Positions 1 to 64,000 of a stretch of 64,000 nt of DNA are shown here, one piece after another. Origin of the DNA: Antrihabitans auranticaus (GTDB taxonomy: Bacteria > Actinomycetota > Actinomycetes > Mycobacteriales > Mycobacteriaceae); NCBI RefSeq assembly GCF_016481275.1, contig NZ_JAEMNW010000005.1, positions 62,001-126,000 on the forward strand, read 5' to 3'. The position numbers and the translations under genes are program-made. Below the pieces are notes generated by a model, which was not told the DNA's origin, ran no database searches, and saw only the letters and a program-made list of their open reading frames with translations. How positions within the stretch are numbered: the stretch's first letter is position 1; every line of letters begins with the position of its first letter.

Positions 1-48
1 ATTTGTCCTCGTGAACCGACCATGAATCGAAGTCCAGCAGTCGTCGGA
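1..48. other. left edge, no gene assigned
   Basis: These 48 bases lie beyond the 3' end of manA. A short open stretch on the plus strand ends in TGA at 23-25 and could be the tail of a convergent gene outside the window, but it is too short to identify. Confidence 0.3.
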
Positions 49-1299
49 TCAGCGTTGCGTGTCGTTGCGAACGTCGAGCACGCCGACCGAGGCACAGAAG
101 ACCGCGGCGTTCCCGTCGACGGCCGCAACGCTCACGTCCGGATCGGACGCCGATATCCACGCCGCTGCGCCTCGCGCCAGCGCGAGCGAATCCTCGCCGC
201 AACGCAGGTGCGCCGTGCCGCTCGTACACAGCACGATGCTCGGACCGTCGACCGAAATAGGCTGCGCCCCATTGCTTTCGTGCAGATCGAATCGCGTGAG
301 AACGAATTCCGCGGCGGGTGTGGCGTAGGTCCGAGAACCTTCGCCGTCGACGCTCGCCACAAGCTTGGGCACCCTGACGGGCTCGAAGTCCAAGACGCGC
401 AAGAGCTCGGGCACGTCCACGTGTTTGGGCGTCAAGCCGCCGCGCAGAACGTTGTCGGAGTTGGCCATGACCTCCACAGCGACACCGCGTAGGTAGGCAT
501 GCAAATTGCCCGCGTCGAGGAACAGGCCCTCGCCCGGCTCGAGTGTGATCCGGTTCAACAGCAACGACGCCAGGACGCCCGCATCGCCGGGGTAGGTATC
601 GGCCAGCTCGACGGCCGTACGGGCTTCAGCGGCGAACCGCCCGTGGCCCCGGCTGGCGGCCAGGTAGTCCACGCAACCGTCGACCACCTGCGGCAACAAC
701 GACTCGAGAGCCTGCGCGGGCAGCGTGATCCACGTCGTGAACAGTGCGCGCAACCCCGACGAATCCGGTTGCCCGGCAAGCAGGCCGATGTACTTGCGTA
801 GGCCCGGTACGGCGAGCGCCTCGAAGAGTTCGATCGTCTCGCGTGGTTCCCGGAAACCCGCAAGCGCTTCGAAGCGCTCGAGGGCGACGACCAACTCCGG
901 CTTGGGGCTGTCGTCGCGATAGTTGCGGACCGGCGAATCGAGCGGCACCCGGGCCCGGTTCTCTCGCGCAAAACCCTCCTTGGCCTGGCGCGCGCTCGGA
1001 TGAGCCTGCAGGGACAGCGGTTCTTCAGCGGCCAGGACCTTCAGTAGAAACGGCAGTCGGTTGCCGAAATCCGCGACGACCTGCTTACCCAGCTCCCCCT
1101 CTGGGTCGGCGGTCAGGACGTCCAGCAGCGAAACCGGGCTGGCGCCGTCGGCAATCAGCTTGGCGGGATCGGCGGGATGTGCGCCGAGCCAGAGCTCGGC
1201 TTCCGGGTGGGCGGAAGGCACTGGGCGCCCGCACAGTTCGGCTAGCGCAGTCCTCGAACCCCAGGCGTAGTTACGGACCGCACCCTGCAACAGTTGCAC
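49..1299 (-). CDS. manA: mannose-6-phosphate isomerase (type I)
   Basis: Interconverts fructose-6-phosphate and mannose-6-phosphate in the cytoplasm, the entry into GDP-mannose for mannosylated lipids and glycans. The 416-residue protein has the type I phosphomannose isomerase layout: the zinc-site Gln98-x-His100 pair in SLQAH, Glu135 within PKPEL (the family YxDxxHKPE segment), and His267 in the NLHAYLRG segment. Length fits the family. It starts with GTG, whose G is shared with the TAG stop of the upstream gene, so the two are translationally coupled. It is the last gene of a manB-TobH/SIS-manA run in the order of M. tuberculosis Rv3257c-Rv3255c. Confidence 0.95.
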   Translation of the reverse strand: MQLLQGAVRNYAWGSRTALAELCGRPVPSAHPEAELWLGAHPADPAKLIADGASPVSLLDVLTADPEGELGKQVVADFGNRLPFLLKVLAAEEPLSLQAHPSARQAKEGFARENRARVPLDSPVRNYRDDSPKPELVVALERFEALAGFREPRETIELFEALAVPGLRKYIGLLAGQPDSSGLRALFTTWITLPAQALESLLPQVVDGCVDYLAASRGHGRFAAEARTAVELADTYPGDAGVLASLLLNRITLEPGEGLFLDAGNLHAYLRGVAVEVMANSDNVLRGGLTPKHVDVPELLRVLDFEPVRVPKLVASVDGEGSRTYATPAAEFVLTRFDLHESNGAQPISVDGPSIVLCTSGTAHLRCGEDSLALARGAAAWISASDPDVSVAAVDGNAAVFCASVGVLDVRNDTQR

Positions 1300-2444
1300 T
1301 AGACAGTCTCCGTGTCGTGCCGGCCGACGCTGCCATGTCCGCTGACAAGCGCCAGGTATGCGGCCGCCATCTCCAGCCGCAACGCGAGGACCGCCAGCTG
1401 TTCGAGCCCGTTGCTGGACCGGTTGGCCGGCGGCACTTCAGGCCCGGTTTGCTCCAGGTCTGCGATGTCTACTGTCACCAACTGTGCATCCGGCAACGCG
1501 GCGATTCGCCGTTCGGCGAGCATCCGGTCGGCTTCCGTGCTCAGCACGAACACACGGACCACATCCCGGGGCGCGGGACCGTCCAGCTGTTCGTCATGGA
1601 AGAACGGGTCGTAGTCGACAGCACCGGTCCGCGTTGGCCCGGCCAACTTTCCGGCTGCTGCAAGCACGTCACCCAGATCCGCGGCTGTCGCAACAGATCC
1701 CGCTGAACGGAGGAGGACTTCCGACGCATGGCGGGCAAGTTCCGCGGTCGCCGACGCATCACCGGCGAGAACGACATCGCGATTCTGCATTCGGGCGGCC
1801 AACGCCTTTGCGGGGTTGTGGAAGACCTCGTTACCCGGACGGTCCCGGGCAGCTTCCGCGTCGAGGACATCGGCGAGCGCATCGAGGTCGGGCATGACCG
1901 AACCCGAGCGCGCCTTGTCGACCGCGGTGAGCACGGCGACACCGATCGCGAGGTAGCGCAGCAGCGTGTTGTGATCGGGAACCCGAACCCGCGGGGGAAG
2001 TGACGACGCCCGACCGGCACCTGCGGCCCGCAACGGCCCCTCGTCCGGAGCCGCGATGACGACTTCGGCTCCCCTGCGCAGTGCGCGATCCACAGATTCT
2101 GTGAGTTTCGGATCGGCGGCGTCGTCACCGGCTACGAGGACAACATCCAGCGGTCCGACCCACGGCGGGGTTTCGCCCAGATGCAGGACAGGTAGACCGG
2201 ACTGTCCGCCGACCGCCGCGACGAGCAGCGATGCCGCGCGCGATGCCCTGCCCGAACCCGCCACCAGAAGGACACTGCGCGGACGCATATCCGCGAGCCG
2301 CACGAGAGCATCTTCGTTGACCGCGGCCGCCGTCGCGCGCACCTGCGCTCCGCCGAGTGCGGCAGCACGAAGTGCGCCGTTCGAATCCGCTGCTACGAGC
2401 GAATCGACGTCGTCCAGATCGAGCACCGGAGAGGGAGCGATCAT
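1299..2444 (-). CDS. TobH/SIS-like conserved protein between manB and manA
   Basis: A 381-residue protein matching the position and character of M. tuberculosis Rv3256c, sometimes labelled TobH protein. Residues around 75-105 (SVLLVAGSGRASRAASLL) look like a sugar-isomerase (SIS) type nucleotide or sugar-phosphate binding segment, and the C-terminal half resembles the C-terminal part of bifunctional phosphoglucose/phosphomannose isomerases. Function is not established; the conserved position between two mannose-phosphate enzymes suggests a role in hexose-phosphate handling (inference). I chose ATG at 2444 because the protein-like composition begins there; an open frame continues upstream to 2627 but reads as arginine-rich noise. 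It shares one base with manA. Confidence 0.85.
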   Translation of the reverse strand: MIAPSPVLDLDDVDSLVAADSNGALRAAALGGAQVRATAAAVNEDALVRLADMRPRSVLLVAGSGRASRAASLLVAAVGGQSGLPVLHLGETPPWVGPLDVVLVAGDDAADPKLTESVDRALRRGAEVVIAAPDEGPLRAAGAGRASSLPPRVRVPDHNTLLRYLAIGVAVLTAVDKARSGSVMPDLDALADVLDAEAARDRPGNEVFHNPAKALAARMQNRDVVLAGDASATAELARHASEVLLRSAGSVATAADLGDVLAAAGKLAGPTRTGAVDYDPFFHDEQLDGPAPRDVVRVFVLSTEADRMLAERRIAALPDAQLVTVDIADLEQTGPEVPPANRSSNGLEQLAVLALRLEMAAAYLALVSGHGSVGRHDTETV

Positions 2445-2509
2445 TGCAGTCGCACACCGTCCTTTCACGGTGACCAGAGGCGGCCAGATAGCTGATTCCA
2501 CTATTGCAG

Positions 2510-3874
2510 CTACGCGCGGACGATGGTCAGTATCTCGGTCACGAGTGCATGTACTTCCTCGGCAGACCGAGCCTCGACGTTCAAGCGCAGCAAAGGTTCT
2601 GTGTTCGACGCGCGCAGATTGAACCACGCCGAGTCCGGCAGGTCCACGGTGACGCCGTCGAGCCGATCGATTCCCGTCGTCCGATCTGCAAACGCGGCGA
2701 GCACCGCGTCGGTGCGCTCTGCCGCATCCGCGACTGTCGAGTTGATTTCACCCGAAGCGGCATAAGCCGCATACTGCTCCATCACCGCCGACAGCGGACG
2801 CTCCTGCTCGCCGAGCGCGGCGAGAACATGCAGTGCGGCGAGCATCCCGGAGTCGGCACACCAGAAGTCGCGGAAGTAGTAGTGCGCGGAGTGCTCGCCA
2901 CCGAAGATCGCGCCGCTCTGCGCCATCGTCTCCTTGATGAACGAATGGCCGACCCGGGTACGAACGGGTGTGCCACCCAGCTTCGTCACCAACTCCGGGA
3001 CCGCACGCGAGGTGATGAGGTTGTGGATGACGGTCGCGCCGGGTTCCTTCGCGAGTTCGCGTTCCGCGACGAGTGCCGTGACCGCCGACGGCGACACCGG
3101 TTCACCGCGTTCATCGACGACGAAGCAACGGTCTGCGTCGCCGTCGAACGCGAGCCCGATGTCTGCGCCCGTCCGCCGGACGAAGTCCTGCAGATCGACG
3201 AGATTCTTCGGGTCGAGCGGATTCGCCTCATGGTTGGGGAACGTGCCGTCCAACTCGAAGTACAGCGCCTCGATCTGGAACGGCAGCGGTCCGAGCACCG
3301 AAGGCACCGTGTGCCCGCCCATGCCGTTGCCCGCGTCGACGGCGACCTTCAGCGGACGAGACTCTGCGAGATCGACCAGCTTTCGCAGATAGGCGGCGTA
3401 TTCCTCGAGCAGATCCTGCTCGGTCGCGGTACCCGCAGCACCGTCGAACGGCGGCACGCCTTCGATCACTTCCCGCGAAATAGTTGCGAGTCCGGTGTCC
3501 TGGCCGACCGGCTTGGCACCCGCGCGGCACAACTTGATGCCGTTGTACTGCGCGGGATTGTGGCTCGCGGTGAACATGGCACCGGGGCAATCGAGATGAC
3601 CCGATGCGAAGTACAGCTGGTCGGTCGACGCAAGGCCGATATGAACGACGTCGAGGCCCTGCGCAACGACTCCTGCTGCAAATGCCTGCGCGAGTTCGGG
3701 TGAGGACGCCCGCATGTCGTAGCCGATCACCACGCGCTGTGCGTCGGCCTTGACCAGTCTCGCGAAAGCCGCACCGACGTCGTGCACGAACTCTGCGTCG
3801 ATCTGCTCACCGACAAGACCACGAACGTCGTAGGCCTTGATGACGGCATTGACGAGGTCGGCGGAACGTGGCAC
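2510..3874 (-). CDS. manB: phosphomannomutase / phosphoglucomutase
   Basis: Converts mannose-6-phosphate to mannose-1-phosphate, feeding GDP-mannose synthesis. The 454-residue protein has all alpha-D-phosphohexomutase motifs in order: the phosphoserine loop TASHNP (Ser about residue 104), the magnesium loop DGDADRC, the sugar-binding GGEHSAHY and the C-terminal phosphate-binding RASNTEPLLR. The start is GTG at 3874, preceded by AGGAGG nine bases upstream; a longer ORF from 3904 would place the ribosome site inside the gene. It corresponds to Rv3257c and is the first gene of the manB-TobH/SIS-manA run, with a 65-base gap before the second gene. Confidence 0.95.
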   Translation of the reverse strand: MPRSADLVNAVIKAYDVRGLVGEQIDAEFVHDVGAAFARLVKADAQRVVIGYDMRASSPELAQAFAAGVVAQGLDVVHIGLASTDQLYFASGHLDCPGAMFTASHNPAQYNGIKLCRAGAKPVGQDTGLATISREVIEGVPPFDGAAGTATEQDLLEEYAAYLRKLVDLAESRPLKVAVDAGNGMGGHTVPSVLGPLPFQIEALYFELDGTFPNHEANPLDPKNLVDLQDFVRRTGADIGLAFDGDADRCFVVDERGEPVSPSAVTALVAERELAKEPGATVIHNLITSRAVPELVTKLGGTPVRTRVGHSFIKETMAQSGAIFGGEHSAHYYFRDFWCADSGMLAALHVLAALGEQERPLSAVMEQYAAYAASGEINSTVADAAERTDAVLAAFADRTTGIDRLDGVTVDLPDSAWFNLRASNTEPLLRLNVEARSAEEVHALVTEILTIVRA

Positions 3875-3943
3875 GGGCGTGGCCCTCCTGCTGTCGCGGC
3901 ACATTTTGCGAATGCGAATGCGTCGAAGAAACGGTCAGGCGAC

Positions 3944-3949
3944 AGCCTA
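3944..3949 (-). promoter_or_regulatory. probable -10 of manB
   Basis: TAGGCT on the minus strand about 70 bases before the manB GTG. It would give a leader of roughly 60 bases carrying the AGGAGG site. A small TGCAC/GTGCA hairpin lies just upstream. Confidence 0.45.
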
Positions 3950-4011
3950 GTGCCAGCGCTTTGCACGGCGGTGCAGCGCGTCGAAAGTAGCGAAACCGCT
4001 GTCGCGAGTCC

Positions 4012-4419
4012 CTAGGTCGGGTCGGGCAGAACGCGCAGATGCCCGCGGCGACCGGTGCGAGCGGGTGCGCCCTGCGGCGGCGGCACCGGCGTGAACTCGG
4101 TGCGCCCACGCGACCTGTCGTCGTGGTTCGAGTGCAGCTCACCGCGCGGAAGTCCGGCTTCCCGAACGGCTTCGGCCAGCGCAACGAGATCGTCTTCGTC
4201 CGGCGTGCTCGACGAAAATCCGCCCTCGTGCCGGACCATCGCCCAACCCTTCGGCGCAGACGTGCGGGACGCATGCGTTTCGCAGAGGTCCCAGGAATGC
4301 GGCTCGGCGACAGTCGCGAGCGGTCCGACGACAGCGGTCGAGTCGGAATACACGTATGTCAACGTTGCGACGGCGGGGTTCTTGCACCCAGGCCTGCAGC
4401 ATCGACGGGTAGGTCTCAC
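4012..4419 (-). CDS. DUF3499 zinc-ribbon-like protein
   Basis: A 135-residue actinobacterial protein of the DUF3499 family (Rv3258c-type). The N-terminus carries CCRPGC at residues 6-11 and a later LCETHA motif, together suggesting a treble-clef or zinc-ribbon metal site. The C-terminal third is polar and proline/arginine rich (PVPPPQGAPARTGRRG) and probably disordered. Function unknown. The GTG start at 4419 is supported by a TAGTCT -10 hexamer seven bases upstream, predicting a leaderless mRNA. It diverges from the next gene across 111 bases and lies upstream of manB on the same strand. Confidence 0.85.
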   Translation of the reverse strand: MRPTRRCCRPGCKNPAVATLTYVYSDSTAVVGPLATVAEPHSWDLCETHASRTSAPKGWAMVRHEGGFSSSTPDEDDLVALAEAVREAGLPRGELHSNHDDRSRGRTEFTPVPPPQGAPARTGRRGHLRVLPDPT

Positions 4420-4426
4420 AACTAGG

Positions 4427-4432
4427 AGACTA
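4427..4432 (-). promoter_or_regulatory. leaderless -10 of the DUF3499 gene
   Basis: TAGTCT followed by a seven-base spacer and GTG at 4419. No Shine-Dalgarno sequence is present between them. Confidence 0.6.
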
Positions 4433-4517
4433 GCGGTCGGTGCTTGGCCGACGAGCCGGGACACACCGGCGCAACAGCAGTGATTGCGCCGGTTGCGCGA
4501 AGAGTGGGGTCCACCCG

Positions 4518-4523
4518 TATTGT
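4518..4523 (+). promoter_or_regulatory. leaderless -10 of the Rv3259-type gene
   Basis: TATTGT followed by seven bases and the ATG at 4531, so the start codon is predicted to be the mRNA 5' end. Confidence 0.6.
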
Positions 4524-4530
4524 CCCCGCT

Positions 4531-5019
4531 ATGGCACGCGCCCGACGTCGACGGCCGGTGACGGCTCGTTCGGTCACCCGGCGAGGTCGTGGCGTGCGCG
4601 GCCCCGTTCTCCCCAATTCGGTACCCGCATGGCGAACGCGAGGCGAGAAATTCGATCTCTTGGTGCTCGAGGCATTCGCGCCGGTCGACGCGCGCTGGCA
4701 CGAGCGGTTGACGAAGCTGGACATCGCTGTCGATGAGGTTCCGAAGATTCGCCCCCGCGATCCGGACACGGTCACCTGGCCACCGGAAGTCGTTGCCGAT
4801 GGCCCAGTTCCTTTGTCGCGCTTGATTCCTGCGGGAGTCGACCGCCGCGGTGGAGCTACCCGCGCACGAGTCGTCTTGTTTCGCCGGCCCTTGGAGCTGA
4901 GGGCGAAACAACCCGAGATTTTGGTAGACCTGCTACACGATGTGCTCGTGCAGCAGGTAGCGACCTACCTCGGGGTCGACCCAGACATCATCGACCCCGG
5001 TCTAGCAGAACCGAACTAG
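4531..5019 (+). CDS. metallopeptidase-family (zincin-like) protein without HExxH
   Basis: A 162-residue protein matching Rv3259 and the 'metallopeptidase family protein' group. After a basic N-terminus, the PNSVPAWRTRGEKFD segment and the C-terminal HDVLVQQVATYLGVDP are the recognisable family blocks. Many relatives elsewhere carry an HExxH-type zinc motif in the last block; here the corresponding text is LLHDVLVQQVATYLG, so a standard zinc-protease site is absent and catalytic activity is doubtful. I chose ATG 4531, not an upstream ATG at 4444, because a leaderless -10 sits directly before it and the upstream text is noise. It ends six bases before the convergent whiB2 gene. Confidence 0.8.
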   Translation: MARARRRRPVTARSVTRRGRGVRGPVLPNSVPAWRTRGEKFDLLVLEAFAPVDARWHERLTKLDIAVDEVPKIRPRDPDTVTWPPEVVADGPVPLSRLIPAGVDRRGGATRARVVLFRRPLELRAKQPEILVDLLHDVLVQQVATYLGVDPDIIDPGLAEPN

Positions 5020-5025
5020 CGAGAG

Positions 5026-5415
5026 CTAGCCGATTCCGCGCTTGAGACGCCTGCGCTCCCTCTCCGACAGACCGCCCCAGATGCCGAAGCGCTCGTCATG
5101 GGCAAGCGCGTAATCGAGGCACTCGTCACGCACCTCGCAGCCCATGCAGATTCGCTTGGCCTCACGAGTCGATCCACCCTTTTCAGGGAAGAACGCCTCT
5201 GGGTCGGTCTGCGCGCAGAGGGCGCGCTCTTGCCATTGGTCCTCGGCAGCATCTTCGAATGCTTCGAAGCCGTCGACGACGAGGCTGAGCCGGGGACGTT
5301 CCGACACCACCTCATGGTCACTGCTGACGCTTAGTGCTGCGCCCGCAATGGAATCGGTCTGCGGCTCGTCGCCGACGCTCGAAGGGATGTCAAAGTCTTC
5401 CAGCTGGTAGGCCAT
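5026..5415 (-). CDS. whiB2: WhiB2-type iron-sulfur transcription factor
   Basis: A 129-residue WhiB-family regulator, the WhmD/WhiB2 orthologue by position (Rv3260c) and sequence; in mycobacteria this protein is needed for septation and division. The four cluster cysteines are Cys67, Cys90, Cys93 and Cys99 (C-x22-C-x2-C-x5-C), followed by the GIWGG turn at 111-115 and a basic DNA-contact tail RRRLKRG. The N-terminal 55 residues are acidic and variable. The ATG is preceded by a strong GAGGAGG site with about six to seven bases of spacing. A long 324-base upstream region separates it from divergent fbiA. Confidence 0.95.
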   Translation of the reverse strand: MAYQLEDFDIPSSVGDEPQTDSIAGAALSVSSDHEVVSERPRLSLVVDGFEAFEDAAEDQWQERALCAQTDPEAFFPEKGGSTREAKRICMGCEVRDECLDYALAHDERFGIWGGLSERERRRLKRGIG

Positions 5416-5453
5416 CGGTCCGCCTCCTCACCTGTAATAGCGCAGAATTGATA

Positions 5454-5483
5454 AGACCAGCGAGTCGTGTGACAGGCTGGTCT
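5454..5483 (-). repeat. inverted repeat in the whiB2 leader
   Basis: AGACCAGC at 5454-5461 pairs perfectly with GCTGGTCT at 5476-5483 across a 14-base loop, 40-70 bases before the whiB2 ATG. It could be an operator or a leader hairpin. Confidence 0.5.
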
Positions 5484-5526
5484 GGGTTGATGTCGTGCCG
5501 AATGTCATCCTCGTTTCCCCTCGAAC

Positions 5527-5542
5527 AAGAACACCTGTTCGA
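5527..5542. promoter_or_regulatory. SOS-box-like palindrome upstream of whiB2
   Basis: GAACACCTGTTC (5529-5540) fits GAAC-N4-GTTC, and the right half extends to GTTCGA as in the mycobacterial LexA site TCGAAC-N4-GTTCGA; the left outer bases are AA, not TC. It lies about 115 bases upstream of whiB2. LexA binding is inference. Confidence 0.4.
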
Positions 5543-5726
5543 AATTCGGTCCGCTGCAGGCCATCTCGCCTCGCGAACCTGAATGACATACATGTGATTA
5601 GACACGCCGAGCGGCGCGAAGGTCAAGCTATCGAGAAAATTGCATTTAGTATCTGTCGCCCCCTCTGCGTCTGTTACCAAATCGTAGCCGAACGGTAGCT
5701 GATTCGAACTCGGAAGCGGCGCCACC

Positions 5727-5732
5727 TAGGCT
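5727..5732 (+). promoter_or_regulatory. leaderless -10 of fbiA
   Basis: TAGGCT followed by seven bases and the GTG at 5740. This decides the start over the out-of-frame ATG at 5736. Confidence 0.65.
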
Positions 5733-5739
5733 GCCATGT

Positions 5740-6735
5740 GTGAGTGAGTCACGAGAATTGAACCGGCCGATCCGCGCGACCGTTCTGGTCGGCGGAGTCG
5801 GTGGCGCCCGATTCCTGCAAGGCGTCCGCGAGTTTCTCGGCGATCGCGGCCAGATCACCGCGATCGTCAACGTCGGCGACGACATCTGGCTGCACGGATT
5901 GCGCATTTGCCCTGATCTGGATACGTGCATGTACACCCTCGGCGGTGGCATCGACACCGAGCGCGGCTGGGGTCGCATCGGTGAAACCTGGCACGCGAAA
6001 GAGGAATTGGCGGCCTACGCGGCCGTACCGGATTGGTTCGGCCTCGGCGACCGCGACATTGCGACGCACCTCATCCGGAGTCAGATGCTGCGCGCCGGAT
6101 ATCCGCTCTCCGCGGTGACCGAAGCACTGTGTGCTCGCTGGAAGCCAGGAGTGACGCTTTTGCCGGCCAGCGACGAACGCAACGAGACCCACGTAGTCGT
6201 CACCGACCCCGAATCCGACGACAGTGAGCAGAAACGCGCGATTCATTTTCAAGAGTGGTGGGTCCGCTACCGCGCACAGGTACCGACGCACAGCTTCGCC
6301 CACGTCGGCGCCGAGCAATGCAAACCCGCACCCGGCGTGCTCGACGCTATCGGGGATGCAGACATCGTTCTGCTCGCCCCATCGAACCCGGTCGTCAGCA
6401 TAGGCGCGATTCTCTCGGTGCCCGGCATTCGCGGCGCCTTGCGGACCACGCCCGCCAAGGTAGTAGGCCTCTCCCCCGTCATCGATGGAAAACCGTTGCG
6501 CGGCATGGCCGACGAATGCCTGGAAGTCATCGGCGTGGACACGACTGCAGAGGCGATCGGCACGTACTACGGCGCGCGCAGCACTACCGGCATCCTCGAC
6601 GGCTGGTTGGTGCACTCGACCGATTCCGCCGACATTCCCGGCGTGGCAGTTCGAAGCGTGCCCCTGTTGATGACCGATCCCCCGACGACTGCCGAAATGG
6701 TCCGCGAGGCAATGACATTGGCGGGGGTGCTGTGA
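5740..6735 (+). CDS. fbiA: 2-phospho-L-lactate transferase / F420 core assembly
   Basis: Transfers the lactyl- or enolpyruvyl-phosphate moiety to the riboflavin-derived chromophore Fo, giving (dehydro)F420-0; the actinobacterial route uses phosphoenolpyruvate. The 331-residue protein is full length for the CofD/FbiA family. Visible family blocks are [15 protein letters not shown] near residues 15-29, NVGDD near 45-49, the [11 protein letters not shown] segment and [10 protein letters not shown] near 210. It starts with GTG directly after a leaderless promoter and overlaps fbiB by four bases (GTGA), so both form one transcript. F420 serves deazaflavin-dependent reductases in this group. Confidence 0.95.
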
Positions 6736-8084
6736 ACGAAGTGCCCGACCACGCCGCGCAGTCCGAGCTACGGATACTGCCCGTGCGCGGACTGCCCGAA
6801 TTCCGACCGGGCGACGATCTCGCGGAACATATTGCGCGCCAGACACCGTGGCTCATCGACGGCGACATCCTCGTAGTCACGAGCAAGATCGTCTCCAAGG
6901 TCGAAGGCCGGATCGTGCCGTCACCGACCGACCCGGACGAGCGTGACGCCGCCCGCCGCCGCTTGGTCGAGCAGGAAGCGGTGCGCGTGCTCGCACGAAA
7001 GAACCGCACACTCATCACCGAGAACCGGCTCGGCATCGTGCAGGCCGCGTCCGGCATCGACGGCTCGAACGTCGCGCCCGACGAACTGGCTTTGCTGCCA
7101 GTCGATCCCGATGCCAGTGCAGCCGCGCTGCGTGCCGCGCTGCGCGACCGCTTCGGCCTCCAGGTCGGCGTCGTCATCACCGACACGATGGGGCGCGCCT
7201 GGCGAAACGGTCAGGTGGATGCGGCGATCGGCTCGGCAGGGATCTCCGTCCTGCACGCTTACGCAGGCAGTATCGACGGGCAGGGCAACGAACTTCAGGT
7301 AACCGAGGTGGCGATCGCGGACGAACTCGCCTCGGCAGCGGACCTCGTCAAAGGCAAGCTCGGCGGTGTTCCGGTCGCGGTCGTCCGCGGCCTGCAACAC
7401 GGCGACGACGGTACCCGCGCGGCGGACCTCATCCGCCGCGGCACCGACGACCTGTTCTGGCTCGGCACCGAAGAAGCACTCGCACAAGGCCGTAACGAAG
7501 CGTTACTGCTGCGCCGGTCCGTGCGGTCCTTCAGCTCGGAGCCGGTGGATCCCGAAATCGTGCGCACTTCCGTCGCCGAGGCCCTCACCGCACCGGCGCC
7601 ACACCACACTCATCCGGTGCGGTTCGTGTGGATCCGTTCCGCGGAGATCCGCGCCCGCTTGCTCGACGCGATGCGCGCGGCATGGCGCGCGGACCTGACC
7701 GCCGACGGCCTGCCGGCCGACCGCATCGAACGCCGAATTGCGCGCGGCGACATCCTGTTCCACGCACCCGAGATCATCGTTCCCTTTTGTGTCCCCGACG
7801 GCGCGCACAGCTATCCCGACGAGAAGCGCCAGCGCGCCGAGGAGACGATGTTCACCGTCGCGGTCGGCGCCGCTGTCCAAGGTTTGCTGGTTTCTTTGGC
7901 CACCAAGGGAATCGGCAGCTGCTGGATCGGATCGACGATCTTCGCGGCCGACGTGGTCCGCAAGGAACTCGACCTGCCTGCAGACTGGCGGCCGCTCGGA
8001 GCTGTCGCAATCGGGCACCCACACGAACCGCTGGAGTTGCGTCCGGCCCGCGATCCGGGTTCCGAATTGGTCGAGCTGTGCTGA
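6732..8084 (+). CDS. fbiB: bifunctional F420:gamma-L-glutamate ligase / FMN-dependent dehydro-F420 reductase
   Basis: Adds the poly-gamma-glutamate tail to F420-0 and reduces the dehydro intermediate. The 450-residue protein has the two-domain layout of actinobacterial FbiB: an N-terminal CofE-type ligase (about 1-245, with [17 protein letters not shown] and [14 protein letters not shown]) and a C-terminal nitroreductase-fold FMN domain starting near RRSVRSF (residues 261-267). Archaeal CofE has only the first domain. The GTG start at 6732 overlaps the fbiA stop. A strong hairpin follows 16 bases after the stop, closing the operon. Confidence 0.95.
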
Positions 8085-8100
8085 CAACTGCACCCACAGT

Positions 8101-8135
8101 GAAGGAAAAGCCCCGTATTCCGGGGGTTTTCCTTC
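8101..8135 (+). terminator. hairpin terminator after fbiB
   Basis: Fifteen-base arms at 8101-8115 and 8121-8135 (AAGGAAAAGCCCCG against CGGGGGTTTTCCTT) pair with one mismatch around a five-base loop. The GC-rich core and T-rich 3' side suit an intrinsic terminator; no long U tract follows. Confidence 0.65.
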
Positions 8136-8157
8136 CGTCTCCGAACTGCCACACGCG

Positions 8158-8706
8158 ATGAGCGTCACTTCGCTGCACCGGTCGGCTACCGCGGCCGTCG
8201 AATCCTGGTCTCCCGCAGCACCATCGGACGAGGCGCTACGCCAGACCCTACTGGCATTCCTCGGCTCGGCACCGCGTGGTTGCCTGCGCGAGCACGTTCC
8301 TGGCCACGTCACCGCGTCGTCGCTGGTCCTCGACCACTGCGGGGAACACGTCCTGCTGACTCTGCATCCCCGCGTCGGGCGGTGGATTCAACTCGGCGGG
8401 CACTGCGAGGAAACCGACGAGTCCATCGTTGCCGCGGCGTTGCGCGAAGCAACCGAGGAGTCCGGCATGACCGGGCTGCACATCGACCCGGCTCTGCTGT
8501 CGGCGCACACGCATGCGATCACATGCTCACTCGGCGTGCCGACTCGCCACCTGGATCTGCGCTTCCTGGTCCGTGCGCCGAAAGGTGCTGTTCCCGTGGC
8601 GAGTTCGGAGTCCGACGATCTGCGGTGGTGGCCTGTGGACGCGCTGCCCGATACCGCCGAGGCGGACACGATCGGGCACCTCGTCCGCCTTGCACAGGGA
8701 CGCTGA
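8158..8706 (+). CDS. Nudix hydrolase
   Basis: A 182-residue Nudix-fold pyrophosphohydrolase; the substrate cannot be told from sequence. The Nudix box lies at about residues 80-103, GGHCEETDESIVAAALREAT then EESG. The REAxEESG half is canonical and supplies the metal-binding glutamates, while the first half has one extra residue between the glycine and the helix (GGHCE-type), as in a group common in actinobacteria. It begins 22 bases after the fbiB terminator hairpin, so separate transcription is likely. It ends eight bases before the convergent GDP-mannose pyrophosphorylase gene. Confidence 0.85.
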   Translation: MSVTSLHRSATAAVESWSPAAPSDEALRQTLLAFLGSAPRGCLREHVPGHVTASSLVLDHCGEHVLLTLHPRVGRWIQLGGHCEETDESIVAAALREATEESGMTGLHIDPALLSAHTHAITCSLGVPTRHLDLRFLVRAPKGAVPVASSESDDLRWWPVDALPDTAEADTIGHLVRLAQGR

Positions 8707-8714
8707 CGCCGCAG

Positions 8715-9794
8715 CTACACGTCCGTCGAGAACCGGATCCCGTTGTCCGGGATCTGCACGCCCGGCCACACACGCGCGCCGCGCAGCAATTCGCAGCGCG
8801 CACCGATGTCCGCACCGTCACCGATGACCGCGTCGCGGACGAGTGCACGCGGACCGATTCGGGCACCGAAGCCGAGGATCGAACGCTCGACGCGCGCCCC
8901 CGCCTCCACCTTGGCACCGTCGAAGAGCACGGCACCGTCGAGGCGCGCGCCGGCCCCGACCTCGGCGCCGCGGCCGACAACCGTTCCGCCGATGAGCAAC
9001 GCGCCCGGGGCAACACCCGCACCGGGGTGCACCAGCGACTCACCGCGTTGTCCGGGGAGCGCCGGCGACGGCGCGATGCCACGGACCAGATCTGACGAAC
9101 CCTGGATGAAGTCCTCGGGCGTGCCCATGTCCCGCCAGTACGACGCGTCGACATGACCGAAGATTCGTGCGCCCTCGGTAAGCAGCGCCGGGAAGACCTC
9201 ACGCTCGACGGAGACCGGACGGCCCGCCGGAATCTTCTCGATGTACTCGCGGCGGAACACGTAGCAACCGGCGTTGATCTGGTCGGTCGGCGGGTCCTGT
9301 GTCTTTTCGAGGAACGCCGTCACGCGGCCCTCCTCGTCGGTCGGCACGCAACCGAACGCACGCGGGTCGCCGACCCGGACGAGGTGCAACGTCACATCCG
9401 CGTTGGTCGACTCGTGGGTGTCCAGCACGGCGCCGAGTTCGGTGCCGCCGAGGACGTCACCGTTGAAGACCATGACATTGTCTGCCCGCAGCTTCGGCAG
9501 CACGTTGCGGATGCCGCCGCCCGTGCCGAGCGGCTGGGTCTCCGTCACGTACTCGAGCTCCAGTCCGAGGTCGGCGCCATCGCCGAACTGCTCTTCGAAG
9601 ACCTCGGCCTTGTACGACGTCCCCAGCACCACGTGGGTGATGCCCGCCTCCGCGATCCGCGCGAGCAAGTGGGTCAGAAACGGCAGACCAGCGGTCGGGA
9701 GCATCGGCTTGGGCGCCGACAGCGTCAACGGACGCAGCCGTGTGCCCTGTCCACCGACAAGCACGACGGCGTCGGTTCCGGAATTAGCTCCCAT
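8715..9794 (-). CDS. mannose-1-phosphate guanylyltransferase (GDP-mannose pyrophosphorylase)
   Basis: Makes GDP-mannose from mannose-1-phosphate and GTP; it is the orthologue by position of Rv3264c, which has been named manB, manC or rmlA2. The 359-residue protein opens with the nucleotidyltransferase signature VVLVGGQGTRLRPLT and the APKPMLP loop, has the metal aspartate in FNGDVL, and ends in a left-handed beta-helix of hexapeptide repeats from about residue 255 (for example GGTVVGRGAEVGAGARLDGA). The ATG at 9794 lies inside the end of wbbL (11-base overlap), so the genes are coupled. A sugar-1-phosphate thymidylyltransferase role is less likely given the neighbours. Confidence 0.88.
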   Translation of the reverse strand: MGANSGTDAVVLVGGQGTRLRPLTLSAPKPMLPTAGLPFLTHLLARIAEAGITHVVLGTSYKAEVFEEQFGDGADLGLELEYVTETQPLGTGGGIRNVLPKLRADNVMVFNGDVLGGTELGAVLDTHESTNADVTLHLVRVGDPRAFGCVPTDEEGRVTAFLEKTQDPPTDQINAGCYVFRREYIEKIPAGRPVSVEREVFPALLTEGARIFGHVDASYWRDMGTPEDFIQGSSDLVRGIAPSPALPGQRGESLVHPGAGVAPGALLIGGTVVGRGAEVGAGARLDGAVLFDGAKVEAGARVERSILGFGARIGPRALVRDAVIGDGADIGARCELLRGARVWPGVQIPDNGIRFSTDV

Positions 9795-10719
9795 GTGCTT
9801 CGGTCTCCTTGTGTGATGTGACGCGCGGCTGCAGCTCCGCTCCCAGATTCTGCTCCGTCGCGCGGCTGCGTAACGCCGATCGGACGGCAATTTTGGATCT
9901 GACGGCGAGTCCGAGCTTCAAAGCTCCCCGCAGCGGCGCCTGCCACGGGCGGGGATGCCTGTCCGCCTGGAAGCGGTACGCGCTCTCGTGATGGGCGGGC
10001 AACATCAGCTCGGGGTTACGCCCGGCTGCGTGGCCCTTCGTGTGGACGACCTCGGCAGTCGGCACGTAGACGTTGTGCCAGCCGGCCTTCGTCAAGCGGT
10101 CGCCGAGGTCGACGTCTTCCATGTACATGAAGTAGCGGGAGTCGAAGCCGTTGACCGAATCGAAGGCGGCCCGGCGCAGCAGCAGGCACGAACCGGACAG
10201 CCAGCCGACCGCTCGCTCGTCGCGGGGCGAGTTCTCTCGGCGGTAGGCCCGAGTCCACGGGTTGCCCGGCCACACCGACCCGAGGATCGCGTGGCCCGCG
10301 CCCGACGCGAGGCCCGGCACCTGACGCGCAGAGGGATATACGGTGCCGTCCGGCTCGCGAATCAGCGGCCCCAGCGAACCTGCGCGCGGCCAGCGCCGCG
10401 CTGCGGCCAGCAACTCGTCAAGGGCGTTCGGGCCCCACTCGACGTCGGGATTCACGACGACCACGAACTCGATCGAGTCGTCGACCTCCGCCACCGCTCG
10501 ATTGATAGCCCCGCCGTAGCCGATATTGGCACCGATATCGAGCAGCCGAACGTGGTCGTACGCCCGCGCCACAGCCTCGGGCGCGCCATCCGTCGAGCCG
10601 TTGTCGGCCAGGATGACCTGGGGTTTCTCTACCGTTGCTCCCGCAAGCGACTCGATGAAACGCTGCAAATGCTCGCCGGGAGAGTAGGTCACCGTCACGA
10701 CGGCCAGCTGCGAACTCAC
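9784..10719 (-). CDS. wbbL: rhamnosyltransferase WbbL, GT2 family
   Basis: Transfers L-rhamnose from dTDP-rhamnose to decaprenyl-diphospho-GlcNAc, forming the linker of arabinogalactan, at the cytoplasmic membrane. The 311-residue GT-A protein shows the N-terminal nucleotide-binding ADNGSTDG (about 38-45), a VVNPDVEW motif in the DxD position (about 89-95) and the acceptor-side MYMEDVDLGDRL. The GTG start at 10719 follows a TAGGCT -10 by seven bases, predicting a leaderless mRNA despite the rmlD gene ending just upstream. It lies between rmlD, which makes the donor, and GDP-mannose pyrophosphorylase, as in Rv3266c-Rv3264c. Confidence 0.92.
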   Translation of the reverse strand: MSSQLAVVTVTYSPGEHLQRFIESLAGATVEKPQVILADNGSTDGAPEAVARAYDHVRLLDIGANIGYGGAINRAVAEVDDSIEFVVVVNPDVEWGPNALDELLAAARRWPRAGSLGPLIREPDGTVYPSARQVPGLASGAGHAILGSVWPGNPWTRAYRRENSPRDERAVGWLSGSCLLLRRAAFDSVNGFDSRYFMYMEDVDLGDRLTKAGWHNVYVPTAEVVHTKGHAAGRNPELMLPAHHESAYRFQADRHPRPWQAPLRGALKLGLAVRSKIAVRSALRSRATEQNLGAELQPRVTSHKETEAHGS

Positions 10720-10726
10720 GTCGGCA

Positions 10727-10732
10727 AGCCTA
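10727..10732 (-). promoter_or_regulatory. leaderless -10 of wbbL overlapping the rmlD stop
   Basis: TAGGCT, seven bases before the wbbL GTG. Its TAG is also the in-frame stop codon of rmlD, so one hexamer serves as terminator codon and promoter element. Confidence 0.55.
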
Positions 10733-11587
10733 ACGTCCGATTTCGCCCCGTTCCGACAAAGCGGCTTGCAGACCCTCGCGCCACTGTGGCAATGGCAACA
10801 ATCCGGCACCGACCCACGCGGCGTCCGACAGCACCGAATAGGCGGGCCTCGGCGCCGGCCGGACGAATTGTTCGCTGGTGCAGGGCTTTACCCGGTCGGG
10901 ATCGGCACCGACCGACTCGAAGACCGCACGGGCAAGCTCGTACCAGCTGGCCTGGCCGCCGTTCGTGAGGTGCATTACGTTCGGCGCCTCGGGGCGGTCC
11001 ACGAGGTCCAGCAATCCTTCGGCAAGGTGCCCGGAGTAGGTCGGCGAACCGATCTGATCGACGACGACGTCGATCGTCTCGCGCTCGGATTCGAGCCGGA
11101 TCATCGTGGTGACGAAATCCGTCCCCGCACCCGTGTAGACCCAGGCGGTGCGCACGATCTGCGCGGTCGGCAGGGCGTCGAGAACGGCCTGCTCCCCCGC
11201 GAGCTTCGAGCGGCCGTAGACCGTTTTGGGGGCCGGTGGGTCCGCGGGTTCGTAGGGAGCGTCGGACGTTCCGGCGAATACGTAGTCCGTCGAAATGTGG
11301 ATCAGCCGTGCGCCGACCTCGGCGCAGACCTCGGCAAGCAGGCGCGGACCTGCCTCGTTGAGGGCGAATGCCGCCGCCTCTTCGCTCTCCGCGCGATCGA
11401 CCGCCGTATACGCCGCGCAGTTGATCACCACGCTGCCCGGTGTGATGCCGGCACGGACCGAACGTGGGTCGGTGATATCGAATTCCGCCGAGTTGTGGCC
11501 GACGGCGGCGAGCCCGCGTCGTGTGGCGCGCGCCACCAACTGGCGCCCCACCTGCCCCGCCGCACCGGTGACAATCACCTTTTCCAT
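10730..11587 (-). CDS. rmlD: dTDP-4-dehydrorhamnose reductase
   Basis: Last step of dTDP-L-rhamnose synthesis, reducing dTDP-6-deoxy-L-lyxo-4-hexulose with NAD(P)H. The 285-residue extended SDR protein has GAAGQVG (8-14) for the dinucleotide, the INCAAYTAVDRAE block typical of RmlD, the STDYVF strand and the catalytic Tyr124-x3-Lys128 in YGRSK. Start chosen at ATG 11587 because the SDR fold begins there, although the frame stays open far upstream. It diverges from the LCP gene over 108 bases. Its TAG stop overlaps the wbbL promoter. Confidence 0.95.
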   Translation of the reverse strand: MEKVIVTGAAGQVGRQLVARATRRGLAAVGHNSAEFDITDPRSVRAGITPGSVVINCAAYTAVDRAESEEAAAFALNEAGPRLLAEVCAEVGARLIHISTDYVFAGTSDAPYEPADPPAPKTVYGRSKLAGEQAVLDALPTAQIVRTAWVYTGAGTDFVTTMIRLESERETIDVVVDQIGSPTYSGHLAEGLLDLVDRPEAPNVMHLTNGGQASWYELARAVFESVGADPDRVKPCTSEQFVRPAPRPAYSVLSDAAWVGAGLLPLPQWREGLQAALSERGEIGR

Positions 11588-11695
11588 GGTCCAGAGTCTG
11601 GCACGCCGAAGAAATCGCTTCAGCCGACCGGCAGCCTCGGCAAAGTAGCCTGGAATCGAATATCGCAAACGTCGGGCTAGCAGAGAGGGGGCCAG

Positions 11696-13174
11696 GTGGA
11701 GCAGGAGCCTGCCGGAGCACGGGTGCTTCGGTTGTACGCCCGGCCTGCCCGTGTGGTCGTTGCGATACTCGCTGTCCTCGCACTGGTGATCACCGGATTT
11801 GCTTGGCGCGGAATCGATTCCCTGCGTTCTAGTCTCGCGACCGCTGATGGCCTCGGGCTCGGCGGCGGCAAGGACGGCGCCGTCGACATACTCATGGTCG
11901 GCACCGACAGTCGGACCGACGCCCACGGCAACCCGCTGTCCCAGCAAGAACTCGACTCGCTGCGCGCCGGCGAGGAAACCGCGTCGAACACCGACACCAT
12001 CGTGCTCATTCGAGTGCCCAACGACGGCACGTCGGCGACCGCGATCTCGATTCCACGCGACTCGTACGTCGAAATCCCAGGACTGGGATACCGCAAGATA
12101 AACGCGGCATACGGCGAAACAAAGGAGACCAAGCGGCTCGAGCTCGTCAACGCCGGCGAGACCGACGAAGACGCCGACGCGGAATCGACCAAGGCCGGTC
12201 GGCAGGCGCTGATCAAGACGGTCGCCGATCTGACAGGCGTCACCGTCGATCACTACGCAGAGGTAGGGCTGCTCGGCTTCGTACTGCTCACCGATGCGGT
12301 CGGCGGCGTGGACGTCTGCCTCAACGACTCCGTCGACGAACCGCTGTCGGGTGCCAACTTCCCGGCAGGCAGGCAGACCCTGCACGGCTCGGACGCCCTC
12401 AGCTTCGTCCGGCAGCGCCACGACCTCGACCGCGGCGACCTCGACCGCATCGTCCGCCAGCAAGTCTTCATGGCGTCGCTCGTGTCGAAGGTGCTGAGCG
12501 CGCAGACACTGAGCAGCCCCACGAAGCTGCAGGAGCTGAGCAACGCGGTCAGCCGCTCGGTCGTCCTCGATTCCGATTGGGACATACTAGGTTTCGCCGA
12601 GCAGTTGCAGGACCTATCCGGCGGCCAGGTGAAGTTCGAGACGATTCCGGTCGTCGATCTGAACGGCACCACCGACGCTGGTGAATCGGTGGTGCGGGTC
12701 GACCCCTCGTCCGTGGCGGATTACGTGGAAAAACTCGCGGGCGAAGGATCCGATTCGGGTGACACCGGCGTGAACCCGTCGACGATCACTGTGGACGTCG
12801 TGAACGACAGCGGCATCGACGGCCTCGCCGGCCGGGTCAGCGACGAACTAGCATCGGCGGGGTACAAGAAGGGCACGATCGGAAACAACTCGGGCACCTC
12901 GGTGGACGAAAGCCGGGTGCTCGCGAAAAGTAGTGACGACGAGGGTGCACAGGCGGTCGCGGAGGCGCTCGGCGGCCTGACGGTCGAAGCGGATTCGAGC
13001 CTGAGCGCCGGCAAGGTGAAGGTCGTCCTAGCAGCGGACTACTCGGGTCCCGGGGCCAGCGGATCCTCGACGACAACAACGACGACGGAGTCGACCGAAC
13101 TGACCTCCGCAACACCGGTACCACCCGATCCCCCGATCGACGCGGGCCAGGACGGACCGAAATGCGTGAATTAG
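11696..13174 (+). CDS. LytR-CpsA-Psr (LCP) family wall-polymer ligase with LytR_C domain
   Basis: LCP proteins transfer undecaprenyl- or decaprenyl-linked glycopolymers to peptidoglycan outside the membrane; in this group the cargo is arabinogalactan. The 492-residue protein has a short cytoplasmic N-terminus, one membrane helix at about 19-36, the LCP domain from about 62 (ILMVGTDSR with Asp71 and Arg73, then SIPRDSYV and the FVRQRHDLDRGDLDR core), and a LytR_C domain at about 345-450 followed by a Thr/Ser/Pro-rich tail. It matches Rv3267. GTG start with a GAGAGGGGG ribosome site. It overlaps the next gene by 13 bases. Confidence 0.93.
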   Translation: MEQEPAGARVLRLYARPARVVVAILAVLALVITGFAWRGIDSLRSSLATADGLGLGGGKDGAVDILMVGTDSRTDAHGNPLSQQELDSLRAGEETASNTDTIVLIRVPNDGTSATAISIPRDSYVEIPGLGYRKINAAYGETKETKRLELVNAGETDEDADAESTKAGRQALIKTVADLTGVTVDHYAEVGLLGFVLLTDAVGGVDVCLNDSVDEPLSGANFPAGRQTLHGSDALSFVRQRHDLDRGDLDRIVRQQVFMASLVSKVLSAQTLSSPTKLQELSNAVSRSVVLDSDWDILGFAEQLQDLSGGQVKFETIPVVDLNGTTDAGESVVRVDPSSVADYVEKLAGEGSDSGDTGVNPSTITVDVVNDSGIDGLAGRVSDELASAGYKKGTIGNNSGTSVDESRVLAKSSDDEGAQAVAEALGGLTVEADSSLSAGKVKVVLAADYSGPGASGSSTTTTTTESTELTSATPVPPDPPIDAGQDGPKCVN

Positions 13175-13878
13175 CAACCACTCTCACCGAGGCTCTGCTG
13201 GACCCGATTCTCGCGCGGGAGCCTTCTGCGCCGCGGATCACCCACTACGACGACGCCACCGGCGCTCGCATCGAACTGTCCGGACTCACGCTCGCGAACT
13301 GGGCGGCCAAAACCGCCAACTTCGTGCGAGACGAATTCGTGCTGACGCCGGGCGCCCGGATTGCGGTGTTGCTGCCCGCGCACTGGCAAACTGCTGCGGT
13401 GTTGCTCGGTGCCTGGTGGGCCGGCGCGGAAGTCGTGTTGCACGCCGACCCTGACGCCGAACTTGCGCTTGTCACTCCCGATGGACTCGACGCGGTCACC
13501 GACGTGCCCGAAGTTGCGGTGCTGTCACTCGACGCGTTCGGCCGGCCGGTGCCAGATCTGCCGATCGGCGTCACCGATTACGCCAGTTCGGTCCGCGTCC
13601 ATGGCGACCAGTTCCATCCGGGCGGCGCCGGACTGGCACTCGACGGCGCAACGGTCGCCGAAGTCCTCGCGGCCGCCAAGGCATCCGCGGCCGAGCAGGG
13701 GTTCGCGCCTGGCGATCGTGTGCTTTCGACAGCGCACTGGTCCACACCGAGCGACCTCATCGCTGGGTTGCTGTCGGTATTCGTGATCGGCGGGTCGTTG
13801 GTCCAGGTGACCAACGAAGATCCTGCCACGCGCGGGCGGCGGATCGAGACCGAGCGGGTCGCGAGCCTGCGCGGTTAG
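13162..13878 (+). CDS. TIGR03089 family protein
   Basis: A 238-residue actinobacterial protein of the TIGR03089 family (Rv3268-type). It looks like a truncated N-terminal part of an AMP-forming acyl-CoA synthetase-like fold: LTLANWAAKTANFVRDEF and GARIAVLLPAHWQTAAVLLG match the early ANL-superfamily segments, but the P-loop, the adenylation motifs and the C-terminal lid are absent, so adenylating activity is not expected. It begins inside the 3' end of the LCP gene and is thus probably translated with it, hinting at a cell-wall role (inference). Its last four bases overlap the convergent gene. Confidence 0.85.
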   Translation: MRELATTLTEALLDPILAREPSAPRITHYDDATGARIELSGLTLANWAAKTANFVRDEFVLTPGARIAVLLPAHWQTAAVLLGAWWAGAEVVLHADPDAELALVTPDGLDAVTDVPEVAVLSLDAFGRPVPDLPIGVTDYASSVRVHGDQFHPGGAGLALDGATVAEVLAAAKASAAEQGFAPGDRVLSTAHWSTPSDLIAGLLSVFVIGGSLVQVTNEDPATRGRRIETERVASLRG

Positions 13879-14252
13879 CCGGTCGCGCGGTAGCCCCCGT
13901 CCGCCAACCCCGCCTCTACCTCGAACTTGTTGCGCGACTTCGGATTACGCATCTCCTCGACCAGATACCGCACGATGAACGAACTGCCGTACCGGCCCCA
14001 CTGGTCCGCGTGGATCGCCTCGTGCCGAATCGACTTGCGCGCGGTGTGGTTCTTGGTGAGGTAAGCCCCGCCGATGGTTGTACCCGCCCGACCGAACCCA
14101 GAGCGCATTCCCGAGCACACGTAGATGCCGTACTCCTCGTCGAACTCCACCTTCGCGCGCCACAACTTCGCCCACCCAAGCGCAATGACGGTGACCACTC
14201 TCGACTGCCAGGATCCGCGCGAGGCGCGGCGAAGATTGGTATTGCGCGGCAT
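13875..14252 (-). CDS. small HExxH protein, putative minimal metallopeptidase
   Basis: A 125-residue protein that I cannot assign to a named family. A short N-terminal region (VTVIALGWAKLW) is hydrophobic but not a clear signal. The key feature is HEAIHADQWGRYG: His77, Glu78 and His81 form an HExxH zinc motif, and Glu111 or Glu113 in NKFEVEAGL could be the third ligand, giving a mini-gluzincin plan. It is not in the M. tuberculosis order between Rv3268 and fadE25, so it is an insertion or a loss there. ATG at 14252; it overlaps the TIGR03089 gene tail to tail. Confidence 0.7.
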   Translation of the reverse strand: MPRNTNLRRASRGSWQSRVVTVIALGWAKLWRAKVEFDEEYGIYVCSGMRSGFGRAGTTIGGAYLTKNHTARKSIRHEAIHADQWGRYGSSFIVRYLVEEMRNPKSRNKFEVEAGLADGGYRATG

Positions 14253-14277
14253 GGCTAGAGGCTAGCGCCGGACTGGC

Positions 14278-14333
14278 TGCACACAAATCGGCGAAAGCGC
14301 CGGAAACCGGGCAAAAGTCGCGACTTGTGTGCA
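14278..14333. repeat. nested imperfect palindrome
   Basis: Arms 14278-14294 and 14318-14333 (TGCACACAA...GCGA against TCGCGACTTGTGTGCA) pair with one bulged and one mismatched base; the 23-base loop holds a second stem, GCCGG-AAA-CCGGGC. It lies between divergent genes, so it is not a simple terminator. Confidence 0.6.
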
Positions 14334-14343
14334 CTGACGCCGG

Positions 14344-14370
14344 TTATCCCCAAGCGTCGCGTTATCCACA
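14344..14370 (+). promoter_or_regulatory. two DnaA-box-like sequences
   Basis: TTATCCCCA at 14344 and TTATCCACA at 14362 lie in the same orientation 18 bases apart. The second equals the E. coli DnaA-box consensus. No other boxes cluster here, so an origin is not proposed. Confidence 0.4.
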
Positions 14371-14432
14371 GCTCACTCTGTTTCCCCAGTTCGCGAAATT
14401 CGGCTCTCCGTTGGGCGCGAAACGCTTTGGCG

Positions 14433-15284
14433 ATGGACCCCTTCGGAATTCGTACCTACCCCGAGTTGATCGCAAGCGGCGTACCGGGCAGCACAATCCA
14501 TGACCGCTGCAACCAGGGCATTTACCACCGCTTACTGCCGCAGATCTATTGCCTCGGCGAACCGACTGCTCTCGCCCGCTGCGCCGCGATCACCAAGTGG
14601 GTTCCCCGAGCTGTCCTGAGCCACCGGACCGCAGGCTGGCTTCGCGGCATGTTGCCTGAGCCGGCCGTATTCGAAGCCTCGGTTCCGCGATCGACCAGCA
14701 AACGCACGCCGAGTTGGCTGAAGCTGTATCGCCGCTCGTTGCGCTCTGAACTCGTGGGCGAGTGCTGGGGCATGCCGACCGTCGAACCCGCGCGAGCGTT
14801 GTTCGATTGCGTGTCGGTCATGCCGAAGTTGGAGGCGGGCAGGCTCATCGATGAACAACTGCGCGAACGAGTCGAGCCGTGCCGCTTGCTCGAGCTGTGC
14901 GAGCTGGATTCCGGAGTGCACGGTAACCCGGACGCACGGCGGCAGCTGAAGCAGGCCGCACTGCACGCGGCCTACGAACCGGAGCGCTTGTTCGCACGGG
15001 CACTCTCCGAAAGACGCTGCCCACTCCCTGCAAACAGGCCGGTGGGCACCTTCTTTTGCGACTTCGTCGACGAGCAATCGAAGACGATCGTCGAGATCGA
15101 CGGACGCGAATTTCACAGCGAACCCGAGGTCTTCCGTAAAGATCGACGCCGACAGAACTGGATCGTGCTGGAGAAGTGGTTGCTCCTCCGCTACGCGGCT
15201 TTCGATGTCTTCAACGAGCTCGATGAGATAGCCGATGAAGCGGTCGCCGTCGTGCGGCGTAGAAGGCGGGCACGTGGTGCCTGA
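14433..15284 (+). CDS. DUF559 (PD-(D/E)xK-like) protein with AbiEi-type N-terminal domain
   Basis: A 283-residue protein. The N-terminus (YPELIASGVPGSTIHDRC) looks like the winged-helix domain of AbiEi-type antitoxins; the C-terminal 80 residues match DUF559, a Vsr/endonuclease-like fold, with CDFVDEQSKTIVEIDGREFH giving the Asp and Glu-x-Asp positions of a PD-(D/E)xK site. Such genes recur in many copies in Rhodococcus, Gordonia and mycobacterial genomes and their role is unknown; defence or DNA repair has been guessed. ATG 14433 chosen because upstream frame text is non-protein-like. It is inserted relative to the M. tuberculosis gene order and ends convergent with the acyl-CoA dehydrogenase gene. 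Confidence 0.75.
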   Translation: MDPFGIRTYPELIASGVPGSTIHDRCNQGIYHRLLPQIYCLGEPTALARCAAITKWVPRAVLSHRTAGWLRGMLPEPAVFEASVPRSTSKRTPSWLKLYRRSLRSELVGECWGMPTVEPARALFDCVSVMPKLEAGRLIDEQLRERVEPCRLLELCELDSGVHGNPDARRQLKQAALHAAYEPERLFARALSERRCPLPANRPVGTFFCDFVDEQSKTIVEIDGREFHSEPEVFRKDRRRQNWIVLEKWLLLRYAAFDVFNELDEIADEAVAVVRRRRRARGA

Positions 15285-15312
15285 CTGCTACGCCGCAACG
15301 GCGGTCGAGTGG

Positions 15313-16473
15313 TTACTTCAGGAGCGCGCGAGACATGACGACTCGCTGAATCTGGTTGGTGCCCTCGTAGATCTGGGTGATCTTCGCGTCGCGCATCATG
15401 CGCTCGACCGGGAAGTCGGTGGTGTAGCCGGCGCCACCGAAGAGCTGCACGGCGTCGGTGGTGACCTCCATGGCCACGTCGGAGGCGAAGCACTTCGCGG
15501 CCGCGGAGATGAACCCGAGGTTCTTCTCGCCACGCTCTGCGCGCGCCGCGGCCGAGTAGACCATCAGGCGGGCGGCTTCGGTCTTCATCTGCATGTCGGC
15601 GATCATGAACTGAACAGCCTGGAAGCTCGAGATCGACTGCCCGAACTGCTTGCGGTCCTTGACGTATGCGATCGCAGCGTCGATGGCGCCCTGTGCGAGA
15701 CCGACTGCCTGCGCGCCGATTGTCGGGCGGGTGTGGTCGAGCGTCTCGAGTGCGGTCTTGAATCCGGTGCCCTCGGCACCGATCATGCGGTCGCCCGGGA
15801 TGCGGCAGTTCTCGAAGTACAGCTCGTTGGTTGGCGATCCCTTGATGCCGAGCTTGTGCTCCTTCGGGCCCACGGTGAAGCCTTCGTCATCGAGGTGCAC
15901 CATGAACGACGAGATGCCGTTGGCGCCACGCTCGGCGTCGGTGACGGCCATGACGGTGAACCACGTCGAGTTGGCGCCGTTGGTGATCCAACACTTGCTG
16001 CCGTTGAGGACCCACGAGTCGCCGTCCTTCTTCGCGCGCGTGCGCATGGCGGCGGCATCGGAACCGGCTTCGCGCTCGGACAGCGCGTAGGAGGCCATCG
16101 CCTTGCCCTCGGCGAGCGACGGAAGAACCTGCTGCTTGAGTTCCTCGGACCCGTTCAGGATCAGGCCCATGGTGCCGAGCTTGTTCACTGCCGGGATCAA
16201 GGAGGACGACCCGCAGACACGCGCAACTTCTTCGATCACGATGCAGGTGGCGACAGAATCGGCGCCCTGACCGCCGTACTCCTCAGGTACGTGAATGGCG
16301 TTGAAGCCGGACGCGACGAGCGCGTCGAGCGCCTCCTGTGGGAAGCGTGCGTTCTCGTCCACCTCTTTGGCGTACGGCGCGATTTCCTTCTCCGACAGCG
16401 CACGGATGGCTGCGCGCAGCTCGTCGTGTTCCTCGCCGAGCTTGAACAAATCGAAGTCCGGGTTCCCAGCCAT
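15313..16473 (-). CDS. fadE25: acyl-CoA dehydrogenase (FadE25-like)
   Basis: FAD enzyme introducing the alpha-beta double bond into acyl-CoA; orthologue by position of Rv3274c. The 386-residue protein is the usual short- or medium-chain ACAD size with all three domains: an alpha-helical N-terminus, a beta middle domain with YALSEREAGSDAA (FAD and substrate contacts), and the C-terminal block with RKQFGQSISSFQAVQ and QIYEGTNQIQR holding the probable catalytic Glu. The start is ATG 16473, with GAGGAG eight bases upstream; GTG 16482 would sit on top of that site. Two TetR-type palindromes flank its promoter and a TetR gene lies just upstream. Confidence 0.93.
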   Translation of the reverse strand: MAGNPDFDLFKLGEEHDELRAAIRALSEKEIAPYAKEVDENARFPQEALDALVASGFNAIHVPEEYGGQGADSVATCIVIEEVARVCGSSSLIPAVNKLGTMGLILNGSEELKQQVLPSLAEGKAMASYALSEREAGSDAAAMRTRAKKDGDSWVLNGSKCWITNGANSTWFTVMAVTDAERGANGISSFMVHLDDEGFTVGPKEHKLGIKGSPTNELYFENCRIPGDRMIGAEGTGFKTALETLDHTRPTIGAQAVGLAQGAIDAAIAYVKDRKQFGQSISSFQAVQFMIADMQMKTEAARLMVYSAAARAERGEKNLGFISAAAKCFASDVAMEVTTDAVQLFGGAGYTTDFPVERMMRDAKITQIYEGTNQIQRVVMSRALLK

Positions 16474-16536
16474 GGTTGGCACTCCTCGAATGTGTTGCGG
16501 TCCGTAGATCTGATCGACTTATTGCGCCTGACGCGC

Positions 16537-16549
16537 GGCACTCAGTGCC
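16537..16549. promoter_or_regulatory. TetR-type operator 1
   Basis: Perfect palindrome GGCACTCAGTGCC, about 13-25 bases downstream of the predicted -10 of the dehydrogenase gene. It shares the CACTCAGTG core with operator 2. Confidence 0.65.
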
Positions 16550-16561
16550 AGCCTGGCGAAA

Positions 16562-16567
16562 ACTATA
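16562..16567 (-). promoter_or_regulatory. -10 of the acyl-CoA dehydrogenase gene
   Basis: TATAGT on the minus strand, with TTACTG as a weak -35 candidate near 16583-16588. Transcription would begin near 16555, between the two palindromes. Confidence 0.5.
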
Positions 16568-16611
16568 CCCCATGAACAGGCCAGTAACCGAGAGAGTGCC
16601 GTGCCAAATGG

Positions 16612-16626
16612 TGACACTCAGTGTCA
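16612..16626. promoter_or_regulatory. TetR-type operator 2
   Basis: Perfect 15-base palindrome TGACACTCAGTGTCA two bases after the TetR stop codon, 76 bases centre to centre from operator 1. Confidence 0.65.
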
Positions 16627-16628
16627 GA

Positions 16629-17291
16629 TCAGTCACTCAAGGCTTTGCGCAACTCATCCGCGACCCGACGAGGCGACATGCCTTTGGAAAACACAGCGAC
16701 GACGACCTCGTCCGACCCCGGCGCCGTTGTCGAGCCGTCGAAACCCCGGCGAATATCGGACAGCGCATCCCGAACCTGCTCGACAGACGTGGTCACACCG
16801 TCGCGCACCATGCGGCGGAGCAGGAAGTTGTGGGTCGCGGTCACGGCAGCGGCGAACTGGACGACTGCGAGATCATCCGCGGCAGGCATTTGGCGGCGCA
16901 GGTAGTCGACGAAGAGGCGCTCGTACCGAAACACCGTGACGATCTCGCGGTCGCGCAGCGCCGGTACCTCGTGCACGACCGCATAGCGGCGCTTCGCAAT
17001 GTCACCCCATTGCGAGAACCCCTCGAAAACGAGCGCAGCGGCTGCGCAGACAGCGTCCCACGGGTCGTCGTGATGGTCGTCGAGATACGCGGATGCCCGC
17101 GCCATCAGGATTTCGTGGTCGGCGAAGACCACGTCTTCCTTCGCGCGAAACTGGCGGAAGAAGGTTCGCCGCGAAATGCCTGCCGCTTCGGCGATCTCGC
17201 CGACCGTCGTCGCCTCGTACCCCTTCTCGGCGAACATTCGCAGCGCCTCGCCGACGACCGCGAGCCGAAATTGGGCAGCGTCTGTGGGCAC
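16629..17291 (-). CDS. TetR-family regulator of the acyl-CoA dehydrogenase
   Basis: A 220-residue TetR-family repressor. The DNA-binding helix-turn-helix is at about residues 28-48 (VGEIAEAAGISRRTFFRQF) and the rest is an all-helical ligand domain with little recognisable detail. It sits between purE, three bases upstream on the same strand, and the dehydrogenase gene. The two palindromes in the 155-base gap downstream are its most likely operators, so it probably represses the dehydrogenase in response to an acyl-CoA (inference). Whether it has its own promoter or is cotranscribed with purK-purE is unclear; no good -10 is visible in the three-base gap. Confidence 0.9.
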   Translation of the reverse strand: MPTDAAQFRLAVVGEALRMFAEKGYEATTVGEIAEAAGISRRTFFRQFRAKEDVVFADHEILMARASAYLDDHHDDPWDAVCAAAALVFEGFSQWGDIAKRRYAVVHEVPALRDREIVTVFRYERLFVDYLRRQMPAADDLAVVQFAAAVTATHNFLLRRMVRDGVTTSVEQVRDALSDIRRGFDGSTTAPGSDEVVVAVFSKGMSPRRVADELRKALSD

Positions 17292-17294
17292 GAC

Positions 17295-17804
17295 TCAGCC
17301 CAGTAACTTCCGGCGCAGAGCCGCGTCCTTCTCGGCAACCATGGTGGCAAGTCCCTCCTGGAACTTCGCCATCCGGTCGCGCAGCTCGGAATCGGACGTG
17401 CCCAGAATCCGCGCGGCGAGCAGCCCCGCATTGCGCGCGCCGCCGATCGACACCGTCGCAACGGGCACACCGGCAGGCATCTGCACGATCGACAGCAGCG
17501 AATCCATGCCGTCGAGGTACTTCAACGGAACAGGAACACCGATCACCGGCAATGGCGTCGCCGAAGCGACCATTCCGGGCAGATGCGCGGCGCCGCCTGC
17601 TCCGGCAATGATCACCCGCAGACCGCGTTCGGCGGCGTCGCGTGCGTAATCGAGCATGCGCTGCGGGGTGCGATGCGCCGAAACGACACCGACCTCGAAG
17701 CGGATGCCGAACTCCGCCAGCGCTTCCGCCGCCGCTTCCATCGTCGGCCAATCGGAGTCACTGCCCATGATCAGTCCGACGAGCGGACCTCCCCCGTCAC
17801 CCAT
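17295..17804 (-). CDS. purE: N5-carboxyaminoimidazole ribonucleotide mutase
   Basis: Class I PurE, converting N5-CAIR to CAIR in purine synthesis. The 169-residue protein begins with the diagnostic [11 protein letters not shown], followed by [11 protein letters not shown] and [12 protein letters not shown], which form the active-site loops; length is standard. I chose ATG 17804, which has GGAG five bases upstream and places the catalytic motif near residue 13. It overlaps the 3' end of purK by eight bases, so the pair is coupled as in Rv3276c-Rv3275c. Confidence 0.96.
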
Positions 17805-19038
17805 GCGGTCTCCAATCGTCCGTCCAAACGGCGTGCGAGAGAAAGTGTGCGGCCAATTCGGCCTTGTTGCGGACGGATTCGACATGATCGCCCAGCACGT
17901 TCACATGGCCGATCTTGCGCGCGCGCCGTTCGCCTTTGCCGTAGAGATGCACTTTCGCATCGGGAAACCGCGCGAAGACGTGGTGCACGCGCTCGTCCAT
18001 CGTCATTTCGGGCGCATCTTCGGCACCGAGGATGTTGGCCATGACCGTGACCGGTGCGAGCGGGGCAGTATCGCCAAGCGGGTAGTCGAGGACAGCCCGC
18101 AGGTGCTGCTCGAACTGGGAGGTACGGGCACCGTCCATCCCCCAGTGCCCGGAGTTGTGCGGGCGCATCGCCAGTTCGTTGACGAGCAGCGAGCCGTCGT
18201 TCGTCTCGAACAGCTCGACAGCCATCACGCCGACCACGCCGAGCCCGAACGCGAGGCGCAGCGCAAGTTCTTCGGCTTCGGTCGCCCGGTCGTCGGGCAG
18301 GCCCGGAGCCGGCGCAATGACCACGGCGCACTGCCCGTCGCGTTGAACCGTTTCCACGACCGGCCACGTTGCGCCCTGGCCGAATTGCGAACGCGCAACC
18401 ATTGCCGAAAGCTCACGGCGCAACGGCACCTTCGCCTCGACCAGCAGTGGCACTCCGTTGCCGAGTTGTTCGTCGACGACGGCCTTCGCCTCGACCGCGT
18501 CGCCCGGCATCCATACGCCGCGACCGTCGTAGCCACCACGAATCGCCTTCACGACGACCGGCCAGCCGTGCGACGAACCGAAGTCGACCACGTCGTGCAC
18601 CGACCGGACCTCCGCGAACGCTGGGACAGCTATGCCCAGTTCCGCGAGGCGACGGCGCATCAGGAGTTTGTCCTGGGCGAAGATCAGCGCCTCCGGCGGC
18701 GGGGCAACGTTGACGCCCTCGGCAACGAGCACCTCGAGGTGCTCTGTCGGGACGTGCTCGTGGTCGAAGGTGAACGCGCTGGACCCCACAGCGGCCATGC
18801 GCAGCGCGGCGAGATCGAGGTGGCTGCCGAGCACGACGTCGGGGCTGACCCGGGCAGCGGGGTCTGTGGAACTCTCGGCGAGTACCCGTACGCATTGTCC
18901 GAGCGCGATCGCCGCCTGATGCGTCATGCGAGCCAACTGACCGCCACCGACCATCGTTACGACGGGCAGTGAAGCGGCGCCGCCGCGCGTACTTCCAAAG
19001 TCGGGAGAAGAACGGTTCACAGGTCCCAATGGTGTCAT
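17797..19038 (-). CDS. purK: N5-carboxyaminoimidazole ribonucleotide synthase
   Basis: ATP-grasp ligase that carboxylates AIR with bicarbonate, giving N5-CAIR for PurE. The 413-residue protein shows the N-terminal [12 protein letters not shown] dinucleotide-like loop, FDHEHVP, the ATP-grasp [13 protein letters not shown] segment and the C-terminal [13 protein letters not shown] signature typical of PurK. ATG 19038 is taken; the true protein could start later near the VTMVGGGQ segment, as the first 20 residues are not conserved in kind. It diverges from the GtrA gene across 96 bases. Confidence 0.95.
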
Positions 19039-19120
19039 GTGGCGTCGCGGGCTCGGCTCGCGCACCTGTGACGTTGCTGATGATTGCCTCGATAATTGGT
19101 CAGCAGCCAGTCGGCTTTCG

Positions 19121-19126
19121 TACACT
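19121..19126 (+). promoter_or_regulatory. leaderless -10 of the gtrA-like gene
   Basis: TACACT followed by eight bases and GTG 19135. This favours GTG 19135 over TTG 19096 as the start. Confidence 0.55.
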
Positions 19127-19134
19127 CCTTCGTT

Positions 19135-19698
19135 GTGTCCCTAGTCGACGAGGTGGTCAACCGCGTACCCCAGCCATTCAGGGACATCGCTCTCCGGCAT
19201 CACGAGCTGATCAAGTTCGCGATCGTCGGCGGAACGACCTTCGTCATCGACTCGGTCATCTTCTACACGCTCAAACTGACCGTCCTCGAAGAGAAGCCAG
19301 TCACGGCGAAGATCATCTCTGGTGTCATCGCGGTAATCGCGTCCTACATTCTCAACCGCGAGTGGTCGTTCAAGCACCGCGGCGGGCGCGAGGCCCACCA
19401 CGAGGCGTTGCTGTTCTTCCTGGTCAGCGGTGTGGGCGTGGTCTTGAGCTTCATTCCGCTCTACATCTCCAGCTATGTCTTCGACCTGCGCCAACCCGAC
19501 GTCAGCTTCGCGACGGAAAACATCGCGGACTTCGTCAGCGCCTACATCATCGGCAACCTGCTGCAGATGGCGTTCCGGTTCTGGTCGATGCGACGGTGGG
19601 TCTTTCCCGAGGAGTTCGCGCACGGCGCGGAAGCCGGTTCGACCGACTTCGAGCCGACACCCGACGATCTCGCCGAAGAGGAGCTGGGTCACTCCTAG
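19135..19698 (+). CDS. GtrA family membrane protein
   Basis: A 187-residue GtrA-like protein (Rv3277-type). Four hydrophobic segments are visible: about 25-45 (FAIVGGTTFVIDSVIFYTL), 57-72, 90-112 and 128-150, between charged loops, as in flippase-like GtrA proteins that move polyprenyl-linked sugars or assist glycosyltransferases. In mycobacteria the orthologue is linked to arabinogalactan or lipid decoration only by inference. The C-terminal 25 residues are acidic (PDDLAEEELGHS). It ends 11 bases before the convergent histidine kinase gene. Confidence 0.9.
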   Translation: MSLVDEVVNRVPQPFRDIALRHHELIKFAIVGGTTFVIDSVIFYTLKLTVLEEKPVTAKIISGVIAVIASYILNREWSFKHRGGREAHHEALLFFLVSGVGVVLSFIPLYISSYVFDLRQPDVSFATENIADFVSAYIIGNLLQMAFRFWSMRRWVFPEEFAHGAEAGSTDFEPTPDDLAEEELGHS

Positions 19699-19709
19699 CC
19701 GGCGACCGG

Positions 19710-21014
19710 TCAGCGCGGTTCGCCGCTGCGAACCTTCGCCGATTCGTGTGCGGTTGCCAGGAACAGCGCAAACAGCGCCGGCCGCCGTCGTTGCAGTTCC
19801 AACCGACCGCCGTCGGCCTCCACCAGCGCCCGCGCCAACGCGAGGCCCACACCTGTCGAGCCTGCACCCGAGAAGCCGCGATCGAAGATATGCGGGGCCA
19901 GTTCGTTGCTGACGCCGTCGCCCTCGTCTGCTACTTCGACGCAGATGGTCGGGTCGCGGTCACCGACCCCGCGCGCCATACGGACCGAGACGGTGCACGT
20001 CCCGCCGCCGTGCATCAGCGCATTGTCGACGAGAACCGCCACTGCCTCGCGCAGCCGGGACCCCGTGACGGGCGCCCGCAAGCGCCGGTCGCCGCCGACC
20101 CGCAAAGTCCTGCCCGCATCGGCGAACGGGCGCTGCCACTCAGCAACAACCGCGTCAAGTTCCTCGACGACCGACAGGGGCAGGTTGCGTGCGGCATCGT
20201 CTGTCCGCGATGAGCGGACCAGTTCGTCGATGGCGGCCGTGAGCCGGTCGACCTGTGCCATCGCCTCTTCGGCTTCGTCGACAACCGCGGTGTCCGGATG
20301 CGTCGACAGTTCGTCGAGGCGCAGGCGAACCGCGGTCAGGCGACTCCGCAGCTGATGCGAGACGTCCGCGACGAGTGCGCGCTCCCGCTGCAGCCGGATC
20401 GCGATCTCTACCGTCGCGGAATCGAGGACGTCGGAGACGCGGTCCAGTTCCGCGATGCCGTGTCTGCGCGGATCGGGCCGGAAGTCGCCTTCCGCCAGTC
20501 GAGCCGCCCGTGCGGCGACATCGCGTAACGGGTCGGCCAAACGCCGGGCGGTCACAACGGCGACCGCCGTACCCGCCGCCATGGACGCAAGCACAACGAG
20601 GCTGACCGCACCTACCGCCTGCCACTGCCGCGATCGCATTTCGTCCGACGGCACGGAAAGCCGCAGCGAACCGTTCGTGCCCATGGACAGCGATTCGACG
20701 AGCGCATTCGGCACTTCGGCAGCGCCGATGTCGGTACGCGACGCACTGTCGGCGGGCGTCGGGTAGACGACGACGAGCTGTCCGCCATCTGGCACAAGGA
20801 GCCGGACCGCACTCGTATCCAGCGGACCCTGGACCAGCCCGCCGTCGGTCTCCTGCGCGATGATCTCGTCCGCCATCCGGCTCAACCGGGTGCGCATGTC
20901 GTTGCGCGTGATGTCCTCGACCCACAACCAGGCCGTGTACATCAGCGGTATGCCGAGGACCAGCGTCGTCAGTAGAACGACTGCGAGAACCGAGAGCAGG
21001 ATGCGGCGACGCAT
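19710..21014 (-). CDS. sensor histidine kinase
   Basis: A 434-residue membrane kinase, partner of the response regulator seven bases upstream. Layout: first membrane helix at about 8-30, an extracytoplasmic sensor of about 100 residues, second helix at about 133-156, HAMP linker, dimerisation domain with the phospho-acceptor His220 in VADVSHQLRSRL, then the ATPase domain with the N box LVDNALMHG, the G1 box EVADEGDG and the G2 box GSTGVGLALA. The signal is unknown. It is absent at this position in M. tuberculosis, where gtrA directly adjoins the Rv3278c gene, so the two-component pair is lineage specific. Confidence 0.93.
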   Translation of the reverse strand: MRRRILLSVLAVVLLTTLVLGIPLMYTAWLWVEDITRNDMRTRLSRMADEIIAQETDGGLVQGPLDTSAVRLLVPDGGQLVVVYPTPADSASRTDIGAAEVPNALVESLSMGTNGSLRLSVPSDEMRSRQWQAVGAVSLVVLASMAAGTAVAVVTARRLADPLRDVAARAARLAEGDFRPDPRRHGIAELDRVSDVLDSATVEIAIRLQRERALVADVSHQLRSRLTAVRLRLDELSTHPDTAVVDEAEEAMAQVDRLTAAIDELVRSSRTDDAARNLPLSVVEELDAVVAEWQRPFADAGRTLRVGGDRRLRAPVTGSRLREAVAVLVDNALMHGGGTCTVSVRMARGVGDRDPTICVEVADEGDGVSNELAPHIFDRGFSGAGSTGVGLALARALVEADGGRLELQRRRPALFALFLATAHESAKVRSGEPR

Positions 21015-21021
21015 GCGCGCG

Positions 21022-21702
21022 CTAGTCGGTGTTCAGGCGGAAGCCGACGCCGCGCACGGTCGCGATCCGACGCTCTGCCACCGGGCCTTCGTCGCCGATC
21101 TTCCGGCGCAGCCATGACATGTGCATGTCGAGTGTCTTCGAGCCACGGAGGTCGAGATCGCCCCACACCTCGCGCAGGATCGTGTCGCGCGAGACAACCT
21201 GGCCCGCGCGGTCGAGCAGCACCTTCAACAGCTCGTATTCCTTGTTGGCCAAGATGATCTCGCTGCCGTTCAGCAGCACACGACGCGCGGCGGGTTCGAG
21301 CCGCAGACCGCCGACCTCGATCACCGAATCTTCAGCCGGACCGCTCCGCCGCAGCAGTGCGCGGACCCGAGCCATCAACTCCGCCAAGCGAAACGGCTTG
21401 CCGACGTAGTCGTCGGCGCCCGCGTCGAGGCCGACCACGAAGTCGACCTCGTCGGTCCGGGCGGTGAGCATCAGGACGGCAAGCTCGGACCCGCGGGCCC
21501 GCATCTGCCGGCACACCTCGAGACCGTCCATGCCCGGTAGCCCGAGATCGAGGATCAGGAGGTCGTGATTGCCCTCCAGGGCACGCTCGAGGACCGCGGT
21601 TCCGGACTGTTCGACCGTGACCGTGTATCCCTCTCGCCCGAGGGCGCGCGACAGCGGCGCGGCAATGGCTTCGTCGTCTTCTGCCAGGAGAACTGCGGTC
21701 AC
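21022..21702 (-). CDS. OmpR-family response regulator
   Basis: A 226-residue two-component regulator. The receiver domain has the acidic pocket AEDDEA, the phospho-acceptor Asp52 in ILDLGLPG and the conserved Lys in VGKPF near residue 102; the C-terminal winged helix has the OmpR-type TLDMHMSWLRRKI and RGVGFRLN ending. The GTG start at 21702 follows TACGCT by seven bases, a leaderless arrangement; the frame extends upstream without protein-like text. It precedes the kinase gene by seven bases, one operon. Confidence 0.93.
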   Translation of the reverse strand: MTAVLLAEDDEAIAAPLSRALGREGYTVTVEQSGTAVLERALEGNHDLLILDLGLPGMDGLEVCRQMRARGSELAVLMLTARTDEVDFVVGLDAGADDYVGKPFRLAELMARVRALLRRSGPAEDSVIEVGGLRLEPAARRVLLNGSEIILANKEYELLKVLLDRAGQVVSRDTILREVWGDLDLRGSKTLDMHMSWLRRKIGDEGPVAERRIATVRGVGFRLNTD

Positions 21703-21709
21703 GAGATCA

Positions 21710-21715
21710 AGCGTA
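21710..21715 (-). promoter_or_regulatory. leaderless -10 of the two-component operon
   Basis: TACGCT, seven bases before GTG 21702. It lies in the 20-base gap after the PH-domain gene. Confidence 0.55.
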
Positions 21716-21722
21716 CGGGCGC

Positions 21723-22319
21723 TCACGAACCCCAGGAATTTCTCGGGCCGCCCGGTCCGCCGTCGTCGTAGCCACGCCTGCGACCAGGGTTGTCCGGCCG
21801 GCCGTCGTCGTTGCGATCGATCTGCATCGCGTCGAACACCTGGTGGTAGAGCAGGGAGTGGACCTTCTGCACTTTGGGAATGTCGTCGAACTCGAGCGGA
21901 TCCTCCGACGCCGAGCCGATGATGAGCGTTCCCGTGCCGAGCATGCGGTCGAACAGCCCGTGCCGAAACTGCACACTGGAGATGCGGCCCATGGGAATGT
22001 CGATGCCGGTGTGGGTGAGGACGCCGTGCCGAATCAGCACACGTCGATCGGTGACGATGAAATGTGTTGCACGCCAACGAATGAACGGCGGAACTACCCG
22101 CCAGGCGACGACACCGACCCAGACGACCGCGATGGCGATCAACGCGATGAGCTTCGGGTTGTCGGATTCCACCTTGTTCTGGACCAGTCCCAACGCGAAC
22201 CCGGCCAGCGCTGTGATCAGGACAAATGTCACTGCGGGCCAGAACAGCATCTTCCAATGTGGGTGCCGATGCAGAAGCAGTTGCTCGTCGCCCGCCAACG
22301 CGTCTTCGGGGTATCCCAT
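21723..22319 (-). CDS. bacterial PH-domain (DUF304) membrane protein
   Basis: A 198-residue protein of the bPH2/DUF304 family, orthologue by position of Rv3278c. Two hydrophobic helices at about 24-46 and 58-80 form a hairpin, then a pleckstrin-homology-like domain (about 85-165; TDRRVLIRHGVLTHTGIDIP and GTLIIGSASEDP are typical), then a Gly/Asp/Arg-rich tail that is probably disordered. Function unknown; some relatives act in membrane stress or secretion. The ATG follows TACTGT by seven bases, predicting a leaderless mRNA. Confidence 0.88.
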   Translation of the reverse strand: MGYPEDALAGDEQLLLHRHPHWKMLFWPAVTFVLITALAGFALGLVQNKVESDNPKLIALIAIAVVWVGVVAWRVVPPFIRWRATHFIVTDRRVLIRHGVLTHTGIDIPMGRISSVQFRHGLFDRMLGTGTLIIGSASEDPLEFDDIPKVQKVHSLLYHQVFDAMQIDRNDDGRPDNPGRRRGYDDGGPGGPRNSWGS

Positions 22320-22326
22320 GGTGTGG

Positions 22327-22332
22327 ACAGTA
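22327..22332 (-). promoter_or_regulatory. leaderless -10 of the PH-domain gene
   Basis: TACTGT, seven bases before ATG 22319. Confidence 0.55.
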
Positions 22333-22376
22333 CCGCTAACCAGTGCTGCCCAAGAGCTTTCGAGCGGCGCCCGTAC

Positions 22377-23174
22377 TCACGCCTGGGCCCGCAGATGGGT
22401 GACGTCACCCGCCGATACGGGGGTGCCGTCGATGAGCAGCCGACCGGTCTCGTCGACGTCGACAGCGATGCCGGTGATGACGTCGCCACCCGGGAGGTCC
22501 GCACGGACGCGCGCACCCAACGTGACACAGCGCTCTCGATAGGCCTTCGCCAAATCGGCCGTCGACCAGCCCGACTTCTCCCAGGTACTCAGCCGGGAAG
22601 CCAATTCGCGGGTCAGCGCACGGACCAGCGTCGTGCGGTCGGTGACCTCTGCACCGGCCAGCAACAGAGACGTCGCCTCCGGGACCGGCAGTTCCTCTTC
22701 CCGCAACGTGACGTTGATTCCGATTCCGATGACAACCGAGGGGTCCGGACCGGGCTTCGCAACCTCGACGAGGATGCCGCCGAACTTGCGCCCGTCGATC
22801 AGAATGTCGTTGGGCCACTTGAGCTTTGCTTCGACCTTTGCAGCCGCCGAGACCGCGTCGACCACGGCTATGCCCGTGACGAGCGGCAGCCAGCCGAGAT
22901 CTTCCGGTGCGATACCCGGCATCTGCACCAGCACCGACATCGCGATCTGGGCCTGCGGCGGGCTGACCCAGGTCCGCGAATGCCGGCCACGCCCGCTCGA
23001 CTGATATTCCGCGACAAGGACCGTGCGGTCGGAATCGGGCTTGCCAGCCCGGGCGAGCAGGTCGGCATTCGTCGAACCGGTCTCGTCGACGAGTTCGAGG
23101 CGGGCGAAGAACGGATCGAGTCCACGTCGCAGCTCCGCGAGATTCAGCGGCGGGCGCGCCAGATCGGAGTACAT
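22377..23174 (-). CDS. birA: biotin--[acetyl-CoA-carboxylase] ligase
   Basis: Activates biotin as biotinoyl-AMP and attaches it to the carrier lysine of AccA3 and related proteins. The 265-residue protein lacks the N-terminal DNA-binding domain of E. coli BirA, so it is a ligase only. Visible motifs are STNADLL, the biotinoyl-AMP loop SGRGRHSRTWVSP, the KLKWPNDI segment with the catalytic Lys and GIGINV. It diverges from accD5 with 51 bases between starts. The ATG follows TAGTGT by six bases (leaderless). Confidence 0.95.
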   Translation of the reverse strand: MYSDLARPPLNLAELRRGLDPFFARLELVDETGSTNADLLARAGKPDSDRTVLVAEYQSSGRGRHSRTWVSPPQAQIAMSVLVQMPGIAPEDLGWLPLVTGIAVVDAVSAAAKVEAKLKWPNDILIDGRKFGGILVEVAKPGPDPSVVIGIGINVTLREEELPVPEATSLLLAGAEVTDRTTLVRALTRELASRLSTWEKSGWSTADLAKAYRERCVTLGARVRADLPGGDVITGIAVDVDETGRLLIDGTPVSAGDVTHLRAQA

Positions 23175-23180
23175 GAGACG

Positions 23181-23186
23181 ACACTA
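23181..23186 (-). promoter_or_regulatory. leaderless -10 of birA
   Basis: TAGTGT, six bases before ATG 23174. It is back to back with the accD5 promoter. Confidence 0.55.
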
Positions 23187-23211
23187 CTCGAGGCGCCCTC
23201 ATCTTCTGCGT

Positions 23212-23217
23212 TAAGCT
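23212..23217 (+). promoter_or_regulatory. leaderless -10 of accD5
   Basis: TAAGCT followed by eight bases and ATG 23226. CTCCTC in the spacer is not a ribosome site on this strand. Confidence 0.55.
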
Positions 23218-23225
23218 GACTCCTC

Positions 23226-24862
<1,637 letters not shown>

Positions 24863-24866
<4 letters not shown>

Positions 24867-25129
24867 GCGAAGAAGCCGTAAGCGAAGCCGACCTGGTCGT
24901 TCCCGATGGTGCCCCGGCGAGTCCGGTGATCCAGGTGCTCAAGGGTTCACCCGACGACGACGAAATCGCTGCTCTGGTAGCGATCTTCACCGCCGCTGCC
25001 GGTTCCGGACCCGGCCCTTCGGGACCGAAGGGACCGCCCGACATGTGGGGCACGCCGTCGCTCATGCACCGCGGTTCGCCGACGTTCGCGCCGTACGCGT
25101 TCCCGCACCTGTCCCACCTGCGGGATTGA
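24863..25129 (+). CDS. accE5: acyl-CoA carboxylase epsilon subunit
   Basis: A small actinobacterial subunit that stabilises the AccA3-AccD5 complex and raises its activity. The 88-residue protein has a disordered acidic N-terminus, the helix [23 protein letters not shown] which is the family signature, and a Gly/Pro-rich C-terminus with [11 protein letters not shown]. It starts inside the accD5 stop (ATGA) and its own stop overlaps the maf start (TTGA), so three genes are coupled in a row. Confidence 0.93.
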
Positions 25130-25821
25130 CGACGCTGATTCTCGCGTCGGCCTCGCCGGCGCGACTGTCGGTATTGCGCAGCGCCGGAATCGATCCGGTT
25201 GTGCGCGTATCGGATGTCGACGAGGACGCGGTCGCCGACTTGCTCCCCACCGATACACCGCCGCAGAACGTGGTCGTTGCGTTGGCGACCGCGAAGGCGC
25301 GCGCGGTGGCAGGCGAATTGAGTCAGGGGCTCGACGGCGTGTGCTGGCTCGAAGGGGCCGATGCCTTCGACAGCGTGGTCGTCGGCTGCGATTCGATGCT
25401 CCACATCGACGGGCGCCTGCAGGGCAAGCCACTCACGGTCGATACCGCTCGCGAGCGGTGGGCGACCATGGCCGGCAGGCACGGCGATCTGCTCACCGGC
25501 CATTGCGTGCTGCGACTGCGCGACGGGCAGGTCGTCGCGTCGGCATCCGCCTGTTCGTCGACCACGGTGTATTTCGGTACGCCGTCGCCCGACGACCTGA
25601 ACGCCTACCTGGAATCCGGCGAACCGCTACAGGTTGCCGGCGCGTTCACACTCGACGGGCTCGGCGGCTGGTTCGTCGACCGGATCGACGGCGATCCGTC
25701 GAGCGTCATCGGAATCGGCTTGCCCCTGCTGCGCCGACTGCTGACCGAAGTCGACGTGACGATCGCACAGCTCTGGGACCGCCCGGTCAGGTCGTCGACA
25801 GCGCCCGAGTCGCCGAGCTGA
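25126..25821 (+). CDS. maf: Maf-type nucleoside triphosphate pyrophosphatase
   Basis: House-cleaning pyrophosphatase hydrolysing non-canonical nucleotides. The 231-residue protein begins with LILASASPARLSVLRSAGI, has AKARAV, the catalytic VGCDSMLHIDG with the conserved Asp and the later QVAGAFTLDGLGGWFVDRI. The start is TTG 25126, sharing TTGA with the accE5 stop; there is no other start near the conserved N-terminus. The last 35 bases overlap the convergent regulator gene. Same order as Rv3280-Rv3282. Confidence 0.94.
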   Translation: MTTLILASASPARLSVLRSAGIDPVVRVSDVDEDAVADLLPTDTPPQNVVVALATAKARAVAGELSQGLDGVCWLEGADAFDSVVVGCDSMLHIDGRLQGKPLTVDTARERWATMAGRHGDLLTGHCVLRLRDGQVVASASACSSTTVYFGTPSPDDLNAYLESGEPLQVAGAFTLDGLGGWFVDRIDGDPSSVIGIGLPLLRRLLTEVDVTIAQLWDRPVRSSTAPESPS

Positions 25822-26443
25822 GGCGAGCGAGACAGAGCTCCGGCTCGACGAACGGGTGCAAGCTCGCCGTGAACTGTCCCGGCTTGCTCGCGCGGTCCAG
25901 TACTTCCCGCATGAGGCCGAGGTGCACGCCGCAGACGACCTCGGAATGCGTCCGAGCCAGATCACGCAGTGGGCAGGCGGTCAGCCTGATGGTCGCCGAA
26001 TCCGCATGGGGCGGGTCGTCGACGGACCGGTCGGGCGCGAAGCCGAGTTCTGCAAGTAGGTTCGTCGCAACGTCTTTCGCGTCCGAAAGCGTCTCGATCG
26101 GCCGCATGCTGTCGTCCATCTTCGCCGCCCAGGCACGCCCAGCGGTGACCGAGGCGTCGAGCCGCACCCGCGGGTCCGCGCCGAGCTGGTCCGCGAGGAC
26201 CTGAGCCAGTTCCTGATACCCGACCGTTCGGGCGACCGCCGTGTAACCGATGCGTGGCCGGCCACGGCCGCGCGGGGGTTGCTGGATCTGACAGACGAGA
26301 GATTCCTTGACGAGCACCTCGAGATGGAACCGGACCGTCGTCACGTGCTGACCGGTCTCCGCGGCCAGTTCCCGGGCATCCATCGGCTCGCTCGCACGCT
26401 TGAGGATCGCAAGCAAACGGCGTCGCGGCCAAGAGTCGGACAA
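25787..26443 (-). CDS. winged-helix transcriptional regulator
   Basis: A 218-residue DNA-binding protein with a metal- or ligand-sensing C-terminus. The N-terminal 75 residues are a winged helix (LLAILKRASEPMDARELA, then HVTTVRFHLEVLVKESLV and a basic wing PPRGRGRPRIGY) as in ArsR/DeoR-like regulators. The C-terminal half has ACPLRDLARTHSEVVCGVHLG, the pattern of the MarR/ArsR-like group with a possible Cys-based site (Cys near 167 and 178), whose ligand is unknown. The start is TTG 26443 with a GGGGG site. An inverted repeat covers its promoter, suggesting autoregulation. Absent from this spot in M. tuberculosis. Confidence 0.82.
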   Translation of the reverse strand: MSDSWPRRRLLAILKRASEPMDARELAAETGQHVTTVRFHLEVLVKESLVCQIQQPPRGRGRPRIGYTAVARTVGYQELAQVLADQLGADPRVRLDASVTAGRAWAAKMDDSMRPIETLSDAKDVATNLLAELGFAPDRSVDDPPHADSATIRLTACPLRDLARTHSEVVCGVHLGLMREVLDRASKPGQFTASLHPFVEPELCLARLSSATRALSTT

Positions 26444-26464
26444 CGAGGCCCCCTTTCGTCACGA

Positions 26465-26470
26465 ACTTTA
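26465..26470 (-). promoter_or_regulatory. -10 of the winged-helix regulator gene
   Basis: TAAAGT on the minus strand, giving a short leader of about 15 bases with a GGGGG site before TTG 26443. Confidence 0.45.
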
Positions 26471-26491
26471 ACGGACCGTCGTTCCGGTAAA
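26467..26491. promoter_or_regulatory. candidate autoregulatory operator
   Basis: TTTAACGGA and TCCGGTAAA pair at 8 of 9 bases across a 7-base spacer. The repeat overlaps the -10 and its upstream spacer of the winged-helix regulator gene, a position suited to repression by the encoded protein. Confidence 0.5.
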
Positions 26492-26624
26492 ACGGCTGAT
26501 GGAGTAACAGGTTGGCAACACGGCAGCGTCCTGAGCCGGGCCGAGTGGAGTTCGAGGCCCGCCCTCCGGGGCAGAAACTCCTCCGCGCGCAAACAAGCCG
26601 AGCGGTGCGAGACAGGACACCCAG

Positions 26625-26630
26625 TACGAT
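26625..26630 (+). promoter_or_regulatory. -10 of sseA
   Basis: TACGAT, giving a leader of about 25 bases that holds an AGGAG site six bases before GTG 26664. Confidence 0.45.
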
Positions 26631-26663
26631 CGGGTTGCTCGGTCCCCCTAGGTAGGAGCTCAC

Positions 26664-27551
26664 GTGCCAGTCGAGGCAGACCCACACATCGCGTTGCAGA
26701 CCTACGCCCATCCCGGGCGGCTGGTGACGACGGAATGGTTGTCGTCGAAGCTCGGTGACCCGAAGGTGAAGATCGTCGAGTCCGACGAGGATGTGCTGCT
26801 CTACGACGTCGGCCACATTCCGGGGGCGGTGAAGGTCGATTGGCATGTCGATCTCAACGATCCCGTGACGCGCGACTACATCGACGGCGAGAAGTTCGCA
26901 GAGTTGATGAGCCGCAAGGGAATTACGCGCGACGACACCGTCGTGATCTACGGCGACAAGAGCAACTGGTGGGCTGCCTACGCGCTGTGGGTGTTCACGC
27001 TCTTCGGGCACGAGGATGTCCGGTTGCTCGACGGCGGACGCGATGCGTGGATGGCGGAGGACCGCGAGACGAGCTTCGATGTGCCGGTGACGACGCCGAC
27101 CGACTACCCGGTCGTGGAGCGAAACGACGCACCGATCCGCGCGTTCCGCGAGGACGTGGTCGACCACCTCGGCAAGGGACCCCTGATCGACGTGCGCTCG
27201 CCTGCCGAGTACACCGGTGAGCGCACGCACATGCCCGACTACCCGGAGGAAGGCGCGCTTCGCGGCGGCCATATTCCGACCGCGGTCAGCATTCCGTGGG
27301 CGAAGGCGGCGGCGTCGGACAGTCGCTTCCGGACCAGGCCCGAGCTGCAGGAAATCTACGGCGAGTTCGGCACCGACGACGACGTGATCGCGTACTGCCG
27401 GATCGGCGAGCGGTCGAGCCACACGTGGTTCGTCCTGACGCACCTGCTCGGTTTCACGAACGTCCGCAACTACGACGGTTCGTGGACGGAGTGGGGTAAC
27501 GCGGTTCGGGTGCCGATTACGAAAGGCGCCGAACCCGGCACCGCGCCCTGA
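26664..27551 (+). CDS. sseA: thiosulfate/3-mercaptopyruvate sulfurtransferase
   Basis: Two-domain rhodanese transferring sulfane sulfur to thiol acceptors. The 295-residue protein has an inactive N-terminal rhodanese domain (about 20-140; [11 protein letters not shown] with no cysteine in the loop) and an active C-terminal domain (about 160-285) with Cys245 in the loop [13 protein letters not shown] start with AGGAG six bases upstream. It is followed 11 bases later by a SufE-like gene, the same pair as Rv3283-Rv3284, so sulfur from SseA may be passed to or from that protein (inference). Confidence 0.93.
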
Positions 27552-27562
27552 AAGGGACACTT

Positions 27563-27973
27563 GTGAGCATGCCCCCCGCGCTTGCCGAGATCGTCGACGA
27601 CTTCGCAGCCGTCGACGGTCAGGACAAGCTTGCACTTCTCCTCGAGTTCAGTCGCGAGCTGCCGGATCTGCCCGCCGAGCTCGAGACCGCGGCGATGGAA
27701 CCAGTGCCCGAGTGCCAGTCACCGCTGTTTCTCTCGGTCGACTCGTCCGACCGTGCGCACGTCCGGTTGCATTTCAGCGCGCCGCCCGAGGCACCGACCA
27801 CCCGCGGGTTCGCGTCGATCCTGCACCAAGGCCTCGACGGGTCGACCGCGGACGACATTCTGGCGGTTCCCGACGACTTCTACACAGCGCTCGGACTCGC
27901 CGACTCCATCAGCCCGCTACGCCTGCGTGGCATGTCCGCGATGCTCACCCGGATCAAGCGGCACTTACGCTGA
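27563..27973 (+). CDS. SufE-family sulfur acceptor protein
   Basis: A 136-residue SufE-fold protein. The single conserved cysteine that accepts persulfide is Cys51 in PVPECQSP, in the usual short loop, with [11 protein letters not shown] and the [15 protein letters not shown]-terminal helix both typical of the family. SufE normally stimulates a cysteine desulfurase; here the partner gene is the rhodanese sseA, 11 bases upstream on the same strand, rather than sufS. The ATG start is at residue 3 of an equally possible GTG start (27563), which has GAAAGGGAC upstream. Confidence 0.9.
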
Positions 27974-27986
27974 CGTACCCGAAAGC

Positions 27987-27998
27987 TACTGGCCAGTA
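27987..27998. promoter_or_regulatory. palindrome upstream of accA3
   Basis: Perfect 12-base palindrome TACTGGCCAGTA, about 45 bases before the accA3 -10. The half-site GGCCAGTAA recurs at the acyl-CoA dehydrogenase promoter near 16580. Confidence 0.45.
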
Positions 27999-28034
27999 AG
28001 CCGAAGCGGTCTCAGACGGCGTACGAACGTGGCA

Positions 28035-28040
28035 TACACT
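28035..28040 (+). promoter_or_regulatory. -10 of accA3
   Basis: TACACT, giving a leader of roughly 50 bases with AGGAGG four to five bases before GTG 28097. Confidence 0.5.
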
Positions 28041-28096
28041 CCGTTGGGTGCGCGGGCAGTTTGCCGCGCAAGTAGACCGCGACAACAGGAGGCTCA

Positions 28097-29893
28097 GTGC
28101 CCAGTCATGCCAGCGCGCACATTACGAAGGTGCTTGTAGCGAACCGTGGCGAGATTGCCGTCCGCGTCATCAGGGCAGCGAAAGATGCCGGCCTGACCAG
28201 CGTTGCGGTGTACGCCGAACCGGACGCCGATGCACCGTTCGTGCGCTTGGCCGACGAGGCATTTGCGCTGGGTGGACAGACCTCGGCCGAGTCCTACCTG
28301 GTGTTCGACAAGATCCTCGATGCCGCGAAGAAGTCGGGTGCCGACGCGATCCACCCGGGCTATGGCTTCCTCTCGGAGAACGCGGACTTCGCGCAAGCGG
28401 TCATCGACGCGGGTCTGATTTGGATCGGACCGTCGCCGCAGTCGATTCGCGATCTGGGTGACAAGGTCACCGCCCGCCACATTGCCGAGCGTGCGAAGGC
28501 GCCGATGGCGGCCGGCACCAAGGACCCGGTGAAGAACGCCGACGAGGTCGTCGCGTTCGCGAAGGAATACGGCGTTCCCGTTGCCATCAAGGCAGCCTTC
28601 GGTGGTGGTGGCCGCGGCATGAAGGTCGCCCACACGATCGAGGAGATTCCCGAGCTGTTCGATTCGGCCACCCGTGAGGCCGTCGCCGCTTTCGGTCGTG
28701 GTGAGTGCTTCGTCGAGCAGTACCTCGACAAGGCTCGCCACGTCGAGGCCCAGGTGATCGCCGACCAGCACGGCAACGTCGTCGTCGCCGGTACGCGCGA
28801 TTGTTCACTGCAGCGCCGGTTCCAGAAGCTGGTCGAAGAAGCACCCGCCCCGTTCCTGACGGACAAGCAGCGCGCCGCCATCCACGCATCGGCCAAAGCG
28901 ATCTGCCGGGAAGCTAATTACTACGGCGCCGGCACGGTCGAGTACCTCGTCCAGGGCGACACAGTGTCCTTCCTCGAGGTCAACACCCGCCTTCAGGTCG
29001 AGCATCCGGTCACCGAAGAAACAGCGGGCATCGACCTCGTACGCCAGCAGTTCCTGATCGCCAACGGCGAAGAACTCACGATCAAGGAAGACCCGACACC
29101 GCGCGGGCACTCGTTCGAGTTCCGGATCAACGGCGAGGACGCCGGTCGTGGCTTCCTCCCGGCGCCCGGACCGGTCGTCAAGTTCATTGCGCCGTCGGGT
29201 CCCGGCGTCCGCGTCGACTCGGGTGTCGAGTCGGGCAGCGTCATCGGCGGTCAGTTCGACTCGATGCTCGCGAAATTGATCATCACCGGCGCAACCCGCG
29301 ACGAGGCTCTGCAGCGCGCGCGTCGCGCACTCGACGAGTTCACGGTCGAGGGCCTTGCGACAGTCATCCCCTTCCACCGCCACATCGTGTCGAACCCCGC
29401 GTTCATCGGTGACGGCGAGTCGTTCGACATCTACACGAAGTGGATCGAGAACGACTGGGAGAACACGATCGAGCCCTACACGGCCACTCCGGTCGACGAG
29501 GACGGCGAAGAGGCTCTGCCGCGCCAGCAGGTCGTCGTCGAGGTCGGTGGCCGCCGCGTCGAGGTTTCGCTGCCGGGCCAATTCTCGCTCAGCGGCGGTG
29601 GCGGCAGTTCGGCCAACGGCGTGGTCCGCAAGAAGCCGAAGCCGCGCAAACGTGGTGGCGCCGCAGGTGGCGCTGCGTCCGGTGATGCTGTGACCGCCCC
29701 GATGCAGGGCACAGTCGTCAAGGTTGCCGTGTCCGAGGGCCAGGAAGTCGCCGCAGGCGATCTGATCGTGGTTCTCGAGGCAATGAAGATGGAGAATCCG
29801 GTCAACGCGCACAAGGCGGGTGTCGTCACCGGCCTCACGGTCGAGCCCGGTGCTGCGATCACGCAGGGAACTGTTCTCGCAGAACTGAAGTGA
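28097..29893 (+). CDS. accA3: acyl-CoA carboxylase alpha subunit (biotin carboxylase + biotin carrier)
   Basis: Carboxylates its own biotin with ATP and bicarbonate and serves several beta subunits (AccD5, and others elsewhere). The 598-residue protein contains a biotin carboxylase domain (about 10-455; [45 protein letters not shown]), a linker with a basic PKPRKRGG stretch, and a biotinyl carrier domain ending with EAMKMEN, the modified Lys near residue 563. The GTG start has AGGAGG upstream. It is separated from the SufE gene by 123 bases with its own promoter, and a strong hairpin follows its stop. Confidence 0.96.
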
Positions 29894-29899
29894 CCCTGC

Positions 29900-29935
29900 G
29901 CGCGGTAAGGGAGTCTATGGACTACCTAACCGCGC
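29900..29935 (+). terminator. hairpin after accA3
   Basis: Sixteen-base arms at 29900-29915 and 29920-29935 match at 14 positions around a TATG loop (GCGCGGT paired with ACCGCGC at the base). It begins six bases after the accA3 stop; there is no U tract. Confidence 0.6.
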
Positions 29936-29944
29936 ACGGCTCGC

Positions 29945-29950
29945 TAGGCT
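29945..29950 (+). promoter_or_regulatory. leaderless -10 of the DUF1707 gene
   Basis: TAGGCT followed by six bases and ATG 29957. Confidence 0.6.
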
Positions 29951-29956
29951 TGGTTC

Positions 29957-30322
29957 ATGGCTGACGTACCCGATATTCGAGTCGGAACCGAAGAACGCGA
30001 ACAGGCGCTCACCCGGCTCAGCGAGCACTTCAGCGCAGGCCGGTTGAGCGTCGCCGAGTTCGACGAGCGCAGTGGGCAGATCGCAGCCGCGACTACGCGA
30101 CGTCAGATCGACGCGGTCTTCACCGATCTGCCGGACGCCATACCGGACTCAGAGACGCCGGAGAAGAAGCAACCCAAGTGGGACTGGTTCGGCGCGGTGA
30201 TCGCGGCAACGCCGATCATCGCGGTCGTTCTGTTCTTCGTGCTCGGCAGTTGGCTCTGGTTTCTGCTGATTCCAGTGGTGCCTGCCGTCCTCGAAGGTGG
30301 CCGAAGGGCAATCAAGAGCTGA
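29957..30322 (+). CDS. DUF1707 SHOCT-like membrane protein
   Basis: A 121-residue protein with the actinobacterial DUF1707 domain at its N-terminus: IRVGTEEREQALTRLSEHF followed by GRLSVAEFDERSGQIAAATT and LPDAIPD, the usual three-helix core. A transmembrane helix pair lies at about 75-110 (FGAVIAATPIIAVVLFFVLG, then WLWFLLIPVVPAVL). The function is unknown. It has a leaderless promoter and its stop codon shares one base with the following gene's ATG (TGATG). Confidence 0.88.
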   Translation: MADVPDIRVGTEEREQALTRLSEHFSAGRLSVAEFDERSGQIAAATTRRQIDAVFTDLPDAIPDSETPEKKQPKWDWFGAVIAATPIIAVVLFFVLGSWLWFLLIPVVPAVLEGGRRAIKS

Positions 30323-30666
30323 TGGACGCAGTCGAGATCAACGCCGGCGGCTGGTATTTGCGCGCGCTGCGCAGCGACGAGCGAGTCGACGATCGGCCGG
30401 CATTGGCCGACGGCAATATCGACGATCCCGACTACGTCGCCACCCGCGCGCGGCAATGGGCCGACGACACCCGCTATTCCTGGGCGGTGTGCCAGCCCAA
30501 CACCGGGGAACTCCTCGCCGAGGTAGGTCTCATCCCCCACGCCGACAACGTCGCCGACCTCGTCGGGTGGGCGCGCGCCGGCCACGAGGACGCGCTCACG
30601 ACCGGTTCCGAAGCTGTCCGACGGTTCGCCGAGGGCGCGCTGGGATTCAAGGTCGTCGCAAAATAG
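30322..30666 (+). CDS. short GNAT-like protein, probably degenerate
   Basis: A 114-residue protein resembling GNAT acetyltransferases of the RimJ/RimL kind, but truncated. The start WYLRALRSDERVDDRPAL and the middle SWAVCQPNTGELLAEVGLI match early strands of the fold, while the acetyl-CoA loop is reduced to RAGHED in place of Q/R-x-x-G-x-G/A, and the usual last strands are missing. Typical relatives are 150-190 residues. It may be a pseudoenzyme or a decayed gene that is still in frame. The ATG overlaps the DUF1707 stop, so it is translated from the same mRNA. Confidence 0.65.
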   Translation: MDAVEINAGGWYLRALRSDERVDDRPALADGNIDDPDYVATRARQWADDTRYSWAVCQPNTGELLAEVGLIPHADNVADLVGWARAGHEDALTTGSEAVRRFAEGALGFKVVAK

Positions 30667-30672
30667 CGACCC

Positions 30673-31698
30673 TCAGGTCGCGCTTGTGACCAGACGGTAG
30701 ACGAAACGCATCTTCTCCAGCACAGCCGCGGGGAGAACGAACGGATACAGGTCGGGACGGCCCATCGATCGGTTGAGCTGGTTCAGCGCCCATGACAGCG
30801 GCAGCCATTCCTCGATGATCCGGTCGAAGCCGGAAGCGCCGAGGAGCTGATGATCCAGCGCGACGCCCGACCGCGCGAAGCCGAACGCCGCGGCGGTATC
30901 GACCGTGTCGCGGATGTGCAGGTAGTGCGCAAAGGTTTCGGCCCAGTCCTCCGACGGATGCATCGTCGCGTACGACGAGACAAACGTTCGTTCCCAACCT
31001 GCGGGTGCGCCCTCGCGGTAGTGCCTGTCGAGCGCATCCTGATACGACGAATCCGGGTCACCGAACAACGACTCGAACTCGGCACGAGTGTCGGCGTTCC
31101 CGACAAGGATGCCGAAATAGTAGTGCCCGATCTCGTGGCGGAAATGCCCGAGCACGGTGCGATACGGCTCTGCCATCTCGACGCGGAGCTGCTCGCGATG
31201 CACGTCGTCGCTTTCGGCGAGGTCGAGCGTGATGACGCCGTTGAAATGGCCCGTCATCACTTTCTCGCGCCGACTCGACAGCAGGTCGAACGCCAGGCCC
31301 GTTACCGTGTCCTGTTCGCGCCCGATGATCGGCAGACCCAGCTCGACCAGTTCGAAGATCAGTCGGCGCTTGGCGCCTTCGGCGTCCGCGAATGCGTCGA
31401 GTGCGGCCTTGTCCGTGTCGGACGGTCTGGTCCGAGTCAACGTGCACGACTCGCACAACCCCACCTCGTCCGATGTCTCGACCACCCAGTTGCACCGCGC
31501 CAGATGCAGGTTCTTGCACAGCCGGTATTGCGACGAATCGACGACGCCCGATGTCTCGACATCCCCCTCCGGATCGCGTCCGATCACCACCAACGTGCGC
31601 TGTGCGAGCGAAAAGCCGAGTCGGCTTCTGCAACTCAGGCACAGGGAGTTCTCGAACGTGAGCTGCTGTCCGCAGTGTGGGCAGCCGAAATCTCGCAT
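30673..31698 (-). CDS. zinc-ribbon HExxH metallopeptidase (Peptidase_Mx-like)
   Basis: A 341-residue cytoplasmic protein. The N-terminus has two probable zinc sites: Cys6-x2-Cys9 with Cys20-x2-Cys23, then Cys61, Cys69, Cys82 and Cys85. The peptidase core has HEIGH at 188-192 and a downstream Glu254 in AETFAHYLHI, the gluzincin arrangement. It matches Rv2568c in type and length. It is the last gene of a four-gene run; its ATG shares a base with the stop of the transglutaminase (TGATG), and GGAGG sits just upstream. It is likely to cleave or process whatever the cluster makes (inference). Confidence 0.88.
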   Translation of the reverse strand: MRDFGCPHCGQQLTFENSLCLSCRSRLGFSLAQRTLVVIGRDPEGDVETSGVVDSSQYRLCKNLHLARCNWVVETSDEVGLCESCTLTRTRPSDTDKAALDAFADAEGAKRRLIFELVELGLPIIGREQDTVTGLAFDLLSSRREKVMTGHFNGVITLDLAESDDVHREQLRVEMAEPYRTVLGHFRHEIGHYYFGILVGNADTRAEFESLFGDPDSSYQDALDRHYREGAPAGWERTFVSSYATMHPSEDWAETFAHYLHIRDTVDTAAAFGFARSGVALDHQLLGASGFDRIIEEWLPLSWALNQLNRSMGRPDLYPFVLPAAVLEKMRFVYRLVTSAT

Positions 31699-32585
31699 CA
31701 AACCTCCGGTAATGGCGCGACGTCGACCGACACCGCGATCGTGCTCTTTTTCGCGTCCGTGTAGATCACACCTCGCAGTGGCGGGACGTCGGCGTAATCG
31801 CGTCCCCAGGCAACCGTGATGTAGCGCTCGTCCGCAAATTGGTCGTTCGTCGGGTCGAATGCGAGCCAGTCGGCAGTTTCCGAACCGGGCAGCCACACCG
31901 CCGCCCAGGCGTGAGTCGCATCGGCGCCGACCATGCGTTCCCGGCCCGGCGGCGGATCGGTCGCGAGATAGCCGGAAACGTACCGTGCCGCGAGACCCTG
32001 GCTGCGCAGGCAGGCGATGGCCACTCGCGCGAAGTCCTGGCAGACCCCTGACCGCTCCCGAAGCACCTCGTCCACCTGCGTCGATACCGTCGTCGAACCG
32101 GATTCGTAGGTGAAGTCGGTGTAGATCCGGTGGGTGAGTTCTGCGACGACCTCGCCGATCGGCCGGCCCGGCGTGAAAGTTGGAGCTGCATATTCATGGA
32201 CCGCGTCGGTGATCTCGGGCGGCAGCAGATCGAGAACGAACTCGACGGCTGTCGCACCGAGTAATGGATTCACTCGCGGCCGGGCCGATTCCCACGGCCG
32301 TGCCTGTGCGCCGGCGCCGTCGCTCGGGCGCTCGACCTCGACGGTGGATTCGCCTGTCACCACAAGCTTTTGGTGCGCTGTCACCACGTGGAAGAAGACG
32401 TCGGAATTGCCGTAGACGTCGTGGCCCGACGACTGGTCGGACGGAGTTGGTACGACCGTGACTGCGTGGTCGAGGACCCGCTGGGTCGGCAAATCTCGAG
32501 GCGTCAGGAAGCCGCGACCGTAGGACGACGACACTGAGTCCGAGTAGCCGTAGGTCGTTCGATGGGTGACGCGGTAGCGCCTCAT
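31698..32585 (-). CDS. transglutaminase-like cysteine protease-fold protein (COG1305)
   Basis: A 295-residue protein of the bacterial transglutaminase-like family with an N-terminal beta-sandwich domain (about 1-120, YRVTHRTTYGYSDSVSSSYG) and the papain-like core. The catalytic triad is Cys182 in RSGVCQDFA, His225 in DATHAWAAVW and Asp244 in LAFDPTN. Such enzymes hydrolyse or transfer amide bonds. It matches Rv2569c. I chose ATG 32585; a GTG or ATG farther upstream lies inside the preceding gene. It overlaps the ATP-grasp gene by four bases. Confidence 0.92.
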   Translation of the reverse strand: MRRYRVTHRTTYGYSDSVSSSYGRGFLTPRDLPTQRVLDHAVTVVPTPSDQSSGHDVYGNSDVFFHVVTAHQKLVVTGESTVEVERPSDGAGAQARPWESARPRVNPLLGATAVEFVLDLLPPEITDAVHEYAAPTFTPGRPIGEVVAELTHRIYTDFTYESGSTTVSTQVDEVLRERSGVCQDFARVAIACLRSQGLAARYVSGYLATDPPPGRERMVGADATHAWAAVWLPGSETADWLAFDPTNDQFADERYITVAWGRDYADVPPLRGVIYTDAKKSTIAVSVDVAPLPEV

Positions 32586-35158
32586 GGCATACGCCTGACG
32601 ATGGTTGCGCCCCACAGCGGCTGCATACCGGTCGGCACCGCCATCTTTTCGGTGAGGATGTCGGACAGTTCCCGCAGCGACGCGTGTACGCCGTCGAGCA
32701 ACTCCTGCAACTCGGTCCGCCGACCAGTCGAATCGGCTTCCTCGAGATCGCTCGGATCTGCGCGCCGCAGTCGTGCGCCGACCTCCTCGACCAGCCGTTC
32801 CGCTTTGCTGGACCCTGACGCGTCGGGTAGCGCACGCAGGTTGGCCCGGAGCTTGTCGAGCTGGTAGACGAGGGAGCGCGGGTTGCCGCCGTCGAACAGC
32901 AACAGCTGTGCCACTGCGCCGACCCGGACCTTGCCACGGTTGCGCCTGCGATAGGTCACCGACGACTCGGTCGCCGAAAGCACCGATTCGATGATGGCGC
33001 GCTCGGCGCTCGGCGGTTGGACGGTGGCCAACGTCGACGAGAGCAGCTTGGTCAGCTGCAGGCCGCGTTCGATTCGCTTACCGATGTCGGTCAGGTACCA
33101 ACCGGCGTCGTGGACCATCGATTCTGCCGAGAGACCGGAGAGGGCGAGCATCCCACCGAGAATCGTCCGCTGCGCGTCTGCAAGGACGAGCGGGTCTTCG
33201 CTTCTGGCGGCTTCTGCGAGCGCGCGGTCGAGGCCGCTGAACACCGACCACGTGTCGTTCGACAACTGATCCCGGACCGCTCGCGAGGCTTGCTGCAATC
33301 GATCCACCGATTGTGCGAGCGAGCCGGCCCGCCTGAGGTCGATGGTCAGCACCCGCTGCTGGTTGTCGAATTCCTCGACGCCGAACGTCACGGGTCCGGA
33401 GGCAGCCGACGCGGCGATGGCGCCGAAAAGCACAGGTAGGCAATCGCTTCCACCACGACCCGGACGGTAGCGGTAGTCGGCGACCTTGTCCCTGACCGCG
33501 TTGAGGAGGCGCGCGGTGTGTTCGGCGCGCTCGCCGTAGCGGCCGATCCAGTACAGGTCGTCGAGGACACGAGGCGACGTGACCGGTTCAGCGGTCGGAC
33601 CGAGATCGGGGAACGCCTCGGGCAGCGTCAGCGCACTCGGCGAACCCGCTTCGGCAGGGGTCACACGTTCTGCCGGGCGTACCCACACGTCCTTCGCGGA
33701 GGTCGAGACGATCGCACCGTCGCGGCCACGGTGCGAAATAACGGCGCCGAGACCGCCGTTGAGCGCGGCGTAGCCACCGCGTTGCGCCACGGAGAACATG
33801 CGGAACTGCACTGGTGCCGAGCTGATTGCGGACCCGGCTTCGATCGGAGCCGACGAGTGCTCGGGTAGTTCTACCCCGACCCAGAGGTGCGGCGCGGCAG
33901 CGATGCGCGCGCCGAGGTCGTCGCGCTGCTGCGTCGTGAGCGCCGCACCGAGAATGCCTGGACCACCGGTCACCCGCTCGAGCACCAGCGAGTCGAGCCG
34001 CGACAGGACATGCGACAGCTCGCTCGGATCGCCTGCCCAGTAGCGCGGCACGGACGGCAGCGCCAGGTCCTCGTCGAGCAATTCGCGACAGAGCCGGGGC
34101 AAAAGGCGTGGCAGTCCTGGGTTTTCGAGGACACCGCTGCCAAGTGTGTTGACGACGGTCACCGCGCCGCGCCGCATGACTTCCACAAGACCGACCACGC
34201 CCAACCTGGAATCGGGCCGCAGATCCAGTGGGTCGGAGAAGACCGCGTCGACACGGCGAAGGACGACGTCGACGCGTGCCAGCGTGCCGAGCGACCGCAT
34301 CCACAACCGCCCCTCGCGCACGACGAGGTCCGCGCTTTCGACCAGCGGGAATCCGAGCACTGTCGCCAGATGCGCCTGGTCGAAAGCCGTTTCGGAGTGT
34401 GCGCCCGGACTGAGGACGACGACGACGGGGTCCTCGACGGCTTCGGGTGCCGCGTCGATGAGCGCGAGGCGCATGGCCTGCGCAAAACCGGACAGCGGCA
34501 GTGGCCGAACGTCGGCAAACACTGTGGGCAACGCACGCGAGATGACGCGGCGATCGGCGAGCGCGTATCCGACGCCCGACGGTGCCTGCGTCCGGTCGGC
34601 GACGACCCGGAACGAGCCGTCGGCGCCACGTGCCACATCGGCACCGTGCAGGAACAGCTGATGCCGGGCAGGAACCGAGATACCGTGTGCCGCACGGACA
34701 TAACCTGGGTCGGCATAGATCAGTTCGGGCGGTACGAGTCCGCGCCGAATCGTGTGCAGCGGTCCGTAGATGTCGGCAAGCAGCGCGTCGAGCAACCGCG
34801 ACCGCTGCACAAGGCCGGCCTCGAGTGGTGCCCAATCCGTGGCAGACAGCACAAGAGGTAGCGAGTCGAGCAGCCACTGACTCGGCGCTGTGACCGGCGT
34901 GCCGTCGTCGGCCTCGCTGACCTCGTTGTACGTAATCCCGTCGTTCTCCACCAGCTGGTGGACGCGAGCCCGCAACGGAGACAGAGCAATGGGACCCGTC
35001 GACTCGGCGAGCTCACGCCATTGCTCGCGCACGTGACCGTCGGCGTCGAGCAGTTCGTCGTAGCGCGCCTGTACGCCCGCCGCGCCGGACTCCAGCGCGG
35101 CAGGAGCCAGCGTCGAGCGGTACGCGCTGATGACATCCTCGAGAACGCTACTCACCAA
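32582..35158 (-). CDS. circularly permuted ATP-grasp protein fused to an alpha-E domain
   Basis: An 858-residue protein (Rv2567-type). The N-terminal 480 residues match the circularly permuted ATP-grasp family (formerly DUF404/DUF407) with YADPGYVRAAHG, the VVADRTQAPSGVGYAL segment and VVVLSPGAHSETAFDQAHLA; the C-terminal 320 residues match the alpha-helical alpha-E domain (DUF403), with YWIGRYGERAEHTARL near its start. In other bacteria these are two genes. ATP-grasp enzymes ligate carboxylates to amines, so peptide or amide synthesis is likely; the substrate is unknown. ATG or GTG start at 35158 has no strong ribosome site. Confidence 0.92.
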   Translation of the reverse strand: MVSSVLEDVISAYRSTLAPAALESGAAGVQARYDELLDADGHVREQWRELAESTGPIALSPLRARVHQLVENDGITYNEVSEADDGTPVTAPSQWLLDSLPLVLSATDWAPLEAGLVQRSRLLDALLADIYGPLHTIRRGLVPPELIYADPGYVRAAHGISVPARHQLFLHGADVARGADGSFRVVADRTQAPSGVGYALADRRVISRALPTVFADVRPLPLSGFAQAMRLALIDAAPEAVEDPVVVVLSPGAHSETAFDQAHLATVLGFPLVESADLVVREGRLWMRSLGTLARVDVVLRRVDAVFSDPLDLRPDSRLGVVGLVEVMRRGAVTVVNTLGSGVLENPGLPRLLPRLCRELLDEDLALPSVPRYWAGDPSELSHVLSRLDSLVLERVTGGPGILGAALTTQQRDDLGARIAAAPHLWVGVELPEHSSAPIEAGSAISSAPVQFRMFSVAQRGGYAALNGGLGAVISHRGRDGAIVSTSAKDVWVRPAERVTPAEAGSPSALTLPEAFPDLGPTAEPVTSPRVLDDLYWIGRYGERAEHTARLLNAVRDKVADYRYRPGRGGSDCLPVLFGAIAASAASGPVTFGVEEFDNQQRVLTIDLRRAGSLAQSVDRLQQASRAVRDQLSNDTWSVFSGLDRALAEAARSEDPLVLADAQRTILGGMLALSGLSAESMVHDAGWYLTDIGKRIERGLQLTKLLSSTLATVQPPSAERAIIESVLSATESSVTYRRRNRGKVRVGAVAQLLLFDGGNPRSLVYQLDKLRANLRALPDASGSSKAERLVEEVGARLRRADPSDLEEADSTGRRTELQELLDGVHASLRELSDILTEKMAVPTGMQPLWGATIVRRMP

Positions 35159-35236
35159 ATATGCGACACCCCGAAGGCCGTCATCCTCCCGTCAGCGACA
35201 AACAGAACCTGCGAGATGATTATCGAACGCCACGCG

Positions 35237-38200
35237 TCAACGCAGCACCGAGTTCACTCGCCGAAGGTCAAGGATGCCAGGCGCACCGATATCCGTAGCG
35301 ATTCGGGCTCGCATTTCCAGCAGCCGATCCGTGTCGATCGCACCCGTCGAGAAACCGTTTTCGTCGAAACGCCTGCTCCGGCGTGACTCGGCCGCGACGG
35401 CATTGATCGGCGGACCCTCGTAGGACCGTCCGCCCGGATGCACGACGTGGTAAGTGCAGCCGCCACGCGACTGACCGCGTGCGAGGTCCACGAGATCGAA
35501 GACCAACGGGCTGTGCACCTCGATGCTCGGGTGCAGTGCGCTCGGGGGCTGCCAGGCCCGATACCGGATACCCGCCACCTGGACGTCGGCAGTGCCCGTC
35601 TCCTGCAGCGGCACCGGGATACCGTTGACGGTCAGCGCATACCGCCCGCGATCCGCACCGACGACGCGTACCTGCAATCGCTCGACCGACGAGTCGACGT
35701 ACCGCGCGGTTCCCGTCCCGGTTGCCTCTTCGCCGAGCACGTTCCACGGTTCGATAGCACCGCGGAGTTCGATCTCGACGCCGTTGCGCACAACCGTTCC
35801 GATGCGCGGGAAGCGGAACTCGGTGAACGGGTCGAGCCAGCTGGTGTCGAAGTCGATGCCGAAATCACGAAGATCCGCCGCAACATCGGCAATATCCGCG
35901 ATCACGTAGTGCGGCAACAGGTATCGCCCATGCAGATTCGCGCCGTGCCTGATCAGCGGTGCGCGCAGCGGCCGCTCCCAGAATCGTGCGACGAGTGCGC
36001 GCACGAGCAGCGATTGCACCATTGCCATCTGCTGGTGCGGCGGCATCTCGAAGCCGCGCAGTTCGAGGAGACCCAGCCGGCCACGCGCAGAATCCGGGCT
36101 GTAGAGCTTGTCTATGCAGAACTCGGCGCGGTGGGTGTTTCCGGTGAGGTCGGTAAGCAGGTGCCGCAACGCGCGGTCGACCAGCCACGGCTGCGCTTCG
36201 TCGCTGTCGGCGGTCAGCCGGTCGATCTCGGCGAACGCGATCTCGAGTTCGTAGAGCGATTCCTGCCGGCCTTCGTCCACTCGCGGTGCCTGGGACGTCG
36301 GACCGATGAACCTGCCCGAGAACAGGTACGACAACGACGGGTGGCGCTGCCAGTAGGTCAGCAGGGACACCAGCAGGTCGGGCCGCCGCAAAAGAGGCGA
36401 ATTCTTGGGCGTGACGCCACCCAACGTGATGTGGTTGCCGCCGCCCGTGCCGCCGTGGGTGCCGTCGTGATCGAAGGACTCGGTGCTCAGCCGAACGAGC
36501 CTGGCCTGCTCGTACAGCGTCTCGAGCAAAGCTGCCTGCTCCGCGAACGAGGCCGTCGGCTGCACGTTCACCTCGATCACGCCGGGATCGGGGGTGACGC
36601 TCAGGCTTTGTAGCCGTGGATCGCTCGGCGGACCGTAGCCCTCGATGACGACCGGCGTTCCGGCGTCGGACGCCGCGAGTTCGATCTGGCCGAGCAGTTC
36701 GGCGAACGATTCCAGGTCCGGCAACGGCGGCATGAAGACGTACAGGATGCCATCGCGCACTTCCGCGACGAGTGCCGTCGTCGGAACGAAGTTGTCAGGT
36801 TCGGTTACTGCAGCTGTGGACAGCGCGGGGACCGCCTTGGCCGCGAGCGGCAGCGGATCTTTGTCGATCGTCGGATCGGACTCGAAGTCCGGCTCCGGCG
36901 GGTCCCACGAGATCGAGTCGAGCGGCAAGCGCAAGCCGGCGGGAGAATCGCCGTCCAGCAACACGATTCGACCGCGGCGCAATCGCCAATCCGCGCTCTC
37001 CCAGGCATCGCCGGCTTCGCTGCGATTAATCGGCACGACGAACGCAATGGGCTCAGCGACCGGCGTCTCGTACGCCTGCAGCAGCCGCTCGCGGGCAGCG
37101 ACAGTGTCCGATTCAGGTTCGAGGTCGGGTGTCGTCGAACGTTCGATCGGCGCGCCGGCAGGCATTCGCAGCGCGGTATGCAACCTGCCGACGGCGTCCT
37201 CGTACGCGGGCCTGACCTGGCTGAGCGGCAAACCGAGTTGCGCGGCAACAGATTCGGCGAGCTCCTGGGCGTCGTGTGTGGACGCCGGTTGGGGACGGCG
37301 CCCCCACGGGTCGGCGAGTAGCTTCTCGTCGGTCCAGAGGGCCTCGCCGTCGGTGCGCCAGTAGATCCCGATCTGCCAGCGCGGCAGGGGTTCACCCGGA
37401 TACCACTTGCCCTGGCTGCGCTGCACGTACCCCTGCGGTGCATAGATTCGCTTGAGCCGCTCGGCCAGTGCGCTCGCGCGCTCGCGCTTCTGCGGTCCGT
37501 CGGCCGCAGTCGTCCACTCGGCCGCTTCCTGGTCGTCGATCGAGACGAAGGTGGGTTCGCCACCCATCGTCAATCGCACATCGCCGTCTTCGAGGCGCTT
37601 GTCGACCGTCGCGCCGAGCGCGGTGATGGACGTCCACTGCTTTTCCGTGTACGGCAGGGTGACGCGCGGGTCCTCGTGGATCCGTCGGACGGTGTTGGAA
37701 AAGTCCAGCGTCGCTGTGCATTTACCCGTCGCGCCAGTGATCGGCGCGGCCGAGGCGGGATGCGGTGTGGCGGCGAGCGGGATGTGCCCCTCCCCCGCGA
37801 ACAGCCCGGACGTGGGGTCGAGGCCGACCCAGCCTGCGCCGGGAAGGTACACCTCGGTCCAGGCGTGCAGATCGGTGAAATCCGCCGCGGGTCCGGACGG
37901 CCCGTCCAGCGCGGGGGTATCGGACGTCAACTGCACCAGGTAGCCCGACACGAAGCGCGCCGCGAGACCGTACTCCCGCAGGATCGACACGAGCAGCCAC
38001 GCCGAATCCCGGCAGGAACCGATCCCGGAGGTCAAGGTGTGGTCCGGCGTCTGCACTCCGGCTTCGAGGCGGACGTTGTACGCGACGTCAGCGAGGACGG
38101 CATTGTTCAGTTCGACAAGGAAGTCGATGGTCCGCACACCGGCGGCAACGTCGCGTTTCTTCACCCACTCGCGCACGACCGGGCCCGGTCCACCGCCGCC

Positions 38201-38578
38201 TTCGGACATCTCGTCGACCGGCCGGAGGTAGGACTCGAGGTCCGCGGCAAGTTCGGGCGTATAGGCGAACCCGAAGTATTCGGCATAGTCCTCGACGAAG
38301 AAGTCCAGCGGATTGATCGACTCCATGTCGGCGATCAAACCGACCGTTATGGACAGCGACCGAGTCCGTTCCGGAAACACCAACCGCGCCATGAAATTTC
38401 CGAAGGCATCCTGCTGCCAGTTCAGAAAGTGCTCCGCGGGTTCCACCTGCAACGAGAACGCCTCGATCGGCGTGCGCGAGTGTGGGGCCGGCCGCAGCCG
38501 AACCACGTGCGGGTAGATCTCGACCAGCTGATCGAACTCATAGCTGGTGCGATGCTCCAGCGCGACCTTGATGCCCAT
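35237..38578 (-). CDS. large transglutaminase-like protein with DUF2126
   Basis: An 1113-residue protein (Rv2566-type) opening the cluster. Residues 1-300 are a transglutaminase-like module with beta-sandwich leader and triad Cys189 in SGIGSCRDSAW, His238 in TDLHAWTEVYL and Asp254 in GLDPTSG. The remaining 800 residues are the DUF2126 region, whose fold is unknown to me; landmarks are MGGEPTFVSID, GKWYPGEPLPRWQIGIYWR and TGGGNHITLGG. No signal peptide or membrane segment is visible, so the system seems cytoplasmic. The ATG has a GGGAAGGG site and a TAGCGT -10 about 35 bases upstream. A 78-base gap separates it from the ATP-grasp gene. Confidence 0.92.
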   Translation of the reverse strand: MGIKVALEHRTSYEFDQLVEIYPHVVRLRPAPHSRTPIEAFSLQVEPAEHFLNWQQDAFGNFMARLVFPERTRSLSITVGLIADMESINPLDFFVEDYAEYFGFAYTPELAADLESYLRPVDEMSEGGGGPGPVVREWVKKRDVAAGVRTIDFLVELNNAVLADVAYNVRLEAGVQTPDHTLTSGIGSCRDSAWLLVSILREYGLAARFVSGYLVQLTSDTPALDGPSGPAADFTDLHAWTEVYLPGAGWVGLDPTSGLFAGEGHIPLAATPHPASAAPITGATGKCTATLDFSNTVRRIHEDPRVTLPYTEKQWTSITALGATVDKRLEDGDVRLTMGGEPTFVSIDDQEAAEWTTAADGPQKRERASALAERLKRIYAPQGYVQRSQGKWYPGEPLPRWQIGIYWRTDGEALWTDEKLLADPWGRRPQPASTHDAQELAESVAAQLGLPLSQVRPAYEDAVGRLHTALRMPAGAPIERSTTPDLEPESDTVAARERLLQAYETPVAEPIAFVVPINRSEAGDAWESADWRLRRGRIVLLDGDSPAGLRLPLDSISWDPPEPDFESDPTIDKDPLPLAAKAVPALSTAAVTEPDNFVPTTALVAEVRDGILYVFMPPLPDLESFAELLGQIELAASDAGTPVVIEGYGPPSDPRLQSLSVTPDPGVIEVNVQPTASFAEQAALLETLYEQARLVRLSTESFDHDGTHGGTGGGNHITLGGVTPKNSPLLRRPDLLVSLLTYWQRHPSLSYLFSGRFIGPTSQAPRVDEGRQESLYELEIAFAEIDRLTADSDEAQPWLVDRALRHLLTDLTGNTHRAEFCIDKLYSPDSARGRLGLLELRGFEMPPHQQMAMVQSLLVRALVARFWERPLRAPLIRHGANLHGRYLLPHYVIADIADVAADLRDFGIDFDTSWLDPFTEFRFPRIGTVVRNGVEIELRGAIEPWNVLGEEATGTGTARYVDSSVERLQVRVVGADRGRYALTVNGIPVPLQETGTADVQVAGIRYRAWQPPSALHPSIEVHSPLVFDLVDLARGQSRGGCTYHVVHPGGRSYEGPPINAVAAESRRSRRFDENGFSTGAIDTDRLLEMRARIATDIGAPGILDLRRVNSVLR

Positions 38579-38612
38579 ACGCGTCGCCCTTCCCGTCGAT
38601 GTGAGAGAACAA

Positions 38613-38618
38613 ACGCTA
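38613..38618 (-). promoter_or_regulatory. candidate -10 of the four-gene transglutaminase/ATP-grasp run
   Basis: TAGCGT on the minus strand about 35 bases before ATG 38578. The lat gene ends 57 bases upstream of it on the same strand, so read-through from lat cannot be excluded. Confidence 0.4.
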
Positions 38619-38674
38619 CAGCCGTTGCGGGGTTCCGGCAGGCCGACAGGGGGTGACGTCGACCGGCGATGCAG

Positions 38675-40000
38675 CTATTGTTCCCGCGCGAGCACGCGGT
38701 CCAAAGCGTCGACGGCGATGTCGAGCTCGTCGACGGTGACGGTGAGGGCCGGGCGGAATCGGATGCCCCGATCGCCGGTTCCGAGAATCAGAACCCGCTC
38801 GTCGGTGCGAAGTGCATTGACAATCCGATCACGCAGTTGCGTGGACGACAACGATACGGCACACATCAGGCCGCGCCCGCGCGCGTCCGAGACTGCGTCA
38901 TGGCGAGACTCCAGCCACCGCAGCCTGTTCTGCAGGTGCTCGCCGAGAACTGCGGCCCGCGCGATCAGACCGTCGCGTTCGATGACCTCGAGGATCCGGC
39001 GCGAGCGCACCATGTCCGTGAGGTTGCCGCCCCACGTCGAATTCAGTCGCGAACCGACGTGAAAGACGTTGTCTGCGATCTCGTCCACTCGCCGGCCCGC
39101 CATGATCCCGCAGACCTGCGTCTTCTTTCCGAAGGCGACGATGTCGGGCACGACAACACCCAGCTGCTGATAGGCCCACGTGGTACCGGTCAGGCCGACG
39201 CCGGTCTGCACCTCGTCGAACACGAACAACGCGTCGTGTTCGTCGCACAACGCGCGCATCGAAGCGAAGAACTCGGGCCGGAAGTGATGATCGCCGCCCT
39301 CACCCTGAATCGGCTCGGCGATGAAGCATGCGATGTCGTGCGGATGAGCGGCGAACGCCGCGCGGGCCTGCGCCAGCGCGTGGGCCTCTGCCTCCTCGAC
39401 GTCGCGTCCCGGTAGCAGATACGGCGCTTCGATGCGCGGCCAATCGAACTTCGGATACCGCGCAACCTTGTTGGGGTCGGTGTTCGTCAGGGACATCGTG
39501 TATCCGGTTCGGCCGTGGAAAGCCTCGGTCAGGTGCAGCACCTTGGTGCCGAGTTCGGCATCGAGCCCGTGCGCAGCGTTCCAGCGGCTCTTCCAGTCGA
39601 ATGCGACCTTCAGGGCGTTCTCGACGGCAAGTCCACCGCCATCGATGAAGAACAGGTGCGGCAACCGCGGATCGCCGAGCACGCGCGCGAACGTATCGAC
39701 GAAGCGAGCCATCGGCACGGTGTAGATATCCGAGTTGCTCGGTTTGTTCACCGCGGCGGCCGAAAGTTCGCGCATGAAGACCTCGTCGTCGGCCAGCGCC
39801 GGATGGTTCATACCGAGCGCTGACGACGCGAAGAAACTGAACATGTCCAGGTAGGTCGTGCCGTCACGGTGATCGACGAGGTGCGAGCCACAGGATCTGT
39901 CGAGGTCGAGGATGAGATCGAACCCATCGACGAGCATGTGCGTCGACAACACTCGGCGCACGTGTTCGGCAGTGATGCCAGGCTGAAGTACTGCGGTCAT
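38675..40000 (-). CDS. lat: L-lysine 6-transaminase
   Basis: PLP enzyme moving the epsilon-amino group of lysine to 2-oxoglutarate, giving alpha-aminoadipate semialdehyde, which cyclises to piperideine-6-carboxylate. The 441-residue protein has the class III aminotransferase layout: GGGLAVENALKVAFDW, TEAFHGRTGY, FDEVQTGVGLTG and the PLP lysine in FGKKTQV (Lys292 or Lys293). It matches Rv3290c, a gene known to be induced in persistence models. ATG 40000 follows TACCCT by six bases (leaderless). It lies 66 bases downstream of lrpA on the same strand. Confidence 0.95.
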   Translation of the reverse strand: MTAVLQPGITAEHVRRVLSTHMLVDGFDLILDLDRSCGSHLVDHRDGTTYLDMFSFFASSALGMNHPALADDEVFMRELSAAAVNKPSNSDIYTVPMARFVDTFARVLGDPRLPHLFFIDGGGLAVENALKVAFDWKSRWNAAHGLDAELGTKVLHLTEAFHGRTGYTMSLTNTDPNKVARYPKFDWPRIEAPYLLPGRDVEEAEAHALAQARAAFAAHPHDIACFIAEPIQGEGGDHHFRPEFFASMRALCDEHDALFVFDEVQTGVGLTGTTWAYQQLGVVVPDIVAFGKKTQVCGIMAGRRVDEIADNVFHVGSRLNSTWGGNLTDMVRSRRILEVIERDGLIARAAVLGEHLQNRLRWLESRHDAVSDARGRGLMCAVSLSSTQLRDRIVNALRTDERVLILGTGDRGIRFRPALTVTVDELDIAVDALDRVLAREQ

Positions 40001-40006
40001 ATCCCG

Positions 40007-40012
40007 AGGGTA
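40007..40012 (-). promoter_or_regulatory. leaderless -10 of lat
   Basis: TACCCT, six bases before ATG 40000. Confidence 0.55.
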
Positions 40013-40046
40013 CGGGCAATCTTGTCGGCGTGACAGCGACAAATCA

Positions 40047-40062
40047 GTAAATATTCCGTTAC
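40047..40062. promoter_or_regulatory. candidate LrpA site upstream of lat
   Basis: GTAA-N8-TTAC in an AT-rich stretch about 35-50 bases before the lat -10. Its place between lrpA and lat suits control of lat by LrpA. Confidence 0.4.
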
Positions 40063-40066
40063 GCGG

Positions 40067-40576
40067 CTAACGCTCGTAGAATGTTTGCAGGATGATGGTG
40101 CTTCGGGTGTTGACGTTGGCCGTCTGCCGAATCTCGTGCAGCAACTGCTCGAGATGGCGCGGCGACGACACCCGGACCATCAGGACATAGCTGTCGTCAC
40201 CCGCGACCGAATGGCAGGACTCGATCGCCGCGATGTGCTGGAGGCGATTGGGGGCATCGTCGGGCTGCGACGGATCGAGAGGAGTGATCGCGACAAATGC
40301 CGACAGCATCTGACCGAGCGCTTCGGGGTCGACATGGGCCGTGTATCCCCGGATCACTCCGCGCGCTTCCAGGCGACGCACCCGCGACTGCACAGCCGAA
40401 ACAGACAGACTCGCCTTCTCCGCGAGGTTCGACAAAGTCGCCCGTCCGTCCGCGACGAGCTCGCGAATCAGCAACCTGTCGACCTCGTCGATCACCAATC
40501 GTGGCGACTCGGCTCGCGCATTGTTCGACCGCGAAGCGAGCGGACCCCCGAGAACCGGCCGTGGTGTTTCTGCCAT
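40067..40576 (-). CDS. lrpA: Lrp/AsnC-family regulator LrpA
   Basis: A 169-residue feast/famine regulator, orthologue by position of Rv3291c. A 20-residue polar tail precedes the helix-turn-helix (about 30-75; IDEVDRLLIRELVADGRATL, then LSVSAVQSRVRRLE) and the C-terminal RAM domain binds an amino acid and drives octamer formation (VAITPLDPSQ, GDDSYVLMVRV). The M. tuberculosis protein has been reported to bind upstream of lat. I chose ATG 40576, six bases after a TAGCCT -10, over the TTG at 40579. It diverges from the HglS-like gene with 30 bases between. Confidence 0.93.
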   Translation of the reverse strand: MAETPRPVLGGPLASRSNNARAESPRLVIDEVDRLLIRELVADGRATLSNLAEKASLSVSAVQSRVRRLEARGVIRGYTAHVDPEALGQMLSAFVAITPLDPSQPDDAPNRLQHIAAIESCHSVAGDDSYVLMVRVSSPRHLEQLLHEIRQTANVNTRSTIILQTFYER

Positions 40577-40582
40577 CAAGGA

Positions 40583-40588
40583 AGGCTA
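40583..40588 (-). promoter_or_regulatory. leaderless -10 of lrpA
   Basis: TAGCCT, six bases before ATG 40576. Confidence 0.55.
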
Positions 40589-40606
40589 GCTCAGTGGTGG
40601 CCATCC

Positions 40607-41899
40607 ATGGCTGAAACTTGGGAGCTGCGCGCCCGATTTTCAAGATCACTCTCGCGCATGTACGCCGCCGAAGTCCCCGCCTACTCGACGCTCGTCGAGG
40701 TGACGAACCTCGTCAATCAGGACTTCGCCCGTGCCCATCCGGAGCAGGCCGAGCGCCTGGGCTCGACAGCTCGGGTGAGCGCGGAGCGCCACGGCGCGAT
40801 CCGCGTCGGAACGCCCGACGAGCTTGCGCAGGTCACAGCCATTTTTGCGGCGTTCGGGATGCTGCCGGTCGGGTTCTACGATCTTCGCGAGGCCACCACA
40901 CCGGTTCCGGTCGTGTCCACGGCTTTCCGCCCGACCGATCCCGGCGAACTGGCCCGCAACCCGTTCCGGGTCTTCACGTCGATGCTCGCGACAGGCGATC
41001 GGCGCTTCTTCGACCCCGACCTCGCCGGCCGAATCGACCGTTTCCTGGCACGACGCTCATTGTTTGCTCCAGAGCTGCTGGAGCGTGCCCGGAAGGCGAT
41101 CAGGGACCGTGGAGCGACCGAAGCGGACGCGTCACGCCTGGTCGAATTGGCGACCACCGCGTTCGAATTGTCCACGGCCGCGATCGACCACGCGTGGTAC
41201 GCAGAACTCGCGGCAATCTCCGACGTCGCAGCCGATATTGCCGGCGTGGACAGCACCCACATCAACCACCTGACCCCCCGGGTCCTCGATATCGACGAGC
41301 TCTACCGCCGGATGACCGACCGTAAAATCGCGATGATCGACCGCATCCAGGGGCCACCCCGGCTCGTGGGTCCGGACGTGCTGCTTCGCCAGACGTCGTT
41401 TCGCGCGCTCGCAGAACCCCGGCGGTTCCGGCACCCGGACGGATCGGTGCGCGCGGGGAGCCTGCGTGTGCGCTTCGGCGAGGTGGAAGCGCGCGGCGTC
41501 GCCCTCACCCCGAAGGGTCGCGCCCGCTACGACGAGCTGGTGGCCGACAACGCGGACCACGCCACGTGGAATCGGAACTTCCCTTCCGAGTCCGCCCTTG
41601 CCGAGAACGAGCTCGCATATTTCACGTATCGACCGGCGCGCGGGAAACTCGTCGCAGAGCCCATCGTCTACGAGGATTTCCTACCGGCCTCGGCCGCCGG
41701 CATATTTCAGTCGAACCTGACCTCGACGGGCAGATCCAGAGTCGACGTGGGCGAGTCTCCGGACTACAGCCGCGAATGGCTCTCCGCCGCAATAGGCTTC
41801 GACGTCGCAGATCCGTTCGAGCTCTACCGTTCCCAGCAGGAAGCCACACGTCGCGCAGCGACGAAACAACTCGGGAGGTCCAGTGTCGACACTCGCTAG
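40607..41899 (+). CDS. 2-oxoadipate dioxygenase/decarboxylase (HglS/YdcJ, DUF1338 family)
   Basis: A 430-residue protein of the VOC-fold DUF1338 family. Characterised HglS-type members are iron(II) enzymes converting 2-oxoadipate to D-2-hydroxyglutarate in lysine catabolism. The probable metal and substrate residues are visible: His62 and Arg66 in RHGAIRV, His221 in THINHLTPRV and a Glu in the GEVEARG segment. It is Rv3292-like. It diverges from lrpA and overlaps pcd by 17 bases. With lat and pcd nearby, the pathway assignment is strong although the precise substrate is inferred. ATG 40607; a longer open frame upstream crosses lrpA antisense and is not used. Confidence 0.88.
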   Translation: MAETWELRARFSRSLSRMYAAEVPAYSTLVEVTNLVNQDFARAHPEQAERLGSTARVSAERHGAIRVGTPDELAQVTAIFAAFGMLPVGFYDLREATTPVPVVSTAFRPTDPGELARNPFRVFTSMLATGDRRFFDPDLAGRIDRFLARRSLFAPELLERARKAIRDRGATEADASRLVELATTAFELSTAAIDHAWYAELAAISDVAADIAGVDSTHINHLTPRVLDIDELYRRMTDRKIAMIDRIQGPPRLVGPDVLLRQTSFRALAEPRRFRHPDGSVRAGSLRVRFGEVEARGVALTPKGRARYDELVADNADHATWNRNFPSESALAENELAYFTYRPARGKLVAEPIVYEDFLPASAAGIFQSNLTSTGRSRVDVGESPDYSREWLSAAIGFDVADPFELYRSQQEATRRAATKQLGRSSVDTR

Positions 41900-43385
41900 G
41901 CGGGCAGCTGACGCCCTCGCCCGGATCGGAGCGAACGTCCCCGATTCCGGCGATCTGCCGGCACGGTCGCCGATCACCGGCGAAGTGCTGTGTCTGGTCG
42001 AGGCGTCCAACACCGCAGCCGTCGATGCCGCGATTACCGCTGCCCACAACGCTTTCCGGAATTGGCGGACGGTCCCGGCGCCGGTGCGCGCGGCGGTTGT
42101 CCGCCGCCTGGGCGGGCTTCTCGCCGAACACAAGGACGACCTCGCCGAACTCGTGACCCTCGAAGCCGGAAAGATCACGTCCGAGGCACGCGGCGAAGTG
42201 CAGGAGATGATCGACGTCTGCGAGTTCGCGGTCGGTCTGTCCCGCCAGTTGTACGGCAAGACAATGACTTCGGAACGGCCCGGCCACCGGCTCATGGAAA
42301 CGTGGCACCCGCTCGGCGTGGTCGGCGTGATCTCCGCGTTCAACTTCCCCGTCGCCGTCTGGTCCTGGAACACGGCGATAGCACTGGTCTGTGGCGACAC
42401 TGTGGTCTGGAAACCCTCGGAGGCAACGACATTGACAGCGATCGCGTGCACCGCGCTGCTTCGGCGCGCATGCGCCGACGAGGGCGCCGACCCCGATGTG
42501 CACCAGCTCGTGCTCGGTGCGGCTCCGGTCGGTGAGCAGTTAGTGGAGGACTCCAGGGTCGCGTTGCTCAGCGCCACAGGCTCGGTCCGCATGGGCCGTA
42601 CCGTTGCGCCGCGAGTCGCGGCACGCTTCGGCCGCTGCCTGCTCGAACTCGGCGGCAACAACGGTGCAATCGTCACTCCGTCCGCCGATCTCGACCTCGC
42701 TGTCCGCGGCATCGTCTTCGCCGCCGCCGGGACCGCTGGGCAACGCTGCACGACTCTGCGGCGGGTCATCGTCCACGAATCGGTCGCCGACGAGCTGGTC
42801 GAGCGCATTGCGAATGCGTACAGGCAACTCCGCGTCGGCAATCCATTCGACGAGGGAGTGCTGGTCGGCCCGCTGATCAGCAGCGACGCGTATGCGGCAA
42901 TGGCGGGCGCGCTGGAGAAGGCCGGTTCGGACGGCGGCGAATTGATCTGCGGCGGAGACCGAATCGACGTCGAAGGCGACTATTCCTTCTACGTCACCCC
43001 GGCGGTGGTCAGAATGCGCGCGCAAACTTCCGTCGTTCGCGAGGAGACGTTCGCGCCAATCCTGTACATCCTCACCTACAACGATTTCGATTCTGCCATC
43101 GAATTGCACAACGCAGTGCCACAGGGTCTTTCATCCGCGATCTTCACCACCGACGTGCGCGAGGCCGAGCGCTTCATCGCGGCTGACGGCTCGGATTGTG
43201 GAATCGCGAACGTCAACATCGGCACGTCCGGCGCCGAGATCGGCGGCGCGTTCGGCGGCGAGAAGGAAACCGGCGGCGGTCGCGAATCGGGATCGGACTC
43301 GTGGAAGGCGTACATGCGCCGCGCGACCAACACGATCAATTACTCGAATCAGCTGCCGCTGGCTCAGGGCGTCAACTTCGGGTAG
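41883..43385 (+). CDS. pcd: piperideine-6-carboxylate / aminoadipate semialdehyde dehydrogenase
   Basis: Oxidises alpha-aminoadipate semialdehyde (the Lat product) to 2-aminoadipate with NAD(P). The 500-residue ALDH has the coenzyme segment VGVISAFNFPVAVWSWN, the general base Glu255 in LELGGNN and the nucleophile Cys289 in GTAGQRCTTLRR; the N-terminal two thirds follow the ALDH7/AASADH style (KTMTSERPGHR). It is Rv3293-like. GTG start, 17 bases inside the HglS-like gene, so one operon. Its last 22 bases overlap a convergent gene. Confidence 0.94.
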   Translation: MSTLARRAADALARIGANVPDSGDLPARSPITGEVLCLVEASNTAAVDAAITAAHNAFRNWRTVPAPVRAAVVRRLGGLLAEHKDDLAELVTLEAGKITSEARGEVQEMIDVCEFAVGLSRQLYGKTMTSERPGHRLMETWHPLGVVGVISAFNFPVAVWSWNTAIALVCGDTVVWKPSEATTLTAIACTALLRRACADEGADPDVHQLVLGAAPVGEQLVEDSRVALLSATGSVRMGRTVAPRVAARFGRCLLELGGNNGAIVTPSADLDLAVRGIVFAAAGTAGQRCTTLRRVIVHESVADELVERIANAYRQLRVGNPFDEGVLVGPLISSDAYAAMAGALEKAGSDGGELICGGDRIDVEGDYSFYVTPAVVRMRAQTSVVREETFAPILYILTYNDFDSAIELHNAVPQGLSSAIFTTDVREAERFIAADGSDCGIANVNIGTSGAEIGGAFGGEKETGGGRESGSDSWKAYMRRATNTINYSNQLPLAQGVNFG

Positions 43386-43924
43386 TCGTAGCCGGTCTGC
43401 CGCAACATCCAGCGGCCGCGCCAGTGCAGCCGTGTGATGCCGAGTGGTGCAACATCGATGCGCCAGAACGATTCCGGCGGAGAATCGAGCGTGACCAGCA
43501 CGGCTGCACGGACGACGGCGGGGTGGGTGACGGCCAGCGTGCTCACCGGCGACTCGGTAATTCCGTTCAGCCACTGCCTGACTCGTTCGATCAGCGCCAC
43601 GATCGATTCGCCGCCGTGCGGTGCTGCCGCAGGCTCGGTGAGCCACACGGCCAGTTTTTCCTGCGGCACGTCGTCCATGCGTTCGCCACGCCACGCCGCG
43701 TAGTCGAGGTCGCGCAATGCGGCGTCGACCGTCGGCGTAAGACCCAGTGCCGCAGCGGTTTGCGCGGTCCGCGCTTCGGGCGCAACGAGGACCCGGTCCG
43801 CCGTCATGACCGCACATCTCTCGACTTCGCGCCTGCCGACGCCGTTCAGCGGCTCGTCTGCGGGAAACCTGGCTTCGCGCGTCGCGTCGGTCGCCGCGTG
43901 GCTGACCAGCGCGAGCCGGAGCAC
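43364..43924 (-). CDS. histidine phosphatase family protein
   Basis: A 186-residue protein of the phosphoglycerate-mutase/acid-phosphatase branch. The catalytic loop, RHGxT in most members, reads SHAATDATREARFP here (His9), a variant seen in an actinobacterial subgroup, and the second His is in TLAVTHPAVVRA near residue 126. Glu and Arg positions of the pocket (APEARTAQTA) are present. The substrate is unknown. The GTG start at 43924 is the only one that retains the strand before His9. It overlaps the pcd stop by 22 bases tail to tail and lies five bases after the VOC gene. Confidence 0.82.
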   Translation of the reverse strand: MLRLALVSHAATDATREARFPADEPLNGVGRREVERCAVMTADRVLVAPEARTAQTAAALGLTPTVDAALRDLDYAAWRGERMDDVPQEKLAVWLTEPAAAPHGGESIVALIERVRQWLNGITESPVSTLAVTHPAVVRAAVLVTLDSPPESFWRIDVAPLGITRLHWRGRWMLRQTGYDYPKLTP

Positions 43925-43929
43925 AGCGC

Positions 43930-44343
43930 TCAAGGTCGGGACGTGATCTGCTGGACTGCCCAGCCGTTTCCGTCGGGGTCGACGAACGGCAGGAAGCCGA
44001 CGTTGTTCAGATCCGCATCGTCGGGCGCGGGCGTGAAACCACCCGGACCCGCAATCTGCACTTCCCCGACTTCCACACCACGCGAAAGCAATTCCGCACG
44101 CGCGGCCCGAACATCGTTGACGACGAGCTGCAAGCCCTGCTGCGAGCCGGGAACCATTTGATTGACGCCCTTGCCGACGACGATCGAACACCCCGAACCG
44201 GGCGGCGTGAGCTGAACGAAGCGGAGGTCCGCACTGATCTCCGTGTCGTGGTCCACGTTGAAACCCAGCTTCTCCGCGTAGAACGCCTTCGCGCGATCCA
44301 CGTCGGAGACCGGAACGATTACGACTTCGAGTGTCCAGTTCAT
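43930..44343 (-). CDS. VOC (glyoxalase/dioxygenase fold) protein
   Basis: A 137-residue single-unit VOC protein. The two beta-alpha-beta3 modules are visible: LEVVIVPVSDVDRAKAFYAE at the N-terminus and LQLVVNDVRAARAELLSRGV with FLPFVDPDGNGWAVQQ at the C-terminus. Metal ligands of glyoxalase I are not clearly conserved (V/I in place of the first His), so a resistance-type binding protein or an uncharacterised enzyme is more likely than glyoxalase. ATG 44343 follows TAGGTT by eight bases, a leaderless arrangement. The histidine phosphatase gene follows five bases later. Confidence 0.85.
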   Translation of the reverse strand: MNWTLEVVIVPVSDVDRAKAFYAEKLGFNVDHDTEISADLRFVQLTPPGSGCSIVVGKGVNQMVPGSQQGLQLVVNDVRAARAELLSRGVEVGEVQIAGPGGFTPAPDDADLNNVGFLPFVDPDGNGWAVQQITSRP

Positions 44344-44351
44344 GGTTTCCG

Positions 44352-44357
44352 AACCTA
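44352..44357 (-). promoter_or_regulatory. leaderless -10 of the VOC gene
   Basis: TAGGTT, eight bases before ATG 44343, in the 19-base gap after the dienelactone hydrolase gene. Confidence 0.5.
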
Positions 44358-44362
44358 GTGGG

Positions 44363-45022
44363 TTACGGCTCGAGGTGCGTCCGGAAGAAGGAGAAGACGC
44401 GCGCGAACGCGTCGTCCGTCGCCTCTTCGTTGTAGCCGAAACCAACGATGCGCGCGAGGCCCTGTGCCGGCATGACATTCGCGAAGCTGTGCCCTACGCC
44501 GGGATAGACCTTGATGTCGTTCTCGATCCCGCGCCGATCGAGCGACTTTCGCAGTCGCGCCGCATTGCCGGGGTTCAGCGGATCGCGGGCGCCGAAGCTC
44601 GCGACGACCGGGCAGGCACCCTCTACGAGCGTGTCGTACATGGGAAGTACCGACGGATAGAAGGGAGCGGCCGCGTCGAAACCCTTCGGCGCGACGAGAA
44701 GCGCGAATCCGCCGCCCAGACAGAACCCGACGACACCGACCTTGCCCGAGCAATCCGGGTGTTCCGCGAGTGTCCGGCGAGCGGCGAGAATGTCGCCGAC
44801 GGCCTCGTTGTCCTGTGCGACGACTTCCCGGACGACCGCTCTGATGCACTTGGCGGGGCTGCGGCCGGCAAAGAGGCTCGGCGCCGTCGCCAAGAATCCG
44901 TTGTCGGCGAACCGCCGGGTGATGTTCTTGATGTCCGAACTCACACCGAGCGCATCGTGCAGAACCACCACACCAGGCCACGGACCCGTGCCTGCAGGCT
45001 TTTCCAGAACCACATTGTTCAT
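44363..45022 (-). CDS. dienelactone hydrolase family protein
   Basis: A 219-residue alpha/beta-hydrolase of the dienelactone hydrolase branch, which uses a Cys nucleophile. The triad is visible: Cys101 in VGFCLGGG, Asp147 in GARDPLN and His178 in GVGHSFAN. Real substrates of such actinobacterial members vary (dienelactones, carboxymethylenebutenolides, other esters) and the neighbours do not define one. ATG 45022 follows TAGCCT by six bases (leaderless). It diverges from lhr over 60 bases. Confidence 0.88.
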   Translation of the reverse strand: MNNVVLEKPAGTGPWPGVVVLHDALGVSSDIKNITRRFADNGFLATAPSLFAGRSPAKCIRAVVREVVAQDNEAVGDILAARRTLAEHPDCSGKVGVVGFCLGGGFALLVAPKGFDAAAPFYPSVLPMYDTLVEGACPVVASFGARDPLNPGNAARLRKSLDRRGIENDIKVYPGVGHSFANVMPAQGLARIVGFGYNEEATDDAFARVFSFFRTHLEP

Positions 45023-45028
45023 GATGCG

Positions 45029-45034
45029 AGGCTA
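45029..45034 (-). promoter_or_regulatory. leaderless -10 of the dienelactone hydrolase gene
   Basis: TAGCCT, six bases before ATG 45022. Confidence 0.55.
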
Positions 45035-45082
45035 ACCCGCCGGGCTTGGAAGTGTGTCGGTGGGCAGGGGCAGTATGAAGTG

Positions 45083-48000
45083 GTGCAGTTCTCACCGCCC
45101 ACTCGTGCCTGGTTCGACGGCGCCTTCACGGCACCGACGGCCGCGCAGTTGGGTGCGTGGGATTCGATCGCTGCAGGCATGCACACGCTGGTCGTGGCGC
45201 CGACCGGGTCCGGCAAGACGTTGTCGGCATTTCTCTGGGCCATCGATCAGCTCGCGACGCACGGGAGTTCGGGCAAGACCAAAGTCTTGTATGTGTCGCC
45301 ACTGAAGGCGCTCGCGGTCGATGTCGAGCGCAACCTGCGGTCGCCGCTCGTCGGTATCACTCAGACGGCGAAGCGGATGGGCCTGGAACCGCCGGAGATC
45401 TCGGTCGGGGTGCGCTCGGGCGATACGACACCTGCCGACAGGCGCCGGCTCATCACCAAACCGCCCGACATCCTGATCACGACCCCGGAGTCGCTGTTCC
45501 TGATGCTCACGTCGTCGGCTCGGGAGACTCTGGACGAGGTCGAGACGGTGATCGTCGACGAGGTCCACGCTGTCGCGGCAACAAAGCGCGGGGCCCACCT
45601 GGCGTTGTCACTGGAACGTCTGGACGGGCGCTTGGCGAAACCCGCCCAGCGCATCGGGCTGTCGGCGACAGTCCGCCCGCGCGAGGAGATCGGCCGTTTC
45701 CTGGCAGGCTCCGCGCCTATCACGATCGTCGCTCCCCCTGCACCCAAGACTTTCGATCTCTCGGTGGTCGTGCCGATTCCGGACATGACCGAGCTCGGTG
45801 TGTCGGCGACCGGCGATACTGCAGATGCGGGCTCCATCTGGCCGCACGTCGAGGAGAAGATCGTCGATCTCGTGCTCGAGCATCGTTCGTCGATCGTGTT
45901 CGCCAACTCCCGACGGCTGTCGGAGCGCCTCACCGCGCGACTCAACGAGATCTACGCCGAGCGAAACGGCGAAGGCGTATCGACGGAGCACAAACCGCCG
46001 TCGTTGATCGGTGCCTCGTCCGAGGTGATCCACGGAGCCGAAGCGTTGCTCGCGCGTGCGCACCATGGTTCCGTGAGCAAGGATCAGCGCGCACTGATCG
46101 AAGACGATCTGAAGTCGGGACGCCTGCGCTGCGTCGTCGCGACGAGCAGCCTCGAACTCGGAATCGACATGGGTGCAGTCGATTTGGTTATTCAGGTCGA
46201 GGCCCCACCCTCGGTGTCGAGCGGACTGCAGCGGGTCGGGCGAGCCGGTCACCAAGTCGGCGAAATTTCGCGCGGTGTGCTGTTTCCGAAGCATCGCACC
46301 GACGTCATCCGCTGCACCGTCACCGCGATGCGTATGACCGCAGGCGAGATCGAGCATATGAAGGTGCCACCCAATCCGTTGGACATTCTCGCTCAGCAGA
46401 CCGTCGCGGCCTGCGCCCTGGAGCCGATCGATGCCGCGGACTGGTTCGATGCCGTACGCCGAACGGGCAACTTTGCGACGCTTCCCCGTTCGGCCTACGA
46501 ATCGATCCTCGACCTCCTTTCCGGGCGCTACCCTTCCGACGAATTCGCAGAGCTGCGGCCGCGACTGGTGTGGGACCGCGACGCGGGAACACTCACGGGC
46601 CGGCCCGGTTCGCAACGACTTGCCGTCACCTCGGGCGGCGCGATCCCGGACCGCGGACTCTTCGCGGTGTACATGGTCGGCGAAAAGCATTCGCGCGTCG
46701 GCGAACTCGACGAAGAGATGGTGTACGAGTCCCGCGTCGGCGACGTATTCGCCTTGGGCGCAACGAGTTGGCGCATCGAGGAGATCACGTTCGACCGCGT
46801 GCTCGTCAGTCCGGCGTACGGGCAGCCCGGCCGGCTGCCGTTCTGGCACGGTGACGGTGTCGGCCGCCCCGCCGAACTCGGTGAGGCGCTCGGCGGCTTC
46901 TTGCGCCAGGCCTCCTCGACAGAGCGCCCCGAGGTCGAAGAGCGTTGCCGGACCGCTGGTCTCGACGAGTACGCCATCGGCAATCTGTTCACGCTCGTCG
47001 ACGAGCAGAAGTCCGCGACAGGGCAGGTACCAACTGATCGAACCCTGGTTGTCGAGCGGTTCAAAGACGAACTCGGCGATTGGCGGCTCGTGCTGCACTC
47101 GCCCTATGGGCTTCCCGTTCATGCGCCCTGGGCGCTGGCAGTCGGTGCACGTCTGCAGCAACGCCATGGAATCGATGTCGCGCCGCAAGCCAGCGACGAC
47201 GGCATCATCGTCCGATTGCCGGATACCGAGGACCAGCCGCCCGGCGCTGAGCTGTTCGTGTTCGAGCACGACGAGATCGACGACGTGGTCACCGAGCAGG
47301 TCGCTGGGTCGGCGCTTTTCGCTTCGCGGTTCCGCGAATGTGCCGCACGCGCCCTGCTGCTGCCGCGCCGCGATCCTGGGAAACGGTCGCCCCTCTGGCA
47401 ACAGCGCCAGCGCTCGGCCCAACTCCTGGACGTCGCGCGGAAGTATCCGACGTTCCCGATCCTCCTGGAGACGGTCCGCGAGTGCCTGCAGGATGTATAC
47501 GACCTGCCGGCGCTGCGAGAGTTGTTCGTGCGCATGGCCCGTCGGCAGGTGCGGATCGTGGAGGTCGAGACAGCATCGCCCTCGCCGTTCGCGAACTCGC
47601 TGCTGTTCGACTACGTCGGCGCCTTCATGTACGAGGGCGACAGTCCGCTCGCCGAACGGCGCGCGGCGGCACTCTCGCTCGACTCGACTCTGCTCGCCGA
47701 GTTGCTCGGCCGCGTCGAACTACGAGAACTGTTGGACGCCAAGGTCATCGAGCAAACGGAGCTGGAGTTGCAGCGCCTCGTCGATGAGCGGAAAGCGCGG
47801 GACATCGAGGGCGTAGCAGACCTGCTTCGACTGCTCGGCCCGCTGACGACCGACGAAGTGCAACAGCGGGCACAGTGCGATGCGCAGGAGGTGCTGACCG
47901 AACTCGTCGCGGCGCGGCGCGCACTGGAGGTCTCGTTCGGCGGGAGCTCGTGGTGGATCGCGATCGAAGATGCAAGCCGCATGCGCGACGCGCTCGGCGT

Positions 48001-49573
48001 CCCACTGCCGATCGGTACACCGACTGCCTTCGTCGAACCGGTCGCCGACCCCTTCGGCGACTTGGTCGCCCGCTTCGCCCGTACACACGGACCCTTCACG
48101 ACGGCGCAGGTCGCGGACCGATTCTCGGTCGGCGTTGCCGTAGCCGGTGCGGTACTGCGCCGGTTGGCCTCAGAAAAACGTGTGGTCGAAGGTGAGTTTC
48201 GGCCGGGCACCACCGGGAGCGAGTGGTGCGACGCCGAGGTTCTCCGACGGTTACGGCGCCGGTCGCTCGCCGCAGCCCGCGAAGAAGTCGAACCGGTTCC
48301 GACGGCAGCGCTGGGCCGGTTCCTGCCTGCATGGCAACACGTCAACAGCTCGTTGCGCGGCATCGACGGTGTCGCAACGGTGCTCGAACAGCTTGCGGGT
48401 GTGCCGATTCCGGCATCGGCTTGGGAATCGCTCATCCTGCGCTCGCGCGTGGTCGACTACTCGCCCGCGATGCTGGACGAACTCACGTCCACCGGCGAGG
48501 TCGTGTGGTCGGGCCACGGCGCGATCACCGCGACCGACGGCTGGGTGTGCATGCACCTTGCCGATCAGGCGCCGCTCACGCTCGCGCCTGCGACCGAAAT
48601 CGATCTGTCGGACCTGCAGGTGCAGATCATCGCCACACTCAACGGTGGTGGCGCATTCTTCTTCCGCCAGTTGTCCGACGCGGTGGGCACCGAGTTGGGC
48701 GCGATCGAGGACACTGCGCTCACGACTGCACTATGGGAACTCGTGTGGGCCGGATTCATCGGGAACGACACGTTCGCACCGGTCAGGGCGCTGATGTCAG
48801 GAACCACGCGGACGGCGACGGCACATCGCTCGCCTCGGTCGACGCCACGCGCACGCGGCTACGGGCGCATCCCCCGGCCTTCCCTGCCCACCCGAACCGG
48901 TCCGCCGAGTGTTGCCGGACGTTGGTCTCTTGTCCCGCAACCCGAGCCCGACCCGACCGTTCGCGCGCACGCCACTGCCGACCTGCTCCTCGAACGGTAC
49001 GGCGTCGTGACGCGCGGACCCGTTGTGAGCGAGGGTATTCCCGGCGGGTTCGCGCTGATGTACCGCGTGCTCACCGGTTTCGAGGATTCCGGTCGCTGCC
49101 GGCGCGGGTACTTCATCAATGGTCTCGGCGGGGCACAGTTTTCGACGTCCGACGTGGTCGACCGGTTGCGTCAGCATGGCGGGTCCGACGACGACAGGCG
49201 CGAGAAGTCGGCCCTTGCGCTCGCCGCTACCGACCCGGCAAACCCGTACGGCGCTGCCCTCCCGTGGCCGCCGGGAACCGCTGAGGGACATCGCCCCGGG
49301 CGCAAGGCGGGAGCCTTGGTCGTCCTGGTCGACGGCGACTTGGCGATGTACCTCGAGCGCGGCGGCAAGACCGTGCTGACGTTCACAGCCGACGAGGCTG
49401 TTCTGACAACGGCCGCAACGGCGCTGGCGGGATTGGTCAAGAATCGACGGGTCGACAAGATCGTCGTCGAGAAGGTCGACGGTGAGAGCATCCACGGCAA
49501 TGCTTTCGCGGCAGTCCTGGTTGTCGCGGGATTTTCGCCCACACCGCGTGGTCTTCGGTTGCGGTCGGGATAA
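45083..49573 (+). CDS. lhr: large ATP-dependent helicase Lhr
   Basis: Superfamily 2 3'-to-5' DNA/RNA-DNA helicase of the Lhr family, implicated in DNA repair in mycobacteria. The 1496-residue protein has the Walker A APTGSGKT at 39-46, the DEVH box in VDEVHAV near 154-157, SATVRP (motif III) and QRVGRAGH (motif VI), followed by a winged helix and the long C-terminal Lhr-CTD that forms tetramers. A low-complexity basic linker (RSPRSTPRARGYGR) interrupts the C-terminal half. Start is GTG 45083 or the adjacent GTG 45080; neither has a clear ribosome site. It is followed by nei seven bases later, as in Rv3296-Rv3297. Confidence 0.94.
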   Translation: MQFSPPTRAWFDGAFTAPTAAQLGAWDSIAAGMHTLVVAPTGSGKTLSAFLWAIDQLATHGSSGKTKVLYVSPLKALAVDVERNLRSPLVGITQTAKRMGLEPPEISVGVRSGDTTPADRRRLITKPPDILITTPESLFLMLTSSARETLDEVETVIVDEVHAVAATKRGAHLALSLERLDGRLAKPAQRIGLSATVRPREEIGRFLAGSAPITIVAPPAPKTFDLSVVVPIPDMTELGVSATGDTADAGSIWPHVEEKIVDLVLEHRSSIVFANSRRLSERLTARLNEIYAERNGEGVSTEHKPPSLIGASSEVIHGAEALLARAHHGSVSKDQRALIEDDLKSGRLRCVVATSSLELGIDMGAVDLVIQVEAPPSVSSGLQRVGRAGHQVGEISRGVLFPKHRTDVIRCTVTAMRMTAGEIEHMKVPPNPLDILAQQTVAACALEPIDAADWFDAVRRTGNFATLPRSAYESILDLLSGRYPSDEFAELRPRLVWDRDAGTLTGRPGSQRLAVTSGGAIPDRGLFAVYMVGEKHSRVGELDEEMVYESRVGDVFALGATSWRIEEITFDRVLVSPAYGQPGRLPFWHGDGVGRPAELGEALGGFLRQASSTERPEVEERCRTAGLDEYAIGNLFTLVDEQKSATGQVPTDRTLVVERFKDELGDWRLVLHSPYGLPVHAPWALAVGARLQQRHGIDVAPQASDDGIIVRLPDTEDQPPGAELFVFEHDEIDDVVTEQVAGSALFASRFRECAARALLLPRRDPGKRSPLWQQRQRSAQLLDVARKYPTFPILLETVRECLQDVYDLPALRELFVRMARRQVRIVEVETASPSPFANSLLFDYVGAFMYEGDSPLAERRAAALSLDSTLLAELLGRVELRELLDAKVIEQTELELQRLVDERKARDIEGVADLLRLLGPLTTDEVQQRAQCDAQEVLTELVAARRALEVSFGGSSWWIAIEDASRMRDALGVPLPIGTPTAFVEPVADPFGDLVARFARTHGPFTTAQVADRFSVGVAVAGAVLRRLASEKRVVEGEFRPGTTGSEWCDAEVLRRLRRRSLAAAREEVEPVPTAALGRFLPAWQHVNSSLRGIDGVATVLEQLAGVPIPASAWESLILRSRVVDYSPAMLDELTSTGEVVWSGHGAITATDGWVCMHLADQAPLTLAPATEIDLSDLQVQIIATLNGGGAFFFRQLSDAVGTELGAIEDTALTTALWELVWAGFIGNDTFAPVRALMSGTTRTATAHRSPRSTPRARGYGRIPRPSLPTRTGPPSVAGRWSLVPQPEPDPTVRAHATADLLLERYGVVTRGPVVSEGIPGGFALMYRVLTGFEDSGRCRRGYFINGLGGAQFSTSDVVDRLRQHGGSDDDRREKSALALAATDPANPYGAALPWPPGTAEGHRPGRKAGALVVLVDGDLAMYLERGGKTVLTFTADEAVLTTAATALAGLVKNRRVDKIVVEKVDGESIHGNAFAAVLVVAGFSPTPRGLRLRSG

Positions 49574-49580
49574 GCGCGCG

Positions 49581-50333
49581 ATGCCCGAGGGAGACACGGT
49601 CTTTCGAGCGGCCCGGCGCCTCGACGCCGCCTTGACCGGAAAGACTTTGACCGGCTGCGACATTCGCGTGCCTCGCTATGCGACGGTGAATCTCACCGGC
49701 AAGACCGTGGACGAGACCGTCAGTCGCGGCAAGCATCTGCTGACACGGATCGACAAGGTCAGCATCCACACCCATCTGAAGATGGAAGGTGTGTGGCACG
49801 TGTACGAACCCGGCCAGCGCTGGCGTCGCCCAGGTTTCACGGCCAGAATCATTCTGTCGACAGATTCTGCTGTTGCCGTGGGTTTCTCGCTCGGCAAGGT
49901 CGAGGTCCTACCGCGCACCGGGGAATCCAAGGTTGTCGGCCACCTCGGCCCTGACCTACTCGGCCCGGACTGGGATGCCGAGGAAGCGGTGCGCCGGCTG
50001 AAGCAAGATCCGTTGCGTCCCATCGGCATTGCGTTGCTGGACCAACGAAACCTCGCCGGCATCGGCAACGTATTCAGAAGCGAGGCCTGCTTCCTCGCGG
50101 GTGTCGATCCGCGCGTTCCCGTGGGTGAGGTCGCGGACCTCCCCGCCTTGGTCGAGACCGCCCGCACGATCCTCACCGACGGTGCGTACAACCCGCCTCG
50201 TCGTGAAGTTGTCTACGGTCGCAGCAACAGGCCGTGTCCCCGTTGCGGGCACGGGATCCGCTCCGGCATCTTGGGCGACGGGACGGATCCGGAGCGGAAG
50301 ATCTACTTCTGCCCGAACTGCTTGAGCAACTGA
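49581..50333 (+). CDS. nei: endonuclease VIII-type DNA glycosylase
   Basis: Fpg/Nei family glycosylase-lyase removing oxidised pyrimidines. The 250-residue protein begins with PEGDT right after the initiator Met, which provides the N-terminal proline nucleophile and the conserved Glu3. Other motifs are HLKMEGVW, ALLDQRNLAGIGNVFRSE (helix-two-turn-helix) and a C-terminal zinc finger with two CxxC pairs (PCPRCGH... and FCPNC). It lies seven bases after lhr and may share its transcript. Convergent with the DUF3105 gene with one base between stops. Confidence 0.94.
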   Translation: MPEGDTVFRAARRLDAALTGKTLTGCDIRVPRYATVNLTGKTVDETVSRGKHLLTRIDKVSIHTHLKMEGVWHVYEPGQRWRRPGFTARIILSTDSAVAVGFSLGKVEVLPRTGESKVVGHLGPDLLGPDWDAEEAVRRLKQDPLRPIGIALLDQRNLAGIGNVFRSEACFLAGVDPRVPVGEVADLPALVETARTILTDGAYNPPRREVVYGRSNRPCPRCGHGIRSGILGDGTDPERKIYFCPNCLSN

Positions 50334-50334
50334 G

Positions 50335-50994
50335 CTATCCGACCGGCACGGCGTCGGCAGGCAGCGGGCTCGAGTCGAACGGCGGCGGATTGTCGGGATC
50401 GAAGGCACCCGGGTACGCCGCACACGACGCACCGGGTTCCGGCGCCGTCTCGCGATTCATCCGGAACTCTTCGATGAAGGCGTCGATTCTGGGATCGTCG
50501 GCATTGTCGAGCTTCAGCCTCCGACCCCAGGCTTGCAGCGAGATCGGCGCGTCGAGATCGGGATACGGCGACAGCAGCGTGTACGGCGTTCCGTCGACAC
50601 GGCCTGCCAAAGATTCGAGGTCCGAGCCGGACACATCGTCAGGGTTGTAGGCGATCCAGACAGCGCCATGTTCGAGCGAGTGGACAATGTTCTCGGTTCG
50701 TATCGCCTCGGGATACACGATTCCCGTGCACGCTGCCCACACCTGGTCGTGCGGACCACCGAACGGCGGACTCTCGTCGTAGGCCACACGCTGAGTCGGC
50801 TCCACGTGCTTGCCTGCCGGGTAGTCCTTGACCTCCAGACCCTCGATGTCGCCCGAGCCGGCATCGGCATCGGTCGAGTGCGACGAATGGTCGGCAGACG
50901 GCTCCCCGTCGGTGTTGCTACATCCCAACGCAGTCGCGACGACGACCAGCAGCGGGATCATGTGGCGGAAACGGACAAATTGCGATCGGCTCAC
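50335..50994 (-). CDS. DUF3105 lipoprotein
   Basis: A 219-residue secreted protein. The N-terminus (FVRFRHMIPLLVVVATALGC) is a signal peptide with Cys25 as the probable lipid-modified residue; ALGC has an unusual Ala at -3 of the lipobox. After a Ser/His/Asp-rich linker, the DUF3105 core has HVEPTQRVAYDESPPFGGPH, NIVHSLEHGAVWIAYNP and CAAYPGAF; the conserved HGAV and GGPH histidines suggest a metal site. Function unknown. It lies 15 bases downstream of glpD on the same strand, so it may be carried on the glpD transcript. Confidence 0.85.
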   Translation of the reverse strand: MSRSQFVRFRHMIPLLVVVATALGCSNTDGEPSADHSSHSTDADAGSGDIEGLEVKDYPAGKHVEPTQRVAYDESPPFGGPHDQVWAACTGIVYPEAIRTENIVHSLEHGAVWIAYNPDDVSGSDLESLAGRVDGTPYTLLSPYPDLDAPISLQAWGRRLKLDNADDPRIDAFIEEFRMNRETAPEPGASCAAYPGAFDPDNPPPFDSSPLPADAVPVG

Positions 50995-51009
50995 GGTGCC
51001 AAGATACCG

Positions 51010-52743
51010 TCACCGCCCGAGTGGAACCGGCTCCAGCAGTTGACCGCGTGCTTCGGGCGCGGCGGCGCGCAACGCGTCGGCCGACTCGTCGTCGGGTTGC
51101 GCCTGCGATCGGACCTCTGCGTCGACGCGCGCGAAGTAGGTTTGCAACTCGCGGTCGACTTCGCGCTCGTCCCAGCCGAGTACCGGCGCGACGAGTTGCG
51201 CGACCTGCTCAGCACAGTTGGCGCCTCGGTGTGGGTACTCGATCGCGATGCGGGTGCGCCGGGCCAGAATGTCCTCGAGATGCAGCGCCCCCTCTGCGGC
51301 CGCGGCGTAGACAACCTCGACCTGCAGGTACGACGGCGCGTCGGTCAGCGGTTGCAGCAGCTCCGGCTGTGCCTTGCCGAGTTCGAGCACTTCGTCGATG
51401 AGCGAGCCGTACCGGTCGAGCAGATGCTTGATGCGGTAGGGGTGCAGGTTGTAGATCTCGCTGAGGTGCAACGTCTGGTTGACCAGCGCAAAGTATCCGT
51501 CGGCTCCGAGGAGCGGCACCTTCTCGGTGATCGACGGCGAGACGCGCGCCGGTATGTCTTCTGCCGCCGCCTCGACGGCGTCCTCTGCCATCACGCGGTA
51601 CGTCGTGTACTTCCCGCCGGCGATCGCGACAAGGCCCGGAGCCACGCGCGCCACAGCGTGTTCGCGCGACAACTTCGATGTCTCGTCGCTCTCCCCCGCC
51701 AGCAGCGGACGCAGGCCCGCGTAGACACCGTCGATATCCGCATGGGTGAGCGGCGTGACCAGTACCTGGTTGACCCTGGTCAGGATGTAGTCGATATCCG
51801 CCTTCGTCGCGGCCGGGTGGGCAAGGTCGAGATTCCAGTCGGTGTCGGTCGTTCCGATGATCCAGTGCGTACCCCACGGAATGATGAACAGCACCGACGT
51901 CGCCGTCCGCAGAATGATCGCTGCGTCGCTGACGATCCGATCGCGCGGGACGACGATGTGGACGCCCTTCGACGCGCGTACCCGGAAGCGACCTTTCTGC
52001 CGCGAAAGCGCCTGGATCTCGTCAGTCCAGACACCCGTTGCGTTGATGACGACGTGGCCGCGGATCTCGGCCGACCGGCCGTCCTCCGAATCGTGCACCC
52101 GCACGCCCGACACCCGATCCGCTTCGCGCAACAGCCCGACGACCTGCGTCGATGTACGCACAACAGCACCGTAGAACGCCGCGGTACGGGCGACGGTCAT
52201 GGTGTGGCGGGCATCGTCGACGACGGTGTCGTAGAACCTGATTCCGCCGATCAATGCGTTCCGCTTCATTCCCGGCGCGAGGCGCAGTGCGCCCGATCGC
52301 GTGAGATGCTTCTGCGCCGGTACGGATTTCGCGCCGCCGAGCTGGTCGTAGAGGAACATTCCCGCTGCCACGTAGGGCCGCTCCCAACCACGATGGGTCA
52401 ACGGGAAGAGGAACTGGAGCGGCTTGACGAGATGCGGCGCCAACGTCGTGAGCGACAGTTCACGCTCGCGCAGGGCTTCACGGACGAGGCCGAATTCGAG
52501 TTGTTCGAGGTAGCGCAATCCACCGTGGAACATCTTCGACGAACGGCTCGACGTTCCTGATGCAAAGTCACGGGCCTCGACGAGCGCCACTTTGAGTCCG
52601 CGAGTTGCCGCGTCCAACGCGATACCCGCACCGACGACGCCGGCACCGATCACGACGACGTCGAACTGCTGCTTCTGCAACTCTTCCCAGGCACGGTCAC
52701 GCTGTTCCGGGCCGAGAAAATGCGCACCTGGCTGCTTCGTCAA
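51010..52743 (-). CDS. glpD: FAD-dependent glycerol-3-phosphate dehydrogenase
   Basis: Oxidises sn-glycerol-3-phosphate to dihydroxyacetone phosphate at the membrane, passing electrons to quinone. The 577-residue protein has the FAD loop VVVIGAGVVGAGIA near residue 26, GTSSRSSKMFHGGLRYLEQ, the substrate-side HADIDGVYAGLRPLLAGE and AIAGGKYTTYR, and the C-terminal helical domain, as in GlpD2 (Rv3302c). I chose TTG 52743: it has AGGAG seven bases upstream and a TAGCCT -10 at 52781-52786. An open frame to 52830 is less likely. It diverges from glpK over 89 bases. Confidence 0.93.
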   Translation of the reverse strand: MTKQPGAHFLGPEQRDRAWEELQKQQFDVVVIGAGVVGAGIALDAATRGLKVALVEARDFASGTSSRSSKMFHGGLRYLEQLEFGLVREALRERELSLTTLAPHLVKPLQFLFPLTHRGWERPYVAAGMFLYDQLGGAKSVPAQKHLTRSGALRLAPGMKRNALIGGIRFYDTVVDDARHTMTVARTAAFYGAVVRTSTQVVGLLREADRVSGVRVHDSEDGRSAEIRGHVVINATGVWTDEIQALSRQKGRFRVRASKGVHIVVPRDRIVSDAAIILRTATSVLFIIPWGTHWIIGTTDTDWNLDLAHPAATKADIDYILTRVNQVLVTPLTHADIDGVYAGLRPLLAGESDETSKLSREHAVARVAPGLVAIAGGKYTTYRVMAEDAVEAAAEDIPARVSPSITEKVPLLGADGYFALVNQTLHLSEIYNLHPYRIKHLLDRYGSLIDEVLELGKAQPELLQPLTDAPSYLQVEVVYAAAAEGALHLEDILARRTRIAIEYPHRGANCAEQVAQLVAPVLGWDEREVDRELQTYFARVDAEVRSQAQPDDESADALRAAAPEARGQLLEPVPLGR

Positions 52744-52780
52744 CGCCGCGCTCCTGTCAATAGGTGACGGATCGAATCCA

Positions 52781-52786
52781 AGGCTA
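52781..52786 (-). promoter_or_regulatory. -10 of glpD
   Basis: TAGCCT on the minus strand, about 38 bases before TTG 52743, giving a leader with AGGAG at 52751-52755. Confidence 0.5.
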
Positions 52787-52832
52787 GTAGCTTCAGTGAC
52801 CAACCGAGCGAATCGACGGGAGTTTTTCAACT

Positions 52833-54304
<1,472 letters not shown>

Positions 54305-54326
<22 letters not shown>

Positions 54327-54838
54327 AGCCGCAACTGCTCGAGTCGTTCGTCCCAGAAGTCGGCGGCCATGGAGTGCACGACCGTCACTGTGGTCACGCC
54401 ATCGGCCGACTCGGTTCCGATCTCCACCTCGCCACGGCCACCGGACCACTCGATCCGCAGCACCTTCCCCGGTTCGACCTGGAGCACGATGCCGGGTTTG
54501 GCGTCGTCGTCGAAGACGACGGCTTCACCCTCGCTCGCGTGAAATTCGACGAACGGAAACCCGAACCACTGGCAGCGCAGATGACGCAGCACGATGGCGT
54601 TCCAGACACGTGCGAGTGGCGCATCGATCGACGTTCTACTCCTGTCCCGCGTGTGCGTGCCGAGGTCGGTCGACCGGAGCCGCTCCAGATCGGCCATCGA
54701 GACAAGGGCCGCGCCCGCTCGCCCATGCCGCGTCAGCACTATCCGCTCGCTACCGAACTGGACCCGTGAACACAGCTGGGCGAGGTCGTTTCGCGCGTTG
54801 ACGAACGACACAGAACTCAGGGTGGGAGGTGGCGTCAT
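54305..54838 (-). CDS. Phd/YefM antitoxin domain fused to an SRPBCC (AHSA1-like) domain
   Basis: A 177-residue two-part protein. Residues about 8-58 match a Phd/YefM antitoxin fold: [20 protein letters not shown], then [20 protein letters not shown] and DLERLRSTD. Residues about 66-175 look like an SRPBCC/START-like lipid or ligand pocket ([16 protein letters not shown] at the start, a C-terminal helix [16 protein letters not shown]). The antitoxin domain normally binds DNA and a toxin; no toxin gene is adjacent. The combination is one I do not recognise as a described protein, and could be a ligand-gated repressor (inference). GGAGG lies before the ATG, and a 34-base inverted repeat lies upstream. 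Confidence 0.72.
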
Positions 54839-54901
54839 GCCCCCGAACGTAGCGGTCGCCGCCGACAATTTTCGCGACGGCGGCGGGATCGGCATAGCTT
54901 C

Positions 54902-54935
54902 GCGAAACGAAACGTACAGACTGCGCACTCTGTAC
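54902..54935. repeat. left arm of a long inverted repeat
   Basis: Begins GCGAAACGAAACGTAC (54902-54917), then CTGCGCACT and TGTAC. It matches the reverse complement of 55009-55042 at about 30 of 34 bases across a 73-base loop. Confidence 0.75.
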
Positions 54936-55008
54936 CGAATTCAGCACGAGCGCAATCGACTTCGCGGCTAGTGCAGGCCCGGTACCGATTCGCCGACACC
55001 CGAAACCT

Positions 55009-55042
55009 GTACACAGTGCGCAGCCCGTACGTTTCGTTTCGC
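55009..55042. repeat. right arm of the long inverted repeat
   Basis: Reverse complement of the left arm, ending GTACGTTTCGTTTCGC (55027-55042). The 5' and 3' ends match best and the differing bases are two short internal positions. It lies 31 bases after the aminotransferase stop. Confidence 0.75.
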
Positions 55043-55072
55043 AAACAGGACTGCCTTTCCCCGAGCTCGGCG

Positions 55073-56260
55073 TCAGCGACGGCGCAACCTCGCATGCGCC
55101 CGCGCCAAACGCTCGACGGCTTCTTCCAGAACCGGCGCCGAACCCGTCGTGAAGCACAGTCGCATCGAGTTGCGCAGGTCGTCGTGGACGGCGAACGCCG
55201 ATCCCGGAACGAAAGCGACACCCTCGTCGACAGCCGCAGCCAGCAGCGCGGTCGTGTCGGTTCCGTCGCAGAAATCGACCCAGCAGAACATGCCGCCGGC
55301 AACATCGGTGCGGTGGACCGCACCGCCGAACGTCGCGTCGATCGCCCCGCACAACACCTTCGCCCGTTCGCCGTAGGCCGCACGCACGCGCGTCAGATGC
55401 GCCGCCAACCAGTCCGTGTCCGTCAACACCTCGGCAGTGATCTGGTGGGTCAACGCCGAACCACAGAGGTCCGCGCTCTGCTTGAGCAGTTCGACAGCAC
55501 GACACACCTTGCTCGGCCCGGCCAGCCAACCGGTACGCAGGGCCGGCGCCACGGTCTTCGACGCGCTCGACAGGCGAATCACATGATCCGAATACGTGGC
55601 GACGGGCGCAGGTGCAGGCGCATCGAACCAGATCTCGCCGTACGGATCGTCCTCGATCACCCAGAAGCCGTACTGTTGCGCCAGCTGCGCCAACCGCTGC
55701 CGTCGCCGCGGCGCGAGCGTCACACCGCCCGGATTGTGGAAATTGCTGACAGTGTGGACGACAGTCGGCCGGACGCCATCGCGAAGCAGTTCCGCCAACA
55801 GCTCGACCCGCATGCCGTCGGCATCGAGCGGAAGCGCGCGAATCTGCGCCTCGGCATTCCGGAATACCTGAAGCGCGCCGGTATAGGCCGGATCTTCGAC
55901 GACGACCACAGCACCCGGATCCAGCAACACCTGCGCCAAGAGGCTCAGCGCCTGCTGCGACCCGTGCGTCACGACGATCTCGTCGGGTGCGATCGTTCGC
56001 CCGCACAGCACCGACTCTCGCTGCGCCAGCACGGCTTTGAGACCGGGCCAGCCATTCGTCTCCGTGTACTGGACGGCGCCGAGCGAACCTAGCGCGTTCT
56101 TCGCCGCAACCGCGATGCGGTCCCGGTCGATGAGCTCGGGATCGGGTAACCCACCGGCGAGGCTGATGATGTCCGGCTGCGAGGTGATCGTCAGCAGGTC
56201 GCGAATGGCGGAACTGCTGTTGTTGCCGGTACGACGGGCGAGAGCAGGCAATGCAGACAT
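55073..56260 (-). CDS. PLP-dependent aminotransferase (2-aminoadipate aminotransferase-like)
   Basis: A 395-residue fold-type I aminotransferase of the MocR-related/LysN-like group, without an N-terminal DNA-binding domain. Visible blocks are SLAGGLPDPELID, THGSQQALSLLAQVLLDPG, NFHNPGGVTL, the PLP-binding DDPYGEIWF and the lysine Lys235 in SSASKTVAPALRTGW. Members act on 2-aminoadipate, aromatic or branched amino acids; with lat, pcd and an HglS-like gene 12 kb away, 2-aminoadipate is an attractive candidate (inference). An LtbR/NdgR-like motif and leader hairpins lie upstream. Confidence 0.85.
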   Translation of the reverse strand: MSALPALARRTGNNSSSAIRDLLTITSQPDIISLAGGLPDPELIDRDRIAVAAKNALGSLGAVQYTETNGWPGLKAVLAQRESVLCGRTIAPDEIVVTHGSQQALSLLAQVLLDPGAVVVVEDPAYTGALQVFRNAEAQIRALPLDADGMRVELLAELLRDGVRPTVVHTVSNFHNPGGVTLAPRRRQRLAQLAQQYGFWVIEDDPYGEIWFDAPAPAPVATYSDHVIRLSSASKTVAPALRTGWLAGPSKVCRAVELLKQSADLCGSALTHQITAEVLTDTDWLAAHLTRVRAAYGERAKVLCGAIDATFGGAVHRTDVAGGMFCWVDFCDGTDTTALLAAAVDEGVAFVPGSAFAVHDDLRNSMRLCFTTGSAPVLEEAVERLARAHARLRRR

Positions 56261-56288
56261 GGGTACTCCGAAAAGGCAGAAGCCGATT

Positions 56289-56333
56289 CCCCGGGTCTGC
56301 GGGGCTGAGACGGTAGGCCGTTGTAGCGGCCTA
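56289..56333 (-). repeat. two leader hairpins before the aminotransferase
   Basis: TAGGCCG-N6-CGGCCTA at 56314-56333 and CCCCG-N6-CGGGG at 56289-56304 would both form hairpins in the predicted leader of about 90 bases, with no leader peptide obvious. Confidence 0.4.
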
Positions 56334-56356
56334 TCGACTATCGCACAGCGGAAACC

Positions 56357-56362
56357 ATCATA
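56357..56362 (-). promoter_or_regulatory. -10 of the aminotransferase gene
   Basis: TATGAT on the minus strand, about 100 bases before ATG 56260. Confidence 0.5.
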
Positions 56363-56373
56363 TGAAATCTATT

Positions 56374-56388
56374 TCTCATATAGTGAGA
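56374..56388. promoter_or_regulatory. LtbR/NdgR-like motif
   Basis: TCTCATATAGTGAGA is a palindrome with TCTCA and TGAGA arms and contains CATATAGTGAGA, matching the CA(T/C)ATAGTGAGA motif described for the IclR-family regulator LtbR of Corynebacterium. It sits just upstream of the -10, close to the lpdA stop. Confidence 0.5.
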
Positions 56389-56390
56389 CG

Positions 56391-57794
56391 TCAGTCGAGA
56401 TCGTCGTGCCGCATCAGCTGCCTGGCAGCCTCGATGACGGATCCCGACAGCGACGGGTACACCGAGAAGGTCTGCGCCAGATCGTTCACCGACAAATTGT
56501 TCTGCACCGCTATCGCGATCGGCAGGATCAACTCCGACGCGACCGGAGCGACCACGACGCCGCCGATGACGACGCCTGTCGCAGGCCTGCAGAAGATCTT
56601 CACGAAGCCGCGGCGCAGGCCCGACATCTTCGCGCGCGGATTCGTATTCAGCGGCAGCATCACGGTGCGCGCCGGCACCTCACCGTTGTCGATTGCGTTC
56701 TGGCTGACGCCGACCGTCGCTATCTCGGGCCGCGTGAACACCGCCGACGCGACGGTCTTGAGCTTGATCGGGCTGACACCCTCGCCGAGTGCGTGGTACA
56801 TCGCGATCCGGCCCTGCATCGCAGCGACGGATGCGAGCAGCAGCAGACCGGTACAGTCACCGGCCGCGTAGATGCCGGAAACCGTTGTCCGGGAAACGCG
56901 ATCGACGCGCAGGTAGCCACCGGAATCCAGCTCGATACCGACCTTTTCCAGGCCGAGCCCATTGGTGTTGGGAACCGAACCGACGGTCATCAGCGCGTGC
57001 GAGCCCTCGACGGTCCGCCCGTCGGACAGTGTGACGACCACGCCGTTCTCGGTGCGGGCGACCGTATCCGCGCGGGCATGCTTGACCAGCTTCACACCGC
57101 GCTCTGCCAGCGCGTCCTCGAGGACCAGTGCGGCATCGGCGTCCTCGTGTGGCAGCACGCGGTCGCGGCTCGAGACCGACGTGACCGCTACGCCCATCTC
57201 GGTATACGCCGACACGAACTCGGCGCCGGTGACGCCGGAACCGACGACAACAAGGTGTTCTGGCAGCGCTTCGAGGTCGTAGAGCTGCCGCCAGTTCAGA
57301 ATGCGCTCACCGTCGGGTTCGGCACCGCGCAGCACGCGCGGACTGGCGCCCGTCGCGATCAGGACGACTTCGGCATCGATCACGCGTTCGGTACCGTCCG
57401 ACAACTCGGCGCGGACCTGATGAGCAGCAAGCCCGATTCGCGGATCGATCAGCTCACCACGGCCCGAGAGCACCTCGACACCGACCGTCTGCAAGCGCGC
57501 GCGGATGTCGCTCGACTGAGCATGCGCCAGGCTTCTGACGCGCGAATGAACTTGCGGGAGCGAAATCTTGGCCTGTTCCGGGTCGAGATTGATACCCAGA
57601 TCGTTGGCTCGGCGCAGGTCGGTACGGACACCGGTCGATGCGATGAACGTTTTCGACGGCACGCAGTCGTACAACACGCAGGCGCCGCCGAGCCCATCGG
57701 AGTCGATCAGGCTGACGGACGCCCCGTGCTGCGCAGCGACCAGCGCCGCCTCGTATCCCGCTGGGCCGCCGCCGATTATCACGATCCGAGTCAT
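56391..57794 (-). CDS. lpdA: NAD(P)H:quinone reductase of the flavoprotein disulfide reductase family
   Basis: Homologue of LpdA (Rv3303c), which in M. tuberculosis is a NAD(P)H-dependent quinone reductase and not a true lipoamide dehydrogenase. The 467-residue protein has the FAD loop IIGGGPAGYEAA, the redox segment GGACVLYDCVPSKT with Cys39 and Cys44, the NAD loop VVGSGVTGAEF and AAGDCTG. The two cysteines are retained, yet the C-terminal His-Glu pair of real disulfide reductases is absent (SVYPSLSGS). ATG 57794 follows TACGTT by six bases (leaderless). It shares no start with its neighbour; it diverges from the GGCT gene. Confidence 0.9.
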   Translation of the reverse strand: MTRIVIIGGGPAGYEAALVAAQHGASVSLIDSDGLGGACVLYDCVPSKTFIASTGVRTDLRRANDLGINLDPEQAKISLPQVHSRVRSLAHAQSSDIRARLQTVGVEVLSGRGELIDPRIGLAAHQVRAELSDGTERVIDAEVVLIATGASPRVLRGAEPDGERILNWRQLYDLEALPEHLVVVGSGVTGAEFVSAYTEMGVAVTSVSSRDRVLPHEDADAALVLEDALAERGVKLVKHARADTVARTENGVVVTLSDGRTVEGSHALMTVGSVPNTNGLGLEKVGIELDSGGYLRVDRVSRTTVSGIYAAGDCTGLLLLASVAAMQGRIAMYHALGEGVSPIKLKTVASAVFTRPEIATVGVSQNAIDNGEVPARTVMLPLNTNPRAKMSGLRRGFVKIFCRPATGVVIGGVVVAPVASELILPIAIAVQNNLSVNDLAQTFSVYPSLSGSVIEAARQLMRHDDLD

Positions 57795-57800
57795 GCCATA

Positions 57801-57806
57801 AACGTA
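57801..57806 (-). promoter_or_regulatory. leaderless -10 of lpdA
   Basis: TACGTT, six bases before ATG 57794. Confidence 0.5.
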
Positions 57807-57879
57807 TTCGAGACGACCGGACGCCGCACGGCAGTCCTGCAAAGATCCCCCGTTGCTTCGCGGGACCGGCGCGCCACGA

Positions 57880-57885
57880 TAGGCT
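57880..57885 (+). promoter_or_regulatory. leaderless -10 of the gamma-glutamylcyclotransferase gene
   Basis: TAGGCT, seven bases before GTG 57893. Confidence 0.6.
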
Positions 57886-57892
57886 GGCCGTC

Positions 57893-58357
57893 GTGCCGAT
57901 TTATGCCGCGTATGGATCGAATATGGACCCGGAGCAGATGCTGCTGCGCTGTCCGCATTCGCCGATGTCGGGAACCGGCTGGCTCAACGGCTGGCGGCTC
58001 ACTTTCAGCGGTGGTGACATCGGCTGGGAAGGTGCCCTCGCGACAGTTGTCGAGGAGCCTGGCTCCCGTGTTTTCGTCGTCTTGTACGACGTATCGGACG
58101 AGGACGAACAGCGTCTCGACCGGTGGGAGGGCTCCGAACTCGGCATCCATCGCAAGATCCGGCTGCGCGTGGACACCGACGAACAGCCCGTGCTCGCCTG
58201 GCTCTACGTCATGGACGCCTACGAGGGCGGTCTACCCTCTGCCCGGTATATCGGCGTGATGGCAGACGCGGCCGAAAAGGCAGGCGCACCTGACGAATAC
58301 GTCCACGACCTCCGGACCCGTAACAGCCGAAACGTTGGTCCCGGACCCTTCGCTTGA
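57893..58357 (+). CDS. gamma-glutamylcyclotransferase-fold protein
   Basis: A 154-residue protein of the GGCT/AIG2-like family, which cleaves gamma-glutamyl-amines or dipeptides and gives 5-oxoproline. The YGSN loop is at residues 7-10 right after the first strand (IYAAYGSNM), and the catalytic Glu is probably Glu79 in LDRWEG. Rv3304-like by position. The GTG is preceded by a leaderless -10. It ends four bases before the convergent amiA1 gene. The substrate is unproven. Confidence 0.88.
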   Translation: MPIYAAYGSNMDPEQMLLRCPHSPMSGTGWLNGWRLTFSGGDIGWEGALATVVEEPGSRVFVVLYDVSDEDEQRLDRWEGSELGIHRKIRLRVDTDEQPVLAWLYVMDAYEGGLPSARYIGVMADAAEKAGAPDEYVHDLRTRNSRNVGPGPFA

Positions 58358-58361
58358 CCGC

Positions 58362-59525
58362 TCAGGCCGACGCCAGCACAAGATTCACCATCACCTGAAC
58401 GCCCACCGCCAGCGCCCGTTCGTCGAGGTCGAACGTCGGTTGGTGAATATCGTGCGGTTTACCCTCGCCCGACCACACGCCGAGCCGCGCCATCGCACCC
58501 GGCACTTCTTCGAGGTACCAGGAAAAGTCTTCGCCACCGCCCGATTGCTGGGTATCGGCGAGCGCGTCGGGTCCGATCACGCGAATGGCGTCCTCGAAAA
58601 TGCGCGTCGAATGCTCGTCGTTGACCACCGGCGGCACGCCGCGTTTGTAGTTCAGTTCGTAGCGGACGCCCGTCGGCGCCAGCAGGCCGTGCACGATTTC
58701 CCTGACCATCGGCTCGAGCGAGACCCAGGTGTCGTGATCGCCCGTCCGCACTGTTCCGGTCAGCATGCCGGTCTGCGGGATTGCATTCGGCGCCTTCCCC
58801 GCGCTGACCGCACCCCAGACCATCACGGTGCTGGTTCGCGGATCGATGCGCCTGCTGAGCATTCCCGGTAGCCCCGTGATGACCGTTCCGATCGCGTAGA
58901 CGAGATCGGTCGTCAGGTGTGGCCGGGACGTGTGCCCGCCGGGTGAGTCGAGCACCAACTCGACGGTGTCGGCCGCGGACGTGATCGCACCGACGCGGAT
59001 GCCGACTCTGCCGACCTCGAGACGCGGATCGCAATGCAGTGCGAAGATTCGCGAAACACCGCTCATCGCACCGGTATCCACGACGTCGAGCGCGCCACCC
59101 GGGAACACTTCCTCGGCCGGCTGGAACACCAGACGCACGCCGACCGGCAGCGATGGCGCGGCGGCGAGTGCCAGCGCCGCGCCGATCAGCACCGTGGTGT
59201 GCGCGTCGTGACCACAGGCGTGTGAGACGCCGGGAACGGTCGACGCATAGGTCGCTCCGGTGAATTCCTGCAACGGCAGAGCATCCATGTCGGCGCGGAG
59301 TGCAACTCGCTGACCGTCCGGCCCGATATCGCACACGACGCCCGTGCCACCGGGGAGCACCTTCGGATCCAATCCAGCGGCCGTCAGCTTCGAGACCACG
59401 AACTCCGTCGTCGCGTACTCGTTGCGGGCCAACTCGGGGTTTGCGTGAATGTGGCGACGCCAGCCCGACAGTTCGCCACCGTGGCGAGCGAGCCAGTCGT
59501 GGGCAATTTTGCTGTTCTCGATCAT
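58362..59525 (-). CDS. amiA1: M20 family amidohydrolase
   Basis: A 387-residue zinc carboxypeptidase/amidohydrolase of the M20 family (hippurate hydrolase/IAA-amino-acid hydrolase group), matching Rv3305c. Metal ligands are visible: the Cys-His pair in SHACGHDAHTT, Glu-Glu in QPAEEVFPGG, and His near LHCDPRLEVG; the dimerisation lid carries GGHTSRPHLTTD. Substrates are N-acyl or N-aryl amino acids, not settled. Its ATG overlaps the amiB1 stop by four bases, so the pair is coupled. Confidence 0.9.
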   Translation of the reverse strand: MIENSKIAHDWLARHGGELSGWRRHIHANPELARNEYATTEFVVSKLTAAGLDPKVLPGGTGVVCDIGPDGQRVALRADMDALPLQEFTGATYASTVPGVSHACGHDAHTTVLIGAALALAAAPSLPVGVRLVFQPAEEVFPGGALDVVDTGAMSGVSRIFALHCDPRLEVGRVGIRVGAITSAADTVELVLDSPGGHTSRPHLTTDLVYAIGTVITGLPGMLSRRIDPRTSTVMVWGAVSAGKAPNAIPQTGMLTGTVRTGDHDTWVSLEPMVREIVHGLLAPTGVRYELNYKRGVPPVVNDEHSTRIFEDAIRVIGPDALADTQQSGGGEDFSWYLEEVPGAMARLGVWSGEGKPHDIHQPTFDLDERALAVGVQVMVNLVLASA

Positions 59526-60718
59526 CTGCCCGCCCTCGCGTTCGCTCGAACTGCGACTCCCGCAGCCAACCGTTCCCGCGAAGACTCTTCTGACAGGACG
59601 CGAATCACCGTGCGCGCCAGCGCCTGTGCGCCGTCGAGCACCGCGCGATCAGCGGATGCATTCACGCTCGCGGCGGCAAAGCCGGGCTGATGCGTGACGG
59701 CACCGCCGGAATCGATGCCGATGACCGGATGTATGCCCGGCAAGACGTTCGTGACGTTGCCCATGTCTGTGCTACCCAGCGGTCGCAGTCCTTCCAACCC
59801 AGGCGCGAGCGGCGTACGCCCCATCGCGGTTATCTCCGAACGGTACGCATCGGCTAACTCGGCGTCGGGCGTCAACTCCGTGTAGGTCGGTGCAACCGTT
59901 CGGATATCGAAACTACAGCCTGCGGCCATCGCACCTGCGGCAAAACAAGCTTCCGCGCGTTCGCGAAGTTGTTCCAGCGACGCGGTCGACCGGGCGCGCA
60001 GGTAATACAGCATCTCCGCGTGACCGGGCACGATGTTCGGCGCGATCCCACCGTCGCTGACGATTCCGTGCAACTGCTGACCCGGCGCCAGATGCTGACG
60101 CAACAAGCCGAGCCCGACCTGCGCGACGGTCACCGCATCCGCGGCATTGCGACCGAACTCGGGCGCGGCCGACGCGTGCGCCTCACGGCCGGTGAACGCG
60201 ATCGCCAGGTCGGCGAGTGCGAGCGAGCGGACACCGACGATGTCCTCAGGTCCCGGATGCACCATCAGGGCGGCCGCGACGTCGTCGAACACTCCAGCGT
60301 CGAGCATCAGAATCTTGCCGCCGCCACTCTCCTCGGCCGGCGTTCCGATCACACGCACCGTGATTGCGTGCCGGTCGGCAAACTCGGCGAGCGCCAGCCC
60401 GGCACCGACCGCCGCCGCGGCGATGACATTGTGACCGCACGCGTGTCCGATTTCGGGAAGGGCGTCGTACTCGGCGCACACGCCGATGACCAGGTCACCG
60501 CTGCCGAAGCTCGCCTCGAAGGCCGTCGGCAGACCGGCGACCTCGGTGCGTACCTCGAATCCGCGCTGCGTCAACAGTTCGATCAACTTTGCCGAACTCT
60601 TGAACTCGGCAAACGCCAGCTCCGGTTCGCCATGAATGGAGTGGGACAGCTCGATCAGATCCGACGACGCAGCACTGACCACGGACGCGATGTCCGCAGT
60701 GTCCACATCGGAAAGCAT
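59522..60718 (-). CDS. amiB1: M20 family amidohydrolase
   Basis: A 398-residue second M20 enzyme, Rv3306c-like, of the aminobenzoyl-glutamate hydrolase (AbgB) style. GHACGHNVIAAAA holds the first metal residues, GTPAEESGGGK the Glu pair, and a VHPGPEDIVG segment follows; the second half has the STDMGNVTNVLPGIHP signature. ATG 60718 has a GAGAGA site close by. Together with AmiA1 it may degrade peptidoglycan-derived or folate-like amides (inference). Confidence 0.9.
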   Translation of the reverse strand: MLSDVDTADIASVVSAASSDLIELSHSIHGEPELAFAEFKSSAKLIELLTQRGFEVRTEVAGLPTAFEASFGSGDLVIGVCAEYDALPEIGHACGHNVIAAAAVGAGLALAEFADRHAITVRVIGTPAEESGGGKILMLDAGVFDDVAAALMVHPGPEDIVGVRSLALADLAIAFTGREAHASAAPEFGRNAADAVTVAQVGLGLLRQHLAPGQQLHGIVSDGGIAPNIVPGHAEMLYYLRARSTASLEQLRERAEACFAAGAMAAGCSFDIRTVAPTYTELTPDAELADAYRSEITAMGRTPLAPGLEGLRPLGSTDMGNVTNVLPGIHPVIGIDSGGAVTHQPGFAAASVNASADRAVLDGAQALARTVIRVLSEESSRERLAAGVAVRANARAGR

Positions 60719-60760
60719 TCTCTCAGTGTCGCACTAGCAGAAGCGTCTCCGAGTGCCGCA

Positions 60761-61459
60761 TCAGCCGAACTTCAGGTTCTCCGGTGTGTTCGGAGTGTTG
60801 AGTGCGGCGAGGACGGGTGCGTGCAGGTCCGTCTTGATCCTGGTCAAGTTCGGGCCACGGTTGCTCGCCAGCCCGGCCGCGCGCTCGACAGCGGCGGCGA
60901 GCACGCCGTCACCTTCCGCGGTCGCGTCGACGATTCCCTTTGCGAGAGCCTCCGGTCCGCCGAGCCGGTCGCCCGTCGTCATCGTCGCGACCGCCACCTG
61001 ACTGCCGAGCCGGCCCGTGATCAGCGCGTTCATCCCGATCGTGAACGGCATGTTCAGCTTGACCTCGGGAAGCGTGTAGAAGCCGCGATCGCTCTTCATC
61101 ACGCGGAAATCGTGCGATGTCGCGGTCATCGCACCGGCTCCGAAAGCATGTCCGTTGATTGCGGCAACGGTCGGCAGCTGGAACGTGAGCAGCCTGGCGA
61201 AGATCGAATGGACGCGGTCCAGGTACCAGTGCATCTTGTCCAGGTTGCCGAACAGCCAGTCGGTGTCGAGTCCGTTGGAGTAGAACTTCCCGGTCGCGGT
61301 GGTGACCAGGGAGGCTTGCCCTTCAGACGCCTCTACCTCGTCGAGGTTTGCGTGCACCTCGTCGATCCAGTCCGGATGAAAGCGATTCTCGCTGTCTGTC
61401 TGTCCCTCGTTGCCGAGGTAGAGGATGAAAACGTCGCCTTCGCGCTGCAGGTATGGCAT
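60761..61459 (-). CDS. enoyl-CoA hydratase/isomerase family protein
   Basis: A 232-residue crotonase-superfamily protein. The oxyanion-hole region is [18 protein letters not shown] and the second half shows [21 protein letters not shown], the canonical GAG strand; [11 protein letters not shown] holds a single Glu where hydratases use two, so an isomerase or unassigned activity is possible. ATG 61459 follows TATCCT by six bases (leaderless). It diverges from punA over 44 bases. Frame remains open upstream without protein-like text. Confidence 0.87.
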
Positions 61460-61465
61460 ACGAGG

Positions 61466-61471
61466 AGGATA
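61466..61471 (-). promoter_or_regulatory. leaderless -10 of the enoyl-CoA hydratase gene
   Basis: TATCCT, six bases before ATG 61459. Confidence 0.55.
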
Positions 61472-61489
61472 GAGACACGGCCGTCCCAA

Positions 61490-61495
61490 TAGAGT
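61490..61495 (+). promoter_or_regulatory. leaderless -10 of punA
   Basis: TAGAGT followed by eight bases and ATG 61504. This decides the start over an upstream in-frame ATG at 61453. Confidence 0.55.
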
Positions 61496-61503
61496 GGTGG
61501 CCC

Positions 61504-62283
61504 ATGGAAGCCACGCAGGCCGCCGCGTCGATCGCAGAGCGCTCCGGGATCGCCGAACACCGTGTCGCGATCGTTCTCGGTTCCGGCTGGCAACAGGCCG
61601 CGGCCCAGCTCGGCGAACCGACAGCGGCGATCCCGATGACCGAGTTGGCGGGGTTCGCGCCGCCGGCCGCCGCAGGTCACGTGGGCACTGTGCTGTCGGT
61701 GGACGTGGCAGGCACGCCGGTGCTCGTGATGATGGGCCGCAGTCACCTCTACGAAGGCTTCCCGGTCGGCCAGATCGTGCACCCCATCCGCACGGCATGT
61801 GCCGCTGGTGCGAAAACCGTCATCCTCACCAATGCCGCGGGCGGCATCCGCGACGGCCTGCGGGTCGGTGAGCCTGTCCTCGTCAGCGACCACATCAACC
61901 TGACCGGTCGATCACCGTTGCTCGGGGCCGAATTCGTCGACCTCGTCGATGCGTACGCTCCGGAACTACGCGAGATCGCGAAGGGCGTCGACCCGGCATT
62001 GACCGAAGGCGTCTACGCGGGCGTCGCCGGACCCCAGTACGAAACGCCTGCCGAGATCCGGATGCTGCGAACGATCGGCGCGGACCTCGTCGGTATGTCG
62101 ACGGTGCACGAAACGATCGCTGCCCGCTCCCTCGGCGCGCGCGTGCTCGCCATCTCCCTGGTCACCAATCTCGCGGCGGGCGTGACCGGTGCGCCCTTGA
62201 ATCACGCCGAAGTGCTCGCCGAAGGGCAGGCAGCTGCGGCGCGGATCGGCCGGTTGCTCCGCGATGTGGTGGCCGAGTTGTGA
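61504..62283 (+). CDS. punA: purine nucleoside phosphorylase
   Basis: Trimeric-type PNP cleaving inosine and guanosine with phosphate; equals Rv3307 (annotated deoD). The 259-residue protein has the phosphate loop VLGSGW near residue 24, [19 protein letters not shown] and the [14 protein letters not shown] and [12 protein letters not shown] segments typical of class I PNP. The gene overlaps pmmB by four bases (ATGA or GTGA-type), so purine salvage and pentose-phosphate or hexose-phosphate mutase are on one mRNA. Confidence 0.95.
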
Positions 62284-63776
62284 GTGCGTTGCACTTCGGC
62301 ACCGCCGGACTGCGGGGCCCGATGCAGGACGGTCCCGACGGCATGAACGTCGCCGCGGTGCTCTCGGCGACAGCCGGTCTGTGCGCGTGGCTGCGCGACC
62401 GCTGCCTCGGTGGCGGGATCGTGGTCGTCGGGTACGACGCTCGCCACAACTCAGCCACTTTCGCCGACGCAGCTGCGGAAGTACTTGCCGCCGCTGGCTT
62501 TTCGGTCCGCCTATTCCCCCGGCCGCTGCCGACCCCGGTGACGTCGTTCGCGGTCAAGGCGCTGGACGCCGTCGCCGGCATTCAGATCACCGCGTCGCAC
62601 AACCCACCCGCCGACAACGGCTACAAGGTATTCGTCTCCGGTGGCGCACAACTTGTTTCGCCCGCCGATCGCGAGATCGAGGCAGCGATCGCCCGGATCG
62701 GACCGGTCGACGAGATTCCGCGCGCACCCGTCACGCCGATCGACGACGACCTCCTGCAGAGATATATCGCCCGCGCCGCAGGACTGCCGCGCGGCACGCA
62801 TCGCGACCTGCGCATCGCGGCGACGCCGCTGCACGGAGTCGGCGGCGAAACGCTGCTCGCGGTCCTGCGGGCGGCGGGATTCGGCGACGTCCACGTGGTC
62901 GACGAGCAGTTCGAGCCGGACCCCGATTTTCCGACGGTCTCCTTTCCCAATCCCGAAGAGCCCGGGGCGGCTGACCGGGTGCTCGCGCTGGCTGAACGGG
63001 TTCGGGCAGACGTTGCAATCGCGCTCGATCCCGACGCGGACCGGTGCGCGGTCGGCATACCCGGACCGGACGGCTGGCGAATGCTGACCGGCGACGAGAC
63101 CGGTGCCCTGCTCGGCAACTACGTGCTGACCGGCGCGAAGCCGGATTCACTGGTCGCAAGCACCGTCGTGTCGTCCCGGCTGCTGGCGAAACTCGCACCC
63201 GCCCGCGGAGCGCGGCACGCTGAAACTCTCACCGGCTTCAAGTGGCTCGTCCGCGCAGGCCAGGGCCTTGTGTATGCATATGAGGAAGCCATGGGCTACT
63301 GCGTCGACCCGACCTTCGTGCGGGACAAAGACGGGATCAGTGCGGCCGTCCTCGTTGCCGACCTGGCCGCGGACTGTAAAGCTGCCGGCCTCGATCTGGC
63401 GCAGGTGCTCGACGAGCTTGCGATCGAGTTCGGGCTGCATCGGGGCGATCAGGTCGCGCATCGAGTCGAGAGGCTCGCCGATATCACCGATACGATGGCC
63501 GTTCTGCGCGCCGACCCGCCGCCGACGCTTGCGGGCAGGTCCGTCACCGTGACCGATCTCGCGCAACGACGGGGCCAAATGCGCACCGACGCACTGATCT
63601 TCGAGGCGAACGGTGCACGGGTCGTGGTTCGGCCCTCGGGTACCGAACCGAAGCTGAAGTGCTATCTCGAAGTCGTCGAACCGGTAGCGGGCAACGCCGA
63701 CCTCCCACGCGCACGCGAGGCCGCCGCGAAAACACTTGCACAGCTGCGGGATTACTGCCTGACGATCACCGGTTAG
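62280..63776 (+). CDS. pmmB: phosphomannomutase/phosphopentomutase-like enzyme
   Basis: A 498-residue alpha-D-phosphohexomutase, Rv3308-like. The phosphoserine loop is [14 protein letters not shown], the metal loop [10 protein letters not shown], the sugar loop YEEAMGYCV and the phosphate-binding [11 protein letters not shown]. Linkage with punA suggests a ribose-1-phosphate to ribose-5-phosphate (phosphopentomutase) activity, in addition to mannose/glucose phosphates (inference). GTG start overlaps the punA stop. Its last four bases overlap the convergent upp gene. Confidence 0.93.
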
Positions 63777-64000
63777 CGCGGACCGAACTGCCGGTCACCC
63801 GCGTCCCCGAGGCCAGGCACGATGTAGGCGTTCGAATTGAGGCCGTCATCGATTGCGGCGGTGATGAGGCGCACCGGAAACCCTGACTGCGCAAGTGTTT
63901 CCACGCCCTCGGGCGCCGAAACCACGCAGATCGCGGTGATGTCCGTCGCGCCGCGATTCACGAGCAGTTCGATCGTGTGTTTCATCGAACCACCGGTCGC
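63773..64000 (-). CDS. upp: uracil phosphoribosyltransferase (3' part; start outside the window)
   Basis: Converts uracil and PRPP to UMP. Only the C-terminal 75 residues are inside the window: [13 protein letters not shown] is the C-terminal end of the PRPP-binding region, [15 protein letters not shown] and the [15 protein letters not shown] tail are typical of Upp. The frame is open to base 64000 with no start codon needed here. The orthologue by position is Rv3309c. It converges on pmmB with a four-base overlap. Confidence 0.93.

What the first reader, a model, noticed from the sequence alone, without database searches (positions are those of the whole stretch)
30673..38578. Four-gene transglutaminase / ATP-grasp-alpha-E / metallopeptidase system of unknown function
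Two transglutaminase-fold proteins (Cys-His-Asp triads visible), one ligase-like ATP-grasp fused to an alpha-E domain, and a zinc-ribbon HExxH peptidase are co-oriented, with 1-4 base overlaps between the last three. The combination can make and break amide bonds, so it looks like a synthesis or protein-modification pathway for a peptide-like product. M. tuberculosis has the same four types at Rv2566-Rv2569c. Here they are inserted in the accA3-lat interval, unlike the flanking synteny, and form one strand run. No substrate, product or carrier peptide gene is evident. The product is inference.
Basis: partly seen in the sequence, partly recalled or inferred. Interest (0 to 1): 0.85.

Follow-up and report, generated by a model that had tools for sequence, protein, structure and literature searches.

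The report
Paired amide-ligase and peptidase gene cluster
These four genes are a real, widely conserved bacterial set of enzymes that probably builds and cuts a peptide-like amide; the type was predicted in print years ago, but what it makes is still unknown.

Summary

It is a member of a known predicted system (Iyer 2008/2009, Rv2566 named there), not a new kind. In 121 family genomes, DUF2126 (35) never occurs without the ATP-grasp/alpha-E gene, and the peptidase accompanies it in 34 of 35 genomes but lies nearby in only 15 of 35 loci. Across phyla the neighbouring peptidase is this one (16 of 80 loci) or Anbu (18 of 80), never both.

In this lineage the cluster is missing from the usual aspS-rarA site and lies between accA3 and lat.

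In Proteobacteria 18 of 73 operon heads carry sigma-54-like sites (0.41 expected), in line with published nitrogen-starvation induction. No such sign (GlnR) was found in Mycobacteriales.

Most likely it is an ATP-driven amide-making/amide-breaking cycle. Substrate and product are unknown.

The parts
35237..38578 (-). Transglutaminase-fold domain fused to DUF2126 (glutamine-synthetase-like ligase), 1113 aa
   Evidence: PF08379, PF01841, PF09899; catalytic triad invariant in 48 sequences
37724..38578 (-). N-terminal transglutaminase-fold domain (about residues 1-285)
35759..37675 (-). GS-like ligase domain of DUF2126 (about residues 302-940)
32582..35158 (-). Circularly permuted ATP-grasp fused to alpha-E domain, 858 aa
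   Evidence: PF14403, PF04174, PF04168; model mean pLDDT 87.0
33674..35062 (-). ATP-grasp domain (about residues 33-495)
32648..33574 (-). Alpha-E helical domain (about residues 529-837)
   Evidence: PF04168, 228.2 bits; no trustworthy fold match
31698..32585 (-). Stand-alone transglutaminase-fold protein, 295 aa, ATGA overlap with the gene above
   Evidence: PF08379, PF01841; triad invariant in 34 sequences
30673..31698 (-). Zinc-ribbon HExxH peptidase (Peptidase_Mx), 341 aa from ATG 31698
   Evidence: PF10005, PF15887; start

Best explanation
The cluster encodes a probably cytoplasmic, ATP-driven amide-bond cycle. Two ligases of different fold, a glutathione-synthetase-like ATP-grasp and a glutamine-synthetase-like DUF2126 domain, each activate a carboxylate and join it to an amine. 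Each ligase is paired with its own Cys-His-Asp transglutaminase-fold domain, one by fusion and one by overlapping genes, which cleaves or transfers the bond. The zinc peptidase trims or removes the product; in other bacteria the proteasome-like Anbu fills that place. The substrate is probably a small peptide or gamma-glutamyl-type compound, or a protein that receives it. Shown here: gene set, folds (by model and profile), conserved catalytic residues, co-occurrence. Inferred: activities, compartment, functional pairing, substrate and product.
Against: I found no activity or product reported for this four-gene form as a system (searches; Iyer 2009 not held). Yersinia Anbu showed no peptidase activity and no detectable binding to its operon partners (PMC6376114, passages). 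The pairing of ligase and hydrolase is read from gene layout only. A profile comparison of DUF2126 with GCS2 ligases was not significant, so the ligase claim rests on the model and on Pfam's and Iyer's assignment. 10 of 80 loci show no ATP-grasp gene beside DUF2126; most are cut by contig ends, but L129, L141 and L143 have more than 8 kb on both sides.
Confidence: 0.6

Rival explanations
1. It is a nitrogen-starvation system: induced when ammonium is short, it makes or takes apart gamma-glutamyl-amine or isopeptide compounds to recover nitrogen. This is a more specific form of the best explanation.
For: Sigma-54 consensus within 250 bases upstream of 18 of 73 operon heads in Proteobacteria against 0.41 in shuffles (after a first look). 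NtrC-like palindromes upstream of 14 of 73 heads against 1.04; these are 11 distinct sites, three being shared by divergent genes. The B. cenocepacia cluster I35_5080-5083 falls 6.0 to 9.4-fold in an ntrC mutant and is listed as also sigma-54 dependent (PMC5491218, passages). P. putida PP_2686-2688 rise 11 to 15-fold under nitrogen limitation (PMC7801951, passages). Marine metagenome domains track urea metabolism (PMC3597751, passages).
Against: Mycobacteriales: GlnR-like boxes upstream of DUF2126 in 0 of 27 loci (1.62 expected), of ATP-grasp 4 of 34 (1.95), transglutaminase 1 of 34 (2.1), peptidase 1 of 14 (1.1). Sigma-54 sites: 0 of 22 heads in Actinomycetota, 0 of 12 in Bacteroidota, 1 of 11 in others. 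In P. putida the induction persists in an rpoN mutant, and the Anbu gene PP_2685 itself is unchanged (1.12-fold) in PMC7801951, though up 11.1-fold in PMC3325844 (passages). The GlnR, M. smegmatis and Mtb nitrogen papers do not name the cluster under the terms searched (supplements not seen). A Paraburkholderia nitrogen-starvation paper has no mention. Sigma-54 is not specific to nitrogen.
Confidence: 0.35
2. It tags proteins with a peptide (Iyer's prediction), a second pupylation-like pathway, with the peptidase as de-tagging enzyme.
For: Ligase plus peptidase plus transglutaminase composition; the peptidase place is filled by a metallopeptidase or by the proteasome homologue Anbu.
Against: No small ORF conserved across phyla in 80 loci and none in the cluster of 35 family loci, so a tag would have to be non-ribosomal or encoded elsewhere. 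The own genome has two Pup-ligase-family genes elsewhere. I saw no report of a tagged protein.
Confidence: 0.25
3. The stand-alone transglutaminase is a secreted or wall-bound serine protease acting on host proteins, and the neighbours are unrelated.
For: PMC11081392 (passages) reports casein and E-cadherin cleavage by recombinant Rv2569c, blocked by PMSF and AEBSF, not by E-64 or NEM, and a cell-wall location.
Against: The family keeps an invariant Cys-His-Asp triad (34 sequences), has no evident signal sequence in the window's protein (by eye) and travels with the ligases in all 35 family loci and in many environmental bacteria of several phyla.
Confidence: 0.05
4. The four genes are neighbours by chance or by hitch-hiking.
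For: The peptidase is not nearby in 20 of 35 DUF2126 loci.
Against: Co-occurrence: peptidase in 50 of 64 genomes with the fused gene and 1 of 57 without; translational overlaps; the whole set is found at the new site and missing from the old one.
Confidence: 0.03

Closest known systems
Rv2566-Rv2569c cluster of M. tuberculosis (predicted ligase/transglutaminase system; Iyer, Burroughs and Aravind 2008, PMC2588565, one passage seen; Iyer et al. 2009, not held)
   Same: The Mtb genes themselves were not examined
   Different: In L078-L080 the peptidase and transglutaminase run opposite to the ligases; here all four are co-oriented and lie at accA3-lat, not near aspS
Anbu operon (ATP-grasp, alpha-E, transglutaminase, Anbu; PMC5666114, PMC6376114, passages)
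   Same: Homologous ATP-grasp, alpha-E and transglutaminase; a peptidase in the set; NtrC-linked in Pseudomonas
   Different: No Anbu in this cluster; Peptidase_Mx instead; ATP-grasp and alpha-E fused; DUF2126 ligase added
Glutathionylspermidine synthetase/amidase and trypanothione synthetase-amidase
   Different: Recalled: not permuted, no alpha-E, a CHAP amidase and not a transglutaminase fold, known polyamine product
Rlo operon of P. aeruginosa (PMC12239564, passages) and RimK/RimB
   Same: ATP-grasp with transglutaminase-like and peptidase genes; [quoted passage not shown]
   Different: RloC resembles RimK, the transglutaminase is inactive and membrane-bound, and the protease is an aspartic one

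Membership tests
Iyer-type permuted ATP-grasp/GS-like ligase system | Circularly permuted ATP-grasp | tested here: met
Iyer-type permuted ATP-grasp/GS-like ligase system | Alpha-E domain with ER motif | tested here: met
   PF04168 228.2 bits; Arg540 and Arg544 invariant in 41 sequences, Glu543 the majority residue
Iyer-type permuted ATP-grasp/GS-like ligase system | GS-like ligase fused to a transglutaminase domain | tested here: met
Iyer-type permuted ATP-grasp/GS-like ligase system | Tags proteins or makes a peptide | not testable with these tools
   needs biochemistry
Anbu operon | Anbu (Ntn-hydrolase) gene in the operon | tested here: not met
   the four genes are of other families; elsewhere in the genome inconclusive: 0 of 121 family genomes ring, without a positive-control genome
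Pupylation | Pup-like carrier peptide next to the ligase | tested here: not met
   no small ORF conserved across phyla near 80 loci, none in the cluster of 35 family loci
Transglutaminase-like superfamily | Cys-His-Asp triad | tested here: met
   invariant in both proteins
Transglutaminase-like superfamily | Glutamine-lysine cross-linking activity | not testable with these tools
   the fold also serves hydrolases (recalled)
Peptidase_Mx metallopeptidase | HExxH, downstream Glu, zinc ribbon | tested here: met
   PF15887 331.5 bits, PF10005 85.5 bits; invariant residues in 13 sequences

The most novel reading that the evidence does not exclude
A bacterial nitrogen-starvation pathway that reversibly caps a peptide or protein with amine-bearing groups, using two unrelated ligases each chained to its own cysteine amidase, with one interchangeable peptidase place filled either by the proteasome homologue Anbu or by an unrelated zinc peptidase. 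It would explain what Anbu is for.
Probability: 0.25. Interest if true: 0.8.

Novelty: new member of a known kind. Interest (0 to 1): 0.45.

Why it matters
The system is spread over many phyla and occurs on a plasmid of a blood-borne Enterobacter isolate, yet I found no known product. Three results here make it easier to test. DUF2126 is modelled as a second ligase of glutamine-synthetase fold. The neighbouring peptidase is one of two unrelated kinds that were never seen together in 80 loci. About a quarter of the proteobacterial operon heads carry sigma-54-like sites, far beyond chance, which points to nitrogen starvation as a condition in which to look. It also gives a comparative handle on Anbu, whose substrate is an open question in proteasome evolution.

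Tried and rejected

Limits of counts: genome sets were transcribed by hand (fused versus stand-alone alpha-E judged by score and frame length), and locus sets. Absence of DUF2126 beside the ATP-grasp/transglutaminase pair was checked in DNA for 13 of the 29 genomes concerned. Fisher values ignore relatedness. On the DUF2126 tree each peptidase label needs 4 changes, of which well-supported branches force 3 (one quick tree of 80 rows: 79 loci, L145 lacking a full open frame, plus the window). Many of the 80 loci are cut by contig ends. The 80 are the best of at least 592 stretches.

Full report
WHAT IS THERE. Four genes lie on the minus strand, in order 35237-38578, 32582-35158, 31698-32585 and 30673-31698. 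Pfam assigns: Bact_transglu_N + Transglut_core + DUF2126; CP_ATPgrasp_2/CP_ATPgrasp_1 + Alpha-E; Bact_transglu_N + Transglut_core; Zn_ribbon_DZR_6 + Peptidase_Mx. The peptidase probably starts at ATG 31698 in a TGATG overlap behind a GGAGG site, and the transglutaminase at an ATGA overlap. The first gene is 78 bases from the second and 96 bases from lysine 6-aminotransferase upstream (TIGR03251, 720 bits). G+C does not set the cluster apart.

WHICH GENES BELONG TOGETHER. In 121 genomes of the window's family, DUF2126 is in 35, Peptidase_Mx in 51 and alpha-E in 74. Most alpha-E genomes hold two copies: a stand-alone one of another, related system (own genome: L048) and the fused one. The fused one is in 64 by my reading. 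All 35 DUF2126 genomes have the fused gene; 29 of the 64 with the fused gene lack DUF2126. In 13 of these 29 I looked at the DNA: the ATP-grasp/alpha-E and transglutaminase genes are adjacent and DUF2126 is missing. The peptidase is in 34 of 35 DUF2126 genomes, 16 of 29 with the fused gene alone, and 1 of 57 without it. In all 34 fetched family loci and the window, DUF2126, ATP-grasp and transglutaminase lie within one stretch; in two loci (L022, L045) the transglutaminase and peptidase are turned round. The peptidase is nearby in 15 of 35.

PLACE IN THE CHROMOSOME. Among 34 family loci plus the window, an aspS gene is in 22, rarA in 23 and an APH-like gene in 18; the common order is aspS, often DUF389, the cluster, APH-like, rarA (also in most of the DUF2126-less loci). 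In the window's genome that site is empty: aspS, DUF389 and APH-like are adjacent (L155). The accA3-lat site that holds the cluster here, in G015 and in G042 is empty in the fourth congener G061, where DUF1707 and lat are neighbours (L154) and the cluster sits elsewhere with the peptidase 3 kb away (L018). The set therefore moved as a block, or was lost and regained; the direction was not tested.

ACROSS BACTERIA. A scan of genome contigs with a DUF2126 alignment kept 80 loci from Actinomycetota, Pseudomonadota, Bacteroidota, Verrucomicrobiota, Planctomycetota, Nitrospirota and others. Of the 80, 70 have a permuted ATP-grasp nearby: fused form in 56, split form in 40. Anbu is in 18, Peptidase_Mx in 16, both in none (Fisher p 0.017, relatedness ignored). 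The Anbu query was checked against solved Anbu chains (E 1.8e-76 to 1.3e-55). Peptidase_Mx goes with the fused form (16 of 16), Anbu mostly with the split form (16 of 18). On a quick tree each label needs 4 changes, 3 of them forced by well-supported branches, so the association probably arose more than once. Ten loci show no ATP-grasp partner; most are cut short, but L129, L141 and L143 have long flanks.

REGULATION. In Proteobacteria a near-consensus sigma-54 site lies within 250 bases upstream of 18 of 73 operon heads (16 of 42 loci; 0.41 expected from shuffles; 3 in antisense), against 0 of 22 in Actinomycetota, 0 of 12 in Bacteroidota and 1 of 11 in others. NtrC-like palindromes are upstream of 14 of 73 heads (11 distinct sites) against 1.04, and 0 elsewhere. 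This agrees in part with published data: B. cenocepacia I35_5080-5083 depends on NtrC and sigma-54 (PMC5491218, passages); P. putida PP_2686-2688 rise 11 to 15-fold under nitrogen limitation (PMC7801951, passages) and PP2685-2687 7 to 11-fold (PMC3325844, passage). Against it: in PMC7801951 the rise persists in an rpoN mutant and the Anbu gene PP_2685 is unchanged. In Mycobacteriales no GlnR-like box stands upstream of DUF2126 (0 of 27, 1.62 expected), and other genes of the cluster are near chance (ATP-grasp 4 of 34, 1.95 expected). So the nitrogen link is supported for Proteobacteria and open for the window's lineage. That lat is linked to starvation in M. tuberculosis I saw only in a search listing (PMC4726150).

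HOW IT PROBABLY WORKS. Shown: the parts, modelled folds and linkage. Inferred: each ligase makes an acyl phosphate and an amide, the transglutaminase partner cleaves or transfers that amide, and the peptidase trims or removes. Known enzymes that work this way are the glutathionylspermidine and trypanothione synthetase-amidases (their chemistry recalled, the fold match). The product is probably non-ribosomal, since no carrier ORF is conserved nearby. Whether it is a free metabolite, a nitrogen compound or a protein tag cannot be decided here.

AGAINST. Yersinia Anbu had no peptidase activity and no detectable partner (PMC6376114, passages). A 2024 paper calls Rv2569c an extracellular serine protease from inhibitor data (PMC11081392, passages); that fits poorly with the invariant Cys-His-Asp triad and with the company the gene keeps.

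NOVELTY. The kind is known and predicted in print: PMC2588565 passage; Iyer 2009 is not held and known to me from citing papers and recall. I found no paper in the held library linking Peptidase_Mx to it, which does not exclude Iyer 2009. The window is a displaced, fully co-oriented member.

Noticed in passing
L048 (own genome C19:278000-291000), 4372-7736: A second, related set (ATP-grasp/alpha-E match 29% and transglutaminase 33% identical) sits elsewhere in the same genome; by recall it is the Rv2409c-Rv2411c type.
   Followed up: partly
L049 (own genome C19:530000-544000), 6535-7539: A second Peptidase_Mx gene, 64% identical, with no ligase gene of the set within the 14 kb fetched.
   Followed up: no
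L068 (Enterobacter roggenkampii plasmid, 90.7 kb), 6603-15794: Both the split and the fused set lie in one run on an IncFII plasmid from a blood isolate, with IS elements and an arsC gene nearby.
   Followed up: no
L069 (Acidithiobacillus caldus megaplasmid), 1843-4373 and 8199-16435: An Anbu/DUF2126 set with a frame-broken DUF2126 gene lies near glnL/ntrC and an aliphatic amidase gene.
   Followed up: no
L111 13293-14516 and relatives in L090, L100, L115, L137: An unassigned family of about 407 aa recurs in 5 proteobacterial loci, at a median of about 106 bases from a gene of the system; the member in L111 had no Pfam match.
   Followed up: partly
L032 3103-4308 and family 5: An APH-like kinase gene of unknown function lies beside the transglutaminase at the aspS-rarA site; the family is in 18 of 35 loci and stays when the cluster is absent.
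   Followed up: partly
window 40085-43385: HglS and an aldehyde dehydrogenase stand divergent to lat: a lysine-degradation block next to the cluster.
   Followed up: partly
L027, L037, L039, L040, L042: DUF2126 proteins of some genera carry a divergent or inserted stretch in the GS-like domain near residues 576-601.
   Followed up: no
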